Part shown: in pieces, positions 1 through 49,630 of the stretch
Layout: each line of letters opens with the position of its first letter
How positions within the stretch are numbered: the first letter of the stretch is position 1
Virus record (IMG/VR): IMGVR_UViG_3300037119_000968
Span: 1-49,630 of that record
Source of the DNA: a virus
Reading direction: 5' to 3' (one strand)
Length of the DNA: 49,630 nucleotides
Made by a program: the position numbers and the translations under genes
The notes under the pieces: generated by a model
The model's database searches: none
Seen by the model: the letters and a program-made list of their open reading frames with translations, nothing else
Told to the model about the DNA's origin: nothing

Positions 1-1
1 A

Positions 2-1228
2 AGCACGTTCCAAGCGGTGAAGTATGTCGCTGACAACCTGGCCTCCACCACCCACACGGTCGCCGTCGAAGTCACCGGCTACAAGCGGACCGCAGCCTCC
101 CTTGCCCGCATCTACGTGGACGGATTCGTGAGCAACGTCACGGCCGCGGCTTCCTCGCTGACCACCACCATCGCTACCGTCACCGGCCCGACTGGCGGCA
201 CGGTCGCTTCTCCGGCAACCGCCTCCACCTCCGGCCAGTCGGTCACGCTGGCAGCGGGCACGGTCACCCCCACCCAGCGGGTCCTCGACACCTACTTCTC
301 CGGCGGCGCCACGAACACCGATGTCCTGGTGGGTGAACTGACGCCGGGCGTCCACACCTTCCGGGCCACCATCCTCCCGTACAAGCACACTTCGTCCGGT
401 CAAACCCGGCTCTCCCAGCGCAACATTGGATACTCGTCGCCGTCGATTCTGCCCACCACGCCAGGCATGACGTGGCAGACAATCATCGGCTCTTTCACGA
501 CCGTCACGGGGGAAAACTGCGAGTACGCACTGCGGGCCTACCCGACCGACGACGCGGGTATCGACACCGATTTCGTCGGCAACAACCACGGCTACGACGA
601 GCAGGTCGGGCTCGCATTCACCCTCGACGGGGCGGTGGTTACCCCGACTGATCTGGCGACCACCTGGGGCACCCGCCTGGTGGTAACTCGCACATCGAAG
701 CTCTACCACCGCGATCTCACCCCACCGGCCTACCTCGCCGACGTGGTCACCACGTACACCTTCGACGGTTTCGGGTTCACCATCGAGAACCAGATCACCT
801 GGATCAGGAACAGCCTCCAACTGTCGACCGGGTACATGTCGATGCTCACGCTGGCGCCGGTCTTCACTCGGGTCACGACGCTGGGGCACGGCGTGGCAGA
901 GAGGACCGACGAGGCGTCCGGCGTGGCGCTGGTCAAGGCCAGCAGGGAAAGCCCCTTCATCGTCTCGTGGACCAAGCCGGGCAACTGGGCCGTCGCCATG
1001 TTCCTCGAATCCCTTGAAGGCGTGAAGCGATGGGTCCTGCACCCCGAGACGGCCCTGTGGATGCAGGACCGGACCCCCGGCAACGACAACAAGATGTACG
1101 CCACCCGCTCAGCCGGGACCTCGGAGAACATGGGCATCGGGGATGTGTGGCGGTCGAAGGCTCGCTACATGATGCAGCGGTTCGAAGACCCGGACGCCGT
1201 GTTCTCAGCCCTCCCGGTGTACTCATAA
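2..1228 (+). CDS. Large tail/receptor-binding-type protein, C-terminal part (continues from 48581)
   Basis: This is the downstream part of a gene that begins with ATG at 48581 and crosses the contig ends through the 67-bp repeat; the joined protein is about 735 aa. The visible part has no internal start with a convincing ribosome-binding site, which agrees with its being a continuation. It is rich in Thr, Ser, Val and Gly and looks like stacked beta-structure with an aromatic-rich C-terminal ~250 residues (Trp and Tyr pairs, DYxxD-like segments), as in phage fibre or adhesin proteins. It follows the tail-fibre gene at 47592 with a 4-bp ATGA overlap, which suggests a host-recognition module. 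No enzymatic motif was recognised, and the function is inferred from position and composition. Confidence 0.75.
   Translation, partial: STFQAVKYVADNLASTTHTVAVEVTGYKRTAASLARIYVDGFVSNVTAAASSLTTTIATVTGPTGGTVASPATASTSGQSVTLAAGTVTPTQRVLDTYFSGGATNTDVLVGELTPGVHTFRATILPYKHTSSGQTRLSQRNIGYSSPSILPTTPGMTWQTIIGSFTTVTGENCEYALRAYPTDDAGIDTDFVGNNHGYDEQVGLAFTLDGAVVTPTDLATTWGTRLVVTRTSKLYHRDLTPPAYLADVVTTYTFDGFGFTIENQITWIRNSLQLSTGYMSMLTLAPVFTRVTTLGHGVAERTDEASGVALVKASRESPFIVSWTKPGNWAVAMFLESLEGVKRWVLHPETALWMQDRTPGNDNKMYATRSAGTSENMGIGDVWRSKARYMMQRFEDPDAVFSALPVYS
4..70. repeat. Left copy of 67-bp terminal direct repeat
   Basis: These 67 bases are identical to 49564-49630 at the right end. Both copies are read in the same frame of one tail gene, so joining them restores a single uninterrupted protein. 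The simplest reading is a circular genome, or circularly permuted phage DNA, cut at an arbitrary point with an assembly overlap. Bases 1-3 (aag) do not match the corresponding 49561-49563 (cga), so the overlap is not perfect to the last base. Confidence 0.9.
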
Positions 1229-1249
1229 TGTCGGGGTAAGTGCAGGCGG

Positions 1250-1261
1250 TAGACTGACTCC
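1250..1261 (+). promoter_or_regulatory. Candidate leaderless promoter for the HNH gene at 1262
   Basis: TAGACT at 1250-1255 lies 6 nt before the GTG start at 1262. There is no Shine-Dalgarno sequence. No good -35 hexamer is visible. The spacing places transcription start at or next to the start codon, as at other genes here. Confidence 0.5.
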
Positions 1262-1729
1262 GTGGAGTCCTACGTCTGCACCCGATGTGACCGGGCGCTA
1301 CCCCCTGAGTCGTTCCCGCCCTCCCGAATCCGGGTACGGCAGTACACCTGCCGCCAGTGCATTAGCGACGACAACCGGAGGCACTACGCCACCAACCGGG
1401 CGTACATCGACGCCGTCAAATTGGAGGCTGGCTGCGCCGACTGTGGGTACCGAGCAGCGGCCATCGCCCTCGACTTCGACCACCTGCCGGGGTTCGAGAA
1501 GATCGAACGGATCGCAGCCCTCGCCGGGTGCGCCAGCCTCGACAGGATCAAGCGGGAGATCGCCAAGTGCGAGGTTGTCTGTGCCAACTGCCACCGTCTG
1601 CGGACCGAGGCCCGAGGACACCAGGCGGCATGGTGGGAAGGGTGGCGGGCTGGCGAGTATGACAACGTAACGCCCATTGACGACGGCCGGATGCGCCTGT
1701 TCGATGAGCACGGCGAGGCCTTGGGATGA
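1262..1729 (+). CDS. HNH homing-type endonuclease with N-terminal zinc finger
   Basis: A 155-aa protein starting at GTG. Residues C6/C9 and C30/C33 form a treble-clef or zinc-ribbon-like finger. The HNH core follows: C58/C61, Asp-His at 73-74 in a DFDH motif, and C107/C110 with H111. This is the layout of free-standing phage HNH nucleases that cut DNA and promote their own spread. It sits alone between the tail adhesin gene and the head-tail connector gene, with its own -10 box, as homing genes usually do. The target site cannot be told from sequence. Confidence in the family is high; the homing activity is inferred. Confidence 0.88.
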   Translation: MESYVCTRCDRALPPESFPPSRIRVRQYTCRQCISDDNRRHYATNRAYIDAVKLEAGCADCGYRAAAIALDFDHLPGFEKIERIAALAGCASLDRIKREIAKCEVVCANCHRLRTEARGHQAAWWEGWRAGEYDNVTPIDDGRMRLFDEHGEALG

Positions 1730-1747
1730 CGACCACCGCCCCTCGGG

Positions 1748-1759
1748 TAACCTGACACC
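1748..1759 (+). promoter_or_regulatory. Candidate leaderless promoter for the connector operon
   Basis: TAACCT at 1748-1753 is 6 nt upstream of the GTG at 1760. No Shine-Dalgarno is present. It would drive the head-tail connector and tail operon from 1760 onward. Confidence 0.5.
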
Positions 1760-2494
1760 GTGCCCATCGTTGAACTGCCTGGCGGTCCCAACGACACTCC
1801 CTTGCCGTGGGTCCCGAACTCGGCACTGACGTGCGAACTCGGAGACGCAGAGGCGACGAGCGCCATCCTCGCTGCGACAGAGGTCTTCTACGTCCTGTCG
1901 GGCCGCATCTACGGTCTGCGCCAACGGTCCTACCGCCCCAACGTCTGCGGCGACTCGTGTACCTGTGGCACGGTCTGGACGGGGTACGAGGGCACGTGGC
2001 ACCCGAGCGGGGTCGCATGTTCCTGTGCCTCGGCGGACCTGCGCCTTCCGCTCGTCAACACCGTGGACGCCGTGTTCGTGGACGGCGAGTTACTCAGCCC
2101 GGACGCTTACGAACTCTACGATCGTACGAAGTTGGTACGGGTCGACGGGGGGTCGTGGGTCTGTTGTCAACACCTGTCCGTCAACCCCGACGCACTGACG
2201 GTTGTCGCCACCGCTGGCACCCCCGTGCCCGAGATGGGCAAGCTGGCCGTGACCGAGATGGCGTGTCAGATCGGCGCCCTCGGTACCGCTGCGTGCAAGT
2301 TGCCGACACGGGTGCAGACGATTACCCGGCAGGGCGTGTCGTGGACGGTGCTCGACCCCCAGGACTTCCTCGACAACGGGCGCACGGGCCTGTACCTCGG
2401 TGACCTGTTCCTTGCCGCTGTCAACCCTGCGGGGGTGCGTAACCGTGTGCGGGTAGTCTCACCTGACACTCCCCGTATCTCCGTCCCCTCCTAG
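1760..2494 (+). CDS. Head-tail connector/adaptor protein
   Basis: A 244-aa protein beginning at GTG. The N-terminal ~90 residues contain a Cys cluster (DSCTC...SCAS-type) after a segment of the form 'aTevlyvLSGRiYG', which I recognise from head-to-tail adaptor proteins of actinobacterial siphophages. The C-terminal half is beta-rich (VDAVFVDGELL..., WTVLDPQDFL). It is the first gene of a tightly packed block of small connector genes leading to the tail chaperones and tape measure, the usual place for a portal-ring adaptor that joins head and tail. The call rests on family resemblance and gene order. Confidence 0.68.
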   Translation: MPIVELPGGPNDTPLPWVPNSALTCELGDAEATSAILAATEVFYVLSGRIYGLRQRSYRPNVCGDSCTCGTVWTGYEGTWHPSGVACSCASADLRLPLVNTVDAVFVDGELLSPDAYELYDRTKLVRVDGGSWVCCQHLSVNPDALTVVATAGTPVPEMGKLAVTEMACQIGALGTAACKLPTRVQTITRQGVSWTVLDPQDFLDNGRTGLYLGDLFLAAVNPAGVRNRVRVVSPDTPRISVPS

Positions 2495-2508
2495 AAAGGG
2501 TCTGCCCT

Positions 2509-2583
2509 ATGTGTAACTGCCGAGGTGGCAACAAGTCCAAGAAGACGCCGCCCCCGCCCCCCGCTCCCGTTCCTTCCCGGTGA
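2509..2583 (+). CDS. 24-aa Cys/Lys/Pro-rich micro-protein
   Basis: A very short ORF with ATG at 2509 preceded by a clear Shine-Dalgarno-like AGAAAGGG (2493-2500). It encodes 24 residues: an N-terminal CNC, a basic KSKK patch and a run of five prolines. Its stop overlaps the GTG of the next gene in a GTGA arrangement, typical of real coupled genes here. It lies between the connector and the next small virion-region gene. The function is unknown, and it may serve mainly to couple translation. Confidence 0.55.
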   Translation: MCNCRGGNKSKKTPPPPPAPVPSR

Positions 2584-2750
2584 CCGGCTCCAAGCCCGTG
2601 ACGTTCGTCGCACGGGCGCACATCATGGACTTGTCACCGGGTGACGAGGTCGAGTGGCCCGTCACCGTCGAAGTGACGCAGTTGGAGGACGCCGGTCTGA
2701 TCGAACGGAAGGTCAAGGCGGTCAAGGGTGACGAGGGCGCTGCGGCGTGA
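2580..2750 (+). CDS. Small acidic hypothetical protein (56 aa)
   Basis: This gene starts with GTG at 2580, overlapping the preceding stop by 4 bp, and itself ends overlapping the next GTG at 2747. The 56-aa product is beta-rich with alternating acidic residues (DEVEWPVTVEVTQLED) and a basic C-terminal helix. It lies in the connector block between the adaptor and the tail-completion genes. No family was recognised. The overlap pattern on both sides is the main evidence that it is real. Confidence 0.65.
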   Translation: MTGSKPVTFVARAHIMDLSPGDEVEWPVTVEVTQLEDAGLIERKVKAVKGDEGAAA

Positions 2751-3019
2751 CGATCACGACCCCGCAGAAGTACCGGAAGAAGCCAGTAGTGATCGACGCC
2801 ATGCCCAACACGGGCGGGTCTGAGAACCACGTCGCCCTCGCCCGGTGGATGCCAGAGGTCGACATTGACTTCGGCCCGGAGGGCGAGGTCTATATCGGCA
2901 CACTGGAAGGGACTATGCGTGCCGACGTGGGCGACTGGATCATCCGTGGGGTGAAGGGCGAGTTCTACCCGTGCAAGCCCGACATCTTCGACGCCACCTA
3001 CGAGGGCGCTGGGTCGTGA
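2747..3019 (+). CDS. Conserved phage protein with GDWIIRGVKGEFYPCKPDIF motif
   Basis: A 90-aa protein, GTG start overlapping the previous stop. Its second half carries the widespread phage signature 'GDWIIRGVKGEFYPCKPDIF', found in small proteins of unknown function in many tailed phages and prophages, often described as PGDWL-domain-like. The N-terminal part has the usual 'YRKKPVVIDA' beginning of that family. The biochemical role is not established. In other genomes the family occurs outside structural operons, so its presence between connector genes is slightly unusual. Confidence 0.75.
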   Translation: MTITTPQKYRKKPVVIDAMPNTGGSENHVALARWMPEVDIDFGPEGEVYIGTLEGTMRADVGDWIIRGVKGEFYPCKPDIFDATYEGAGS

Positions 3020-3168
3020 TCCCGGCACTCGGGGTGTGGTACCTGTGGCTGTACAAGAACCGGGGCTGGTGGGAGCCGGCCGATGCCATGTTCGTCGGGT
3101 GTTTCAGCGACCCCGAATGGCTGGCAGCGACCGAGCGGTGCGCCCTGCGCCCCTGGTGTCCCACGTAG
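3016..3168 (+). CDS. Trp-rich small hypothetical protein (50 aa)
   Basis: GTG at 3016 overlaps the preceding TGA by 4 bp, and the stop at 3166-3168 abuts the next GTG directly. The 50-aa product is strikingly aromatic (VWYLWLYKNRGWWEPADAMF) with two Cys near the C-terminus. The N-terminal segment is hydrophobic but short and interrupted by charges, so a membrane helix is uncertain. No family was recognised; gene packing supports it. Confidence 0.6.
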   Translation: MIPALGVWYLWLYKNRGWWEPADAMFVGCFSDPEWLAATERCALRPWCPT

Positions 3169-3603
3169 GTGCTCGCCCAACTCCTGACCGACGTGAAGAC
3201 TGCCAGCCTTGCGGCACTGGCGGCAGGGTCGCGACCGGCGCCAGCCGTGGCGTACATCTCCGAGGGCACCCCGGCCTATGACTGCCCCGACTCGATGATC
3301 GTCGCCTTCGAAAACGTCACCGGACTCACCTCCTCGGGCAACAACGCACAGTCGGCGTACCTTGCGCCCCTTGTCACGGTGGCCGTACACCTGCTCCGCT
3401 GCGCCGCCCCGCTGGGCGCTGATTCGCCTCCTGCGCCGGGCGACCTCGAAACCTCGGGCCTTGGACTGTTGGCGGACCTAGATGCACTGTTGGGCACGTC
3501 GCTCGGCCCCTGCCAGCCGTTGCAGTTGTTGTCGGGCACGTTGCCTCGAGAACTCGGGGGCGATGTGGCGCCGGTCGTCGTGCGGTGGGTGTGTGAACCG
3601 TGA
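3169..3603 (+). CDS. Head-tail connector / neck protein candidate
   Basis: A 144-aa protein starting with GTG directly after the previous stop. It has an alpha-helical N-terminus (LLTDVKTASLAALAAGSRPAP) and then beta strands with a hydrophobic core (VTVAVHLLRCAAPL), ending in a strand-like PVVVRWVCEP. Size, composition and position between the adaptor and the gp10-like gene fit a neck or head-completion protein. I see no diagnostic motif, so this is an inference from synteny. Confidence 0.5.
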   Translation: MLAQLLTDVKTASLAALAAGSRPAPAVAYISEGTPAYDCPDSMIVAFENVTGLTSSGNNAQSAYLAPLVTVAVHLLRCAAPLGADSPPAPGDLETSGLGLLADLDALLGTSLGPCQPLQLLSGTLPRELGGDVAPVVVRWVCEP

Positions 3604-3827
3604 AGACGGGAACCAGCCCGGGGATGCGTCACCGCTGCGGTATCTGTTTCGTCCCCCACCCCTCGTACTCTCGGGCTGAGGCCTGTTGCGTCTCTCATTT
3701 TGATGGCGCAACGGCCGATCAGATCGAACAGGTACGGGTCAACCGACGCAAGGCCATAGCGGTTGCCGCTGAGGCTAGGTGCCCCGTGTGGTTCGTGCGG
3801 GCCATGGCGGGGGTGAAGTCGCCGTGA
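3600..3827 (+). CDS. Small Cys-rich hypothetical protein (75 aa)
   Basis: GTG at 3600 overlaps the previous TGA, and the end overlaps the next GTG at 3824. The 75-aa product has a CxxC (HRCGICF) near residue 13 and a later CC pair, spacing that could bind one zinc ion. The C-terminal codons lie on an 18-bp sequence (3808-3825) that recurs at 11128 and 17821 in the two ASCH genes. No family was recognised. Confidence 0.6.
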   Translation: MKTGTSPGMRHRCGICFVPHPSYSRAEACCVSHFDGATADQIEQVRVNRRKAIAVAAEARCPVWFVRAMAGVKSP

Positions 3828-4207
3828 GCAAGTTCGCTCTGGACGAACAAGGCTGGCAGTTGCTCACGCAGTCGGAGTCCGGCCCAACCGGACGCATGAT
3901 GTACGCCACCCTCAAAGGCATGGAGAACGAGATCACCGAGCGCCAGCAGCGGCGCATGGGTGGCAAGGTCCCGTACCGCACGACCTCGGGCCTCACCCGC
4001 ACGGCCAACGGGTTGTCAGGATCAGTAACGATGAGGAAGACCGCTCCCCACATCATCCGCCCCCGCCGTGCCGGTGGGCGTCTCGTGTTCGTGCCCCGTG
4101 GTCAGACGGCACGGGTGTACGCCCGCATCGTCCATCACCCCGGATCGACCCCGCCCTCCCATTACCTGTTGGAGGCGCTGAACAAGGCTACGGTGAAGGC
4201 ACTATGA
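3824..4207 (+). CDS. HK97 gp10-like neck / tail-joining protein
   Basis: A 127-aa protein. I chose GTG at 3824 because it forms a GTGA overlap with the previous gene; a longer in-frame start exists at 3779. The product is basic, with an N-terminal helix (GWQLLTQSESGPTGRMMYATLKGMENE), a region of the type 'kVPYRTtSGLtrSv' and a C-terminal 'aRIVHHPGSTPPSHYLLEAL'. The closing segment, a His-Pro-Gly loop before a final helix, resembles HK97-gp10/minor tail proteins that sit at the head-tail junction. It lies just upstream of the tail chaperones, as such genes do. Confidence 0.6.
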   Translation: MSKFALDEQGWQLLTQSESGPTGRMMYATLKGMENEITERQQRRMGGKVPYRTTSGLTRTANGLSGSVTMRKTAPHIIRPRRAGGRLVFVPRGQTARVYARIVHHPGSTPPSHYLLEALNKATVKAL

Positions 4208-4419
4208 ACGTCCGTCGGCTCCTGACCACCCGGGGGTGGAGCACCGTTGCGTGGGAAGAGGACGGAGTGGACTTCGGCATCCATCGGGTCACACTGAGCC
4301 CGGCTGAGACGGCACGATTCGACGAGGAATGGCGTCATGCCTTCGCCATGATGGACCCCGCCCCGCCGTTGCCGGGAGTCCCCACGCTGGACCTGATGGA
4401 GAGGGACTACACGCTATGA
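4204..4419 (+). CDS. Small hypothetical protein upstream of tail chaperones (71 aa)
   Basis: ATG at 4204 overlaps the preceding TGA (ATGA), and the stop overlaps the next ATG at 4416 in the same way. The 71-aa product is acidic with mixed alpha/beta propensity (WSTVAWEEDGVDFGIHRVTL). In this genome position siphophages often have a tail terminator or an extra neck protein, but the product is short for a tail terminator. No motif was recognised. Confidence 0.6.
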   Translation: MNVRRLLTTRGWSTVAWEEDGVDFGIHRVTLSPAETARFDEEWRHAFAMMDPAPPLPGVPTLDLMERDYTL

Positions 4420-4844
4420 CACTCGAAATGCGATCCTTCGGCAGCACCGACAGCGTCACGATGACGCCGTTCATGTTCTACGGGCGCAGGTTCCATGCCA
4501 AGCCGGTGGGGCTGCGGGCGGCCCGGATGTACAAGCGCTTCCAGAACATGGACATCGAGGACCCGGACACCAGCGTTGACGACCTGATCGACGCCGTGGT
4601 CGACTTCGTGGCGTCGTGTCTCCCCCCGACAGAGCGTGACGAGTGTCGGGCTTTCATCCTGGGGGACGAGATCGACGTTGAGATCTACGAACTAGTGGCA
4701 TTGACCCGGTGGCTCGTCTCCCTCGGCGGGGATGATGCCGACCCTTTGGACAAGTCGCTCAATGGGCCGATGTCGAATGGCGCTACGTCCGAGGGCGGCT
4801 CGACCTTGCCGGACTACACGACCGACCCGATCCCGACGAGCTAG
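4416..4844 (+). CDS. Tail assembly chaperone, short (G-type) product
   Basis: A 142-aa acidic protein beginning at ATG 4416 (ATGA overlap). It lies just upstream of the tape measure gene and has the features of lambda-G-type chaperones: an acidic mostly helical body (YKRFQNMDIEDPDTSVDDLI, IYELVALTRWLVSLGGDD) and a C-terminal low-complexity tail. Such proteins coat the tape measure protein during tail assembly and are absent from the mature virion. A CCCTTTG slippery sequence in frame at 4742-4748 gives a second, longer product. The in-frame stop is at 4842-4844. Confidence 0.82.
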   Translation: MTLEMRSFGSTDSVTMTPFMFYGRRFHAKPVGLRAARMYKRFQNMDIEDPDTSVDDLIDAVVDFVASCLPPTERDECRAFILGDEIDVEIYELVALTRWLVSLGGDDADPLDKSLNGPMSNGATSEGGSTLPDYTTDPIPTS

Positions 4845-4993
4845 ACGCCGCCGTGTGGGCGATCTGGGTGGACGCCCACTTCTCAGGTCTGGCCGACGCC
4901 CTGGTGAAGATGCGCAAGGCCATCGCCGTCGAGAACCCTGCGCCCGCTGACCTGGCTGTCGCCAATGCCGCTCTGATCGGGGTGGCGTTCTAG
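4416..4993 (+). CDS. Tail assembly chaperone, -1 frameshift (G-T-type) product
   Basis: Join of 4416-4748 and 4748-4993. After codon 111 a -1 shift on CCCTTTG (C CCT TTG) moves translation into a frame that stays open for 81 codons to the TAG at 4991-4993, giving about 192 aa. That frame has no start codon of its own near the shift, and its translation looks like real protein (WADVEWRYVRGRLDLAG, then DELDAAVWAIWVDAHFSGL). Lambda-like phages make a G-T fusion the same way; the T part contacts the tail tube protein. Heptamer, frame and position all match the known arrangement. Confidence 0.82.
4742..4748 (+). other. -1 programmed ribosomal frameshift site CCCTTTG
   Basis: The heptamer reads X XXY YYZ relative to the frame of the ATG at 4416 (codons CCT at 4743 and TTG at 4746). 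After slipping, the tRNAs re-pair on CCC and TTT. I did not identify a clear stimulatory pseudoknot downstream. Confidence 0.8.
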
Positions 4994-5283
4994 TGGGACG
5001 TCCGGGACTTCTTATATGTCAGCCCAACCGGAGAGCCAGGCGTGTACCCGCACTCGCAGCGGAGAACATGGACATGGCGGGCGACATTGCCAATCTTGGC
5101 CCCACGCCCTACGGCTGGCAGGTACCCGCCTGCTCTCGCCTCTTGAATCCGCACCGAAGCAACACCCACGGAGAGGCTGAAGGTACTGGCTACTGCCAGA
5201 CGGGGTGGCCGACCGGTGGCGATGGCCTCGTCGTACACCCCTGCTACCAACCTGGGATCGGTCGGCGGATAGAGACGACTCAT
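4990..5283 (-). CDS. Putative helix-turn-helix DNA-binding protein (moron-like)
   Basis: A 97-aa minus-strand gene wedged between the tail chaperones and the tape measure. Its stop overlaps the end of the chaperone gene. The N-terminal half 'PRLVAGVYDEAIATGRPPRL' followed by AVASTFSLSVGVASVRIQEA and RAGGYLP matches a small-HTH pattern that I recognise in actinobacterial mobile-element proteins (Val-x-x-Val-Tyr...GRPP..AVA..F..S......v..AR..GyL). The ATG at 5283 has TACACT 6 nt upstream. It could regulate phage or host genes. The function beyond DNA binding is unknown. Confidence 0.7.
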   Translation of the reverse strand: MSRLYPPTDPRLVAGVYDEAIATGRPPRLAVASTFSLSVGVASVRIQEARAGGYLPAVGRGAKIGNVARHVHVLRCECGYTPGSPVGLTYKKSRTSH

Positions 5284-5295
5284 GTCCCTAGTGTA
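5284..5295 (-). promoter_or_regulatory. Candidate leaderless promoter of the antisense HTH gene
   Basis: On the minus strand TACACT (5295-5290) is followed by AGGGAC and then ATG at 5283, a 6-nt spacing. AGGGAC could alternatively act as a weak ribosome-binding site of a slightly longer transcript. Confidence 0.5.
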
Positions 5296-5309
5296 GACGG
5301 GGGACAGTA

Positions 5310-7082
5310 GTGGCCGTCCACATCGGTGACGGTGAGATCGACGTACGGGCCGATCTGTCGGGGGCACAGAAGGACATCGACACCGGCATCAAGAAGTCCC
5401 TGTCGTCAGCCGAGGACGACTTCGACAAGGCGGGCAAGAAGGGCGGGTCCAAGTTCGGGGGGGCATTCACCGGCGCTATCGCCGGGGTCCTGACGGGCGG
5501 CGGCATCCAGCAGTTGGCCGGGTTCCTGGGGGACTCGCTACAGGATGCCGCCGACGCCGCACGTATCGACAAGATCGTCACCAACACCATCGAGCAGACC
5601 GGGGCCGCCGCTCGCGGGGTCACGAAGGCAGCGTTCGCCGGGGTCGCCGGGGACATTGCTAAGGCGCTCGTGATCGATGACGACGACATCGCTCAGGGCC
5701 TCGCGCCACTGCTCCGCATCCCCGATCTGACGAAGCCCGTGTTCGATGAACTGGCGAAGGTCGCCGCCGACACGTCCGCTGCCACGGGTAAGGACTTGGA
5801 GGGGGTGTCCAAGGCTCTGTCCAAGCTGGGCACCGACCCCGAGGGCGCCATCGGGGCACTCAAGGCGCTGGGCGTCACGGTGGAGGACACGACGAAGGAG
5901 ACGGTCAAGGGGCTGGTCGAACAGGGCGATAGTGCCGGGGCGCTGAATGTGCTGCTCGACCAGCTGAAGGGGCGCTACGAGGGGGCGGCCAAGGCGGCAG
6001 GTGAGGCTGCGTCTCCGCAACAGAAGCTCGGCGTCTTCTTTGGTGATCTACGGGAGAAGATCGGCGGGGGGCTACTCAGCGGACTGTCCAAGTTGGGGGA
6101 TGCACTGAAGGGAGTACAGGGCATCTTCGCCATCCTGTTCAAGGGTGACTTTATTGGGCGCTCCAAGACCTTCGGGATATTCGAGGACGACCCGATCATC
6201 GAAAAGTTGTTCCAGTTCCGAGAGGTCATGCTCGACGTGTTCGCCACCGTGAAGCGGGTATGGCCCGACATTCAGGCAACGATCTCCGAGGTGCTGACGG
6301 CCGTGGTATCGATCATCGGTGCCGTGGTCGACATCATCCAGACGATCTGGCGCAACTTCGGTGATCAGATCACAACGGTGGTCGTGTCGGCGTTCACCCT
6401 GATCCGGTCCACCATCGCCAACGTGATGCAAGTGATCCAGGGGATCATCGAGGTCGTCACCGGGATCATCCATGGCGACTGGGGTCGGGTGTGGGAGGGG
6501 ATCAAGGACATCTTCGGCGGGGTGTTTGACCAGATCATCGCGACCCTACGCAACGCCGCCACGATCATCCCTGCCATCCTGTCGGCTGCGCTCGAACTGC
6601 TCGGATCCATCGTGTCCTCGGCCCTTGACAAGGTGCTCGGGTTCTTTGCCGACTTGCCAGGCAACCTGTTCGACCTGTTCGTGGATGCCCACCTCTGGCT
6701 GTTCCACGTCGGCCAGGACATTGTCAACGGACTGATCGATGGCATCGGGTCGCTCGCCCACGCTGTCACCGACGCCCTGCTGGCTCTCATCCCCGGCCCC
6801 CTCAAGCGGTTCGCCAGTCGACTCGGTATCGGGTCCCCGTCCAAGGTGTTCGCCGGGTTCGGGCGCAACATCGGCCAGGGGCTCGTCGTCGGCATGGACT
6901 CGATGCATCGTCCCGTGTCCGACGCTGCGGGGGCGCTGGCCGGCGCCACGCTGTCCCCCACGTCCGTCCGCACGACGAACCAGTCCGTGACCGTCAACGC
7001 CCTCGGGGCGGGACAGGATGACCTCGTGGAGATGATCGCCCGTCGGGTGTCGCTGAACCTCAGCATGGCGGCGGGCCTGTAA
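5310..7082 (+). CDS. Tape measure protein
   Basis: A 590-aa protein with GTG start at 5310 preceded by GGGGGAC. It sets tail length and forms the core of the tail tube. The N-terminus has the typical Gly/Ala-rich start (GSKFGGAFTGAIAGVLTGGG). The middle (about residues 300-430) contains long hydrophobic amphipathic helices (VSIIGAVVDIIQTIWRNFG, VMQVIQGIIEVVTGIIHGDW), and the C-terminal part carries the common 'FASRLGIGSPSKVFAGFG' tape-measure signature followed by GRNIGQGLVVGMDS. The length is short for this family, predicting a fairly short tail of very roughly 85-90 nm at 0.15 nm per residue. No lysozyme or peptidase motif was seen. It overlaps the next gene by one base. Confidence 0.93.
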   Translation: MAVHIGDGEIDVRADLSGAQKDIDTGIKKSLSSAEDDFDKAGKKGGSKFGGAFTGAIAGVLTGGGIQQLAGFLGDSLQDAADAARIDKIVTNTIEQTGAAARGVTKAAFAGVAGDIAKALVIDDDDIAQGLAPLLRIPDLTKPVFDELAKVAADTSAATGKDLEGVSKALSKLGTDPEGAIGALKALGVTVEDTTKETVKGLVEQGDSAGALNVLLDQLKGRYEGAAKAAGEAASPQQKLGVFFGDLREKIGGGLLSGLSKLGDALKGVQGIFAILFKGDFIGRSKTFGIFEDDPIIEKLFQFREVMLDVFATVKRVWPDIQATISEVLTAVVSIIGAVVDIIQTIWRNFGDQITTVVVSAFTLIRSTIANVMQVIQGIIEVVTGIIHGDWGRVWEGIKDIFGGVFDQIIATLRNAATIIPAILSAALELLGSIVSSALDKVLGFFADLPGNLFDLFVDAHLWLFHVGQDIVNGLIDGIGSLAHAVTDALLALIPGPLKRFASRLGIGSPSKVFAGFGRNIGQGLVVGMDSMHRPVSDAAGALAGATLSPTSVRTTNQSVTVNALGAGQDDLVEMIARRVSLNLSMAAGL

Positions 7083-8974
7083 TGGTGCTCCGACTCGGGG
7101 ACGCCCCGGCGCTGAGGCTACGAGATTTGTGGCTGAATATCGGGCTTCTCGACACGGGGGCTGACTGGCACGGTGCCATCACGTCGGGGTGGGACTCGAC
7201 CAACGTGCGACCCCTTGCCATCACTGGCGAGCTGATCGACGGTGACCACTGGCAGCCGGGGTTCTACGCCTCCCGCACCATGACCTTGCAAGGCTTCGCC
7301 AAACTGACGACGCCGTCCATCGGCGGGATGCGGGCGCTGCGGGAACGGTGGGCATCGGTCGCCATGGGCGTGGGGACGCTCATCCGTCTGACGGTGGTGG
7401 AGACGATCGGCGTGACATCGGTGACACGGGACGTGGACGTGTACACGATCGACCGCCCACAGGTCGTGTTCGAGGGCTGCCAGACAATGCGGTTCTCCCT
7501 GGGCCTGTCGGCGCCCGACGCTCGCAAGTACTCCCAGACCGTAGGCACGGCGTCACTGGTGGGCACACTGCCCTATGACGCAGGGGTGACCACGGTCGCC
7601 GCCACCGCTGGCACACTGACGCTGGCCGTGCCTGCTGGGTCTACTACGGGTTCGGTACTGGAGGCGTTCCTTGAGGTCGCCGGCAACGTAACCGCCGCTC
7701 CTGCGGGGTGGACGTTCATTCTCGGGCAGTCCTACATCGGAGGGCGGACGCAGTACCTCTATCGCCGGGTCGCAGGGGGCGCCGAACCGGCGAACTACGT
7801 CTGGACGCTCAACGCTGCCGTCGATCACACGGGCACCATGACCCGGGTTGACAACTCCGACACGGCACAGGTGGGAGTCACGGCGATGAACGGGGATGCT
7901 TCGGCTACCTATCTCGCTTGGCCGGCGCACACCCCCGCCCCTCGTGCCCTACGCCTCTTCGGCGGTGGGTGGCCCGGGACTTCGGTCCCTGCCTCTGTGC
8001 CACCGCCGATATACCAGAGGGCTAACCCCGTCACGGCAGGCTCGGGGTCGCTGCTGGCCATCACCCCTCGGGCCTCCGGTGTCATCGACTCTGGCCCGAC
8101 GATCGTGGACCTCGTGCCCCTGGTCGCCAATGGGCGTATCTCGGTGAACCCCCCGCCCCTCGTCGGGCCGACGATGCTCACGATCAATGGCACGGCCGCC
8201 GTGCCCCCTGTTCTCACTATCGCCGGCCCCACCGCCTCTCCCATCGTGATCTGCAACTGGGGCCAGTGCGTGCGCTTTGACGTGGGCGCCGGGCTGGCGG
8301 CCGGGGACGTGATGGTCGTGGACTTCGGGACTCGCCGTGTCACGGTGAACGGTGTCAACCGGTACAACTTCACCTACCCCGGATCGTCGTGGTGGCAGTT
8401 GACGCCGGGGGTGAACTACGTCGGCTCCTTCGTCGGAGACGTCGAGTTCGACATGGATATCACCGACCTGTGGCAGTTCGTCACCGGGTCCGGTGGACTG
8501 GCACAGACCAAGCAGGTGTCGAACAATGGCACGGCGTCACTGGAGATCGTCATAGGAACGGCGGGCACGAACCGTATCCGTGCCACGTCCCGTCCGGGGA
8601 TCACGGCGGGGACCACCTACGCCGCCTCGGCCGTCATGCGCCCCCGCTCCACGGTGCGCAATGTCGCCATCGAGATCGCCTGGCTCGACTCCATCGGTGG
8701 CGTGATCTCGACCACCGCCGGCACGACGACGGCAGAGGGGGCGGCGCCAGCGTGGACGGTTCTCACGGTGTCGGGTGCCGCTCCTGCGGGCGCAATCTCC
8801 GCTGGGCTGCAACTGCGCATCGACTCCGCTGCGGTGGGTGAGGCGCACTACGCCGATCAGATGGGCCTCTACCTCGCCGCCCTGCCTGCGACCTACGACG
8901 AGCGTCAGGCGAACGCCATCGACTACTCGGGGGGTGGCACCGCCGTTCTGTCGTGGACGGAGGCTGACTGGTGA
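7082..8974 (+). CDS. Distal tail (Dit)-like protein with inserted beta-sandwich and C-terminal carbohydrate-binding-like domain
   Basis: A 630-aa protein starting in the last base of the tape measure stop (TAATG). Residues ~1-155 look like a Dit N-terminal domain, with 'FYASRTMTLQGFA' and 'FSLGLSAPDARKYS'. Residues ~155-345 are an inserted Thr/Gly/Val-rich beta-sandwich (TGSVLEAFLEVAGN...YLYRRVAGG) that resembles the N-terminus of the protein at 44697. Residues ~350-470 resume the Dit C-terminal fold (RRVTVNGVNRYNFTY then SSWWQLTPGVNYVG). Residues ~480-610 look like a CBM4/9-type module (TTYAASAVMRPRSTVRNVAI). It would form the baseplate hub and bind cell-wall glycans. Confidence 0.75.
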   Translation: MVLRLGDAPALRLRDLWLNIGLLDTGADWHGAITSGWDSTNVRPLAITGELIDGDHWQPGFYASRTMTLQGFAKLTTPSIGGMRALRERWASVAMGVGTLIRLTVVETIGVTSVTRDVDVYTIDRPQVVFEGCQTMRFSLGLSAPDARKYSQTVGTASLVGTLPYDAGVTTVAATAGTLTLAVPAGSTTGSVLEAFLEVAGNVTAAPAGWTFILGQSYIGGRTQYLYRRVAGGAEPANYVWTLNAAVDHTGTMTRVDNSDTAQVGVTAMNGDASATYLAWPAHTPAPRALRLFGGGWPGTSVPASVPPPIYQRANPVTAGSGSLLAITPRASGVIDSGPTIVDLVPLVANGRISVNPPPLVGPTMLTINGTAAVPPVLTIAGPTASPIVICNWGQCVRFDVGAGLAAGDVMVVDFGTRRVTVNGVNRYNFTYPGSSWWQLTPGVNYVGSFVGDVEFDMDITDLWQFVTGSGGLAQTKQVSNNGTASLEIVIGTAGTNRIRATSRPGITAGTTYAASAVMRPRSTVRNVAIEIAWLDSIGGVISTTAGTTTAEGAAPAWTVLTVSGAAPAGAISAGLQLRIDSAAVGEAHYADQMGLYLAALPATYDERQANAIDYSGGGTAVLSWTEADW

Positions 8975-9357
8975 GCGGGCTGACTCAACCCGAACCATCG
9001 CCGGTTCTCGTCGCCCATCCCCATGGCCACGGCATCGCCGTAGGACGAGTGGAACGTGAACCGAGCGTCGTCCTGACAACCCCAGCCAGTGGTGTCACAC
9101 CATCCGGTGTAGACGGCGAAGGTGCCATCGACCAGCCGGAAGACACCGCAGGCGTCGTGCTCGGGTCCGTAGCACCCCTCCTCTACGTGCCAATGGACCG
9201 TCTCCACGACCTTGCGAGGGTCGAACAGGTTGGCCCCCACGTAGGCTCCCGAGCCATGGTTCACCGCCCCGTTCTCACCTTCGGACCCGAGGATGTATCC
9301 CCAGGTGTAGTCGTCGTACCAGTCGTCATGGGGCAGGGTCGCAAAAAGGTCGCTCAC
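8923..9357 (-). CDS. Antisense conserved phage protein of unknown function
   Basis: A 144-aa minus-strand gene inserted between two baseplate genes, overlapping the Dit-like gene's 3' end by 52 bp. I chose GTG at 9357 (MSDLFATL...) because a good promoter ends 7 nt before it. The protein has an acidic N-terminus (HDDWYDDYTWGYILGSEGEN) and a Trp/Asp segment 'VYTGWCDTTGWGCQDDARF' typical of small proteins in many phages and actinobacteria whose role is unknown. Four or more Cys may be structural. It looks like a moron (an independently transcribed cargo gene). Confidence 0.75.
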   Translation of the reverse strand: MSDLFATLPHDDWYDDYTWGYILGSEGENGAVNHGSGAYVGANLFDPRKVVETVHWHVEEGCYGPEHDACGVFRLVDGTFAVYTGWCDTTGWGCQDDARFTFHSSYGDAVAMGMGDENRRWFGLSQPAHQSASVHDRTAVPPPE

Positions 9358-9393
9358 GTCCACAATTATGACAGGCAGGCGGCAGTAGAGCAA
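9358..9393 (-). promoter_or_regulatory. Promoter of antisense gene at 9357 (TTGCTC-17-CATAAT-7-GTG)
   Basis: On the minus strand TTGCTC (9393-9388), a 17-nt spacer, CATAAT (9370-9365) and then 7 nt to the GTG at 9357. CATAAT differs from the sigma-70-type -10 consensus at one position. The spacing predicts a leaderless or nearly leaderless transcript. Confidence 0.62.
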
Positions 9394-9404
9394 GGGGCGG
9401 GACG

Positions 9405-11030
9405 ATGACCGCCGCCTGGCCAGCGCTGGCGACACGGGGATACCGACTTGTCCTCGTAGCGATCAACGATCTCACGGGCGAGGTCATCCCCGTACACGAG
9501 TACACGGAGTTCCTTGTGCCACGGGTCAAGGAAGTGCTCAACGACATGGACGAGATGTCGTTCACGCTCCGGGTGCAGGACTTGGGCATCGGGTTCCTGA
9601 AGATCGTGCCCCAGCCGTACTACCGCACAGAGGTCCAGTTGTGGCGCCGTGACGTGTGCATCTTCTGGGGCGTGGTGGTGGGCATCACGGCGACGACGGC
9701 GACGGCGACATTCGAGTGCCGCTCGTTGGAGCTGTACCTGCGCCAGCGGCGTCCGGGACCGGCGGCGCAGGCGGAGTACGTGTCCAACCCGTCCTTCGAG
9801 GCGGGGACCCACCTTGGCCCGGTGCCCTCATGGACGGACGTGTCGGCCGCTGGCACGATCGTCACGGTGCAGGACCCCGGAACGGCGTTGGGGGTAAAAA
9901 TGGTCCTCGCCGGGTCCGCCGCCCCTGCCGGTGACGAATACCTGGCACAGACCATCGTCGTCACCGCCCCTGCCACTGCCGCCGTGCGGGTCGAAGTCTC
10001 GGCATGGTATCGGTCGCTGAATGCAGGTGGTGGCCCCATCGGCCCCACCTATCTCGACCGGGGGCTGTTCGTTGCCCGGTTCACTTGGCCGGGACTGGTC
10101 CTCATTGACACAGAGAGCGTGCCGCTGGAGGACCTAGCGACGGATGCGATCTGGCGGCGACTGTCCGTAACGACGGACGTGCCCGAAGGTCAGACGTATG
10201 GGCTCAACATCCGGCTCTACGTTCCCGAGGGCAATGTGCTCTATGACGCTGTCGCATCCCGTCGCCGCTTCGCCACCTACACCGTCTACGGAGAGGACCG
10301 GCGAGCGCTGGCACGGCGACTGGTGGAAGAGGCGTGCATGGGCGGCGTCGTCACCAACTCCCAGGGCGGCGGCCCCAACGGTGACCTTGCCTCGGAGATC
10401 ACGCACCCGCCCGTCTGGATACGGTGGGCACCGGACAACCCCGACGTGGGCGACACCCGTGCCGTCTACATCGACCACGACACGTCGTCGGACTTCCTGA
10501 CCCTGCTACAGGACTTCCCCCGACTCGGGCTGGCCGACTTCACCATCGACATCGCATCGGGGACCAATCGCTTCTTTCGGCTCCACGTGCCCCGCCGTGG
10601 CACGTACTACCCGGAGCACTCGTTGGAGGTCGGGCGCAACATCGTTCGGCTGAACTACAACCTGTCGTCGTCCAACGTGGCCGACCAGTTGCTGCCCAAT
10701 GGTGTCGACTGGTCGAACACCCTGCCCAATCCTCAGCCGACCGACCGTGACATCTGGGCGCAGGTGTCGCCGACGCCGGAGTCGACCATCCAGCAGATCG
10801 AGGACTTCATCCCCATGGAACGTGCCCGCCGTGAGAATCCGTCGCCCATATCCTCGGTCACGGTCCAGGCGACATCGGAAGCGGGGTCGGTGTTGGCGGT
10901 CGGTGACACCGTGCCCATCCATGCCTCGCTCGGCTACCTGCCCGGCGCCGATGGCACGTACCGCATCCTCACCCGCGAGTTGATACCGGCGTCGGAACTG
11001 GTGACCTACGAAGTGGCGCTGGAACCGTGA
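9405..11030 (+). CDS. Tal-like minor tail / baseplate hub protein with embedded carbohydrate-binding-like module
   Basis: A 541-aa protein, ATG at 9405 after a GGGGCGGG purine stretch. The N-terminal ~115 residues (EVIPVHEYTEFLVPRVKEVL...MSFTLRV, then VQLWRRDVCIFWGVVVG) match the start of Gp37-like/tail-associated proteins of actinophages. Residues ~122-285 look like an inserted CBM module (EYVSNPSFEAGTHLGPVPSW). The C-terminal half resumes the hub fold (ITHPPVWIRWAPDNPD, VTYEVALEP). With the Dit-like protein it would form the tail tip that contacts the cell. Its 3' end overlaps a convergent ASCH gene by 25 bp. Confidence 0.74.
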   Translation: MTAAWPALATRGYRLVLVAINDLTGEVIPVHEYTEFLVPRVKEVLNDMDEMSFTLRVQDLGIGFLKIVPQPYYRTEVQLWRRDVCIFWGVVVGITATTATATFECRSLELYLRQRRPGPAAQAEYVSNPSFEAGTHLGPVPSWTDVSAAGTIVTVQDPGTALGVKMVLAGSAAPAGDEYLAQTIVVTAPATAAVRVEVSAWYRSLNAGGGPIGPTYLDRGLFVARFTWPGLVLIDTESVPLEDLATDAIWRRLSVTTDVPEGQTYGLNIRLYVPEGNVLYDAVASRRRFATYTVYGEDRRALARRLVEEACMGGVVTNSQGGGPNGDLASEITHPPVWIRWAPDNPDVGDTRAVYIDHDTSSDFLTLLQDFPRLGLADFTIDIASGTNRFFRLHVPRRGTYYPEHSLEVGRNIVRLNYNLSSSNVADQLLPNGVDWSNTLPNPQPTDRDIWAQVSPTPESTIQQIEDFIPMERARRENPSPISSVTVQATSEAGSVLAVGDTVPIHASLGYLPGADGTYRILTRELIPASELVTYEVALEP

Positions 11031-11746
11031 GGGACGGGCGACCACTTCCGGGTGAGTCCCTGCCCGCCCTTGAATGGGACGGGCGGGTCAAGGGGCGTGA
11101 CGTCGGCCAGGAGCCAGGCGAAGCGGCCGGGGGTGAAGTCGCCGTAGTCGCCCTCGCTCAGGGCTGCGTTCCACTGACCGTCATCCCACGACTCACCTCC
11201 AAATCGCTGGCGGAGTACGTGCAGGTGCCATTTTGGCCAGTCACCCGTCGGCACCACGTCGACCAGCGTGCATGTGGCGACGACGGCACCGAGCGGAAGA
11301 ATGAGGGGCGACTGGCCACCCTTGGTCAGGCACGGCCTGGTAGTTGCTCCGCGGACACACGAGGGGGCAATCTCGCCCGATTCGCAGTCGCAGTCCTCGA
11401 CGTGGCGGACATCGGAGAACGCCACCTCGGCGTAGTGGTCGCCCACGGGCCCGTAGACGACCTTCTTGCCGGCGTGAATCGCCAGCGGCCCCCGGTACTT
11501 GGTCGACCACGACCTCGTCTCAATCGTCTTCACCCCGAGGGCGATGAGCGAGGCCCACGGCTGGTGGAGGGTGAGAACGGGGATCGCTCTCGGCGCCGCA
11601 CCAGTGGGCGGCAGTTCGTCCTGGTCGGGCGCCAGCAAGGGGACGAACTGGACACAGTCGCACTCCTGGCACTCGGCGTCTTCCGCCCCATCGTCGTCCA
11701 GATGGTCGACGTAGGAGTGCCCGCAGGTGCAGATAGGTTCGGCCAT
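11006..11746 (-). CDS. ASCH-domain protein, copy 1
   Basis: A 246-aa minus-strand protein. The N-terminus has a Cys/His cluster (CTCGHSYVDHL and CQECDC). The core 'VLTLHQPWASLIALGVKTIE' followed by TRSWSTKYRGPLAIHA is the ASCH signature, a PUA-like RNA- or modified-base-binding fold. A second, closely similar copy lies at 17726-18313; their 3' ends are nearly identical at DNA level (11044-11145 against 17738-17838), which indicates fairly recent duplication. The cargo-like position, convergent to the hub gene, suggests a moron. The substrate is unknown; RNA binding is inferred from the family. Confidence 0.85.
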   Translation of the reverse strand: MAEPICTCGHSYVDHLDDDGAEDAECQECDCVQFVPLLAPDQDELPPTGAAPRAIPVLTLHQPWASLIALGVKTIETRSWSTKYRGPLAIHAGKKVVYGPVGDHYAEVAFSDVRHVEDCDCESGEIAPSCVRGATTRPCLTKGGQSPLILPLGAVVATCTLVDVVPTGDWPKWHLHVLRQRFGGESWDDGQWNAALSEGDYGDFTPGRFAWLLADVTPLDPPVPFKGGQGLTRKWSPVPHGSSATS

Positions 11747-11761
11747 CCTTCATCCTCTCGT

Positions 11762-11773
11762 TAGTCTCGTGCC
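11762..11773 (+). promoter_or_regulatory. Candidate leaderless promoter for the 42-aa gene
   Basis: TAGTCT (11762-11767) stands 6 nt before the ATG at 11774 and there is no Shine-Dalgarno. The divergent ASCH gene starts only 27 bp away, so the two promoters must overlap. Confidence 0.5.
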
Positions 11774-11902
11774 ATGAGCGGCCCCGCACCCGTCAACCCC
11801 GAACTGGCGCCTGACCTGGCTCGTCGGGTGGCGGACCAGGAGGCACGCATCCGTCTGTTGGAACGTCAACTGGCCGACCTACGTCGGGCGCTGGGGCGGT
11901 AG
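11774..11902 (+). CDS. 42-aa coiled-coil micro-protein
   Basis: ATG at 11774 to TAG at 11902. The product is Pro-rich at the N-terminus (SGPAPVNPELAPDL) and then a single amphipathic heptad helix (ARRVADQEARIRLLERQLAD) ending LRRALGR, which would form a coiled coil. Short helices like this recur near tail and lysis genes in actinophages. It overlaps the stop of the convergent gene at 11879. The role is unknown. Confidence 0.6.
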   Translation: MSGPAPVNPELAPDLARRVADQEARIRLLERQLADLRRALGR

Positions 11903-12223
11903 CTTGCCAGCAGCGGCATCGGACAGGCAGGACCGAAGCGCAGCGGTCGCCGTCCAATCGTAGGCACGGTGGCGCTCCATCGACTCGTACAGCCAGTCGT
12001 TCGCCGCCTCCTGCCCAGCGACTGCCACTAGTTGCTGCCAGATCGTCTCGAACTCCGCCGCCATAGTCACGAGCCGCCGGGAACCGGCCGAGTAGATCAC
12101 GACGACGGCTCGTGACGGCCCATGGCGAACCCCGTGCGTCCATCCATCCTGCTCCACGCTTGGGGCGTATACGGCGGGGTCTGCGACTGCCGCATCACCA
12201 CTGGTGGGGCGTTCGTCGCTCAC
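11879..12223 (-). CDS. Hypothetical protein, last gene of antisense three-gene operon
   Basis: A 114-aa protein with GTG at 12223 overlapping the upstream stop (GTGA). The N-terminal half is acidic and probably disordered, with a short segment 'SRAVVVIYSAGSRRLVTMAA', followed by a helical region 'AEFETIWQQLVAVAGQEAAND' split by WLYESMERHRAYDW. The coupling to 12220-12444 and 12441-12740 implies joint expression from the promoter at 12741. No family was recognised. Confidence 0.65.
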   Translation of the reverse strand: MSDERPTSGDAAVADPAVYAPSVEQDGWTHGVRHGPSRAVVVIYSAGSRRLVTMAAEFETIWQQLVAVAGQEAANDWLYESMERHRAYDWTATAALRSCLSDAAAGKLPPQRPT

Positions 12224-12444
12224 CGCACACCAGCCAACCGTCGTGCATGGGTGAGACTCAGGCGCCACGTCCACGCCGAGACAGGACGCCCGCTCCGGTG
12301 CCCCGCGACCCGTGCCACCTGTTCCCGAATGGCACCGTCGACCGAATCGAGGTCGGGGTCACCGACGTTGGGGAAGGTAGCGAGGACCCGTGCCATGGCC
12401 CAGGCCTTCGTCTGACGGTTGCGGAGTGCGGCGGGGGCGGTCAT
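12220..12444 (-). CDS. Small basic hypothetical protein
   Basis: A 74-aa protein, ATG at 12444 overlapping the previous stop (ATGA) and ending in a GTGA overlap. It is basic and mostly helical (ALRNRQTKAWAMARVLATF; DSVDGAIREQVARVAGHRSG; ending WRLSLTHARRLAGVR). Size and charge would fit a nucleic-acid-associated protein, but no motif proves this. Confidence 0.62.
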   Translation of the reverse strand: MTAPAALRNRQTKAWAMARVLATFPNVGDPDLDSVDGAIREQVARVAGHRSGRPVSAWTWRLSLTHARRLAGVR

Positions 12445-12740
12445 CGGGGGGTCAGAGCGGCGAAGGCTGCGGCCTCTCCCGTCGCAGGGGACAGGGTGGG
12501 CGCGATGCCAGCAGCCGCAGCAATCGCAGAGGCATATCGCACGGCGTCCTCGATGCCAACCGACCCGATGGCCGACCAGTTGACGGACGGTTCCCATACG
12601 GTCCCGAACCGCACCTCAGGCCCGTACACCGCAACGTGAGCGGTGCGCCCGCTGGTCAGAACTACGGTGACAGTTGCGTACTCTCGGGTGTACTCGGTAG
12701 CGGGGGTGCGCTCTACGGTCATATCCATGGGTGTCTCCAT
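12441..12740 (-). CDS. Hypothetical protein, first gene of antisense operon
   Basis: A 99-aa protein. I chose ATG at 12740 because a TTGACA/CAGTGT promoter ends exactly 7 nt before it; in-frame ATGs at 12728 and 12722, the first preceded by GGAG, are alternatives. The body has beta strands (YATVTVVLTSGRTAHVAVYG) and an Ala-rich C-terminus (YASAIAAAAGIAPT). Its promoter is the twin of the one that drives the 13-gene operon at 20889, so its products should be made at the same time as that operon. No family was recognised. Confidence 0.68.
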   Translation of the reverse strand: METPMDMTVERTPATEYTREYATVTVVLTSGRTAHVAVYGPEVRFGTVWEPSVNWSAIGSVGIEDAVRYASAIAAAAGIAPTLSPATGEAAAFAALTPR

Positions 12741-12776
12741 ATCCCCAACACTGACAGATAGCGCCCGATCTGTCAA
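12741..12776 (-). promoter_or_regulatory. Promoter TTGACA-17-CAGTGT-7-ATG with operator-like dyad
   Basis: Minus strand: TTGACA (12776-12771), 17-nt spacer, CAGTGT (12753-12748), TGGGGAT, ATG at 12740. An inverted repeat TGACAGAT/ATCTGTCA (12752-12775, 8-bp arms, 8-nt centre) covers both boxes. A second promoter at 20890-20925 shares the architecture, including a TGAC-N16-GTCA dyad. A repressor or activator dimer could bind here. The dyad could also act as a weak terminator for the upstream gene, but lacks a U-tract. Confidence 0.68.
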
Positions 12777-12779
12777 GCC

Positions 12780-12983
12780 CTAAGACGAGGGTGCGTCACC
12801 CTTGCGCCATACCTTCTGCGCTCCCTTGTCGCCCACTTCGCCCACGACCACGACGCCCTTGCGCACGAGCGCCGAGAGCGAGTTGTCGGGGACGTAGCGA
12901 CGGGCGTCGGTCAGCGACACGCCCTTGTGACCTGCCTCGGTCAGCTTGTCGAGCAGTGCGCCCTTGCCGAGCAGTTCTGCCAT
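12780..12983 (-). CDS. Small winged-helix-like basic protein
   Basis: A 67-aa protein with ATG at 12983 preceded by a strong GGAGG ribosome-binding site, one of the few clear Shine-Dalgarno starts. The sequence 'LLDKLTEAGHKGVSLTDARR' then YVPDNSLSALVRKGVVVVGE has the helix-helix-turn-strand flow of a small winged helix (recognition helix about 35-45, wing about 48-62). It could be a DNA-binding regulator of the neighbouring operon, which begins 40 bp downstream. This is inference from shape only. Confidence 0.6.
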   Translation of the reverse strand: MAELLGKGALLDKLTEAGHKGVSLTDARRYVPDNSLSALVRKGVVVVGEVGDKGAQKVWRKGDAPSS

Positions 12984-13050
12984 CGTGGTCGTGCCTCCTG
13001 TTGTCGGGGTGACCGCTCAAGGTTACCCGCTCGGTAGCGTTGGCACGGGG

Positions 13051-13063
13051 TAACATCGGGCGC
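13051..13063 (+). promoter_or_regulatory. Candidate leaderless promoter of the lysis cassette
   Basis: TAACAT (13051-13056) is 7 nt upstream of the ATG at 13064, the first gene of the lysis operon. There is no Shine-Dalgarno. Confidence 0.52.
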
Positions 13064-13219
13064 ATGACTCCTGAGTTCACCGCCCTCTTTCTGGTGGTCG
13101 CCCTCGCCCTGTTCCTGCTCGCCGCATTCAACGTCCCGGTGCCGCGGGTGAACCTCGTGGCGCTGGGGCTGGCGTGCTGGGTGTTCGTGTCCGTGTGGTC
13201 TGCCGTCGGGGCGCTGTAG
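13064..13219 (+). CDS. Small two-helix membrane protein, first gene of lysis cassette
   Basis: A 51-aa protein with two predicted transmembrane segments: residues ~6-23 (ALFLVVALALFLLAAF) and ~30-49 (NLVALGLACWVFVSVW), separated by a short NVPVPRV loop. It starts at ATG 13064 and its stop abuts the next GTG. Small proteins of this type are common beside endolysin genes in actinophages and may be holin-related or only membrane-associated. It is too short for a precise call. Confidence 0.72.
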   Translation: MTPEFTALFLVVALALFLLAAFNVPVPRVNLVALGLACWVFVSVWSAVGAL

Positions 13220-13381
13220 GTGGAGACCCCGGAGGAGGAGTTAGTCCGTCTTCCCGTTGTCACGCTCGATGGACGGCCCCGATGGGCGTATCTCGCCGCC
13301 GTCCCACCTGAGGGGATGGTTCTGGTGGAAGAGGTCGAGTGGGATGGCCTAGTAGGGGTCCATCTTCGGGACGTCGGGTGA
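13220..13381 (+). CDS. Acidic hypothetical protein before endolysin (53 aa)
   Basis: GTG at 13220 follows directly on the previous TAG, and the TGA at 13379 overlaps the endolysin GTG. The product is acidic with beta-strand tendency (VRLPVVTLDGRPRWAYLAAV, then MVLVEEVEWDGL). No family was recognised. It is supported by perfect packing between two confident genes. Confidence 0.6.
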   Translation: METPEEELVRLPVVTLDGRPRWAYLAAVPPEGMVLVEEVEWDGLVGVHLRDVG

Positions 13382-14466
13382 CCTTCACCCCTGCCACGGC
13401 GGCACTGTTGGTCCGGGCCAACGGGGGCACGGACGAGGAGGCGATCTTCCTTGCGTCGGTCATGCCGGGGGAGTCTGGGGGCGACCCTGACATCGTGAAC
13501 ACCCATGCCTCGTGCGGTCAGGCCAATGGGTTGATCCTTCATGCCGTGGGGCTGTTCCAGATCTGCGACTACCCGAGCAGGGGCACGAGGGCGCAACTCC
13601 GCAACCCTGACCACAACGCCCGGGAGGCGCTGAAGATCCTGCGCAGCCAGTCCAGGGCGGCATGGACGGCGACCCCTGACCCCGATGCAGCCGACGAGGC
13701 GAGACGTGCTCTCGCAGGAGGTACGCCGATGGAGACGTGGCACCCGAGAGCGATCCACGCCGGGGCCAACCGTGGGGGGTCATCGTTCATCGGCGTCCCG
13801 ACGAAGCTGGTCCTGCACACGATCGAGACGCCGGCCGACACGTTGTACGAGTACAACTCGGTCAGCTACTTCGGAAACAGCTTCTGGCCCCACGCCACCA
13901 TCGACTCCCAAGGCATCCACCAGCACCTGGGCATCGACGGGTCGGCGTTCGCTCTGTACCACGCTAGCGGCCGGGTCGACACGAACCTGGCCAACGCCGT
14001 CCAGTGCGAGATCATGGGCCAAGCGGCGCACATCAACGACATCCCCGAGGAGACGTGGGGCCACCTGGCTGATTGGCTGGGTTGGTGCGCGGTGCAGACC
14101 AGTACCCCGATCACCTTCGCCGACTTCCGGGGCGACGGAGCCTACGGCGAGAATGCCCCTCAGCGGTTCAGCGATGACGAATGGCTCGCCTTCTCCGGTA
14201 TCTGCGGTCACCAGCACGTTCCCCAAAACGACCACTGGGACCCGGGCGCCATCGACACCGTGAAGCTCGCCCGCCTCATCCTGACCGTCGACCCCACCCA
14301 GGAGGATGACTTGACCACCGACGAGCACGAGACGCTCTACGCCACAAAGGACATGACCAAGGCCACCAACGAGGCCGTGGGCCGGATCGAGGTCGCCATC
14401 CGTGACCAGACGAGCGGCATCGGCGCCAAGCTCGACCAGATGATCGAACTGCTAAGTCAGAAGTGA
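13378..14466 (+). CDS. Endolysin: lytic-transglycosylase-like domain plus amidase domain
   Basis: A 362-aa protein, GTG at 13378 (GTGA overlap; longer frames upstream are not needed). Residues ~10-95 look like a lytic-transglycosylase/lysozyme domain: 'FLASVMPGESGGDP' with E32 as the likely acid, then AVGLFQICDYP and NPDHNAREALKIL. Residues ~140-305 are an amidase-like zinc domain: H147 in KLVLHTIE, H278/H280 in CGHQH, then NDHWDPG, the usual end of phage amidases. A helical C-terminus (~310-362) follows. No signal peptide, so release needs a holin. Its cell-wall-binding part appears to be encoded separately, next door at 14463. Confidence 0.88.
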   Translation: MTFTPATAALLVRANGGTDEEAIFLASVMPGESGGDPDIVNTHASCGQANGLILHAVGLFQICDYPSRGTRAQLRNPDHNAREALKILRSQSRAAWTATPDPDAADEARRALAGGTPMETWHPRAIHAGANRGGSSFIGVPTKLVLHTIETPADTLYEYNSVSYFGNSFWPHATIDSQGIHQHLGIDGSAFALYHASGRVDTNLANAVQCEIMGQAAHINDIPEETWGHLADWLGWCAVQTSTPITFADFRGDGAYGENAPQRFSDDEWLAFSGICGHQHVPQNDHWDPGAIDTVKLARLILTVDPTQEDDLTTDEHETLYATKDMTKATNEAVGRIEVAIRDQTSGIGAKLDQMIELLSQK

Positions 14467-14684
14467 ACGGCTACCCGAACCACTTCCACTACCAGGGCGG
14501 ACCCGAGGTCGCTGGGCACGTCACCACGATTCAGTACGTACTCAGGTACGGATGGGGATACGTGTGGCTGGCAGTCGACGGGTACTTCGGTCCGAACACG
14601 ACCAACGCCGTGAGGGAACACCAGCGGCGCAAGGGACTGGTGCAGGATGGCATCGTCGGGCCTGCGACGTGGGCGGCACTGTGA
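14463..14684 (+). CDS. Stand-alone peptidoglycan-binding domain protein
   Basis: A 73-aa protein made of one PG_binding_1 domain: 'TTIQYVLRYGWGYVWLAVDG' then YFGPNTTNAVREHQRRKGL and DGIVGPATWAAL, the family signature VDGxFGpxTxxAVrxfQ...G.VGp.TW. GTG at 14463 overlaps the endolysin TGA by 4 bp. In most lysins this domain is fused to the enzyme; here it is a free cell-wall-binding subunit, possibly acting in trans with the endolysin. It has no signal peptide. Confidence 0.9.
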   Translation: MNGYPNHFHYQGGPEVAGHVTTIQYVLRYGWGYVWLAVDGYFGPNTTNAVREHQRRKGLVQDGIVGPATWAAL

Positions 14685-15139
14685 GCAGGCCAACGGTCGA
14701 CCACATCGAGCGTCCTAACCCGCCGTGGCGGACCGAGCGCACGACCGAGTGCGGCCTGGACGACACACACAAGATGGTCAGTCGAGCCGAGTTCTACGAA
14801 CGGGTGAAGGACCAAGGCCAACAGCGGGCCGCTATGTCGGTCTGCATGACCTGTTGGCATACAGCCATCCGCTACGGCGGCTGGGGTCGGGACCACGCAT
14901 CCACCAAGGCTCAGTTTCTCAACCTCTGGGGCCACGACCCCGCCGACGTGATCGGTCGTGATCTTCACGGCAAGCGACGGGACCTGCTCAATCGGGAGCT
15001 TCACGTCGTCGGGCTGCTCATCGAGGCGCACAGGGACGAGTTCGACCAGGCTATGGCTGGGGCTGCCGACGCTCTGACCCTAGATGAACTGAGGGCCAAG
15101 CGGTCGTGGGCACAGGCGCAAGCCAAGGGGCGACGGTGA
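14681..15139 (+). CDS. 152-aa conserved protein with CxxC motif, copy A
   Basis: GTG at 14681 overlaps the previous stop. The protein has an N-terminal 'VDHIERPNPPWRTE' segment, 'SRAEFYERVKDQGQQRAAMS', a CMTCWHTA motif and a long helical C-terminus (LHVVGLLIEAHRDEFDQAMA). A paralog of the same length lies on the opposite strand at 19618-20076, with matching N-terminus and CMTCWHTAxRY. The CxxC-WH pattern could bind metal. The function is unknown; its place in the lysis operon may be accidental. Confidence 0.78.
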   Translation: MSRPTVDHIERPNPPWRTERTTECGLDDTHKMVSRAEFYERVKDQGQQRAAMSVCMTCWHTAIRYGGWGRDHASTKAQFLNLWGHDPADVIGRDLHGKRRDLLNRELHVVGLLIEAHRDEFDQAMAGAADALTLDELRAKRSWAQAQAKGRR

Positions 15140-15237
15140 GTCCGATGACCGATAGCGGCGTCCTGGGGGGCACCCTGAGAGACAGGGGCGCCCTGTGGAC
15201 TACGTTGCCGAGCCCTCCCGACCATCGCGACGCCTAA
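15136..15237 (+). CDS. Possible 33-aa ORF between paralog A and membrane protein
   Basis: GTG at 15136 makes a GTGA overlap with the preceding stop; the ORF ends in TAA at 15237, inside the next gene. It contains a possible ATG at 15145. The peptide (MTDSGVLGGTLRDRGALW and a Pro-rich end) has no recognisable feature. It may only couple translation to the gene at 15195. Confidence 0.3.
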   Translation: MSPMTDSGVLGGTLRDRGALWTTLPSPPDHRDA

Positions 15238-15731
15238 TCTGGTCCGGGCGGGTCCTGCTCGCCATCTGTGCCGCCAGCGGGCTACTACTGGTCGTGCAGC
15301 CGTCCGAACCCGCCACGCCCCCACCCACGACCGTGCCCCCGACGACGCTGCCATTGACCCTGCGACTCCGGGCCTCTGGGCTGGGACCGGTGACCATCGG
15401 CATGACGTGGGCGCAGGCGTTGGCGGTGGGGATGGACGTGGCGCAGGACTTCCCCGGCTGTCAGATCGGGCGCTACGCCGAGGCTCTGGTCTACGTGCCC
15501 GATGGCACGGTGACGGTCATCATCGTCCAGGACCCCGGCGTACGCACCCTGCGGGGGGTCGGCGTCGGTTCGTCACGGTTCGAGGTCGGCGCCCTCTACG
15601 CTGGGGCGGTGGCGGACGGGGACAGACTGGTCGTGACAGAAGGTGGGAACGAGTTGGTGTTCGGGTTTCGGGACGACGTGGTGGTCTACATATGGGCGAG
15701 GATCAAGGGTGCTGAGGGCGTCGGGTGCTGA
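15195..15731 (+). CDS. Membrane-anchored secreted protein
   Basis: A 178-aa protein, GTG at 15195. A basic N-terminus (RPSRRLIWSGR) precedes a transmembrane segment at ~18-36 (VLLAICAASGLLLVV), a Pro/Thr-rich linker (TPPPTTVPPTTLP) and a beta-rich extracytoplasmic domain with 'GPVTIGMTWAQALAVGMDV' and two Cys that could form a disulfide. Actinobacterial secreted proteins carry the same 'iGmt..eAla.G' module. In a lysis cassette it might act on the cell envelope, for example as a spanin-like or inhibitor protein, but nothing proves this. Confidence 0.68.
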   Translation: MDYVAEPSRPSRRLIWSGRVLLAICAASGLLLVVQPSEPATPPPTTVPPTTLPLTLRLRASGLGPVTIGMTWAQALAVGMDVAQDFPGCQIGRYAEALVYVPDGTVTVIIVQDPGVRTLRGVGVGSSRFEVGALYAGAVADGDRLVVTEGGNELVFGFRDDVVVYIWARIKGAEGVGC

Positions 15732-15985
15732 GCGTCCTGCAAATGGTGTTCCTGCTGTCGGGCATCGTCGCCCTCGGGCTGATGGCCTTCGCCTACCGCT
15801 GGCGCCCTCGGGTGACTCGGAACGGGTTCATCTTCGTCATGGCGTCGGCCATGGCCATCCGTGGGATCGTGGACGCACGCCCGGACCTGTTCGCGGCGGG
15901 CTTCGCCGGGCTCGGGCTAGTGCCGGTAGTCATGGGGACGATCGACAAGGCGAAGGACTCGGCTACCCGGAACGGTGGCACGTGA
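15725..15985 (+). CDS. Small membrane protein, holin candidate
   Basis: An 86-aa protein, GTG at 15725, overlapping the preceding gene by 7 bp. Two to three hydrophobic segments are visible: ~4-22 (VLQMVFLLSGIVALGLMAF), ~34-47 (GFIFVMASAMAIRGI) and ~57-72 (AAGFAGLGLVPVVMG), with a charged C-terminus (DKAKDSATRNGG). The size and topology fit a class I/II holin. Three other small membrane proteins in this cassette are rival candidates. Confidence 0.65.
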   Translation: MLSVLQMVFLLSGIVALGLMAFAYRWRPRVTRNGFIFVMASAMAIRGIVDARPDLFAAGFAGLGLVPVVMGTIDKAKDSATRNGGT

Positions 15986-16074
15986 CCATGCGCCGTGCCC
16001 GTGTCCTTGTGACCACCTACATCGTCGGCTCGTCGGCCGTGGTCATGGCCCTTCATCGACTGTTCGGAGGCTGA
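15982..16074 (+). CDS. 30-aa single-helix membrane peptide
   Basis: GTG at 15982 overlaps the previous TGA; the stop at 16072-16074 is one base before the next GTG. A basic start (MRRAR) is followed by a hydrophobic helix (VLVTTYIVGSSAVVMAL) and HRLFGG. Such peptides occur in lysis cassettes as holin partners. It rests on gene packing and the hydrophobic helix. Confidence 0.55.
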   Translation: MTMRRARVLVTTYIVGSSAVVMALHRLFGG

Positions 16075-16075
16075 C

Positions 16076-16477
16076 GTGGCCGAACCCCGTCCCCGGTGGC
16101 TGTACCTGATCGTCGCCGGGTACCTCGTGCTCGCCCTTGGCATGAGTGCCGCCCTGTTCCGTTCGGCGCAACAGGGGCGCAAGGTACAGTCGCAGGCCGA
16201 CCGTATCGAGTCGCTGGTCGAACAGGATTGCACCCGCCGGCAGGAGGCACGAGTGGCGGTGCGGTCCATCGGGCTGACCCTGCGGACGCTGGTGACGTCG
16301 ACCTCGGGCAACAGTCTCGACCTGACCGCCGTGCCGGGGTACTTGTCGCTCGATCCTTCGGTGCGGGAGTTCTTCGCCACACTGTCGACGCCGAGTGGCC
16401 CGTCCGACTGGCAGGTATCGGCGCTGATGACGGTGGACGATGCTCTCGGTAAGCTCCCCGAGTTGACGTGTCCGTGA
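16076..16477 (+). CDS. Membrane-anchored helical protein in lysis cassette
   Basis: A 133-aa protein, GTG at 16076. A single N-terminal membrane helix (~8-27, WLYLIVAGYLVLALGMSAAL) is followed by a coiled-coil-like stretch (QQGRKVQSQADRIESLVEQD) and a soluble domain with two Cys (C52 and near the C-terminal ELTCP). This N-in topology is like that of i-spanins, but actinophages often lack spanins because many hosts have no typical outer membrane. The role is uncertain. Confidence 0.65.
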   Translation: MAEPRPRWLYLIVAGYLVLALGMSAALFRSAQQGRKVQSQADRIESLVEQDCTRRQEARVAVRSIGLTLRTLVTSTSGNSLDLTAVPGYLSLDPSVREFFATLSTPSGPSDWQVSALMTVDDALGKLPELTCP

Positions 16478-16908
16478 GCGACGATCTGACCCCCGCTCCC
16501 GACCCCACCGAGCTGACGTTCAGGCTGGTCGACCGGGAGACGGCCCATCTCGTGGAGTCGATCAGGCACCTGAAGGAACTGGTCGATCTTCAGTTCGCTC
16601 TCACCGAGCGCCAGCGGGTCGAGTCCAAGGTCGACATCGAGAAGGCGCTCGCCGTGGCACTGGCGTCCCGTGAGTCAGCCACCGGCGTACTCGCCACCAC
16701 CACGTCGACCTCGATCGAGGAGATCCGCAAGGACATCGCCGGACTGAGGGAGCGGGCCAAGCAGGACGAGGGGGGCCAGGTGCAGCGGGCGCGGGGTCAG
16801 GCATCGGTCGGCCTCATCGCCGCTCTCGTCTTCGGTGCCCTCGGTATCCTTGTCGCCTTCCTCGGTCTGGTGGCGACCGTCGTTACCATCTTCCTGTCGA
16901 CCCGTTGA
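16474..16908 (+). CDS. Coiled-coil protein with C-terminal transmembrane anchor, possible holin partner
   Basis: A 144-aa protein; GTG at 16474 chosen for the GTGA overlap (GTG at 16468 is an alternative). A long coiled coil covers ~20-105 (ESIRHLKELVDLQFALTERQ ... EEIRKDIAGLRERAKQDEGG) and ends in a hydrophobic segment ~112-140 (LIAALVFGALGILVAFLGLV) long enough for a hairpin or one long helix. Proteins with this layout sit in lysis cassettes of many actinobacterial phages and are usually left as 'membrane protein'. Confidence 0.7.
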   Translation: MSDDLTPAPDPTELTFRLVDRETAHLVESIRHLKELVDLQFALTERQRVESKVDIEKALAVALASRESATGVLATTTSTSIEEIRKDIAGLRERAKQDEGGQVQRARGQASVGLIAALVFGALGILVAFLGLVATVVTIFLSTR

Positions 16909-16918
16909 AAGGACCGCC

Positions 16919-17086
16919 GTGAACCTCGGCCGCTACAGCAAGTTCATCGTCGCCTCAGTCGGCGCCCTCGTGCTCATCCTCACCCGTCACTTCGGTGTCG
17001 AGAGTGACATCGTGTTCGACGTGGTCGCGGTGGCGACGGCGCTCGGCGTCTATCAGGTCCCGAACAAGCCGATGCCGCCTGCCTGA
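16919..17086 (+). CDS. Holin-like small membrane protein
   Basis: A 55-aa protein with GTG at 16919 after a GAAAGGA Shine-Dalgarno (16907-16913). 'MNLGRYSKFIVASVGALVLI' then LTRHFGVESDIVFDVVAVAT and ALGVYQVPNKP follow a pattern (helix - short loop - helix - GVYxVPN) that I recognise from holin-like proteins of actinophages and prophages. Two membrane helices (~8-24 and ~33-48). It is the last gene of the plus-strand cassette and ends 2 bp from the convergent operon, leaving no room for a terminator. Confidence 0.78.
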   Translation: MNLGRYSKFIVASVGALVLILTRHFGVESDIVFDVVAVATALGVYQVPNKPMPPA

Positions 17087-17088
17087 CC

Positions 17089-17316
17089 TCACCAGTCGTG
17101 GAGGCACAGGGGACAGAAGGTCACCAGTTCTACCCGCCGCCTAACCAGAACAGCGGGGTGAATCTCGGTACCGAGTACAGCGAACTCTCGCTCTAGGTCC
17201 GCCGCCGTCTCGTACACGTGCCCACATTCCATGCAGACACGGAACGTCCGACGTGTCCTCGGTTCGTGCGCCCTGTGCCACGAGCACCAGACGGGCAGGA
17301 GTGCGAGGTCACCCAT
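17089..17316 (-). CDS. Small zinc-finger-like protein (75 aa)
   Basis: The last gene of the 13-gene minus operon; overlaps its upstream neighbour by 8 bp. ATG at 17316. Two CxxC pairs (VCMECGHVYE at ~27-36 and FCPLCLHDW at the end) could form one zinc ribbon, with a helix between them (TAADLEREFAVLG). Possibly a nucleic-acid or protein adaptor; the exact role is unknown. Confidence 0.7.
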   Translation of the reverse strand: MGDLALLPVWCSWHRAHEPRTRRTFRVCMECGHVYETAADLEREFAVLGTEIHPAVLVRRRVELVTFCPLCLHDW

Positions 17317-17572
17317 CGTCGTCCCGCCACACGCCCGGTTCGGACTCGTCCTCGGACCCGTAGAGCCGGTAGATGCTGAATCGGGTGGTCATATAGGTGT
17401 GTGAGGCGCACAGTAGGCAGACGAGGTAGACCCGGCCCTTGTCGATGTCTGGCTGGCGCACCCTGACCCGGCCGTACTCGTCCAGCAGTTGAGTCTCGAA
17501 CACCATTGATACGGGTTGCCACTGGTGGTCGCACGTCTGCCGATCCGACCCACGGGGGTCCGGGTTACCCAT
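17309..17572 (-). CDS. Small Cys-containing protein (87 aa)
   Basis: ATG at 17572, overlapping upstream and downstream genes by 8 bp each. The product has DRQTCDHQWQPVSMVFETQL, then 'YLVCLLCASHTY', giving C-x-H plus CxxC, a possible zinc site, and a polar C-terminus. The N-terminus resembles short Zn-ribbon proteins found near phage early genes. No definite family. Confidence 0.65.
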   Translation of the reverse strand: MGNPDPRGSDRQTCDHQWQPVSMVFETQLLDEYGRVRVRQPDIDKGRVYLVCLLCASHTYMTTRFSIYRLYGSEDESEPGVWRDDDG

Positions 17573-17729
17573 CGAACGCCGGTCCCAACAGTGCCAGCAG
17601 GTACACCAGAACGACGGGCGCCAACGTGTTCCGGTGCCCACGGGGGCACAGTGACTCGCTCATGGGCTCCGCGTGGCGCAGGTCCGCCAGCAGCCAGCAC
17701 GTAGGGCACGGGACGACTGGCAGGGTCAT
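17565..17729 (-). CDS. 54-aa protein sharing its start with the ASCH gene
   Basis: ATG at 17729 overlaps the ASCH stop (ATGA). The first ten residues, MTLPVVPCPT, are identical to those of the upstream ASCH gene at 18313, and the DNA around both start codons is nearly the same (17704-17729 against 18289-18313). The rest differs: a CxxC-like set (VPCPTCWLLADL, ESLCPRGHRN) and a hydrophobic C-terminus (LAPVVLVYLLALLGPAF). This looks like a gene whose 5' end was duplicated when the ASCH gene inserted or duplicated here. Confidence 0.65.
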   Translation of the reverse strand: MTLPVVPCPTCWLLADLRHAEPMSESLCPRGHRNTLAPVVLVYLLALLGPAFDG

Positions 17730-18313
17730 GGCGTCCACTTCCGGGTGAGTCCCTGCCCGCCCTTGAACGGCACCGGCGGGTCGACGGGCGTGATGTCGGC
17801 CAGGAGCCAGGCGAATCGGTCGGGGGTGAAGTCGCCGTAGGGGATCTGGTCCGTCACGTCGTGAGGCTCTCGCTTGCGCCACGCCAATGGGGCCGACCCC
17901 CAGACAAAGGCCCATGACCGCAGCCGTCTGTCCGTCCCGATGGTGATGTGATCCCGCTGGGGATCGGCGCCCCACTCCACGATCGGCACCACGTCGACCA
18001 GCGTGCAGGTGGCGACGATGGCACCGAGGGGTAGGTCCCCGGGCAGCCATCTCTTCTTGCCGGCCGAATCCTTGTAGCCGAGGAAGGGAGTGCGAAGCCC
18101 ACGTGAGGCGATGACGTGGCCGATCGGGTCCGTCCCCACGGCTCGCCGTGAATCCATGGTCCAGCCCGCCCCGGCGTGGATCGCCAGCGGTCCGCGGTAC
18201 TTGGTCGACCACGACCTCGTCTCGATCGTCTTGACGCCCAGGGCGATGAGCGAGGCCCACGGCTGGTGGAGGGTGAGTACGGGGGTCGGGCACGGGACGA
18301 CGGGGAGGGTCAT
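17726..18313 (-). CDS. ASCH-domain protein, copy 2
   Basis: A 195-aa protein, ATG at 18313. It keeps the ASCH core of copy 1 exactly over 'VLTLHQPWASLIALGVKTIE' and TRSWSTKYRGPLAIHA, and the C-terminus DFTPDRFAWLLADITP then FKGGQGLTRKW, but lacks the N-terminal Cys cluster and has a different middle (WTMDSRRAVGTDPIGHVIAS...). ASCH domains belong to the PUA-like fold and usually bind RNA or modified bases. It sits inside a coupled operon of small Cys-rich proteins and probably acts early in infection. Confidence 0.85.
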   Translation of the reverse strand: MTLPVVPCPTPVLTLHQPWASLIALGVKTIETRSWSTKYRGPLAIHAGAGWTMDSRRAVGTDPIGHVIASRGLRTPFLGYKDSAGKKRWLPGDLPLGAIVATCTLVDVVPIVEWGADPQRDHITIGTDRRLRSWAFVWGSAPLAWRKREPHDVTDQIPYGDFTPDRFAWLLADITPVDPPVPFKGGQGLTRKWTP

Positions 18314-18570
18314 GGGGTGATGCACCGGTAGTGGACGGGACCTGACCGCCCGTGGTGTTCCCCCTCGCCTGGTGCCACGTGCCATCCGCACTCGTAACAC
18401 CCCTCGTGGCACTGGTCGTGGTGGTCGGCGGCAGCGAGGGACAGCGCCCCGACGAGCACGCCAGTCTCACCGTCGAATCTCCGCTGCCACTCCGGGTCGC
18501 AGTAGGAACACCGGAGTACCAGATCAGGACCGTCGACCTCCACGGCCAGAAGGTGAGCGCCGATCTTCAT
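18310..18570 (-). CDS. Cys/His-rich hypothetical protein (86 aa)
   Basis: ATG at 18570; both ends overlap neighbours in ATGA fashion. An N-terminal 'MKIGAHLLAVEVDGPDLVLR' strand pair leads to CSYCDPEWQRRF (CxxC), then HHDQCHEGCYECGWHV and a final HYRC. There are enough ligands for one or two zinc ions. The pattern looks like a small treble-clef or ribbon protein, probably binding nucleic acid or protein. No named family was recognised. Confidence 0.68.
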   Translation of the reverse strand: MKIGAHLLAVEVDGPDLVLRCSYCDPEWQRRFDGETGVLVGALSLAAADHHDQCHEGCYECGWHVAPGEGEHHGRSGPVHYRCITP

Positions 18571-18872
18571 GGGTCGACCATTTCCTCGACGTGAGTCTCC
18601 ATGTGCGCCACGCACTCCCGCTCGATGGCGTCGAAGTGCCGCCGAGCCATCTCGGTGACCGCCCCGTTGATCCTTTCCTGAATCGTGTCTCGGACCATCG
18701 GGGGGAGTGCCGGGAGTGCCCCACGACGAAGATGATGGGGTACATCGGTCAGCATGGTCGGCATAGGCGGCTCGTCCATGTACCAGTCACAGAAGGGACA
18801 GAGCAGTCGGGAACCACCGGGGGTGCCGGGAGTGGTCATGCCCGGATGGTCGGGGCGGATGGGGCCGCTCAC
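18567..18872 (-). CDS. Hypothetical protein with CxxC and helical C-terminus (101 aa)
   Basis: GTG at 18872 overlaps the upstream TGA (ATG at 18839 is an internal alternative). After a disordered N-terminus it has LLCPFCDWYMD, a Pro-rich linker, and a long helix (VRDTIQERINGAVTEMARRH). A single CxxC could pair with a later Cys/His. It lies in the coupled early operon; the function is unknown. Confidence 0.65.
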   Translation of the reverse strand: MSGPIRPDHPGMTTPGTPGGSRLLCPFCDWYMDEPPMPTMLTDVPHHLRRGALPALPPMVRDTIQERINGAVTEMARRHFDAIERECVAHMETHVEEMVDP

Positions 18873-19069
18873 GTCGGTATCGGCGCACGGTTGACGCCTG
18901 TCATCACGTACTCCATCGACGGCAGGCGGGACTCGTGACCGACGATGAAGATGATGTCACCCGTGCCATCGTCACAAGGGCGCACATTGGTTGGGTGTAG
19001 GTCGTGTTCGATGAGGTACTGATCCTCGGCGTCGGGGTCCTGCCAGGAACGGTGGGCGGTGGTGGTCAC
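18869..19069 (-). CDS. Small hypothetical protein (66 aa)
   Basis: GTG at 19069 overlaps the preceding TGA, and the end overlaps the next GTG. The product (SWQDPDAEDQYLIEHDLHPT... DIIFIVGHESRLPSMEYVMT) is acidic and shows no domain. Its middle 'NVRPCDDGTGDIIFIVGHES' may form a beta hairpin. Supported by operon packing only. Confidence 0.6.
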   Translation of the reverse strand: MTTTAHRSWQDPDAEDQYLIEHDLHPTNVRPCDDGTGDIIFIVGHESRLPSMEYVMTGVNRAPIPT

Positions 19070-19317
19070 GAGTCGTCTCCGGTGTAGGCGGGCGGGATGG
19101 CGTGGATCATCGGCAGCCCTTCGGCGTCGTACCCGCAGGCGTCCCGTTGGGCGCCGCAGACGGGGCACGGGGGACCGAAGATCTCCAACGGGTCCTCGGG
19201 TGATGGGTCATACGCCGTCTCGTCCCACCGTGGGTCGGGTCGGTCGCCGTAGACGTGCTCCCAGAACTCGTCGTCGGTCATCACGGCCCGCTTCTCATAT
19301 TCCGGGCACAGGCTCAC
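19066..19317 (-). CDS. Acidic protein with zinc-finger-like CxxC (83 aa)
   Basis: GTG at 19317 in a GTGA overlap. An acidic N-terminus (MTDDEFWEHVYGDRPDPRWD) and 'GPPCPVCGAQRDACGYDAEG' with three Cys, then IHAIPPAYTGDD. The CPVCGA motif is typical of short zinc ribbons. It belongs to the 13-gene early operon; the role is unknown. Confidence 0.65.
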   Translation of the reverse strand: MSLCPEYEKRAVMTDDEFWEHVYGDRPDPRWDETAYDPSPEDPLEIFGPPCPVCGAQRDACGYDAEGLPMIHAIPPAYTGDDS

Positions 19318-19628
19318 GTTTCCCCCTCTGGGCTATCCGAAGTCGTCTGAGCGTCCAACACGCCGAATTTTCGTACTAGCGAAGCTATGGCGGCCTTCCT
19401 GAGTGGGCGCACGGCACGCTCGCCCTCTGAGTCGAAGGACCAGACCGTGCCCCCGCGACGGTCCCTCGGCACCATGCCGATAGCGTCGGGCGCAAGGCAC
19501 ACCAGTTTCGTGTCGTCGCCCTTGCCGAAGTGGACCTGATGCACGTCGAAGGCACGGGGGCTGGTGAAGATCACCCCGCACGCCGGGCACTGGCACTCGT
19601 TACCGATGGGCGAGAGGTCAGCGGGCAC
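19314..19628 (-). CDS. C2H2 zinc-finger phage protein
   Basis: A 104-aa protein; GTG at 19628 gives a 104-residue form starting VPADLSPIG, overlapping the upstream gene by 11 bp. 'ECQCPACGVIFTSPRAFDVH' then QVHFG has the CxxC-x12-HxxxH layout of a C2H2 finger, followed by 'KLVCLAPDAIGMV' and a segment ending in VWSFDSEGE. This matches a family I know from actinophages in which a single finger precedes a 'CL.P...GM...GvW' motif. Probably DNA- or RNA-binding; the target is unknown. Confidence 0.75.
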   Translation of the reverse strand: MPADLSPIGNECQCPACGVIFTSPRAFDVHQVHFGKGDDTKLVCLAPDAIGMVPRDRRGGTVWSFDSEGERAVRPLRKAAIASLVRKFGVLDAQTTSDSPEGET

Positions 19629-20076
19629 GACGGTTGACCTTGGCACGCTTGGCCCGCAGGTCATCGAGAGTCGCTGCGTCGGCCAGGCCTGCCATCGCCT
19701 CATCGAACTCGTTACGGTGTGCCTCGATGAGTAGCCCAATCACCCGTAGTTCGCTGTTGAGGCGTTCCCGGCGCTCGCCGTAAACGATGTCCCGTCCGAT
19801 GACCTCGGCAGGGTCCCTTTCCCACAGGTCGAGGAAGGCGGCGACCTGTTCGTCATGGGTCTGCTTGACCTTCCACCCTGTGTACCGCTGGGCTGTGTGC
19901 CAACAGGTCATGCAAATACCCATCGCCGCCCGCTGTTGCCCCAGGTCCGTTACCCGCCGGTAAAACTCGGCACGACTGATCATCAACTCGGGCTCGTCCC
20001 GCCCGCACTCAGACCGACGGTCACCGATCCGCCACGGTGGGTTTGGCCGTTCGACGTGGTCGACCCTTTCCTTCAC
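19618..20076 (-). CDS. 152-aa conserved protein with CxxC motif, copy B
   Basis: GTG at 20076 overlaps the previous TGA. It is the paralog of 14681-15139: it shares RVDHVERPNPPWR, SRAEFYRRVTDLGQQRAAMG, CMTCWHTAQRY and the helical C-terminus VIGLLIEAHRNEFDEAMAGL. Copy B is in the early operon while copy A is in the late lysis operon, so the phage may express versions of it at both times. The function is unknown. Confidence 0.78.
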   Translation of the reverse strand: MKERVDHVERPNPPWRIGDRRSECGRDEPELMISRAEFYRRVTDLGQQRAAMGICMTCWHTAQRYTGWKVKQTHDEQVAAFLDLWERDPAEVIGRDIVYGERRERLNSELRVIGLLIEAHRNEFDEAMAGLADAATLDDLRAKRAKVNRRAR

Positions 20077-20315
20077 CGGTAATCCCCAGACGCACGGCGA
20101 GCGACGGTGACTCTCACTGGTGGCCTGTCACTCACCATTAGAGATACACCCGAGTGGCGCCGTTCGTGACGAGTCATGTACCGGCAGTGGACTATCTCGG
20201 AACGCAGCCGGACGGCCAGATCGTCCACGGGCGGTGGCCGAGGGACGGTATCGCTCGGGGTGGGAAGCGGGGCGATGTTCGGTCGCCGCTGTCCGGTCTT
20301 CCGGCGCCACCTCAT
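20073..20315 (-). CDS. Basic Pro-rich hypothetical protein (80 aa)
   Basis: ATG at 20315, ATGA overlap at both ends. A basic N-terminus (RWRRKTGQRRPN), a Pro-rich linker and a basic C-terminal half (HCRYMTRHERRHSGVSLMVS). The 'HERRHSG' resembles half of a zinc finger but the Cys pair is missing. No family was recognised. Confidence 0.58.
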   Translation of the reverse strand: MRWRRKTGQRRPNIAPLPTPSDTVPRPPPVDDLAVRLRSEIVHCRYMTRHERRHSGVSLMVSDRPPVRVTVARRASGDYR

Positions 20316-20509
20316 CGTGGCCCCCTCTCGGCTTCGAACCGGGCGACCCACAAGCGGGAGAACACCTTGCCTGGCAACGTGTCGACCCGCCAGCCCCAGG
20401 CGTTGCAGTCGTAGGAGACCATGACGCCGGTGGCGTGCTTCCAAGCGGCCTTACCGAACTTGGCCCACTGGCCGGAGGCTTCCATGTCCTTGTCTGTGCG
20501 GGTTGTCAT
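20312..20509 (-). CDS. Small hypothetical protein (65 aa)
   Basis: ATG at 20509 overlaps the previous stop. It is rich in Trp and Lys (ASGQWAKFGKAAWKHATGVM, then WGWRVDTLPGKVFSRLWVAR), consistent with a compact alpha/beta fold. No motif; supported by coupling. Confidence 0.6.
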   Translation of the reverse strand: MTTRTDKDMEASGQWAKFGKAAWKHATGVMVSYDCNAWGWRVDTLPGKVFSRLWVARFEAERGPR

Positions 20510-20889
20510 ACCCGTACCTCCTGTCCGAGAAGGTGGTCGGCCCCGTCGAGGATGTCCCACAGCACGACCATGGCGTTGTTGGCGTAGCCGTTGATCGGTG
20601 CAGCGTGCGCCTCCAGCCAATCGAGCCTGTCGCCGTGACCCTGTGCCACCAGTTCGGCCCGGTGCGATGCCCGCTTCTCGTCACGAGCCGCCAGCCATGC
20701 GGTGCGGTTGGCCTCTCGCTCGACCGCACCCACCGCCCATCCGGTGGCCTTGGCTGCGCATCGCCGGCCGAGGGCGCCTTCCGTCCCGTCCGGGTAGCGA
20801 ACCGAGAACACCCGGCCAAGCTCCCGGCCGCAAGCGTCACACTGTCCCTGCTCGCTCGTGATCCCCGTCAGCGTTGCCGTGTTCGTCAT
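20506..20889 (-). CDS. Cys-containing conserved phage protein, first gene of the 13-gene operon
   Basis: A 127-aa protein, ATG at 20889 immediately downstream of a clear promoter. 'CDACGRELGRVFSVRYPDGT' then LGRRCAAKATGW is a recurrent motif of phage and plasmid proteins with a CxxC and a later Cys that probably hold one metal ion. The C-terminus is helical (VEREANRTAWLAARDEKRAS). As the operon leader it may be among the earliest proteins made. The function is not known. Confidence 0.75.
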   Translation of the reverse strand: MTNTATLTGITSEQGQCDACGRELGRVFSVRYPDGTEGALGRRCAAKATGWAVGAVEREANRTAWLAARDEKRASHRAELVAQGHGDRLDWLEAHAAPINGYANNAMVVLWDILDGADHLLGQEVRV

Positions 20890-20925
20890 GTCCCCAATAC
20901 TGACAGGCGCAGCGCCACTAGTCAA
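20890..20925 (-). promoter_or_regulatory. Promoter TTGACT-17-CAGTAT-7-ATG driving the 13-gene operon
   Basis: Minus strand: TTGACT (20925-20920), 17-nt spacer, CAGTAT (20902-20897), TGGGGAC, ATG at 20889. It is the sister of 12741-12776: the block CTGTCAGT(A/G)TTGGGGA and the TGAC-N16-GTCA dyad are shared. The spacer here also contains a perfect GGCGC-A-GCGCC palindrome (20906-20916). Spacing implies a leaderless mRNA. Confidence 0.72.
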
Positions 20926-20937
20926 GACGAAAGACGA

Positions 20938-21396
20938 CTAACAGTTCCACGCCGGGGGCCAGGGCTGCAAGCCACGGAGGGCCAGTAACTCGGCGGCCCA
21001 TGCGTCCTGGACGGCGGGGGGCGCAAGGTCGGCGGTCGCATACCCGCCGTAGCCGCCCCACGTTCCGACGTCTGCCTGATAGGCGCCGAAGTACCCATTG
21101 CCCGTGTTCGTGGCGTATCCGGCGGCACCCTGTTCGTGCCCTCGGATGCACGCCAGGGTGTCCGCCACGGAAGGGCTCGGGGTCGGCGGGGTACCTTCGA
21201 CCGCAACCGCAGTGACGGTCGTCACAGGGAACGTCGTGGTGGTGTCACCAGGGCGCAGGTCCCCTTGCCGAGACGGTGCCGACCCCGAGGTCGGGCTTGC
21301 ACCGTTAGGGGCTACTTCCCCGAAGCCCCCAACGGCACAAGGTCCAGAGGCGCAGGCGGCGAGGCCCACGCAGATTGCAGCGATGATGGTCGTCAT
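20938..21396 (-). CDS. Rpf-like muralytic lipoprotein
   Basis: A 152-aa protein, ATG at 21396. The N-terminus is a lipoprotein signal (MTTIIAAICVGLAAC, lipobox LAAC with C15), followed by a Thr/Pro/Ser-rich linker. Residues ~78-150 match the transglycosylase-like/Rpf domain: 'CIRGHEQGAAGYATNTGNGY' with E88 as the likely catalytic acid, then FGAYQADVGTWGGYGGYATA, and VQDAWA...LRG.QPWPPAWNC. Rpf-type enzymes cleave actinobacterial peptidoglycan and wake dormant cells. It would be exported and lipid-anchored, unlike the cytosolic endolysin. It has its own -10 box between two early operons. Confidence 0.85.
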   Translation of the reverse strand: MTTIIAAICVGLAACASGPCAVGGFGEVAPNGASPTSGSAPSRQGDLRPGDTTTTFPVTTVTAVAVEGTPPTPSPSVADTLACIRGHEQGAAGYATNTGNGYFGAYQADVGTWGGYGGYATADLAPPAVQDAWAAELLALRGLQPWPPAWNC

Positions 21397-21408
21397 CCGT
21401 GAAGCCTA
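21397..21408 (-). promoter_or_regulatory. Candidate leaderless promoter of the Rpf-like gene
   Basis: Minus strand TAGGCT (21408-21403), then TCACGG and ATG at 21396 (6-nt spacing). No Shine-Dalgarno. It lies just past the stop of the upstream operon. Confidence 0.5.
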
Positions 21409-21412
21409 GGCC

Positions 21413-21637
21413 TCACTCACCATCGACGGCCCAATCGTACGGGCGGCGCATGGCCGCTTCCATCGCCGTCGCCTTGGCCTCGCCCCACGTCCGAATCATG
21501 GCGCCCAGGTCCGCCGCCATCTTCGCCACGTCGGCACGGAGACGCACCATCGACTCAGAGTATTGCGGCCGCCAGTAGGCGACGGGCCGGTGGTCGTCGG
21601 CCAGCGCCCTCAACTTGCGGCGATCGTAGGCGTTCAC
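21413..21637 (-). CDS. Helical hypothetical protein (74 aa)
   Basis: GTG at 21637 in a GTGA overlap. The product is largely helical and basic (AYDRRKLRALADDHRPVAYW, then VRLRADVAKMAADLGAMIRT). It ends 16 bp before the Rpf-like gene's start. Last gene of the long operon that begins at 27190. No family was recognised. Confidence 0.6.
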   Translation of the reverse strand: MNAYDRRKLRALADDHRPVAYWRPQYSESMVRLRADVAKMAADLGAMIRTWGEAKATAMEAAMRRPYDWAVDGE

Positions 21638-21813
21638 CACGTGACCACCGATGCGAAGTGCGCCCGCAGTTGGGCGACACACTCCGTGATCGGGTCACCG
21701 TGCCAGAAGGACGGGAACCCCGTGTACTCCCACAGAGCGTTGTCGGCGGCAGCGTCGGTCAGTACCAGCCTGAACTCGGACGCCACCGACCGGACGAGTT
21801 GTAGCCAGGTCAC
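21634..21813 (-). CDS. Small hypothetical protein (59 aa)
   Basis: GTG at 21813 overlaps the previous TGA. The sequence TWLQLVRSVASEFRLVLTDA and then 'WEYTGFPSFWHGDPITECVA' has a helix-strand-helix feel but no known motif. Supported by coupling on both sides. Confidence 0.58.
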   Translation of the reverse strand: MTWLQLVRSVASEFRLVLTDAAADNALWEYTGFPSFWHGDPITECVAQLRAHFASVVTW

Positions 21814-22085
21814 GAGACTCCTTCTGCTATCTGGCGCATCCGTGACCAACATTCGTCGCAGCGGCACAGGGTACCGACGACGGCATGGGCGACCGCGGGC
21901 TTGGGACGGGTGGCACGGGACGAACGGTGTTGCAGGTGGTAGGACCGGGCGTAGACGTTCTGTGCCGTCTGACAACGGGCACACCCGGCTCGATAGACAC
22001 GATGGGCGTCACAGTGGGGACGGCGTCCGAGGCCATCGACCATCCCGACGTAGCGGGTGAAGCAGTAGGGGAGGTCAGGCGTCAT
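21810..22085 (-). CDS. Zinc-ribbon-like small protein (91 aa)
   Basis: ATG at 22085. Contains 'HCDAHRVYRAGCARCQTAQN' (C/H plus CxxC) and a second pair 'GTLCRCDECWSR', enough for a zinc ribbon or two half-sites. The form 'H..Y..GCRC..C' recurs in phage proteins (compare 34433-34684 here). There is an 18-bp gap to the upstream gene, the only real break inside this operon. The function is unknown. Confidence 0.66.
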   Translation of the reverse strand: MTPDLPYCFTRYVGMVDGLGRRPHCDAHRVYRAGCARCQTAQNVYARSYHLQHRSSRATRPKPAVAHAVVGTLCRCDECWSRMRQIAEGVS

Positions 22086-22103
22086 AAGCGGTGTTATGGG
22101 CGG

Positions 22104-22313
22104 TCATGCGCCCAACCGAATCAGCCTGTAGCCGTCGATGATGAGCCAGTCGATAAGCCGTTCGGCGTCAGCCTTCGCCTGTGACCGCTGACAGGCATCG
22201 GGAGCCCATGCGGGGTCCGGGGTGGTGCCAGAGTTCAGGCACGAGCCGAGATAATCCACGAGGTACTGGTCGAGGAACCATTCCTCGGCGCACTCCACCG
22301 CGTTGTCAGCCAT
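22104..22313 (-). CDS. Small acidic hypothetical protein (69 aa)
   Basis: ATG at 22313 overlaps the previous gene by 8 bp. The N-terminal acidic helix (VECAEEWFLDQYLVDYLGSC) and a second helix (SQAKADAERLIDWLIIDGYR) suggest a compact helical protein with three Cys. No family was recognised; a longer GTG start exists at 22382 but would overlap the neighbour's whole length. Confidence 0.6.
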   Translation of the reverse strand: MADNAVECAEEWFLDQYLVDYLGSCLNSGTTPDPAWAPDACQRSQAKADAERLIDWLIIDGYRLIRLGA

Positions 22314-22482
22314 CGCCCATAACCCCCATTGCGTCGGGTGTGACCGGGGGGTCTGTCGTCTCCGCGTCCTCGGCGGACCCACGATCTCCAGCCGTGACCC
22401 AGGCGACTAGCTCGGCTAGCAGCGCCTCAGCGCCAGCGGCCGTTATGGGCACTCGGAGCCCATTGCGGCTGATGCCGCTCAC
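22306..22482 (-). CDS. Small hypothetical protein (58 aa)
   Basis: GTG at 22482 in a GTGA overlap. It has a short N-terminal strand pair (SGISRNGLRVPITAAGAEAL), one helix (LLAELVAWVTAG) and an acidic tail. Supported by packing alone. Confidence 0.55.
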   Translation of the reverse strand: MSGISRNGLRVPITAAGAEALLAELVAWVTAGDRGSAEDAETTDPPVTPDAMGVMGDG

Positions 22483-22619
22483 GTCCCCTCCTTCTCGCAC
22501 GTCGGGTGCCTCGGCACTCCGTCAGGGTCGATGGATACGCACTGCTCGTCACAGATGGCACAGGGGCCGGCGGACGACTCGACGTAGACCCATCCTCGGT
22601 CGGGGCGAGTGTCCGTCAT
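22479..22619 (-). CDS. 46-aa zinc-finger-like micro-protein
   Basis: ATG at 22619 overlaps the previous stop (ATGA). It has 'GPCAICDEQCVSIDPDGVPR' followed by HPTC: a CxxC plus H-x-x-C, the ligand set of a minimal zinc knuckle. The family and role are unknown. Confidence 0.6.
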   Translation of the reverse strand: MTDTRPDRGWVYVESSAGPCAICDEQCVSIDPDGVPRHPTCEKEGT

Positions 22620-22840
22620 GGTTCCCAATCGAACCGGACGACCCATTGCCCTGGACCATACCGTCCGTCGAAGTTGCGGCGGGTGTGGTGTCCCCCGGCG
22701 TCGTGCTTCACCCAATCGGGCGAACTAGACACCCCGGAAGCCACGATCGAACCCTCTGGGTCCTTGACCACGTAGCAGACATCCGACGCCCACATCCCAG
22801 GTGGGAAGAGGGAGCAGACCAAGACAACAGGCTCCGTCAT
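22616..22840 (-). CDS. Hypothetical protein (74 aa)
   Basis: ATG at 22840 overlaps the resolvase-like gene's stop. The 74-aa product is beta-rich (PVVLVCSLFPPGMWASDVCY, VVKDPEGSIVASGVSSS, GQWVVRFDWEP) and probably a small beta-barrel or sheet. No known motif. Confidence 0.6.
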   Translation of the reverse strand: MTEPVVLVCSLFPPGMWASDVCYVVKDPEGSIVASGVSSSPDWVKHDAGGHHTRRNFDGRYGPGQWVVRFDWEP

Positions 22841-23235
22841 GGCGCCTCGCAGGTGAAGCACGGTGACCCGGTGCCACCTTCGCAGACACGGCACAGGCCG
22901 TCGCTCAGGGGTTCCGACAGGGCCAGTTCGGACAGGAGCCACAGGGGGATGAGGGCGTAACCCTCGGCGGTGGATTTCTGACGGCGGGGGAAGACGACGG
23001 CCCAACGGGTGACACCGGCGTTGAGTGCCTCCTTCTTGGCCTCGTCCATCCATGCCGCCAGTGACAACGTGGCGCAGTTCTTCGCCTCGATCACCCACCC
23101 GTCGATTCCGCTCACGTCCCCTTTGTCCTTGTTCCCACTCTGCGCCCGACGTTCGGCACGAGGGTGCAGGAGCCGCAGGTGGTCGACCACGCGTGTTTCC
23201 CAGGCCGTGCCCTTGCGCTTGCTCGGGTTGGTCAC
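22837..23235 (-). CDS. Resolvase-like PD-(D/E)XK nuclease
   Basis: A 132-aa protein, ATG at 23235. The N-terminal 'KRKGTAWETRVVDHLRLLHP' with E13, then the nuclease core 'KDKGDVSGIDGWVIEAKN' with D40, E50 and K52, fits the Holliday-junction-resolvase-like family used by phages to trim or resolve branched DNA before packaging. A Cys-rich tail (CRVCEGGTGSPCFTC) adds a zinc knuckle. It is adjacent to the WhiB gene with a 4-bp overlap. The substrate is inferred from the family. Confidence 0.78.
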   Translation of the reverse strand: MTNPSKRKGTAWETRVVDHLRLLHPRAERRAQSGNKDKGDVSGIDGWVIEAKNCATLSLAAWMDEAKKEALNAGVTRWAVVFPRRQKSTAEGYALIPLWLLSELALSEPLSDGLCRVCEGGTGSPCFTCEAP

Positions 23236-23525
23236 GACGCCACCCTACGAGCGGCATACCGTGACTGACGGTCAGCGACCCGACGTTCCTTGGACGATCG
23301 TCCACCCCACGTGCCCGTCTTCTCGTGGGCGCCGTACGCTGCGCACTCTGCGACTACGGGACAGATGGCACAGGCGGCACGGGCGGCCGGTGTCACGGGG
23401 TCGTTGTCGTCCTCGGGGAAGAACGCTTCGGTCGGGAGGTCACGGCACGTTGCCTCGGTGACCCACGCACGGTCGCCACCGTGGCCCATGAGGCTGCGGA
23501 GTTCCTGTGTCACGTACCGGGTCAC
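23232..23525 (-). CDS. whiB-like: WhiB-family iron-sulfur transcriptional regulator
   Basis: A 97-aa protein. Four Cys in the WhiB layout (C27, then C52-x2-C55-x5-C61) would hold a [4Fe-4S] cluster, followed by the G(T/V)WGG turn at 71-75 and a basic C-terminal segment (RSSKERRVADRQSRYAARR) for DNA contact. WhiB proteins bind region 4 of the main actinobacterial sigma factor. Phage WhiB proteins are known to reprogram host genes such as whiB2. It lies in the early operon, so it probably acts soon after infection. Confidence 0.93.
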   Translation of the reverse strand: MTRYVTQELRSLMGHGGDRAWVTEATCRDLPTEAFFPEDDNDPVTPAARAACAICPVVAECAAYGAHEKTGTWGGRSSKERRVADRQSRYAARRVAS

Positions 23526-23836
23526 TGGTCGGCCTCTGCCAGTTCGATGGCGCGGTCGAACATGCGGAGAACGGTGGCGTGGTCGCCGTTGTCGTTGGCG
23601 CTGCCGGGAGAGTGGAGGCCGAGAACCCTCGCTGCCAAGTGGAGAAACTGGTCAACTTGGGATGTCCCCAACTCGGCGTCAACTGCTCCGTAGGAACACC
23701 AGCGGACGGCATCCGAACTAGTGGGATCGGTCCGATACCCCGCCCGGTCCCGAGCGTAGAACTCCTGCGTCCACCGCGACGGATCGCTGATCCGTGCCCT
23801 CGCTCGTCGGAGAATGTCGGCCTCGGCTGCGCTCAT
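23522..23836 (-). CDS. DUF6197-like conserved protein
   Basis: A 104-aa protein, ATG at 23836 in ATGA overlap. 'ILRRARARISDPSRWTQEFY' then ARDRAGYRTDP...RWCSYGAVDAE and the C-terminal 'DHATVLRMFDRAIELAEADQ' follow the pattern of a small family (DUF6197-type) seen in phages and bacterial mobile DNA, whose function is unknown. The WC.yGA motif may hold a ligand. It is next to WhiB and the Gp3-like gene. Confidence 0.75.
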   Translation of the reverse strand: MSAAEADILRRARARISDPSRWTQEFYARDRAGYRTDPTSSDAVRWCSYGAVDAELGTSQVDQFLHLAARVLGLHSPGSANDNGDHATVLRMFDRAIELAEADQ

Positions 23837-25131
23837 CCCTCTCCCTCCTTCGCAGGTACCAGTACGATCACTCCATCGTCGCCCACGTCGGTCACCAGGC
23901 GCCCGTCTTTCAGTGCGGCGAACGTGCCCATGAGCGACGACATCTCGGTGTGCAGGATGGCCTTGGACGAGCCGGTCCTACCGTGTGTCGCCTGGCGCAC
24001 GATGGCATGGCGCACGGCCTCCGTCGTCTTCGTGATCCCGGGACCGGGGTACCGCTCCTTCGTCCACTCGGACACGGCCTTAGCGAAGTCACGTTGACGG
24101 TCGATCGGGATCAGCGACTCGTCATCGTCGGTGAAGGGGCGGCCGGGGTCGGTCTCCGGGGGGCGCACCTTGCTCCTGCTCTCGGGCGGGACGATTCTCC
24201 CGCCCTCGGCCGCTTCCCCCGGAGAATCTGCCAGCGGGTCACCTTGGGCCAGTTGATCGGCCGTGGACGCTCCCGGCGACGCTAACTGCTGTGGCGCCAT
24301 CGGCGCAGGTGTCCCTTCACCCTCTCTCTCGGGGGCTAGCTGGCGAGAAGGGTCATAGTCATCGTAAGGGGAGGCGACGGGCGCCAGAGCGGCGGGGGCA
24401 GTAGCCGCCAACTCTGGACGTCCCGTCAACAGTGCCTTGGCACCGTTCCCAACGGGGGCACGAGAGGGGGTGCCACCGTCAAGCTCCAACAGCCCGACGC
24501 CGATGAGGTCGAGCTGCGGGACAACGTAGTCACGACGGCCGGCGTGGTGGACGATGCGCAGGTAAGCCGGGACACGGTACCCACGGTCCAGCATCCCCTC
24601 GGCCACGGCCAGGGCGGCGGGCAACTGACGGGCGGCGATGAGGCCCCGTGACACGAGGCGCCCGGCACCGGCGACGTTGACCTCGGGACAGACGACGAGA
24701 ATCTGCGTGGTGGGCTTGCACGCTCGTTGGTCGGCCATCCGTGCCGCTGGGTCCTGGGGACACTGGCACGCCTTGGCACGGGCGCCGAAGTCCACGACCT
24801 GATTGATCCCGTCGCACCGTCTGACGCAGCCGCCAGAGTCCCAACTTTCCCAAAATTGCAGGAGGCTGGATCCAGGGAGGATGATTATAGGAAGCACGCT
24901 CGTTGGAAGTACCGCCTGCCATTCCCGTGCTCCATCTTCTCTAGCCCAAGGGAGAATGTCGCCTCCGTACACAGCGACGAAAGACTCGACGGCATCCTTG
25001 GCAGGACTGGTTACTCGGATCGAACCACCTAGGTGCTTTGGCGCCAGTTTGCCGCTGCGAGTAGGGGACTGGGCACCCAGCCGCAACCTATAGGTTGTAC
25101 TATGACTCGCCTGAAGATCGAGAATCGGCAC
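23833..25131 (-). CDS. Gp3-like (recombination-directionality-factor family) protein
   Basis: A 432-aa protein, GTG at 25131 with a strong AGGAGG upstream. 'YRLRLGAQSPTRSGKLAPKH' leads into 'AVYGGDILPWA', 'GGCVRRCDGINQVVDFGARA', then CQCPQDP...C and a 'VVCPEVNVAGAGRLVSRGLI' segment: the Gp3-like family whose phiC31 member is the integrase directionality factor. A long Pro/Glu-rich linker separates a helical C-terminus (ending DVGDDGVIVLVPAKEGEG). Many actinophages without phiC31-type integrase keep this gene, so it may act in replication or recombination instead. No integrase was seen here. Confidence 0.75.
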   Translation of the reverse strand: MPILDLQASHSTTYRLRLGAQSPTRSGKLAPKHLGGSIRVTSPAKDAVESFVAVYGGDILPWAREDGAREWQAVLPTSVLPIIILPGSSLLQFWESWDSGGCVRRCDGINQVVDFGARAKACQCPQDPAARMADQRACKPTTQILVVCPEVNVAGAGRLVSRGLIAARQLPAALAVAEGMLDRGYRVPAYLRIVHHAGRRDYVVPQLDLIGVGLLELDGGTPSRAPVGNGAKALLTGRPELAATAPAALAPVASPYDDYDPSRQLAPEREGEGTPAPMAPQQLASPGASTADQLAQGDPLADSPGEAAEGGRIVPPESRSKVRPPETDPGRPFTDDDESLIPIDRQRDFAKAVSEWTKERYPGPGITKTTEAVRHAIVRQATHGRTGSSKAILHTEMSSLMGTFAALKDGRLVTDVGDDGVIVLVPAKEGEG

Positions 25132-25610
25132 TAGGATTTCCTCCTAGGCGGCCGGCGGTCGTTACTGAGTTTCTGACACTCCTTGCATCGTTTCTTTCCT
25201 GGGGATGCGACCCCGCCATTGTCATAAGGATGGCCCCTGCGACAGTGGGTGTCCGTGGCTATCTCCCCCCGGAGGATATTGACCCGGGTGGTGACCGCTT
25301 CTAGGTGAGAGGGGCGGAAGCATGATGGGTTGCGGCAGAGGTGGTCTATGACCAGCCCTAGGGGCAGGTCCCCGGTGGCCAGGAAGTAACTCACCCTGTG
25401 GGTTAGTAGGTGCCTGCCATTCGGCAGCCCGACAGAACGAGCGACAGACCGGGTTATCGGGATATTGCCATACCCCGGCTTGTTGGAGGCGGCTCGCCAT
25501 TCCCAGCACTCCCCATTGAGAACGCAGTTCTCATAGAGCCGGGCCTTCATGCGCAGTAGTTCTTCCCGAGGGAGCCGGCGCATGTCAAATTGGTTGCGTC
25601 CGTCGGGCAT
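25131..25610 (-). CDS. HNH homing-type endonuclease
   Basis: A 159-aa protein, ATG at 25610 (sharing a base with the previous TAA). 'CWEWRAASNKPGYGNIP' N-terminal domain, then THRVSYFLATGDLPLG, LVIDHLCRNPSCFRPSHLEA (His-Asn-His core) and VTTRVNILRG, plus a zinc finger CRRGHPYDNGG...CKECQ. This is the HNH_3 layout of free-standing homing endonucleases. It sits between the RecB-like nuclease and the Gp3-like gene. Codon overlap with both neighbours suggests it is co-transcribed with them. Confidence 0.88.
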   Translation of the reverse strand: MPDGRNQFDMRRLPREELLRMKARLYENCVLNGECWEWRAASNKPGYGNIPITRSVARSVGLPNGRHLLTHRVSYFLATGDLPLGLVIDHLCRNPSCFRPSHLEAVTTRVNILRGEIATDTHCRRGHPYDNGGVASPGKKRCKECQKLSNDRRPPRRKS

Positions 25611-26425
25611 TACGCCACGACCTCTCTCGTCGGCTCGGCCAGGTCGCTACCGACCCACGGGACATCGTCGGCCCAGACCCATTGCGCCACGGCGAAGGCG
25701 GACAGGAACCCTCGGAAGGCGTCAAGGTCGGCCTTGACGTGGATGGCACGGCAGACGTCGGGGCGGACCCAGATACCAAGGGCGCCATCGACCTCGGGCA
25801 TGGGCAATTGCTCACCGTTGGGCAGGACGACGAACTCAGCGAAGCGATAAGCGGCGAGCTGGAGGCTGACCTCATTGTACAAACCGTGCCCCTGTCGACC
25901 CGGCTTCGTGGTCTTCAGGTCCACGATGTACCGCTTACCGTCGATGACCATGACGCCATCGGTCGTCCCTGCGTAGCCGACGCTCGGGCTGTAGACGGTC
26001 GCCTCGCTCAACTCCCACGTCGGGCGGTACCGTTCGGCCCAGTCGTTGTACTGCGCCACCATCGCCGTACACGGTTCGTCCATCTCGGGCATGGGCAGTC
26101 CGAGTGTCTGGCACTCGATGGCACGGTGGAGCGCCGAGCCGAGGTTCGCCCCCTTGTCACGGTCACGCCACGGGGCGGACTTCAGGTGGTCGATAGCCGC
26201 CTGCTGGCCGGGTGTCGGACCCATGCCACCCCATCCGTCGGCCGGGCGCTTGGCCATCGGTATCCATTCGGAGGGGTTCAGCACCGCAGCCTCGGCTACG
26301 CACTTTGCCGACCAGTAAGTGAGCGCCGGCTTCGGGACACCGGAGCCGAGGATCGTTGTGACGGATGGGTACTTGGTCCCGTCGATGAGGTAGGACCCAC
26401 GAGCATTGCGACTGAGGGCGGTCAT
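25610..26425 (-). CDS. RecB/Cas4-like PD-(D/E)XK exonuclease
   Basis: A 271-aa protein; ATG at 26425 chosen over a much longer frame because the upstream gene ends at 26428. H100 (GSALHRAIE), E141, D156 in GYAGTTDGVMVIDGKRYIVD, D169-x-K171 in VDLKTTK and the Q189 helix motif (YNEVSLQLAAYRFAE) are the five landmarks of the RecB/Cas4 nuclease fold. Phage enzymes of this type resect DNA ends for recombination. No Cys cluster for an Fe-S cluster, so it is not a typical Cas4. Confidence 0.88.
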   Translation of the reverse strand: MTALSRNARGSYLIDGTKYPSVTTILGSGVPKPALTYWSAKCVAEAAVLNPSEWIPMAKRPADGWGGMGPTPGQQAAIDHLKSAPWRDRDKGANLGSALHRAIECQTLGLPMPEMDEPCTAMVAQYNDWAERYRPTWELSEATVYSPSVGYAGTTDGVMVIDGKRYIVDLKTTKPGRQGHGLYNEVSLQLAAYRFAEFVVLPNGEQLPMPEVDGALGIWVRPDVCRAIHVKADLDAFRGFLSAFAVAQWVWADDVPWVGSDLAEPTREVVA

Positions 26426-26427
26426 GA

Positions 26428-26550
26428 CTAGTCCCGCCTCCCCATCCCGCCGACGGCAGCGGACAGAACCCACAGGATAAGAAGTCCCCACCCCGTGAGA
26501 ACTACCCCTTGCTCGGTTGTGCGGATGATGAGATACGAGAGTGCGACCAC
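26428..26550 (-). CDS. 40-aa membrane micro-protein
   Basis: GTG at 26550 overlaps the previous TAG (TAGTG). The peptide VALSYLIIRTTEQGVVLTGW then GLLILWVLSAAVGGMGRRD has one or two short hydrophobic segments with a basic end, consistent with an inner-membrane peptide. Function unknown; the overlap is the main support. Confidence 0.5.
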   Translation of the reverse strand: MVALSYLIIRTTEQGVVLTGWGLLILWVLSAAVGGMGRRD

Positions 26551-26981
26551 TATCCCTCCACCCCCATCGCACCGAAGGCTCGGTCGGCCATGGCAGCGTC
26601 GGCACGGGCCTGCATCGCCGCCTCCTTGTCGTCCTCGTCGGTGTCGTCCGGTTCCCAACAGGACCCTGGGTACCGATGCGGTCCGACGTGTCCCTCACGC
26701 AACCCGCAGTCCACTTCGGTGTGCTCTTCGTCTCGGATCGTGTCCAAGGCGACGGGGCAGTCGTGCCCGTTGTCACGGTGGGATGCGAGGGACCTTTCGA
26801 GTGTCGCCATGAGGTCGGTGATCGACGGCTCGGGGGCCTCGGCGGCGACGAGCGAGTCGATATCGGCCAAGGTCAACTCGAAGGCGAAGATCGTGCCACG
26901 GGTGAACGGAGTCTCGGGAGACTTCATGGCGGTGGCCAGGTCGGCCACCACCCTGCGCCGCAGCTCGTCGATGATGGTCAC
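26550..26981 (-). CDS. Hypothetical protein with Cys/His-rich C-terminal half (143 aa)
   Basis: GTG at 26981 overlaps the previous stop. The N-terminal half is helical (IDELRRRVVADLATAMKSPE; IFAFELTLADIDSLVAAEAP). The C-terminal half has 'EVDCGLREGHVGPHRYPGSC', a C/H/H/C set like the 'C...H.GpH' motifs of actinobacterial zinc-binding proteins, and an Ala-rich tail. No named family. Confidence 0.65.
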   Translation of the reverse strand: MTIIDELRRRVVADLATAMKSPETPFTRGTIFAFELTLADIDSLVAAEAPEPSITDLMATLERSLASHRDNGHDCPVALDTIRDEEHTEVDCGLREGHVGPHRYPGSCWEPDDTDEDDKEAAMQARADAAMADRAFGAMGVEG

Positions 26982-27190
26982 AGCGTCACCCCTTGCGACT
27001 TGCAGAGGTCTGTGAGGTGGCCGAGGGCCGATGCCAGCCCGTGACGAACACCCCGTGCCCACGGGGTGTCGATTCCCTCGTGGGCGTCGAGGTCGAGCAG
27101 CGCTCGCTGGTTGAGTTCCTTGATGACGTACGCCTCTGGCGTCAGTTCGATATCGCTGTCGAAGTCTGCCGTGTCTGCCGTGTCTGCCAT
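26978..27190 (-). CDS. Small acidic protein, first gene of the nuclease/WhiB operon
   Basis: A 70-aa protein with ATG at 27190 and a good ribosome-binding site (GGGGCAGGGA). An acidic N-terminus with repeated Ala-Asp-Thr, then a helical region (AYVIKELNQRALLDLDAHEG; GVRHGLASALGHLTDLCKSQ). It opens a 16-gene operon from a strong promoter. The function is unknown. Confidence 0.68.
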   Translation of the reverse strand: MADTADTADFDSDIELTPEAYVIKELNQRALLDLDAHEGIDTPWARGVRHGLASALGHLTDLCKSQGVTL

Positions 27191-27226
27191 TCCCTGCCCC
27201 TCTCGTGTCGTGTTCCTTGTGTCCTA

Positions 27227-27255
27227 ACCTTAGACGCTACTAGGGGGCCTGTCAA
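27227..27255 (-). promoter_or_regulatory. Promoter TTGACA-17-TAAGGT with conventional leader
   Basis: Minus strand: perfect TTGACA (27255-27250), 17-nt spacer, TAAGGT (27232-27227), then a ~35-nt leader containing the ribosome-binding site for the ATG at 27190. Unlike most promoters here it is leadered. It overlaps the last bases before the upstream gene's stop at 27256. Confidence 0.72.
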
Positions 27256-27588
27256 CTAGGGAGACGGGATTTGTTCGGTCGGGTCGTCGTCCCATAGTTG
27301 GATTTCGCCCGAGGGCACGCCCGGCGCCGGCATCGGACCCCACAGGTTCACGGCCGATTCGAGGTAGTCGATCAGCGTCACAATCGTCTTGCCCATCGCC
27401 TGTCGGCCCTGCGGGGTGGACAGGCCGAACAGGACCGCCCGGCGCATGTAGTTACCCGCCCACTCGTCCCAGGTCGTCGGGGGTTCGCTCTTGACGGCGG
27501 CGACGTGGGCGGCAAACGCCCCGGGCGAGTCCCATTTCTGGTCGGCGTAGAGCCGACGTTCCTCGGTGATCCACCGCTCAACACTCAC
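27256..27588 (-). CDS. Hypothetical protein downstream of ThyX (110 aa)
   Basis: GTG at 27588 overlaps the ThyX TGA. Helical N-terminus (VERWITEERRLYADQKWDSP), a middle segment 'TTWDEWAGNYMRRAVLFGLS' and a second helix (GKTIVTLIDYLESAVNLWGP). It resembles small actinophage proteins of unknown function that follow nucleotide-metabolism genes. Last gene of its operon. Confidence 0.62.
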   Translation of the reverse strand: MSVERWITEERRLYADQKWDSPGAFAAHVAAVKSEPPTTWDEWAGNYMRRAVLFGLSTPQGRQAMGKTIVTLIDYLESAVNLWGPMPAPGVPSGEIQLWDDDPTEQIPSP

Positions 27589-28298
27589 GGGCACACTCGA
27601 CCGTTGGCACAGAATGAGCCGTGCGTCAGGGGGAACAGACGGGCGAACTCATCCTCCATCCCCTCGGCCACCATCTCGATCTCCCGTTGGGGGAAGGAGG
27701 GGAACGTCGACTCAGGGTGCTTCGTGCGCAGGCTCAGGAAGGCCATGAGGGAGCGGGCGTTGCAGGTGGCGTACATGGACGAGTAGATGGCGACGGACAG
27801 CACGCAGCGGGCGATCTCACGGGCGACGCCATCAGCTAGGGCTTCCTCGTAGGCGGCATAAGTGGCGGCGTACTGGTCGCTCATCCGTTCGGCTTGCTCG
27901 GACCATTGCACGTACGAGCCCGGCACGAACTCGTAGGCGCCCGGCTTGCCGACCTGAACGAGGTTGCGATCACTGGCAGGCACGTAGAACACGGGGTCGA
28001 GTTGCTTGTACCGGCCGCTCTCCTCGTTGTAGCTCCATCCGATCCGGTGGCGGTGGAACTCTCGGAAGACGAAGATCGGCGCCGAGATCAGGAAGGTCAT
28101 GGCGTTGTGCTCGAACGGCGTGCCGTGGCGGTTTTTCATCAGGAAGTTGATGAGGCCGGCGCCCGCTTCCTTGTCGAACGACTCGGCACTGGCGGCGCCC
28201 TGAGTCGACACCTTGGCTGCTGCGACGATGGCGGCATCGGTGCCCATGGACTGCATGAGCACGACGGTCATGTCGCTACGGGTCGTGATCTCGCTCAC
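27585..28298 (-). CDS. thyX: Flavin-dependent thymidylate synthase ThyX
   Basis: A 237-aa protein, GTG at 28298 (GTGA overlap). It carries the ThyX signature RHRxxSxNExSxRY at ~83-97 (FHRHRIGWSYNEESGRYKQL) and a late RTKHPESTFPSF-like helix. ThyX makes dTMP from dUMP with FAD, NADPH and methylene-tetrahydrofolate, feeding DNA synthesis. The length agrees with the family. It is in the same operon as the helicase and methyltransferase, which fits a role in phage DNA replication or nucleotide supply. Confidence 0.95.
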   Translation of the reverse strand: MSEITTRSDMTVVLMQSMGTDAAIVAAAKVSTQGAASAESFDKEAGAGLINFLMKNRHGTPFEHNAMTFLISAPIFVFREFHRHRIGWSYNEESGRYKQLDPVFYVPASDRNLVQVGKPGAYEFVPGSYVQWSEQAERMSDQYAATYAAYEEALADGVAREIARCVLSVAIYSSMYATCNARSLMAFLSLRTKHPESTFPSFPQREIEMVAEGMEDEFARLFPLTHGSFCANGRVCP

Positions 28299-28666
28299 CC
28301 CTCCGACACCCGCACGAGCAGTGCCACCGTGCCGCCCGACGTTCGCCAGTAACGAACCCATGCCTCGGGGTCGTGGATCGCCTCGTTCGTGGACGTGTCG
28401 ACCAGGGTGCCGGGGTCATGGGAACGAGCGGCACGGGCGACGGAGACTTGGGCGTGGTGTGCGGGATGGGGACGGTCGGCCGTGGTCACCCCGCCGAGGT
28501 CGAACAGGTGGCGCAGGGCACGGAGGGCACGGCGCTCGGGGCCGGGGAGCCAGTCGCCCACCGTGCGGGCGTTGCCGCTACCGGGTCGGGTGGCGTGGAT
28601 GATGCCTCGTCCGATGAGCGAGGGCACGGTCGACTCACGCCATCCGGTCAACTGTCGCAGGGTCAC
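28295..28666 (-). CDS. MerR/excisionase-like helix-turn-helix protein
   Basis: A 123-aa protein, GTG at 28666. The N-terminus 'TLRQLTGWRESTVPSLIGRG' then IIHATRPGSGNARTVGDWLP and RRALRALRHLFDLGG looks like a MerR-type winged HTH (helix-turn-helix, wing with GSGNAR, RRAL linker). Such proteins regulate transcription or act as excisionases. It lies between the methyltransferase and ThyX. The target is unknown. Confidence 0.66.
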   Translation of the reverse strand: MTLRQLTGWRESTVPSLIGRGIIHATRPGSGNARTVGDWLPGPERRALRALRHLFDLGGVTTADRPHPAHHAQVSVARAARSHDPGTLVDTSTNEAIHDPEAWVRYWRTSGGTVALLVRVSEG

Positions 28667-29655
28667 GGGGTCGCTCCTTCGAGTTCGTCTAGCAGGGTGG
28701 GGGTGTCGCCGGGGTCGGATGCGGCGTTGGCGACGTTGCGGCACGCCTGGCGGTAGTACGTCGGTTTGAGTTCGACACCGATGGCACGGCGGCCGGCGGC
28801 GACGGCGCCGTACACCTCACTACCCACGCCCATGAACGGAGTGAGGATCGTCTCGCCGGGGTTGGACCCGAGAACGAGGGCACGGTCGATCACGTCGAGC
28901 TGCAACGGGTGACAGTGGCGCTCGTCCTCTTCGGCCCGTGCTTCACGGAACGGAAGTACCCGGTCGATGCGTACGTCGTCCCAGAACGCCGAGGCGTACT
29001 GTCTCCATATCCAGTGTGAGTAGCGGTTCTCCGTCTGCTTGCCCTGCCACCCCCGGAAGCGGTGCAACTCGGCGGGGATGGGTCGTGACCCGGCGTAGTC
29101 CATCAGCCCGTGCGGGTGCTCGACGGGCACGGGGTTCTCCCCACGCTTGCGGAACCCGAGCAGGTAGTCGGCCGAGGCGACGGTGCATCGGGTGGAGTCC
29201 TCAACCAGCGTGCGGTGGGCCAGGTCCTTCTTCATCGTCCGGTTGCGCACCGCGAGCGGTTCCTTCCACACGTGGTAACGGGCGCAGTAGGACCAGCCCT
29301 GAGCACGGTGGAGACGGATGATGTCGCCGGGGAAGTCGGACAGAGCATCGCCGCCACTGTTGCCCGTGGGCACGTCCATGCAATGCACATAGGACATGCG
29401 CCCCGGCATGGTGGCACGGGTGATCTGTTCGAGGATGAATCCGTACTGCTCGAAGAACTGCTCGTAGGAGTCGGTGTTCGACAGGTCCCTCGGACTGGAC
29501 GAGTAGTGGTACAGGGCGCCCCCTCCCTCGGTGGCGAACGGGGGCGAGTAGATGGACATATGGACCGACCCGTCAGGGATGGACGGGAGCACTTCCATGT
29601 TGTCGCCGTTGTACAGGGCGTAACGGTCGGTGATGGTGGACTCGGCTACAGCCAT
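28663..29655 (-). CDS. DNA methyltransferase (N4-cytosine/N6-adenine type)
   Basis: A 330-aa protein, ATG at 29655. Motif IV SPPF is at 37-40 (VHMSIYSPPF), and the AdoMet-binding motif (TPFMGVGSEVYGAVAAGRRA, then IGVELKPTYY) comes near the C-terminus, the order of beta-class amino-methyltransferases. SPPF is compatible with N4-C or N6-A methylation. It overlaps the SNF2-type helicase by 10 bp. Together they may protect phage DNA from restriction; no matching endonuclease is seen beside it, so it is probably an orphan. Confidence 0.9.
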   Translation of the reverse strand: MAVAESTITDRYALYNGDNMEVLPSIPDGSVHMSIYSPPFATEGGGALYHYSSSPRDLSNTDSYEQFFEQYGFILEQITRATMPGRMSYVHCMDVPTGNSGGDALSDFPGDIIRLHRAQGWSYCARYHVWKEPLAVRNRTMKKDLAHRTLVEDSTRCTVASADYLLGFRKRGENPVPVEHPHGLMDYAGSRPIPAELHRFRGWQGKQTENRYSHWIWRQYASAFWDDVRIDRVLPFREARAEEDERHCHPLQLDVIDRALVLGSNPGETILTPFMGVGSEVYGAVAAGRRAIGVELKPTYYRQACRNVANAASDPGDTPTLLDELEGATP

Positions 29656-31025
29656 GCGGGGACCTGTACCTCTCGGTCGTAGTTCTCGGCGGTCGACACC
29701 GACTGTGCCTCGTTCATGCAGGCGACCAGCGAGTCGAACATGCGGTCAGCCTGAACTGCTTTGCGCTGCAAATTGGCGAGGGCCTTGCGTCCGCCCTCGG
29801 TCGTTATCACGTCGACCGTGACCTCGTGTTTTTGCCCGAACCGGTCGAATCGACGGATGGACTGGTAGAACTGCTCGTAGGAGTGAGAGGGGAAGTACGT
29901 CGTCCGGTGGCAGTGCTGCCAATTCATCCCCCACGCCCCGATCTTTGGTTTCGTGACGAGGACACGGAACTCACCCCGGCCGAATCCGATCAACGCTTCT
30001 TCCTTCTTGTCTTCGCTATCTGACCCGGTGACCTGTACGGCGTCGTCGATCAACTCGGTCAGTAGGTCGCCCTCGTCGTTGAGTTGGCACCAGGCCACGG
30101 CGGTGGGAGCGTCGGCCAGAAGTTCGGCCGCCTTCTCACACCGCTCGACCAGGGTGCGGCGGGTTTCCTCCCGTTCCTCGTGTAAGTGGGCGGCGGGTAC
30201 ATCGAACAGGCGCCCCTCGGGGGGTCGGGAGGCATCGACCACGTGCTGGCGGTAGACGACGGGTGGGCGCACGAACCCCTCGTCGGAGAACCCGAGGTCA
30301 GAGGGCTTGCGCATGGCTCGTGCCCACGATGCGACCCATCGCCAGAACGCCTCCTCGGCGTGACCCTTGAACCTCCACGCTTCCCGCTTCGTGGCGCTCA
30401 TCGACCGTCCGTGCTTGTAGATCAGCTTGTCCCGGTTGGTGAACCAACGGGTGAGCATGTCCTGATAGCCGAGGTACCCGAGAGCCTCGCTCGACGTGCC
30501 CAATTCCATGTAGTCGTTCGGTGCTGCCGTGGCAGTGCAGAGTTGGCGGTAGGGGAGTTTGCGCATGAACTGCGTCACGAGGGCCTTGCGCTCGGAGTCG
30601 AACGACTTAATCGCGCTGGACTCGTCGCACACCATTCCCGACACGTCGTCGGAGTCGAACAGGTGGAGACGGTCGTAATTGGTGATGGTGATGGGGGCGG
30701 TGATCCGTCCGTCCCGTGACACGGCGGCATCTATGTCGAACTTCTCAGCCTCGCCCAACGTCTGGAACGTCACGGCCAGTGGCGCCACCAGGAGTACGGG
30801 TCGACCGGTGTGTCGGTATGCGTTCTCGGCCCACACGAGCTGCATCGGAGTTTTCCCCCCGCCACAATCGACCAGCAGCGCATCGCGACCTTTGCGTAGC
30901 GCCCACTGGACGAGTGCCTCCTGGAAGTCGTACAGGAAGTCCGGCATCCAAACGGGATCGAACCCGTAGTCGTCGGAGTCCTGCGTCTTCCGGGCCAAGA
31001 ACGTGTGATAGTCCTCCGGGGTCAC
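29646..31025 (-). CDS. SNF2-type DEAD/DEAH-box helicase
   Basis: A 459-aa protein, GTG at 31025 chosen for the GTGA overlap with the upstream frame. Walker A VDCGGGKTP (~52-60), motif II DESS (134-137, in VCDESSAIKS), and motif VI QSIRRFDRFGQK near residue 400 identify a superfamily 2 SNF2-like ATPase. Phages encode such enzymes next to DNA methyltransferases and primases, for DNA remodelling or replication start. No nuclease domain was seen. Confidence 0.9.
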   Translation of the reverse strand: MTPEDYHTFLARKTQDSDDYGFDPVWMPDFLYDFQEALVQWALRKGRDALLVDCGGGKTPMQLVWAENAYRHTGRPVLLVAPLAVTFQTLGEAEKFDIDAAVSRDGRITAPITITNYDRLHLFDSDDVSGMVCDESSAIKSFDSERKALVTQFMRKLPYRQLCTATAAPNDYMELGTSSEALGYLGYQDMLTRWFTNRDKLIYKHGRSMSATKREAWRFKGHAEEAFWRWVASWARAMRKPSDLGFSDEGFVRPPVVYRQHVVDASRPPEGRLFDVPAAHLHEEREETRRTLVERCEKAAELLADAPTAVAWCQLNDEGDLLTELIDDAVQVTGSDSEDKKEEALIGFGRGEFRVLVTKPKIGAWGMNWQHCHRTTYFPSHSYEQFYQSIRRFDRFGQKHEVTVDVITTEGGRKALANLQRKAVQADRMFDSLVACMNEAQSVSTAENYDREVQVPAWL

Positions 31026-31244
31026 TCCACCGCCGCCACGTAGATGAACGACGGTCGTGACTCGTCGTTGCGCCACACGTTGACCAGCCCCAATTCCTGC
31101 AACTCAAGCCACACGGGGGGGGGTCTCGCTCAGTGCCACGCCCATCCGTGCCACGGCACAGAAGGGACGAGGGGCACGTTCGGACCCGAGGATGGCGGTG
31201 ACCTCCCGCAGCCGGCGCAACTGGTCCTCGTGGTAGGGGGTCAC
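31022..31244 (-). pseudogene. Small early gene interrupted by a +1 frame change in a C9 run
   Basis: GTG at 31244 overlaps the upstream TGA. Reading runs through 'TPYHEDQLRRLREVTAILGS' to the segment FCAVARMGVALSETPP, then hits nine C (plus strand 31115-31123) and stops soon after in frame. Dropping one C restores a frame that reads VWLELQELGLVNVWRNDESR and ends IYVAAVE-stop exactly overlapping the helicase GTG. That coupling says the intact gene (73 aa) is real. The change is a sequencing error, a variant of the C-run, or a slip used by the phage. Confidence 0.65.
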
Positions 31245-31780
31245 TTGTCCTCCTTGGCACCGTGGTTACTGATGGCGCAGCGCACGACCATGAGCAGGGC
31301 GATGGGGGCGGGGTCCTGCACGCTCATCCTCACCAGCATGCCCAAGGGATCGGGGCCGGCGTGCCAGGTGCCGGGGCACATCGACTCGACCCGACGGAGG
31401 TATCCGGCGTTGATGGTGGCGATGCGACCTCCGGGCAGGTCGAACAGTGCCAGCCAGTTCCGGCCCCATGCGTTGTCCTGCACGTAGAGCGGCAGCCCGT
31501 GGAGCATCCGTTGGGCGATGGGCTGGCGGTCGGCGGGCAACTTGATGAGTCGGGCGATGTCGGGCGGGGTCCCGTTTGGTCGGAGCGTCACCGTGTCATG
31601 GACGTCGAGAACACACGGTGCCACGGGCAGGTTGTAGGAGGCGAGGAACTTGGCGATGGGGTGGTCGGTATCGGGCACGGCGATCGCCCAATAGCGGTTC
31701 GTGGCCCACGGCACCCCGCCCACAGTGTTGACCATCAACTCGTTGCCCGTGCGCCGCAGGTGGTGGATGAGCGACTTCAC
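31241..31780 (-). CDS. Hypothetical protein upstream of helicase (179 aa)
   Basis: GTG at 31780 overlaps the RHH gene's TGA. N-terminal 'WATNRYWAIAVPDTDHPIAK', middle 'YVQDNAWGRNWLALFDLPGG' and a C-terminus 'GPDPLGMLVRMSVQDPAPIA' then LLMVVRCAI. The C-terminal end vaguely recalls sliding-clamp-like proteins (hydrophobic strand near the end), but the length is half that of a clamp. I do not recognise it. The operon context suggests a replication or repair role. Confidence 0.6.
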   Translation of the reverse strand: MKSLIHHLRRTGNELMVNTVGGVPWATNRYWAIAVPDTDHPIAKFLASYNLPVAPCVLDVHDTVTLRPNGTPPDIARLIKLPADRQPIAQRMLHGLPLYVQDNAWGRNWLALFDLPGGRIATINAGYLRRVESMCPGTWHAGPDPLGMLVRMSVQDPAPIALLMVVRCAISNHGAKEDK

Positions 31781-31953
31781 CCGCGCCCCCCGTTCTCCTG
31801 AGGAATGAACTTGTCACTGATCGCCTCACGGACGATCTCTGTCACAGTGCGCCCCGTCACCTTGGCCCGTGCCTGGACGTGGAGCCAGAGGGGTTCGGGA
31901 AGATATAGCTGCACCTTGTGGAGCTTCGGTGCGTCGGCACGGTGGGGGGTCAT
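31777..31953 (-). CDS. Ribbon-helix-helix (CopG/Arc-like) regulator
   Basis: A 58-aa protein, ATG at 31953 in ATGA overlap. 'KLHKVQLYLPEPLWLHVQAR' then AKVTGRTVTEIVREAISDKF is the RHH pattern: a short beta strand (KVQLYLP) that inserts into the major groove, followed by two helices with the turn GRTVTEIVREAI. RHH dimers commonly autoregulate their operon. The gene is second in the operon from the promoter at 32173, a fitting place for feedback control. Confidence 0.75.
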   Translation of the reverse strand: MTPHRADAPKLHKVQLYLPEPLWLHVQARAKVTGRTVTEIVREAISDKFIPQENGGRG

Positions 31954-32135
31954 TCGACGTCCGCGAGGTGCTCGATGATCTGGTCTTCCAGTGCGCTTCG
32001 CAGGTTGGGGAGGTTGTCACGGACCCAGCGCCGGACGGACCCCTCTGTCTCCACCTGTCCGCCAGCCTCGGCGTTGGCCTCCTCCGCTATGCGGGCGGGG
32101 TCGAGTTCGATGGTCACTACCAATGGGGTCCCCAT
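31950..32135 (-). CDS. Small helical protein, first gene of the helicase operon
   Basis: A 61-aa protein, ATG at 32135 after a TAGGAG ribosome-binding site. 'VVTIELDPARIAEEANAEAG' and VRDNLPNLRSALEDQIIEHL form two acidic helices. It could partner with the following RHH protein as an antitoxin-like or co-regulator pair, but this is only proximity. No family. Confidence 0.65.
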   Translation of the reverse strand: MGTPLVVTIELDPARIAEEANAEAGGQVETEGSVRRWVRDNLPNLRSALEDQIIEHLADVE

Positions 32136-32172
32136 GGCACTCCTAACTAGCGTCGGATGAACGTACGGGGTG

Positions 32173-32201
32173 AGTGTAGCCGATGTACGGGGGCACGTCT
32201 A
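32173..32201 (-). promoter_or_regulatory. Promoter TAGACG-17-TACACT for the helicase/ThyX operon
   Basis: Minus strand: TAGACG (32201-32196), 17-nt spacer, TACACT (32178-32173), then a ~37-nt leader with TAGGAG before the ATG at 32135. Conventional leadered promoter. Its -35 box overlaps the end of the Toprim gene. Confidence 0.62.
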
Positions 32202-32822
32202 GAGCGCAGGCAGCGCCCCGTAGTTCGGGGTCATGGGGAACCGCCACGATCCCCACCCGTCCCAGCGCCCGTGCTCATCGAAGTGCAGACCAGCTAGGAC
32301 CAGCACGGGCACCGCTTCGAGCGCCGACCACCCGAGGCCGGCGGACAGATGGTCGGAGATATCGGCGCCCTTGTGCCGTAGGGGCGTGTGCAGGATGGCG
32401 GCGACGGTCACCCCGCAGTGGAACAGGCAGTCACGACGGGCACGGGCCTTGGCATAGCCGGCGTCGTCTCGGTCGGCCACGATGACGACGGACGCACCCC
32501 GCAGGCTGGCGCAGTAACTCGGGCGCCATGCGGAGAACGGTGGCGTGGTGGCACACATGCCCAGCGCCGCCACGTTGTCGGCGTCCTTCTCGCCTTCGCA
32601 CACGACCACCACGCCACGGGCCTGCGCTTGGGCACGGACGGATGGGAGGCGGTACAGGACCCGTTCCTCGGGGGCGCCGGGCTTACCGTCGGGGGTGAAG
32701 GGGATCACGACCTTGGCCCCGTCGGCGTCACGGTAGCGACGGACGTGGAACAGGAGGACACCGTCCTCGTCGGTGTACGGGTAGACGGCCTCGGGGTTGC
32801 GCCAGTCGAGGTCGGTGGTCAC
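32199..32822 (-). CDS. Toprim-domain DNA primase
   Basis: A 207-aa protein; GTG at 32822 overlaps the upstream TGA (a TTG at 32873 would lengthen it). 'EAVYPYTDEDGVLLFHVRRY' is the usual start of short phage primases, followed by the Toprim core: VVVVCEGEKDADNVAALG with E76, and ASVVIVADRDDAGYAKA with D117/D119. It should synthesise or help synthesise primers for lagging-strand DNA. The upstream gene (32819-32992) supplies a Cys pair that may act as a detached zinc ribbon. Last gene of its operon. Confidence 0.85.
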   Translation of the reverse strand: MTTDLDWRNPEAVYPYTDEDGVLLFHVRRYRDADGAKVVIPFTPDGKPGAPEERVLYRLPSVRAQAQARGVVVVCEGEKDADNVAALGMCATTPPFSAWRPSYCASLRGASVVIVADRDDAGYAKARARRDCLFHCGVTVAAILHTPLRHKGADISDHLSAGLGWSALEAVPVLVLAGLHFDEHGRWDGWGSWRFPMTPNYGALPAL

Positions 32823-32992
32823 AGAGGCCCAATCGACCAGGGCAAGATTTGGAGGTTCCAACGGGTGCCCCAATGGTTGAGGACTGCTGCCCGGAGTGCC
32901 TTGAGTACCGGACCCCGAGCGATGTCGTGATCCTTGACCGTGGCGGGGGCGCCGCAGTAAGCACAGTCCCGAGGGTTGTTGGTGAGGGTCAC
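32819..32992 (-). CDS. Small CxxC protein upstream of primase
   Basis: A 57-aa protein, GTG at 32992 with GTGA overlaps on both sides. 'RDCAYCGAPATVKDHD' is a zinc-ribbon-like or HNH-like half motif (CxxC then H-D), followed by a helix (GPVLKALRAAVLNHWGTRWN). It may be a free zinc-binding partner of the primase or a relic of one; it is too short for a nuclease. Confidence 0.62.
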   Translation of the reverse strand: MTLTNNPRDCAYCGAPATVKDHDIARGPVLKALRAAVLNHWGTRWNLQILPWSIGPL

Positions 32993-33147
32993 CGCTTCGG
33001 CCGGTGCCACGACAATTCGTAGGACAGCGACAACAGGGCGTGGACTAGTGCCTGGAAGACAAGCCGGTCCCGTGGCGCCCCCTCCGTGTAGGAGTCGTCT
33101 AGCAACTGTTGGGCCTCCACTCTGGACTGTTCGGCCTGGTCGGTCAT
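32989..33147 (-). CDS. Small helical protein (52 aa)
   Basis: ATG at 33147 overlaps the DUF3987-type gene's stop (ATGA). Product: two helices (EQSRVEAQQLLDDSYTEGAP; LVFQALVHALLSLSYELSWH). Acidic first half, hydrophobic second half. No motif; supported by packing. Confidence 0.6.
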   Translation of the reverse strand: MTDQAEQSRVEAQQLLDDSYTEGAPRDRLVFQALVHALLSLSYELSWHRPKR

Positions 33148-34436
33148 CGCTGCCTCGCTCTCTCGGCTAGATGGTTGAGGTCCACGGGCGGGCCAAGGTG
33201 CTCGGTCGGAAACCCGCACTGGCGGAAGGGGTAGAGGATCAGGGGGCGGGCGCCGCGGGTGCCGGTGATCTTGGTATGGGTGCAGATCAGGTCGGCGTCG
33301 GTCAGCGCCTCTATCCATGCGGTCAGGCTCTCGGCCTTGGGGCGGCCCAACATCTCGGCCGCCTCGTAGCGCCCGATACCGGGGGGCACCGTGTCCATGA
33401 CCACCTTGAGCAGATTGCGCACGGGCCGGTCCTGCGTCGGGTCGCCCCATACCCAGCGGACGGTCTCCACGGAGTGATCCCATATCGCCTGAGCTGCGTT
33501 CATGTGGGCCATCGTGATCCAGTGGCTGCCGTCCAGAGCGGCGAAGGTGGCAGCTACCCGGACGATCATCACGTCCTCACGGGCGAAGTGCGCCGCCAGT
33601 GGGTCCGACCCGTTGCGACTAACGATCTCGTGGTATCGCCCCGTTTTCGGGTTGCCCCACCACTCCCGTACCTCGTCGTCGTAGCGGATGACGCCCAAGG
33701 GCCGGGCCTGTTCGATGGCCCGGTGCAGGATGCGTACGAGGTCCGCTTCCTCGTCGTCGCTGATTGTGCCGCCGAAGGGCAGTTCCTGGGTGCGGGACAC
33801 CCGGCAGAACAGCATCCGGTTGACCGTCCCCGCCGCCGCCTCGGCCTGTGGGAGCCGGGATCGCAGCTCTGACCGGGTGATGGCCCCGACGAGGGTGATG
33901 TGGTGTTCCTCGGCCATGAGCTTCGACCGACGGCTGATGGCGGCGAGGGAGTCCCCGTCCCATGCCAGCCGCAGCGTCTGGAAGATGGCCGACTGCGGGC
34001 GTAGCGCCGCTTCGATCTGGGTCGCCATCTCGGGCACACAGATCACCAGCCGCTTGTCGGTACTGCCGTCCATCCCCTTCGTCTCGGTGTCTTCCACCGG
34101 GTCGGCCACCTCTGCGACAATGGCCTCGGCACTGGTGAAGGTGGACCGGAACCGTGTGCGCCACGGAGCGTCGGCCGCCCTCTTGGCGAGGGACTTGGCG
34201 ACCGTGATGCCTGTCGACTTGCGGGCGTAGGCGGTGTCACCGACGAGGACCGTCTGTAGCGCCAGTCGGTGTGAGTGCCCGGCGACGATGTGGACCCGTG
34301 GCTTGACGTTGGCGGCGTTGCCGGCCAGTGCCAACAGGGTCAGGAGTATCCCTGCGGGGTCGGCCTCGGTGTGGGGGGCGTATGCCAGCGTCACCATCCC
34401 AGCGGGGCCGTGGTACGCCTCTGGTCGGAGCGTCAC
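33144..34436 (-). CDS. DUF3987-type replication ATPase (helicase/primase-like)
   Basis: A 430-aa protein, GTG at 34436. The N-terminus 'AYHGPAGMVTLAYAPHTEAD' and NAANVKPRVHIVAGHSHRLA then LVGDTAYARKSTGITVAKSL follow the DUF3987 pattern; GDTAYARKST is a Walker-A-like loop. 'RLVICVPEMATQIEAALR' is the Walker-B region with E in place of the usual D-E. The C-terminal third (GRYEAAEMLGRPKAESLTAW) resembles a winged helix. Phages of this kind use it instead of a DnaB-type helicase. Confidence 0.8.
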   Translation of the reverse strand: MTLRPEAYHGPAGMVTLAYAPHTEADPAGILLTLLALAGNAANVKPRVHIVAGHSHRLALQTVLVGDTAYARKSTGITVAKSLAKRAADAPWRTRFRSTFTSAEAIVAEVADPVEDTETKGMDGSTDKRLVICVPEMATQIEAALRPQSAIFQTLRLAWDGDSLAAISRRSKLMAEEHHITLVGAITRSELRSRLPQAEAAAGTVNRMLFCRVSRTQELPFGGTISDDEEADLVRILHRAIEQARPLGVIRYDDEVREWWGNPKTGRYHEIVSRNGSDPLAAHFAREDVMIVRVAATFAALDGSHWITMAHMNAAQAIWDHSVETVRWVWGDPTQDRPVRNLLKVVMDTVPPGIGRYEAAEMLGRPKAESLTAWIEALTDADLICTHTKITGTRGARPLILYPFRQCGFPTEHLGPPVDLNHLAERARQR

Positions 34437-34684
34437 GAGGCTCGGGTGTGTCGCAGCGCTCGGTAGTACCCCGTCCATGCCTCAGTGCACTTCGGGCAAC
34501 GGCACTTCCAGTTTGCGTATGACGTTGGCAACCCGTGGCGGGGGTCGTCGGGGGGGAGTGGGGGGCGGGCTGCCTTGCGACGTTGGCAGTAGCTGGCCCA
34601 GGCCTCTCGGCACGGCTGGCAACGGCACTTCAGATTGCTGTACCCGTTGAGAGTGCCGTGGCGGGGGTCGTCGGGGGGGATCAC
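34433..34684 (-). CDS. Tandem-duplicated Cys-rich protein
   Basis: An 83-aa protein, GTG at 34684. It contains the same ~36-residue unit twice: 'PPDDPRHGTLNGYSNLKCRC' then QPCREAW, and 'PPDDPRHGLPTSYANWKCRC' then PKCTEAW. Each unit has a CRCxxC set preceded by a His, as in the 'HGT...Y....CRC..C..A' zinc-knuckle proteins of phages. First gene of the early replication operon, leaderless, and so perhaps the first early protein. Probably nucleic-acid binding; unproven. Confidence 0.75.
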   Translation of the reverse strand: MIPPDDPRHGTLNGYSNLKCRCQPCREAWASYCQRRKAARPPLPPDDPRHGLPTSYANWKCRCPKCTEAWTGYYRALRHTRAS

Positions 34685-34696
34685 CCTGCGATCCTA
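34685..34696 (-). promoter_or_regulatory. Candidate leaderless promoter of the replication operon
   Basis: Minus strand TAGGAT (34696-34691), CGCAGG, then GTG at 34684 (6-nt spacing). No matching -35 at the best distance is obvious. Confidence 0.5.
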
Positions 34697-34760
34697 TCAC
34701 CATAGGCTAGATGGTCCCTTAACCGCTGAACACCGTGGCACTCGTGACGATTAACCGGAT

Positions 34761-34780
34761 TTACCGTTAACCGTACCTGC
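34761..34780. repeat. Left arm of long inverted repeat
   Basis: TTACCGTTAACCGTACCTGC. Its reverse complement recurs at 34920-34940 with one extra base. The arms are ~139 bp apart, too far for a simple hairpin, which favours protein binding or looping. Confidence 0.7.
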
Positions 34781-34858
34781 GCCCTCCCCTCACGGGACCC
34801 CTTAGGGTTGGTAACTACTTGTGTATGGCACCTGGGGGGACCCCATGGTATTTGAAAC

Positions 34859-34908
34859 GGGGGGCGTGGGGGGGAGGGGGTGCGGCATTGGACGGTGAAA
34901 GGGGGGGG
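34859..34908 (+). other. G-quadruplex-prone G-rich tract
   Basis: Runs of 6 G (34859-34864), 7 G (34868-34874), 5 G (34876-34880) and 8 G (34901-34908), with short loops between the first three. Any strand folding into four-tract stacks would be plausible on the plus strand. Located between the inverted-repeat arms. Confidence 0.6.
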
Positions 34909-34919
34909 CGTGCGTGCGT

Positions 34920-34940
34920 GCAGGTACGGTTGAACGGTAA
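34920..34940. repeat. Right arm of long inverted repeat
   Basis: GCAGGTACGGTTGAACGGTAA, reverse complement of 34761-34780 apart from one inserted base. Confidence 0.7.
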
Positions 34941-34972
34941 TTCGGTAGATCGTTGCCTGGTCACTCTGGGGG

Positions 34973-34985
34973 TACCATCTACCCC
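34973..34985 (+). promoter_or_regulatory. Candidate leaderless promoter of the late operon
   Basis: TACCAT (34973-34978), then CTACCCC and ATG at 34986: 7-nt spacing. TTGCCT (34953-34958) is only 14 nt upstream of the -10, too close for a standard -35. Confidence 0.5.
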
Positions 34986-35243
34986 ATGCCGGACCTGTCC
35001 CCGAAGCTCACCCGTGCCGCCGAACTGCTCACCGACGCCGTGATTGAGGCGGCGACTCCACGGGGGCCGGCGATGCCGTGGGGCGTGCCCGCCGAGGCGA
35101 AGGAAGCGGCACAGGCGCTCGGGTTGGTCATGGCGGAACTGCGCCGGCTGGGGGAGACGGGCGACCCCGACGCCGAGACGGCCGAGGATGCCGAGTTCCG
35201 CAGGGTGCTTCAGAAGGCGGGCATCGACGTAGCGGACCTCTAG
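34986..35243 (+). CDS. Small protein upstream of terminase, possible small terminase subunit
   Basis: An 85-aa protein; ATG at 34986. It is mostly helical (LSPKLTRAAELLTDAVIEAA; EAKEAAQALGLVMAELRRLG; then an acidic run to RRVLQKAGIDVADL). Its place directly before the large terminase suggests a small terminase subunit, but it lacks a clear HTH and is short for one. It could instead be an unrelated small early-late protein. Confidence 0.5.
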   Translation: MPDLSPKLTRAAELLTDAVIEAATPRGPAMPWGVPAEAKEAAQALGLVMAELRRLGETGDPDAETAEDAEFRRVLQKAGIDVADL

Positions 35244-35248
35244 CGCCG

Positions 35249-35261
35249 TACCCTGTGCCAG
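35249..35261 (+). promoter_or_regulatory. Candidate leaderless promoter of the terminase gene
   Basis: TACCCT (35249-35254), GTGCCAG, then GTG at 35262 (7-nt spacing). Confidence 0.48.
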
Positions 35262-36566
35262 GTGGACGACTGGACGAAGGCCCGGCTGAAGTGGCGGCTA
35301 CAGGCACGGCCGGGCCAGTTGGCGCCAGCGGGTGACTGGTTCATGTGGCTGCTGCGGGGCGGTCGCGGTGGGGGCAAGACGAAGACGGAGGTCGAGGACG
35401 CCTCCCGGTACCTGGCCCACAATCCGGGGCACCGACTGGCGGTGGTGACGCCGACGTTCGCTGATGCCCGTGACACGGTGATGGAGGGCGAGTCGGGGCT
35501 GCTCAATGCGATCCCTGATTCGGCGCTGCGGGGTGGCAGTCGGGACAAGGCGTGGAACCGGAGCATCGGGGAACTGTTCCTCGCCAATGGGTCCCAGGTC
35601 CGGTGCTACTCGTCAGAACGACCCGACCGTCTCAGGGGTCCGCAGCACCATCGTGCCCTTGTCGATGAGCCGGCGTCGTTCGCAGACGCTCATCGGGTGG
35701 ATGAGCAGGGGAACCCGCTCATCGGCACGACGTGGACGAACCTCCTCCTCGGGCTGCGCCTGGGTGAGTCCCCCCGTGTCGTGGTCGCTGGGACGCCGAA
35801 GACGGTCGGCCTGTACTCGCACCTGGTGTCCGTGGCCGACGTCACCAGCCTCTTGACGACGTACGAGAACCTCGACAACCTCGCCCCGACGTTCGCCGCT
35901 GCCATCCTCGACCGCTACAAGGGCACGAGGCTTGAGCGTCAGGAGTTGCTGGGCGAGCTGCTGACCGACGTCGAGGGCGCCATGTGGACGTGGCCCATGA
36001 TCGAGCCGTACCGGGTGGCGTCCCGTGATCTGCTGCCCGAGATGGCACGGGTGGTCGTGGGCGTCGACCCTGCCGCTTCCCACGGTCCCGGTTCCGCCGA
36101 GACGGGCATCATCGTCGCCGGCATGGGCGTCGACGGGCGCCTGTACGTCATGGCCGACTACTCGTGCCGGTCGACGCCCGAAGGATGGGCGTCACGGGTG
36201 GGCGTGGCTGCCGATGAGTGGGACGCCTCACTGGTGGTGGCCGAGCGGAACAACGGTGGGGAGATGGTCGGCTCCGTCCTGCGCCACGTGCGCCCGGATT
36301 TGCGGGTGAAACTGGTATGGGCCAGCAAGGGCAAGACGACCCGTGCCGAGCCGATCGTCGCTTGGTACGAACAAGGTCGCACGTCTCACCTCGTCGGCCT
36401 GTCGGTGTTGGAGAGCCAGCAAACGACTTGGGTGGCAGGGGACCCCTCCCCCGACCGTGTAGACGCCGGGGTCTGGGCAGCCACCGAACTCATCGGGCGC
36501 CGTCAGACAACGCTCCGTGTCGCCACCGGCCCCCTGTCGACAATCGTGCCATCCCGAGTGTCTTAG
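35262..36566 (+). CDS. terL: Terminase large subunit
   Basis: A 434-aa protein, GTG at 35262. The ATPase part has Walker A (GGRGGGKT, 33-40), a VVTPT strand (61-65) and Walker B ALVDEP (132-137). The nuclease part has VVVGVDPAAS with D269 as the first catalytic Asp, a middle acid in the ERNNGG region, and DRVDAGVWA near residue 413 for the last. It is the motor that cuts and packages phage DNA into the prohead. The compact 434-aa form is typical of actinobacterial siphophages. Confidence 0.95.
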   Translation: MDDWTKARLKWRLQARPGQLAPAGDWFMWLLRGGRGGGKTKTEVEDASRYLAHNPGHRLAVVTPTFADARDTVMEGESGLLNAIPDSALRGGSRDKAWNRSIGELFLANGSQVRCYSSERPDRLRGPQHHRALVDEPASFADAHRVDEQGNPLIGTTWTNLLLGLRLGESPRVVVAGTPKTVGLYSHLVSVADVTSLLTTYENLDNLAPTFAAAILDRYKGTRLERQELLGELLTDVEGAMWTWPMIEPYRVASRDLLPEMARVVVGVDPAASHGPGSAETGIIVAGMGVDGRLYVMADYSCRSTPEGWASRVGVAADEWDASLVVAERNNGGEMVGSVLRHVRPDLRVKLVWASKGKTTRAEPIVAWYEQGRTSHLVGLSVLESQQTTWVAGDPSPDRVDAGVWAATELIGRRQTTLRVATGPLSTIVPSRVS

Positions 36567-36569
36567 CTA

Positions 36570-36605
36570 TTGTCATGGGTCCGAGGATCGTCTAGGATGG
36601 TGACC
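36570..36605 (+). promoter_or_regulatory. Promoter TTGTCA-17-TAGGAT-7-ATG
   Basis: TTGTCA (36570-36575), 17-nt spacer, TAGGAT (36593-36598), GGTGACC, ATG at 36606. Best-formed plus-strand leaderless promoter in the window; it separates terminase from the following small genes. Confidence 0.68.
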
Positions 36606-36920
36606 ATGACCTGTCCGAACGAAATCACAGTGGGCGACGAGGTGTACGTCCGTCGCACCGTCCCTTCTACCGTCAAGATCGTCATCCTCCAGCGGGGCTG
36701 GGTGGTCGTGGGCCGCTACTCCCGAGAGGGCGACATGTGCTACCTCGACAACGCCCGTGTCATCCGCACCTGGGGCACGACCGAAGGCATCGGCCAGTTG
36801 GTCGACGGCCCGACCGCTTCCACGAAGCTCGACAAGGGCGGGCACATGGAGTTCCATATCCTCGTCGTCGTGAACATGCTGGATGTGAAGGAGGACAAGT
36901 GGGCGTCGGCACTGCGCTAG
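36606..36920 (+). CDS. Conserved protein with QRGWVVVGR and IRTWGTT motifs
   Basis: A 104-aa protein, ATG at 36606. 'VKIVILQRGWVVVGRYSREG' then ARVIRTWGTTEGIGQLVDGP and a C-terminal 'MEFHILVVVNMLD' identify a small family spread in bacteria and phages (ILQRGWv.vG...VIR.WGTt.GlG). Its function is not known. It overlaps the Gly-X repeat gene by 22 bp, so the two are probably coupled. Confidence 0.78.
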   Translation: MTCPNEITVGDEVYVRRTVPSTVKIVILQRGWVVVGRYSREGDMCYLDNARVIRTWGTTEGIGQLVDGPTASTKLDKGGHMEFHILVVVNMLDVKEDKWASALR

Positions 36921-37228
36921 TCGCCTCGCTGGGCGAGAACGCCCAGGCGGGCTACGGCAACGGCAACGGCGACGGCTACGGCAACGGCTACGGCAACGGC
37001 TACGGCTACGGCGACGGCTACGGCAACGGCGACGGCTACGACGACGGCTACGGCAACGGCGACGGCTACGGCGACGGCTACGGCAACGGCGACGGCTACG
37101 GCAACGGCTACGGCAACGGCTACGGCAACGGCTACGGCAACGGCAACGGCAACGGCGACGGCAACGGCGACGGCAACGGCGACGGCAACGGCGACGGCTA
37201 CGGCAACGGCGACGGCAACGGATGGTGA
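36899..37228 (+). CDS. Gly-X (Tyr/Asn/Asp) dipeptide-repeat protein
   Basis: A 109-aa protein, GTG at 36899 after a strong AAGGAGG. After a 17-residue start (VGTALVASLGENAQA), almost the whole chain is Gly alternating with Tyr, Asn or Asp (about 45 GX units), ending GNGW. The DNA is a GGC-NAC hexanucleotide repeat, with one GGC changed to GAC. The chain should be flexible and low in hydrophobicity. Similar Gly/Tyr/Asp repeat proteins occur in other actinophages, role unknown. Confidence 0.8.
   Translation: MGVGTALVASLGENAQAGYGNGNGDGYGNGYGNGYGYGDGYGNGDGYDDGYGNGDGYGDGYGNGDGYGNGYGNGYGNGYGNGNGNGDGNGDGNGDGNGDGYGNGDGNGW
36950..37219 (+). repeat. GGCNAC tandem hexanucleotide repeat, 45 units
   Basis: 270 bp of (GGC)(TAC/AAC/GAC) units in frame with the gene, one GGC-to-GAC interruption (within ggctacgacgacggc, near 37035). 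The unit length is 6 bp, so slippage would change the number of GX repeats without changing the frame. Confidence 0.9.
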
Positions 37229-37647
37229 CCTCAACGCCGCCTGCCACCACCGCTCCCGTGTGGCCGATCCTCGGGCTGACGGAACTTGCACAGCGGCTCG
37301 GTATCTCCCCTGACGCCGCCTCCCACCGGATCAGACGGGGCTCGTTGCCGAGTGCCGATTACCCGTTGCCCGGTGGCCCCGTGTGGCTGCGGTCGTCCAT
37401 CGACGCATGGGAGGCGGCCGGCTCCAAGGACACCCCGCCCCGCGAGTTCACCGTCACGTGGCGCTGTTGCGTCGACCGGGAGCAGACCGTCGTGGCGTAC
37501 TCCGTGGCCGATGCCGTGGCCCAGGCGACGGCGACCTTCGATCGTGGTGACGCCGTGTGGTGGGTCGCAGCGACCCGTCCGTCTGGCTCGACCGACGAGT
37601 GGGAAGTGACGGGGCCACCGAAGATGAACACGAGGAACGGGGGATGA
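37222..37647 (+). CDS. Excisionase/MerR-like DNA-binding protein
   Basis: A 141-aa protein; ATG at 37222 used, though GTG at 37225 makes a GTGA overlap with the previous stop. 'ILGLTELAQRLGISPDAASH' then RIRRGSLPSADYPLPGGPVW LRSSIDAWE fits an excisionase-type winged HTH (Lxx-Aq-lgis...a..rirrg..P.pd......p.W....id.W). The C-terminal ~60 residues are a separate beta-rich part (FTVTWRCCVDREQTVVAYSV). Probably a transcription regulator or DNA-bending protein. Confidence 0.7.
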   Translation: MVTSTPPATTAPVWPILGLTELAQRLGISPDAASHRIRRGSLPSADYPLPGGPVWLRSSIDAWEAAGSKDTPPREFTVTWRCCVDREQTVVAYSVADAVAQATATFDRGDAVWWVAATRPSGSTDEWEVTGPPKMNTRNGG

Positions 37648-37763
37648 GGCGATTGAGAACACCCGTGGGGTGGTTGATCGGGCGGGTTAACCGGCGCAGA
37701 TTCCGCAAGATAGGGGAACAATTCGCTCAGGATCTGCGCCAAGCAGTCAGGACATGGAAGTGA
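37644..37763 (+). CDS. 39-aa basic micro-protein
   Basis: ATG at 37644 overlaps the previous TGA (ATGA). Strongly basic (RRLRTPVGWLIGRVNRRRFR) and helical, likely nucleic-acid- or membrane-associated. It overlaps the next gene by 10 bp. Supported by packing. Confidence 0.55.
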   Translation: MRRLRTPVGWLIGRVNRRRFRKIGEQFAQDLRQAVRTWK

Positions 37764-38065
37764 CCCCCTTGACCGTCGTCCTGCACTTCCTCTGCGTTGC
37801 CCGCCTGACGCATCTCATCACGTCTGACACGATCCTCGACGTGCCCCGGCGATGGCTGGTGGGCGATGGCACGAAGGCCCGAGGGTGGCTCCACGGCAAG
37901 GCGGGCATCGTGGTCGAGTGCCCGTGGTGTGCCTCTGTTTACGTCGCCGCCCTCGTCATGGCCGCCCTCGCCCTCGGGCTCCCCGACTGGTGCCTCGCCA
38001 TCCCCGCCGCCTCCTACGTCACGGGCTGGCTGGAAATGGCGCTGGGGGCGATGGACGATGGGTGA
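37754..38065 (+). CDS. DUF1360-like membrane protein
   Basis: A 103-aa protein; ATG at 37754 (GTG at 37760 would make a 4-bp overlap). 'LHFLCVARLTHLITSDTILD' then RGWLHGKAGIVVECPWCASV and two hydrophobic segments (YVAALVMAALALGL; CLAIPAASYVTGWLEMAL) match DUF1360, a small membrane family with a ...CPWC.s motif found in phages and Actinobacteria. The function is unknown. Confidence 0.78.
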   Translation: MEVTPLTVVLHFLCVARLTHLITSDTILDVPRRWLVGDGTKARGWLHGKAGIVVECPWCASVYVAALVMAALALGLPDWCLAIPAASYVTGWLEMALGAMDDG

Positions 38066-38285
38066 CACCCACATGCTCCCCGAGGACGAGGCCGTCGTTC
38101 GGGTCATCACCGGCAGAGTGGCCGCCGATGAGGTCCCCCAACTCAAAGCGGTTCACGAGCGTCAACTACGGACGGCTGCCGCCCGAATGGTGGCGCTGGA
38201 CGCCGAGCGTCGGGCGTTGCTCCGGGTCATCGCCATGCGGTCTCTCGCCATCGAGCTTCTCGACCAGATCGCCGTGTCCCCATGA
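38058..38285 (+). CDS. Helical hypothetical protein (75 aa)
   Basis: ATG at 38058 overlaps the DUF1360-like gene by 8 bp. The product is mainly one long helix (VPQLKAVHERQLRTAAARMV; ALDAERRALLRVIAMRSLAI), suggesting a coiled coil. Last residues LLDQIAVSP. No family. Confidence 0.6.
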   Translation: MGDTHMLPEDEAVVRVITGRVAADEVPQLKAVHERQLRTAAARMVALDAERRALLRVIAMRSLAIELLDQIAVSP

Positions 38286-38467
38286 CACACGCCCCCCGTG
38301 CCCGTCGCAAACTCAGAGGCGAGTGGCACCATCCCCTCGACGTCATCCTGTTGGACTTGGCCGAGCGGGTGGACAACGCTCACACCCGTGCCGCCATGCT
38401 CCACCTGATGGACTGTGCCGGGTGCCGGTGTCACTATGGGCGGCTGCGTGCGGAGGTACGGGGGTGA
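38282..38467 (+). CDS. Small Cys-containing protein (61 aa)
   Basis: ATG at 38282 in an ATGA overlap. Basic N-terminus (ARRKLRGEWHHP) and a helix (LLDLAERVDNAHTRAAMLHL) leading to MDCAGCRCHYGRLR, three Cys and a His that could form a zinc site. No family was recognised. Confidence 0.6.
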   Translation: MTHAPRARRKLRGEWHHPLDVILLDLAERVDNAHTRAAMLHLMDCAGCRCHYGRLRAEVRG

Positions 38468-38568
38468 CCGTCAGTGAATTCTGGTGGTCCATGGGCGGAC
38501 TGACTGCCGGGTCGGTGGCCGTCGTGGCCCTGACGCTCCTGACGTTCCGATGGAGACAACGGCGGTGA
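38464..38568 (+). CDS. 34-aa membrane peptide
   Basis: GTG at 38464 overlaps the previous TGA and the end overlaps the next GTG. One transmembrane helix (GGLTAGSVAVVALTLLTF) between SEFWWSM and a basic RWRQRR tail (positive-inside C-terminus). Unknown role. Confidence 0.5.
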   Translation: MTVSEFWWSMGGLTAGSVAVVALTLLTFRWRQRR

Positions 38569-38849
38569 TCGATGATGGCATCGACTACTGCGACGACTGT
38601 GGATGGTTCCGGCCCGAGTGCCGGTGCCGAGTGGAGCGGGGGAGCAGAACCGTCCCTCCCTGGGTGACCTTCCCGCAACTGGCCCAGCGGCAGGACGACC
38701 TGACGGCCCAACTGACTGACTTGCTAGCGGTGGCGGTGCGGTTGGGTATGTATGACGCAGCCGACTGGCTCACACAGTCGTCTCCCCGGTGGCGTCGTCA
38801 CGGGGTACCATCGCCCACTGATGGCACGACGGGACCGACGCCGACGTAG
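38565..38849 (+). CDS. Small zinc-finger-like protein upstream of portal (94 aa)
   Basis: GTG at 38565 (GTGA overlap; ATG at 38550 is possible). 'YCDDCGWFRPECRCRVERGS' has a CxxC and a CRC, then 'TFPQLAQRQDDLTAQLTDLL' is an amphipathic helix, ending Thr/Pro-rich. It overlaps the portal start by 29 bp. The function is unknown. Confidence 0.6.
   Translation: MIDDGIDYCDDCGWFRPECRCRVERGSRTVPPWVTFPQLAQRQDDLTAQLTDLLAVAVRLGMYDAADWLTQSSPRWRRHGVPSPTDGTTGPTPT
38806..38820 (+). promoter_or_regulatory. Possible near-leaderless promoter of the portal gene
   Basis: TACCAT (38806-38811) is 9 nt before the portal ATG, slightly farther than the 6-7 nt seen elsewhere. No Shine-Dalgarno. Weak evidence. Confidence 0.3.
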
Positions 38850-40143
38850 GGACTACAGCGCCCAGGCGACAACGGAGGACGTTGAGTCCCTGACCGCCAG
38901 TGGCGCACTGATCCGTTCCGGTGCCGTCAGCCCCAACGCACGGGACGTATCGACCAATCAGGAGATGGCGTGGGGGTTCTTCCATAGCGTCCCCGAGTTG
39001 TTCTACGTCGCCATGTTCTACGGGGACCTGTTGGCCCGAGGGTCGCTGACCGTCGAGATACGGGACGAGCTGGGCGAATGGGCGCCGGGGCTGGACGAGT
39101 TCGGCATCCCGGTCAATGGGACGGCGGCCGCTGCTCAGTCCTCACTCGACGACCTCGGTTCGCACGATCGGCTACTGCGGGGGTGGGGTATCTCCGATCT
39201 TGTCGTCGGGGAGTGCTACCTCGTCGGGACATTCGGTGAGCCGGGGTGGCGCCTGTGTTCGACACGGGAGATCAAGTCGAGTGGCGGGGCGTGGCAGTGG
39301 ACGTCGGTGCAGGAGGACGGCACCACGGAGATCGCAGAGGGCGTGAGCGTCTGTCGGTTGTGGATGCCGGACCCATCCATGCCCTCAGCGGCGATCTCGC
39401 CCATCGTGCCCCTGCTCAGCACGTTGGCGCAGATGAACGCCATGAGCGACGTGATAACCGCCGCCGCCGACTCTCGGGCGCTTATGGGCATCTTCCGTAT
39501 CCCCGAGAACCACAACTCCCCCGCCCCCATCGGCCAGGCCGAGGGCACCGACGACGCCTACCCGTTGCAGCAGCAGATGGTCGACGTGGCATCGCTCGGC
39601 ATCGCCCAGCCCCGATCTGCGGCACGGTTCACGCCGATGGTCGTCGCAATTGACCACGAGATTCCCGCCCACGCCTTCGGCATGGTGGACGTGTCCAAGG
39701 GACTCGACGGTCTGCCTGCCGGTGAGTTCCTCGATAACGCCGTGCAACGGTTTGCCCGTGGCGTGCCCCTGCCCGTCGAGGTGACGCTCGGCCACGCCAA
39801 CACGACCTACGCCAATGGGGCCGAGGTGGCACGGTCGCTCAAGCACGACCACATGGAGCCGGCGCTCGAACGCTTCTGCGACGACCTGACTTCGGGGTAC
39901 CTCGTGCCCTCGCTCACTCCTGCCGACGGTGCCCCCCTGACGATGGACCTGTCGACGGTGCGTATCGGCTTCACGTCCGAGGACATCCACTCGCCCGACG
40001 TATCGGCACAGGCGTCGGCCGCAGCGACCCTCGTCAAGGCCGGATGGAACCCCGCTCAGGTGTTGGCGACGGTGGGCCTGCCCCCGATGGACCATACTGG
40101 CGTGGTGACCCCTGACCCGGTGACCGTGGGCGTGGGGCCGTGA
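38821..40143 (+). CDS. Portal protein
   Basis: A 440-aa protein; ATG at 38821. The N-terminus is basic and disordered (MARRDRRRRRDYSAQ). 'ELFYVAMFYGDLLARGSLTV' then LRGWGISDLVVGECYLVGTF and the later ISPIVPLLSTLAQMNAMSDV and DVSKGLDGLPAGEFL are portal-type segments (wing helix, stem, crown) as in actinobacterial siphophages. The C-terminal ends in TLVKAGWNPAQVLATVGLPP, which resembles portal barrel regions. It forms the dodecameric ring where DNA enters. Gene order terminase-small genes-portal-protease-capsid supports the call. Confidence 0.85.
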   Translation: MARRDRRRRRDYSAQATTEDVESLTASGALIRSGAVSPNARDVSTNQEMAWGFFHSVPELFYVAMFYGDLLARGSLTVEIRDELGEWAPGLDEFGIPVNGTAAAAQSSLDDLGSHDRLLRGWGISDLVVGECYLVGTFGEPGWRLCSTREIKSSGGAWQWTSVQEDGTTEIAEGVSVCRLWMPDPSMPSAAISPIVPLLSTLAQMNAMSDVITAAADSRALMGIFRIPENHNSPAPIGQAEGTDDAYPLQQQMVDVASLGIAQPRSAARFTPMVVAIDHEIPAHAFGMVDVSKGLDGLPAGEFLDNAVQRFARGVPLPVEVTLGHANTTYANGAEVARSLKHDHMEPALERFCDDLTSGYLVPSLTPADGAPLTMDLSTVRIGFTSEDIHSPDVSAQASAAATLVKAGWNPAQVLATVGLPPMDHTGVVTPDPVTVGVGP

Positions 40144-40364
40144 GGGGCCTGTCCGAGACGGAGAAGATGATGCCCGCCCGAGAGGTCGTCGGTCAGGTGG
40201 CGCTGCGAGCGGGGGAGTTCCGGGCGAGAATGCGGCTGCGGACCGACGCCCCGTTGACAGTGGTTCTGCCTCCGGGCCTAGTCGATGGGTACCCGGTGGA
40301 GGAGCGGGCCGCCCTTGTCTGGGCACTCGGTTCGATCGGCGTGTCTGTAGGTGACTACGAGTGA
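40140..40364 (+). CDS. Small hypothetical protein between portal and MuF/protease
   Basis: A 74-aa protein, GTG at 40140 in a GTGA overlap with the portal, and overlapping the next GTG at 40361. 'KMMPAREVVGQVALRAGEFR' and PGLVDGYPVEERAALVWALG are helical. Possibly a scaffold-related or regulatory protein; no motif. Confidence 0.62.
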   Translation: MRGLSETEKMMPAREVVGQVALRAGEFRARMRLRTDAPLTVVLPPGLVDGYPVEERAALVWALGSIGVSVGDYE

Positions 40365-42223
40365 CCCTGCGCCCCCGTGCCCTCAACACGCACGAGATGG
40401 CCGTCGAGGCTGCGTTGGCACGATTGCAGAAGCGATGGGCACGTGCGGGCAGGGTGCCGTGGGACGCCCCCATGGAGGTCACCGCCGCACTGTTGCCGCT
40501 GATGCTCGACATGGCAGTGGCCGACACCGCCGAAGTCTTCGCCGCCCTGCCCGAGCGCATCGTCGCTGACGCCTCCCCCGCAGGGCTGTTGGCGCAGGCG
40601 GTTCTGTCCCCCGCCGTCCGTGCCCGTGTCGCCATGCGTGCCTCTGCCATCGCAGACGAGTTGCGCAAGGGCTACACCCCGGCGACGGTGGCACGGTCGG
40701 AAGTGGCGGGCGTCCGTACCGCTGCGACCCAGGCGACCGCCTCCTACGTGGCGCCGTACCTGAAGTCCGAGGTCGTGTGGCACATGGCGTCAGGGTGCAT
40801 CCACTCTGCGTGCATCGACATGGACGGGGAACGGGTGCCCTACGGCCAACCGTTCTCCAATGGCGCCGACGGTCCGCCGGCCCACCCGCGATGCCGATGC
40901 AGCTCGCAGTTGGAAATCTCCCCTCTGTCGGTCACCGCCGCTGCCGCCGCTCTGGTCGCCGCTGGCCTTGACCCGCAGGCGACCGCCGACACGCTGACGG
41001 ATACAACCCGTCAATCCCTCACCGCTGCCGCCGAGGGTCCGGGGTGGCTGGCCGTCGTCGCCATCGAGGGGCTAGAGACGCCGGACCACCGGATGGCCGA
41101 GAAGGGGTCACTGAGCAATCGGACCCTGCCGCTGCCGATCACATGGGCGCCGACGTGCGACGACCACGAGAATGATGTGGTGGTGGGCCAGGTGACCGAG
41201 GTTTTCCGAGAGGGGGATGAGGTCCGTGCCCGAGGAACGTGGGACACGTCCGACGCCGCCATCGAAGTTCGACGCCTTGTGGATGAGCAAGTCCTCCGAT
41301 GGGTATCCATGGTCATCGATACGCCGAGGGCTTGGGAGGTCCGGGCTAACGAGGATGCGTGTCTCACCGACGATGGGCCGGACGAGGGTACGGAGTGCAT
41401 CTTCACCGAGGTCATCCTTGACGCCGACATCGCCAAGATCACCGTTGTCGACCACCCTGCATGGCCCGGGTCCGTCATCGTCCCCGGTGACGCCGAGATT
41501 CCCGCTCTGACGGACAGGGGGCGCCCTGCCGCCGACGTCAGTACGGCAACGGACATACCGACACCGGCCGACGCCCTTGTGGCGTCGGTCACTGCGGCCG
41601 AGTTGTCCCCTACGTGGTGGTTCCACCGCTCCGACCTCCCCCCGTCATCGTGGTTCGATGACCCCGAGTTCACGTCGTACACCCCCATCACGATCACGGA
41701 CGAGGGCCGCATCTTCGGCCACTTCGCCCCCGACGTTGAGCACGTGTCCGGGTATGGCCGTCCCCCTCGTGGCGCTGAGTTCAGCGACCACAGGTTCCAT
41801 GTTCGCCCACAGCCGACGAGCGACGGGCGTGTGGTGGATGTCGGTATCGTTGTCGGCGGCGTCGGCCATGCTCCCGAGGGTCTGTCCATCGCCCAGGTGC
41901 AGCAGTACTACGCCGGGGGTCGGGATGCCTTGGAGGTTGCCCGTGTCCGGGTGGGGCTGGACACCCACGGTCTGTGGGGCACGGGGATGATCAACCCGAC
42001 CTTGGACGACGACCAGATCTACCAGGCGGCGACCCTCGGGTTCTCGGTCGACTACCGCCGCCCGAGGTGGGGAGTGGGTCCATGGGACCTCATCGCCATC
42101 TCTTCGGGCATCCTTGTGGAGGGGTATTCGAAGGGCCGAGAGTCGCTTGTCGCCTGCGGTTCTCAGACTCGTCTCATACTCGTCGGACAGCCAGTTACGC
42201 AAGACGCACTGATTTCGGGGTAA
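40361..42223 (+). CDS. MuF-like head protein fused to S78-type capsid protease
   Basis: A 620-aa protein, GTG at 40361. Residues ~10-185 are a MuF-type minor head protein, ending in the hallmark 'YGQPFSNGADGPPAHPRCRC'. Residues ~235-375 look like a prohead maturation protease of the S78/HK97 gp4 type: candidate His269 (TCDDHENDVVVG) and Ser316 (RWVSMVID), then ITVVDHPAWPGS. A third part (~400-620) with FGHFAPDVEHVSGYGRPPRG, DVGIVVGGVGHAPEG and IYQAATLGFSVDYRRPRWG is an extra domain I cannot name. The protease would cleave the capsid protein's scaffold end. Confidence 0.78.
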   Translation: MTLRPRALNTHEMAVEAALARLQKRWARAGRVPWDAPMEVTAALLPLMLDMAVADTAEVFAALPERIVADASPAGLLAQAVLSPAVRARVAMRASAIADELRKGYTPATVARSEVAGVRTAATQATASYVAPYLKSEVVWHMASGCIHSACIDMDGERVPYGQPFSNGADGPPAHPRCRCSSQLEISPLSVTAAAAALVAAGLDPQATADTLTDTTRQSLTAAAEGPGWLAVVAIEGLETPDHRMAEKGSLSNRTLPLPITWAPTCDDHENDVVVGQVTEVFREGDEVRARGTWDTSDAAIEVRRLVDEQVLRWVSMVIDTPRAWEVRANEDACLTDDGPDEGTECIFTEVILDADIAKITVVDHPAWPGSVIVPGDAEIPALTDRGRPAADVSTATDIPTPADALVASVTAAELSPTWWFHRSDLPPSSWFDDPEFTSYTPITITDEGRIFGHFAPDVEHVSGYGRPPRGAEFSDHRFHVRPQPTSDGRVVDVGIVVGGVGHAPEGLSIAQVQQYYAGGRDALEVARVRVGLDTHGLWGTGMINPTLDDDQIYQAATLGFSVDYRRPRWGVGPWDLIAISSGILVEGYSKGRESLVACGSQTRLILVGQPVTQDALISG

Positions 42224-42319
42224 CCTCCCCGCCATACCGCTTTCTCAGGGGGCCGATCCGAGACGGGCAACCGTCTCTCCCTGGCCGGGAGAGAGCATCA
42301 GACCTCATATGGAGGACCG
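42221..42319 (+). promoter_or_regulatory. Capsid operon promoter and structured leader
   Basis: TAACCT at 42221-42226 (the same box as before 1760 and 46893) is followed by a leader of ~90 nt to the ATG at 42320, which has GGAGG. The leader contains two overlapping hairpins: GAGACGG-GCAA-CCGTCTC (42260-42277, GNRA-type loop) and TCTCTCCC-TGGCC-GGGAGAGA (42274-42294). They share four bases, so only one can form at a time. Confidence 0.58.
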
Positions 42320-44041
42320 ATGCCCGATCAGCCCACGCCCCCCGAGTCGGACGAGACTCCCGCTCCCGACGCCCCTGTCGACCTGTCGGCCATGACCGAC
42401 GCCGAACTGGAGGCGCATCAGGCGGAGTTGACCACCCGTCTCCAGACGATGCTGGACGACCCCGCCGCCGAAGTCGACGCCATCGAGGCGCTGGCCGCCG
42501 AGCGTGACGAGGTTCTGACCGTCATCGACCAGCGAGCCGAGCAGGCCGAGGCCGACAACGCCCGTCGTGAGGCCATCCGTGCCCGACTGGCACCGCCAGC
42601 GGAGGACGAGGCCCCCGAGGACGCCACCCCCGAGGCCGAGGCGCCTGTCGCCATCGCCGCCGCTGGCGCCCGTCCGTCTGCTGGTGCTCGCACCCCGCCC
42701 ACCGCCCCTCCGGGCAGTCCGACTCCACTGAGTGCCGCCACCCCGCAGGTCCGTCGCCCCGTGGCACGGACGCACCGGGCGCCGGCCCCCGCCAGTTCCC
42801 CGAGCGTGCGACTGTCGGCACTGCCGGGTAACGGTCACTTCGAGGCCGGTCAGGATCTCGACGTCGACAAGCTGGCCGTGCTCATGTCCGACCGGCTCAA
42901 CCGGGCGCAGAACGGTGGCGCCGTGGAGTGGGTGGCACGGATCAGCGCCCCCGCTGTCCCTGAGCACCGCAAGCTCGGCCCCGGTCGCAACAACCTCGGC
43001 CTGGTCGAGCAGTACTTCGCCGCCGAGGAGGCCGAGGCACGGACCGCCGCCGGTGGTCTGTGCGGGATGCTCCAGCCGCTCTACGACGTGATGACGCTGT
43101 CCACGTCGAACTACCGGCCCGTCGCCCGTGCCCTCCGTTCCATCCCCGCCGACCGTGGCGGGTTCCAACTCACCCCCGGCCCGATCCTGTCGGACGTGAC
43201 CGGCGCCTCCGACATCATCTCCGAGGCCGAGGACACCACCGGTGCCACCGCCCCCTGCCTCGCCTTCACCTGCGCCTCGAACCGTACGTTCGAGGTCGAC
43301 AAGATCCCGGTCTGCAACACCTTCGGCAACATGCTCGGGCGCACGAACCCCGAGATGGTCAAGGCGTGGATTCAGGAGTCGGTCGCCCAGCGGGACTCGC
43401 TGGCCGAGGGTCGACTGCTCGGGTCCATCCGTGCCTCGTCGCTCGTCGTCACTGCCGGTGGCGCCACCAACGCCGGGGCGTGGCGGGAATACTTCGCCCG
43501 GCTGGCCGAGATGGCAGCTTCCTACCGGGACAACCCCCGCCGCCGGATGCCGGGCAACGCCCCGCTGTTGGCCTTCGCCCCTCAGTGGATGCCCGACAAG
43601 TGGAAGGCCGACGCCGCCCGTGGTGGCGAGGACTGGACCTCCATCCCGACCACGGCCGAGATCGAGGACACCCTCAAGTCCAAGCTGAACATCACGATCA
43701 ACTGGTACGCCGATACGCCGCTGGACGACGACGCCGGGCTGCTCGGGGCGAACATGCGCTTCCCGATCCAGAACGCCGGTGCCATCATCCCCTTCCCCAC
43801 CGTCTCCGGTACGGCCCTCTTCGCTCCCGGCGTGTGGGCGGTGGCCGACGGTGGCGAACTGGACTTCGGCATCACCCGCGACGCCGTGAGCAATGCCGCC
43901 AACAACTACACGATCATGTCGGAGATCTTCGAACTGGCGATGTGGCTCGGCCCAGCCGGTTCGTCCATGTGGCTCGATCACACCGCTTGCGCCACCGGTG
44001 GCAAGGGCAACATGATCACCTTGGCTTGTCCAATCGCATAG
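42320..44041 (+). CDS. Major capsid protein with N-terminal scaffold-like domain
   Basis: A 573-aa protein; ATG at 42320 with GGAGG upstream. Residues ~20-100 form an acidic coiled coil (DLSAMTDAELEAHQAELTTR...AERDEVLTVIDQRAEQAEAD), like the delta/scaffold domain of HK97-type capsids; a Pro/Ala linker follows (~100-165). The HK97 fold region (~165-573) includes LADxSNYR-like regions, FEVDKIPVCNTFGNMLGRTN, APLLAFAPQWMPDKW and WAVADGGELDFGITRDAVSN. The protease at 40361 probably removes the N-terminal part. Confidence 0.86.
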   Translation: MPDQPTPPESDETPAPDAPVDLSAMTDAELEAHQAELTTRLQTMLDDPAAEVDAIEALAAERDEVLTVIDQRAEQAEADNARREAIRARLAPPAEDEAPEDATPEAEAPVAIAAAGARPSAGARTPPTAPPGSPTPLSAATPQVRRPVARTHRAPAPASSPSVRLSALPGNGHFEAGQDLDVDKLAVLMSDRLNRAQNGGAVEWVARISAPAVPEHRKLGPGRNNLGLVEQYFAAEEAEARTAAGGLCGMLQPLYDVMTLSTSNYRPVARALRSIPADRGGFQLTPGPILSDVTGASDIISEAEDTTGATAPCLAFTCASNRTFEVDKIPVCNTFGNMLGRTNPEMVKAWIQESVAQRDSLAEGRLLGSIRASSLVVTAGGATNAGAWREYFARLAEMAASYRDNPRRRMPGNAPLLAFAPQWMPDKWKADAARGGEDWTSIPTTAEIEDTLKSKLNITINWYADTPLDDDAGLLGANMRFPIQNAGAIIPFPTVSGTALFAPGVWAVADGGELDFGITRDAVSNAANNYTIMSEIFELAMWLGPAGSSMWLDHTACATGGKGNMITLACPIA

Positions 44042-44063
44042 CGATGGCCTACGGCAGTTGTAC

Positions 44064-44075
44064 TAACATGGGGGC
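44064..44075 (+). promoter_or_regulatory. Candidate leaderless promoter of the HNH gene at 44076
   Basis: TAACAT (44064-44069), then GGGGGC and ATG at 44076: 6-nt spacing. It follows the capsid stop at 44041. Confidence 0.5.
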
Positions 44076-44690
44076 ATGCGAAACCATGACCTCTTTGACC
44101 GAGTGTGGGGAAGGGTCGTTCTCGACCCTTCCCCCCTCGGGGACGACTGCTGGCTATGGCAAGGGTCCCTCTCTCCGGGTGGGTACGGGTTGGTGTCCGT
44201 CAATGGGGCGTGGGTGGGATACATCGGGGCGCCCCGGCCCGGCAACCATGGGGTACACCGAGTGTCGTTCTGGATGGCGGGTGGAACCATCCCTGACGGG
44301 TACGAGATCGATCATCTGTGTCGACGGCGACACTGCGTCAACCCGACGCACATGGAAGCTGTCACGCCTCGCACCAACACTCTCCGGGGGACCTCAGCCG
44401 CAGCCGTTTCGGCCCGCCGGGACTGCTGTATCCACGGGCACCCCCTGGACGGTGCCAATGTGTACTGGAACGGCATCCAGCGGGTGTGCCGGGAGTGTCG
44501 TCGGCTCTCGGCCCGTCGGCAGTTGGAACGACGGAACCCAGCAGCCAAGCCGTACGAACGGCGACCATGGGCGGACAAGAACGCCACGGACTTCCGGCGG
44601 TGTGAGCTTGAAGGGTGCGATGAGAAGTACAAGTCGAACGGGTTGTGTGCTCGCCACTACAACCAATGGAAGTGGCGCACACGGGGGTAA
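44076..44690 (+). CDS. HNH homing-type endonuclease with C-terminal zinc finger
   Basis: A 204-aa protein, ATG at 44076. 'GDDCWLWQGSLSPGGYGLVS' N-terminal domain, then VHRVSFWMAGGTIPDGYEID HLCRRRHCVNPTHMEAVTPRT, the HNH core with two His and Asn, and CCIHGHPLDGANVY...CRECRRL. A further C-terminal finger (CELEGCDEKYKSNGLCARHY) is less usual. It splits the capsid gene from the next virion gene, the classic homing spot. Confidence 0.9.
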   Translation: MRNHDLFDRVWGRVVLDPSPLGDDCWLWQGSLSPGGYGLVSVNGAWVGYIGAPRPGNHGVHRVSFWMAGGTIPDGYEIDHLCRRRHCVNPTHMEAVTPRTNTLRGTSAAAVSARRDCCIHGHPLDGANVYWNGIQRVCRECRRLSARRQLERRNPAAKPYERRPWADKNATDFRRCELEGCDEKYKSNGLCARHYNQWKWRTRG

Positions 44691-44696
44691 CTCCTA

Positions 44697-46172
44697 ATGG
44701 CCGTCGCAGCCGCACACCTCACCACGGCGGCATCCGACGCCGATGCCACCAGCTACACCACGGCATCCATCACCCCCGTCTCCGGGCGCCTCGTGTTGGC
44801 GTGGGTGTCCAATGAAGTCGAGGCCGGTGTCCCCGCCATCCCGACGCTCACGGGCAACGGGCTCAACTACGTCCAGGTCGCCACCGTCGTCGTCGGCTTC
44901 ACCCGCCTGTCACTGTTCCGTGCCCTCGGTCTGGGGCCGGTAGCGGGCACCGTCGCCGTCGCCTTCGGGGCACAGACGCAACTCGGCGCCTCGTGGTCGT
45001 TCTCCTCGTTCTCCGGCGTCAACCTCGGTGGCACCGACGGCTCAGCGGCCGTCGTCCAGTCCGTCACCAACTCCGGTGCCGCTGGGACCACGCTCGTCGT
45101 CACCCTCGCCGCCTTCGCTGACGCCGGCAACGCCACGGCCGGTGGGTTCCGTCACGCCCTGGCGGAGAACGCCACCGCCGGTACCGGGTTCGCCATCCTC
45201 GGACAGGCCAACGGCGCCGCCCCTGCCCGCAACCATGCGACAGAGTTCCGCACGACCACCGACACGACCGTCGATGCCACCTGGGCCACGGGGGCCGACA
45301 ACCTCGGTATCGCCGTCGAACTGTCGGCAGCCACGACCAGCCCCCGTACCGCCCCCACCATCGTTGTCGAGGCGCCCGAGCGTGCCCCGTGGCCCACGGG
45401 TCTGATCCCCACCGCTCGTGCCCTCGGTCGTCTGGTGACGCACGCCGACGACCGGCTCATGGGTGGCATCGGGTTCAACCCGCTGTCGTGCAACCCTCTG
45501 GAAGTCGTCGCCATGTGCGCCACGGCCGATCTGGAGGACCAGCCCAACCGTGCGGCGACACGGGTGTTCGACCCTATCGTCATCGTCTCTGCCGACATCT
45601 GTTCGCCCATCGCTTGGCGCACGAACGACGGTCAGGGTCGGGCGATGGAACAGATGCTCACGATGTCGTCCAAGGCCATCGAGGCCGAGATGTGGACGGG
45701 GGCGCTGACCGGCAACCCGCACCTCGGCGCAGCGTCCACTACCGTCGTTGTCGCCGGGGCACAGACGCTCGCCTTCGGACTGGCGACCCTCGTGCAGGGC
45801 ATCGCAGACGGCAACTCTGGGTCGGGTGCCATCTTCGCCCGCCCCCGACTGGTCGAACTGTGGGACGGTGTCGGGCTGTTGCGCCGCCGTGCCGATGGCG
45901 TCATCGAGACGCTAACGGGCGTCCCCGTCATCGCCGGTTCTGGCTTCCCCGGTACCGGTCCCGCCGGTCAGGCCGTCACCGCATCGAGCGAGTGGGCCTA
46001 CGCCACCGACGCATTCGAGGTCCACGTCGGCCCGTCGATGGCCCAGACCAACGACATCGCCCAGGCGACCTACCGTGCCGGGAACATCACGGCATGGCGA
46101 GAGGAGATGGGCGCCGTCGCCATCTGGGGCGGTTGCGTCACCGTCACCGTAGAGATCGACCCAACCCCGTGA
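44697..46172 (+). CDS. Capsid-associated protein with N-terminal Ig-like/beta-sandwich domain
   Basis: A 491-aa protein; ATG at 44697. Residues ~1-210 are a Thr/Ala/Gly-rich beta-sandwich (SGRLVLAWVSNEVEAGVPAI; TRLSLFRALGLGPVAGTVAV; WSFSSFSGVNLG) of the type found in decoration and adhesin proteins; the insertion in the Dit-like protein at 7082 resembles it. Residues ~220-491 (DRLMGGIGFNPLSCNPLEVV; MEQMLTMSSKAIEAEMWTGA; NITAWREEMGAVAIWGGCVT) look like a capsid-associated virion protein, candidate vertex (pentamer) or head protein. No firm family name. Confidence 0.6.
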   Translation: MAVAAAHLTTAASDADATSYTTASITPVSGRLVLAWVSNEVEAGVPAIPTLTGNGLNYVQVATVVVGFTRLSLFRALGLGPVAGTVAVAFGAQTQLGASWSFSSFSGVNLGGTDGSAAVVQSVTNSGAAGTTLVVTLAAFADAGNATAGGFRHALAENATAGTGFAILGQANGAAPARNHATEFRTTTDTTVDATWATGADNLGIAVELSAATTSPRTAPTIVVEAPERAPWPTGLIPTARALGRLVTHADDRLMGGIGFNPLSCNPLEVVAMCATADLEDQPNRAATRVFDPIVIVSADICSPIAWRTNDGQGRAMEQMLTMSSKAIEAEMWTGALTGNPHLGAASTTVVVAGAQTLAFGLATLVQGIADGNSGSGAIFARPRLVELWDGVGLLRRRADGVIETLTGVPVIAGSGFPGTGPAGQAVTASSEWAYATDAFEVHVGPSMAQTNDIAQATYRAGNITAWREEMGAVAIWGGCVTVTVEIDPTP

Positions 46173-46185
46173 TGAGGAGTGCCCG

Positions 46186-46851
46186 ATGACCGGCCAGGTT
46201 TGCACCATCGTCCGCCAGCCCTGCATCGTCCGGTTCGCCCGTCTCGCCGCCGATGGCACGACCCCCGCCGGGGCCACGAACGCCTACATCGCCACGGGCC
46301 TCATTGAGGGCACCATCACCCCCGTCTATGAGGACACCGACGCTCTCGGCGCCATCACCGATGCCTGCGACATCGTCATGCTCGATGACCCCGCTCACAA
46401 CCTGTACCGGGGTTCCGATGTCGAGTTGCAGTTCGGCCCTTACGATCCTGAGCGAACCGAACTTACCGCCGCCGTGACCCTGCTCACGAACACGGGTAAC
46501 ACGGTCGGATGGGCCATGCCCGCACAGGGACTCGTGAACCCTCCGGGCGTGTCGGTGGAGATCTGGCTCAACAACTATACCTATGGCTCGGCCAACGTGG
46601 TCGCCGCCAACGGGTTCCTGCGGACCGTCATGCCCAAGCTCATCAATCCCAAGATCGGCGCCCTGACGCTCGGTCGTGCCAACCAGATCCAGACGATCAC
46701 GGGTCGGGCTGTCGACAACCCGAACTTCGGCAACGGGCCGTTCAATGACATTCTCGTCATCACGCCGACAACCCGTTCCCTGTACTCCTACCAGGAGAAC
46801 ACCCGGCCTACGGCCGTGTGCGGGTACACGGCGACCCCGACACAGTCTTGA
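46186..46851 (+). CDS. Probable major tail (tube) protein
   Basis: A 221-aa protein, ATG at 46186 with a GAGGAG-type ribosome-binding site. 'TGLIEGTITPVYEDTDALGA' then DIVMLDDPAHNLYRGSDVEL and QFGPYDPERTELTAAVTLLT match the early part of actinophage tail tube proteins (a Cys-rich start, D..l.R...v.l...DPe.tellt). The rest is beta-rich (SVEIWLNNYTYGS). It would polymerise around the tape measure. In many phages this gene directly precedes the chaperones; here the adhesin block intervenes. Confidence 0.66.
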   Translation: MTGQVCTIVRQPCIVRFARLAADGTTPAGATNAYIATGLIEGTITPVYEDTDALGAITDACDIVMLDDPAHNLYRGSDVELQFGPYDPERTELTAAVTLLTNTGNTVGWAMPAQGLVNPPGVSVEIWLNNYTYGSANVVAANGFLRTVMPKLINPKIGALTLGRANQIQTITGRAVDNPNFGNGPFNDILVITPTTRSLYSYQENTRPTAVCGYTATPTQS

Positions 46852-46856
46852 AAATG

Positions 46857-46892
46857 TTATCACTTCAACCGATCGTATGGTAACCTCATGGT
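46857..46892 (+). promoter_or_regulatory. Promoter TTATCA-18-TAACCT-6-GTG of HNH gene
   Basis: TTATCA (46857-46862), 18-nt spacer, TAACCT (46881-46886), CATGGT, GTG at 46893. The sequence before it is unusually AT-rich (46851-46862). Confidence 0.6.
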
Positions 46893-47582
46893 GTGGAACT
46901 CCAACAGACGAGAGAGTGGCAAGAGCGGACCGCTGCTCGCTTCTGGTCAAAGGCTGGCCGTTCTGGCGCCTGTTCTCCGTCGCCTCGATGTCCTGACCGG
47001 GGTCCCTGCTGGGTGTGGCAGGCCAGTCGGTTCAAGGTCGCTGGTTATGGGTGCTTCTCCCATCCTTATGGTCCTAAGGCTCGACCTACTGCCGTCGGCG
47101 CCCACCGCATCGCATGGGAACTCTGGCACGGTCGGGCCATTCCGGTCGGGCTGGTCATCGACCACGTCTGCGGGGTCCGAGCTTGCGTCAACCCCCGTCA
47201 TCTTGAAGCGGTCACGGCGACCGTCAATGTCCGTCGCACGGCTCCGTTCCGTGACTTCACTACGTCCCACCCCAAGCAGTCCCACTGCCCGAAGGGTCAT
47301 CCGCTCGACGGGTACAACCTGCGGGTGTCTTCGGATGGCAGCCACAGTTGCCGCATCTGCGCTAACAAGCGGTATCGGGATTGGAACCGATCCCGCTCAA
47401 CATTCCACCGCGACGGCGACCACAAGACGCACTGCAAGTTCGGCCACCCGTGGATACCGGAGAACATCGTCACTCGGCGTGACGGCGCCCATCGACTTTG
47501 CCGTCTGTGCCGCCTGCGGTACCCGCAGGCCGACGGTTACCCGCCCGTGCCCTGGGTCATCCGCAAGGACCAGCGCCAGTAA
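46893..47582 (+). CDS. HNH homing-type endonuclease
   Basis: A 229-aa protein, GTG at 46893. 'PCWVWQASRFKVAGYGCFSH' N-terminal module, 'AHRIAWELWHGRAIPVGLVI' then DHVCGVRACVNPRHLEAVTAT, the HNH core, followed by two zinc-type fingers (CPKGHPLDGYNLR...CRICANKRY and CKFGHPWIPENIV...CRLCRLRY). It lies between the tail tube and fibre genes and is a member of the same subgroup as 44076 and 25131. Confidence 0.9.
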   Translation: MELQQTREWQERTAARFWSKAGRSGACSPSPRCPDRGPCWVWQASRFKVAGYGCFSHPYGPKARPTAVGAHRIAWELWHGRAIPVGLVIDHVCGVRACVNPRHLEAVTATVNVRRTAPFRDFTTSHPKQSHCPKGHPLDGYNLRVSSDGSHSCRICANKRYRDWNRSRSTFHRDGDHKTHCKFGHPWIPENIVTRRDGAHRLCRLCRLRYPQADGYPPVPWVIRKDQRQ

Positions 47583-47591
47583 GGTCGCACC
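47580..47591 (+). promoter_or_regulatory. Candidate leaderless promoter of the tail-fibre gene
   Basis: TAAGGT (47580-47585; its first three bases are the stop of the HNH gene), CGCACC, then GTG at 47592: 6-nt spacing. No Shine-Dalgarno. Confidence 0.5.
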
Positions 47592-48584
47592 GTGAGTACC
47601 TTCGCAGCCAAGTACACCGCCCCCCTGTGGGCGTCGTCCGGTGGCACGCCTACGGGGTTCCTCGTCGCTGTGCCCTCGGCTGTCGTGCTCATCAAGCGCA
47701 ACGGTGTCGATGTCGCCTGTTACTCCGACCGGATCAAGACTCTGTACCGTGCCGCCGGTACCCCGCTCGGCCTCGGCGTGGCCGAAGGTGACCCCGGTGT
47801 CGATGCCTTCGGGAACCTCGTCGTCTTCTTGGAGTGGGGCGACGGGTACTCGGCCGAGGTCAACGTCGGCGGCACGATCACGACTGTCGCTATCTCCGGT
47901 GTCCCCTCGGACCCGTTGGAGCCGGTCACCGTCGCCGGGATCACCTCGGGCACGATCACCGGGATCACCGACCTCGCCGTTGCTGACGGTGGCACGGGGG
48001 CGTCGTCGGCTGCGGGAGCACGTACGAACCTCGGGGCCGAGGTCGCTGGCGCCGCCGCTGCGGTAGGCGCCCTCAAGGTCAATATCGCCGGGCACAGTGC
48101 CAATTCGGTACAGGTGGCCGACGGTGCCGGGGCACTGGCGGACACCACTCCTGCCGCCCTCAAGGTACTGCTCGACCCTGCACTTTCTGCCACATATGCG
48201 CAGGGTCAGGTTGGCGGGACCCCGATGGTCGCGGTCGACGTGGCGAACGGTGGGGGTGAGACGGCTGTCAGCCTCGGCAACCTCGGGGCGACACACACCA
48301 TCAACCTCACCAACGGCAACTTTCAGCGGGGGACGCTCTCGGCCGACTGCACCGTCACCATGCCAGCGGTGTCTGGCGCCGCCAAGGTCAAGGCCTTCAC
48401 CCTCGATGTCGTGCAGGATGCGGCAACGCCCCGGTCCTTGACCTTCGCAGGCGTGACCGGCGGCTGGCCGAACGGGATCGCCCCCACTCAATCGCCGGGC
48501 CTCGGCAAGCGTGACCGGTACGTGTTCACCTCTGCTCTCGGCGCCGCCTGGGACGGAGTCCAGGTGGCACAGGACATCCGATGA
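47592..48584 (+). CDS. Tail fibre / adhesion protein
   Basis: A 330-aa protein, GTG at 47592. The start (FAAKYTAPLWASSGGTPTGF) resembles fibre N-termini that bind the tail. Low-complexity Val/Thr/Gly segments (GGTITTVAISGVP; TSGTITGITDLAVADGG) lead to the common fibre repeat 'GGTGASSAAGARTNLGA' at ~135-151, then a beta-helical-looking half with VALADxx-type strands (NGNFQRGTLSADCTVTMPAV). It ends by overlapping the next ATG (48581). Together with 48581/1228 it forms the adsorption module. Confidence 0.72.
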   Translation: MSTFAAKYTAPLWASSGGTPTGFLVAVPSAVVLIKRNGVDVACYSDRIKTLYRAAGTPLGLGVAEGDPGVDAFGNLVVFLEWGDGYSAEVNVGGTITTVAISGVPSDPLEPVTVAGITSGTITGITDLAVADGGTGASSAAGARTNLGAEVAGAAAAVGALKVNIAGHSANSVQVADGAGALADTTPAALKVLLDPALSATYAQGQVGGTPMVAVDVANGGGETAVSLGNLGATHTINLTNGNFQRGTLSADCTVTMPAVSGAAKVKAFTLDVVQDAATPRSLTFAGVTGGWPNGIAPTQSPGLGKRDRYVFTSALGAAWDGVQVAQDIR

Positions 48585-49630
48585 CCGTCGCCGCCCTCGC
48601 TCGGCGGGCCGCTCCCGCCAGTGACATGGCCCGTCTTCTGGCGATGTTCCATCCGCCCGTCGCCCCGTCGATTGGCATCGCCCGGTCGGCCAACGACTAC
48701 GTGTTCTACGTCGCCCTCGGTGGGAACCGCTACTGGGCGTTCGGGTTCAAAAACAAGGTCTTCGGGGCCTACACCTTGAATCTGCTCGACACCCACTACG
48801 TCCAGACGCCGGGCCTGACCATCGACCACCAGGACGCGGGCATCACCCGTACCGGGACATGGACAGGCCCGGCGAGCGGCCAATACACCTCATCGGTCAT
48901 CGGTGACCGCGTCGATTGGACATCCCCTGCCGGTGTGACCCGCATCATCTTCGGCGTGCAGATTTCGGCCAACGGCGGCATCTCTGCCGTCGACATCGAC
49001 AGCGATCCCACAGCGGCGAACGCTCTGCCGACGGCGCAGGACCTCGTCACCGCCGGGACGCTGGTGGCTTGGGCGCTCACCACCAGCGCCAAGTCCGCCT
49101 CCGACGTCGCCATCAGCACAGCGTCACCCCTGGTGTTCTCGGGCACGTTCGCTCCCATCCTCACCGCCTCAGACGTGGGCCGCTCCATCGTTATCCCCGC
49201 CGCAGTCATCGGCTACGGCGCCGACGTCCTGGCCGACCACACCGCAGGGGTGGAAGTCGGGGCGGGCTGGACCACCTCGACGTCCGGGTCCTTCTACGGC
49301 GGTAACGCCCGCTTCGCCGCCCTGGCTTCCAACACCAACACCTGGACCTCGCCGGTCGCCGCCCGTGTTGGGGTGCTGACCAGGACCATTGCCTCGGGTG
49401 GCTACGCCCGCATCCTGGTCGACGGGAGCACCGCCAACGCCAACCTCCTACCCACGGCACAAGATGAGGTCACCGCCGGGCGCCTCGTGTCCTCGGCCCT
49501 GGTCGCCAATGGTGGGACGCTCAACCCCACCGACCGGCTCCTCGACACCTACAGCGTGGCCGACACGTTCCAAGCGGTGAAGTATGTCGCTGACAACCTG
49601 GCCTCCACCACCCACACGGTCGCCGTCGAA
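48581..49630 (+). CDS. Large tail/receptor-binding-type protein, N-terminal part (continues at 2-1228)
   Basis: ATG at 48581 overlaps the fibre stop (ATGA). This part codes for 350 residues up to the right end (328 before the 67-bp repeat and 22 within it) and continues, in frame, at the left end for a total of ~735 aa. The sequence is Thr/Ser/Ala-rich with beta-type motifs (NDYVFYVALGGNRYWAFGFK; TGTWTGPASGQYTSSVIGDR; and SGSFYGGNARFAALASNTNT). A related segment repeats in the part that wraps (GGYARILVDGSTANANLLP and LARIYVDGFVSNV), pointing to repeated domains. Role in host binding is inferred from place and composition. Confidence 0.75.
   Translation, partial: MTVAALARRAAPASDMARLLAMFHPPVAPSIGIARSANDYVFYVALGGNRYWAFGFKNKVFGAYTLNLLDTHYVQTPGLTIDHQDAGITRTGTWTGPASGQYTSSVIGDRVDWTSPAGVTRIIFGVQISANGGISAVDIDSDPTAANALPTAQDLVTAGTLVAWALTTSAKSASDVAISTASPLVFSGTFAPILTASDVGRSIVIPAAVIGYGADVLADHTAGVEVGAGWTTSTSGSFYGGNARFAALASNTNTWTSPVAARVGVLTRTIASGGYARILVDGSTANANLLPTAQDEVTAGRLVSSALVANGGTLNPTDRLLDTYSVADTFQAVKYVADNLASTTHTVAVE
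49564..49630. repeat. Right copy of 67-bp terminal direct repeat
   Basis: Identical to 4-70. In the joined gene only one copy is used, giving ~49,563 bp of unique sequence. See the left copy. Confidence 0.9.

Follow-up and report, generated by a model that had tools for sequence, protein, structure and literature searches.

A predicted Rpf-type lipoprotein encoded outside the lysis cassette of an IMG/VR virus

Introduction

Motifs of the Rpf or peptidoglycan-cutting type occur in the tape measure proteins of the mycobacteriophages Barnyard, CRB2 and TM4 (Mt3 in the last), and the TM4 motif has been shown to aid DNA injection into stationary cells (PMC1796659, PMC6392294). A different arrangement is represented by Kayvirus Tgl, which is reported as an exported muralytic protein that is transcribed by the host polymerase like early genes, lyses S. 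aureus only with nisin present and is interpreted as an additional or auxiliary endolysin (PMC7150955). The domain family PF06737 was counted 203 times in a phage lytic protein database (PMC8310338), so the domain is already known among phage lytic proteins. Among the open-licence papers that our searches listed, none dealt, judged by title and abstract start, with stand-alone exported phage Rpf proteins; phage Rpf domains are known from tape measures, and stand-alone exported actinophage Rpfs, many of them lipoprotein-like, were absent from the papers listed.

Here we describe an Rpf-like gene in a 49,630-base IMG/VR virus record, the whole of which is called the window below. A preliminary description of this DNA had proposed an early-region, surface-anchored phage Rpf with its own promoter, and we compared the locus with host Rpf proteins, with related viral loci and with the phage systems above.

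Results

An Rpf-like domain with a conserved catalytic Glu

The gene is an ATG-initiated open reading frame of 152 aa on the minus strand, and its parts are as follows.

20938..21396, minus strand: Rpf-like lipoprotein ORF, 152 aa (PF06737; RpfB/C/E matches; fold)
21352..21396, minus strand: predicted lipoprotein signal, residues 1-15, lipobox LAAC with Cys15 (fixed lipobox and hydropathy rule)
21169..21351, minus strand: Thr/Pro/Ser/Ala-rich linker, residues 16-76 (model confidence low over most of it)
20941..21168, minus strand: Rpf catalytic domain, residues 77-152, with the E88 codon at 21133-21135 and C83 and C152 as a possible disulfide (pLDDT, conservation)

Pfam returned one family, PF06737 (E 1.6e-10, residues 94-148), at 41.9 bits, which exceeds the curated cut-off of 27 bits, while PHROGs assigned a "transglycosylase" family (E 1.1e-4) and phmmer against solved chains ranked RpfB first (5.6e-8), followed by RpfE and RpfC. 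An AlphaFold2 model built from a 33-row alignment had a mean pLDDT of 74.8, with ten-residue block means of 90 and 91 for residues 71-80 and 81-90, 71 for residues 91-100 and 88-97 beyond. Structural alignment of the model by VIA-align 2 placed the M. tuberculosis RpfB catalytic domain at the top (4emn_B; Z 10.7, 1.8 A, 72 residues, 42% identity), with the other Rpf entries at Z of at least 9.0, bar one NMR entry (2n5z, 5.5), and no non-Rpf row above Z 6.6; Foldseek agreed. A fold search in a viral library placed at the top "Transglycosylase-like" proteins from uncultured Caudovirales, together with a Streptomyces phage Gilson protein annotated as Hydrolase; one row had E <0.001. The Rpf-like domain of the preliminary description is thus borne out by family score, sequence match and fold.

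In the phmmer alignment, E88 is aligned with RpfB Glu292, the catalytic residue according to a review that includes Gln310, Asp312 and Thr315 in the residues contacting the sugar (PMC11978375). Counting along the same alignment, the counterparts of these three residues are Q107, D109 and T112. Residues E88, G104, W113, Q130 and C152 were invariant in the 33 aligned rows, W146 was kept in 32, Q107 in 31 and T112 in 30, and D109 in only 2. The preliminary description had singled out the Glu as the residue to look for in relatives, where it was present throughout, and its conservation suggests that the domain would be muralytic. The nearest Cys before this Glu lies at Glu-5 in 17/33 rows, including C83 of the window protein, and at Glu-1, as in RpfB, in 6/33; a disulfide, if formed, would therefore be re-sited compared with Cys291-Cys355 of RpfB.

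Export signal and translation start

The N-terminus, MTTIIAAICVGLAAC, carries the lipobox LAAC, preceded by a hydrophobic region (mean hydropathy 2.51). Under a rule combining one fixed lipobox pattern with a hydrophobic stretch of mean hydropathy >1.5, this ORF was the sole match among the 361 window ORFs of at least 60 aa, in agreement with the lipobox noted previously. The n-region (MTT) contains no Lys or Arg; a positively charged n-region is a usual requirement for lipoproteins, with exceptions, and "lipoprotein" is therefore used here as a prediction.

The start of the gene is weakly marked. No clear Shine-Dalgarno sequence precedes the ATG at 21396, and the gene caller chose a start at 21168 instead, from which translation would give a 76-aa domain without an export signal. 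The linker, with codon-position GC values of 0.618/0.724/0.697, departs from the coding pattern seen in the remaining genes of the window, whereas the Rpf domain (0.688/0.597/0.818) is nearer to them and has a normal codon pattern. The long form is nevertheless favoured, because a related viral protein (L002) has the same order of parts, with lipobox LISC and Cys16 followed by a Thr/Pro linker and the Rpf domain. Taken together, the PF06737 and RpfB matches and the unique lipobox place the feature far above chance, and the ORF is a real gene feature.

Relatives are mostly short and exported-looking

Searching a phage collection by tblastn with the whole protein gave no match at 1e-3, and the domain alone gave two rows with E 4. 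Relatives were obtained through IMG/VR loci: the protein, the first relative found or alignments served as queries in four scans of viral records, which yielded 87 loci (L002-L088, some representing the same contig twice). The domain filter passed 86 of these, giving 52 distinct viral Rpf-domain sequences besides that of the window. Short, exported-looking proteins made up 36/52, a proportion that differs from a frequency for phages at large because the search alignments already contained exported members. By a home-made hydropathy and pattern rule rather than SignalP, 13 of these were lipoprotein-like (5 with a strict and 8 with a relaxed lipobox) and 23 were of the signal-peptide or membrane-anchor type with a hydrophobic N-terminal segment; the remaining sequences were long or long-tailed (10) or lacked a signal (6). 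Since the anchor type differs among related phages, being either a lipobox or a hydrophobic segment, lipid anchoring is not strictly conserved.

Two loci merit separate description. In L029, at 7722-8245, the domain is locally very similar to that of the window (LACIRSFEQGGAGYAT) and is seemingly frameshifted inside the Rpf domain, which seems to be a sequencing error or a decayed gene. In L034, a second Thr-rich, exported-looking protein is encoded at 8335-8937, immediately 3' of the Rpf lipoprotein gene.

The gene lies among replication-type genes and apart from the lysis genes

Replication-type genes form a leftward run, with the Rpf gene close to its far end. The run comprises a primase-like DUF3987 protein, helicase, DNA methylase, ThyX, exonuclease, HNH, Gp3-like protein, WhiB and a RusA-like resolvase. 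The neighbouring and reference features are listed below.

12747..12776, minus strand: second exact copy of the promoter-like element, before another small minus-strand gene
13378..14466, plus strand: endolysin-like protein, main lysis candidate (SLT_3-like and Amidase_2-like, both under the curated cut-off)
14463..14684, plus strand: peptidoglycan-binding protein, PG_binding_1
20506..20889, minus strand: next gene downstream, behind the promoter-like element
20896..20925, minus strand: promoter-like element TTGAC-N15-TGTCAGTRTT (equivalently TTGACW-N14-TGTCAGTRTTGGGGA), past the Rpf stop and before the gene at 20506-20889
21413..21640, minus strand: gene directly upstream, ending 16 nt before the Rpf ATG
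22837..23235, minus strand: RusA-like Holliday junction resolvase (phrog_244, 1.9e-21)
23232..23525, minus strand: WhiB-family regulator, 1.8 kb upstream of the Rpf gene (PF02467, 2e-14)
27585..28298, minus strand: ThyX thymidylate synthase (PF02511, 9.3e-45)
29646..31025, minus strand: DNA helicase (phrog_62, 1.5e-47)
35262..36566, plus strand: terminase large subunit (PF03237, PF17289)

The terminase, the tail genes and the endolysin-like pair are all on the plus strand, opposite the Rpf gene. The pair at 13378-14684 lies about 6.3 kb away, which agrees with the earlier placement of the gene outside the lysis cassette, and the arrangement of a holin-endolysin cassette, with an endolysin adjacent on the same strand, was not found at the Rpf gene. 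A virion (tail) lysozyme was ruled out, given a stand-alone protein of 152 aa, the strand opposite the tail genes and the single PF06737 match in the genome. The WhiB gene points to an Actinomycetota host. Phage_integrase and Resolvase families, as lysogeny markers, had no match in the window record, and a Gp3-like recombination-directionality-factor family was present.

The promoter that the preliminary description had given the gene was not upheld: the upstream gene ends just before the ATG, no sigma-70-type site was found (0 versus 1.9 expected in a scan of 17000-35300) and the promoter-like element lies downstream. This element, present in two exact copies, is probably a phage promoter or operator, with 3 matches at up to three mismatches versus 0.89 expected, a count that 9 shuffles also reached. 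The region and the surface anchor of the earlier reading stand, its own promoter does not, and "early" timing is suggested, weakly, by gene content.

Several other features of the window were recorded. Small paralogues, 64% identical, lie at 14774-15139 (plus strand), by the lysis genes, and at 19618-19983 (minus strand), in the early-type run. A single ASCH-like protein of L002 is matched by two minus-strand genes, at 11006-11746 and 17726-18313, which look like paralogues. A predicted protein with GYGNGDGYG-type repeats is encoded near the terminase gene (36899-37228, plus strand), and repeats at 123-nt spacing, including an exact 25-nt repeat, occupy 34462-34680 and adjoin a non-coding stretch before the gene at 34986.

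Gene neighbourhoods in related records

PF06737 was found in 17/17 records tested, of which 16 hold a single match and one holds two, and a WhiB gene was found in 10/17 and 12/24 records in two sets. The terminase (phrog_2) was detected in 14/38 records. Of ten non-redundant records in which both were present, seven have the Rpf gene and the terminase on opposite strands (G000, G002, G007, G010, G012, G017, G019), and three have them on the same strand (G001, G009, G027). A same-strand WhiB gene lay within 5 kb of the Rpf gene in 7/17 non-redundant records versus 2.0 expected (P 0.002) under a simple random-placement null, which ignores that both genes sit in early-type clusters. The seven are G000, G001, G003, G009, G018, G019 and G033. 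The WhiB count omits three near-copies (G020, G028, G034), and the WhiB and terminase comparison was restricted to records showing at least one of the two genes, set apart from the near-copies G008 and G013 and from the fragments or large-protein types G004, G006, G015 and G016, with positions in later loci computed from contig ranges.

Two loci were read by eye from their translations. L007 encodes helicase and methylase parts with 39% identity to those of the window; its Rpf ORF lies downstream of a helicase-methylase and a Gp3-like ORF and overlaps both of its neighbours, of which the preceding one is regulator-like. In L034, the Rpf ORF is grouped with WhiB, SSB-like and deaminase-like ORFs and with an endolysin-like ORF, so location alone does not decide against a lysis role.

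Relatives were also present in cultured phages. The L080 protein matched 31 phage records, comprising 28 Streptomyces phages and 3 Staphylococcus phages, and the Streptomyces phage relatives (Blueeyedbeauty and its kin) are mostly annotated as "hydrolase" or hypothetical. Blueeyedbeauty gp19 ("hydrolase") is oriented away from the structural genes. Its immediate neighbours are tRNA-Thr genes and two glycosyltransferases, genes for ThyX and a methylase function lie nearby, and a LysM-like endolysin is encoded separately as gp23.

Probable exchange between phages and actinobacteria

The phylogenetic comparison with host Rpf, which the preliminary description had proposed, was made by maximum likelihood on 82 domains, 53 from viruses and 29 from cells; many forks of the tree are unresolved since it rests on 77 columns. 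The window sequence and that of phage L007 were joined (98/84), and this pair fell inside a set of 23 rows (94/76) that included 17 cellular rows. The starred branches require at least 3 changes between virus and cell, and the best tree has 6. The top BLAST rows were a mixture of MAG and phage sequences and sequences of the class of the L089 genome, labelled Acidimicrobiia, in which PF06737 matched in 48/100 genomes at E 0.001, 42 of them above the cut-off. A single scan of genome contigs found no more than 2 loci in MAGs, possibly phage contigs that had been binned. From the tree and the BLAST mixture, Rpf genes were likely exchanged repeatedly between phages and actinobacteria.

Discussion

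We propose, with a probability of about 45%, that the gene encodes a phage Rpf-type muralytic lipoprotein that would loosen or remodel the wall locally, both before the endolysin acts and together with it. Starting from domain, fold, conserved Glu, lipobox pattern and location, all of which rest on sequence and a structural model, we infer the export, lipidation, activity, timing and purpose of the protein. Its signal would direct export by the host Sec pathway. On the outer face of the cytoplasmic membrane, the protein would be held by a lipid on Cys15, and during infection the flexible linker would give the Rpf domain the reach to cleave glycan strands close by in the host's own wall. Export is supported by the N-terminal signal and by the 36/52 viral relatives that are short with a signal or hydrophobic N-terminus, and a membrane-tethered muralytic enzyme is the likely product. 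Being tethered and probably weak, such an enzyme would not lyse the cell by itself, and a role in lysis proper fits less well with a lipid tether and a separate endolysin. By analogy with the proposal for Kayvirus Tgl, the best and sole characterised precedent found, auxiliary wall loosening appears the most likely purpose. The uncharged n-region, the weak start, the GC pattern of the linker and the possible start at 21168 count against this reading.

Two other purposes, both raised in the preliminary description and both compatible with the build of the protein, are stimulation of slow hosts and superinfection control. The same protein could instead act on the growth state of the host, stimulating slow or dormant infected cells or blocking their entry into dormancy, in the manner of host Rpfs, so that replication becomes productive. 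This is a doubtful but serious competitor, as the fold is common to host Rpfs, the gene is sited among replication genes and the WhiB neighbourhood exceeds its random expectation, although by a null that disregards the early-type clustering of both genes. That phages manipulate Rpf while infecting has been published for host genes: upon infection with phage WC1, 4/6 rpf genes of Rhodococcus are induced, and in the authors' view the phage may drive this as a means of preventing dormancy (PMC10986025). A lipid-tethered enzyme, however, would act on its own cell, which would already have to be active enough to make and export the protein. A protein at the surface could also change the wall or meet incoming tail proteins and so block a second infection, and the early-type region and the apparent anchor suit such a role, as does an analogy with a phage protein that has Ltp-like signatures and is implicated in Cutibacterium superinfection resistance (PMC11480721). 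We consider this improbable, because the catalytic Glu and much of its surroundings are kept, which pure steric exclusion would not need, and neither Pfam nor PHROGs returned an exclusion-type family for the protein. Slightly lower still do we place a host rpf acquired without a selected role, or an unexported domain translated from 21168: the linker codon pattern, the weak start and the apparent frameshift in L029 would fit, but the layout and the invariant residues are kept across independent phages, the codon pattern of the Rpf domain is normal and the tree requires at least 3 changes between virus and cell.

Many soil and freshwater actinobacteria are slow-growing or dormant. A broader version of the growth-state idea, which we regard as unlikely though less so than superinfection control, is that actinophages repeatedly capture host rpf, anchor its product on the infected cell and express it as part of the replication programme, frequently next to WhiB, as a wake-up module; if true, this would return slow or dormant hosts to growth and make infection productive. 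A recurrent, host-like, exported phage Rpf outside both the virion and the lysis cassette offers a concrete handle on phages facing such hosts, and the question is testable now because cultured Streptomyces phages carry a relative (Blueeyedbeauty gp19 and its kin).

Compared with host RpfB, RpfC and RpfE (PF06737), the window protein shares the domain, the fold, the catalytic Glu, equivalents of the three sugar contacts (Q107/D109/T112) and the C-terminal Cys. It differs from RpfB in having its first Cys at Glu-5 (C83) and not at Glu-1 and Ala108 at the position of Phe311, and it is phage-encoded and lacks the G5 and DUF348 domains of RpfB. With Barnyard, CRB2 and TM4 it has in common the use of an Rpf-like or peptidoglycan-cutting domain by a phage, but those motifs are parts of virion tape measures, whereas here the domain belongs to a separate, predicted exported protein outside the structural unit. 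Blueeyedbeauty gp19 likewise carries its Rpf domain on a protein of its own, begins with a signal-like N-terminus and is encoded apart from the structural genes in a phage that has another gene for its endolysin; in contrast, it has a long charged linker and no lipobox by the export-classification rule, and it comes from a genome of about 130 kb and falls on another branch of the tree. Kayvirus Tgl differs in being an IsaA/SceD-like protein of a staphylococcal phage with a type I signal peptide, no lipid anchor and a gene that lies a few genes from lysK, and resembles the window protein in being exported and lysozyme-like, with an Rpf-type motif, early-type transcription and a role other than that of main endolysin (PMC7150955).
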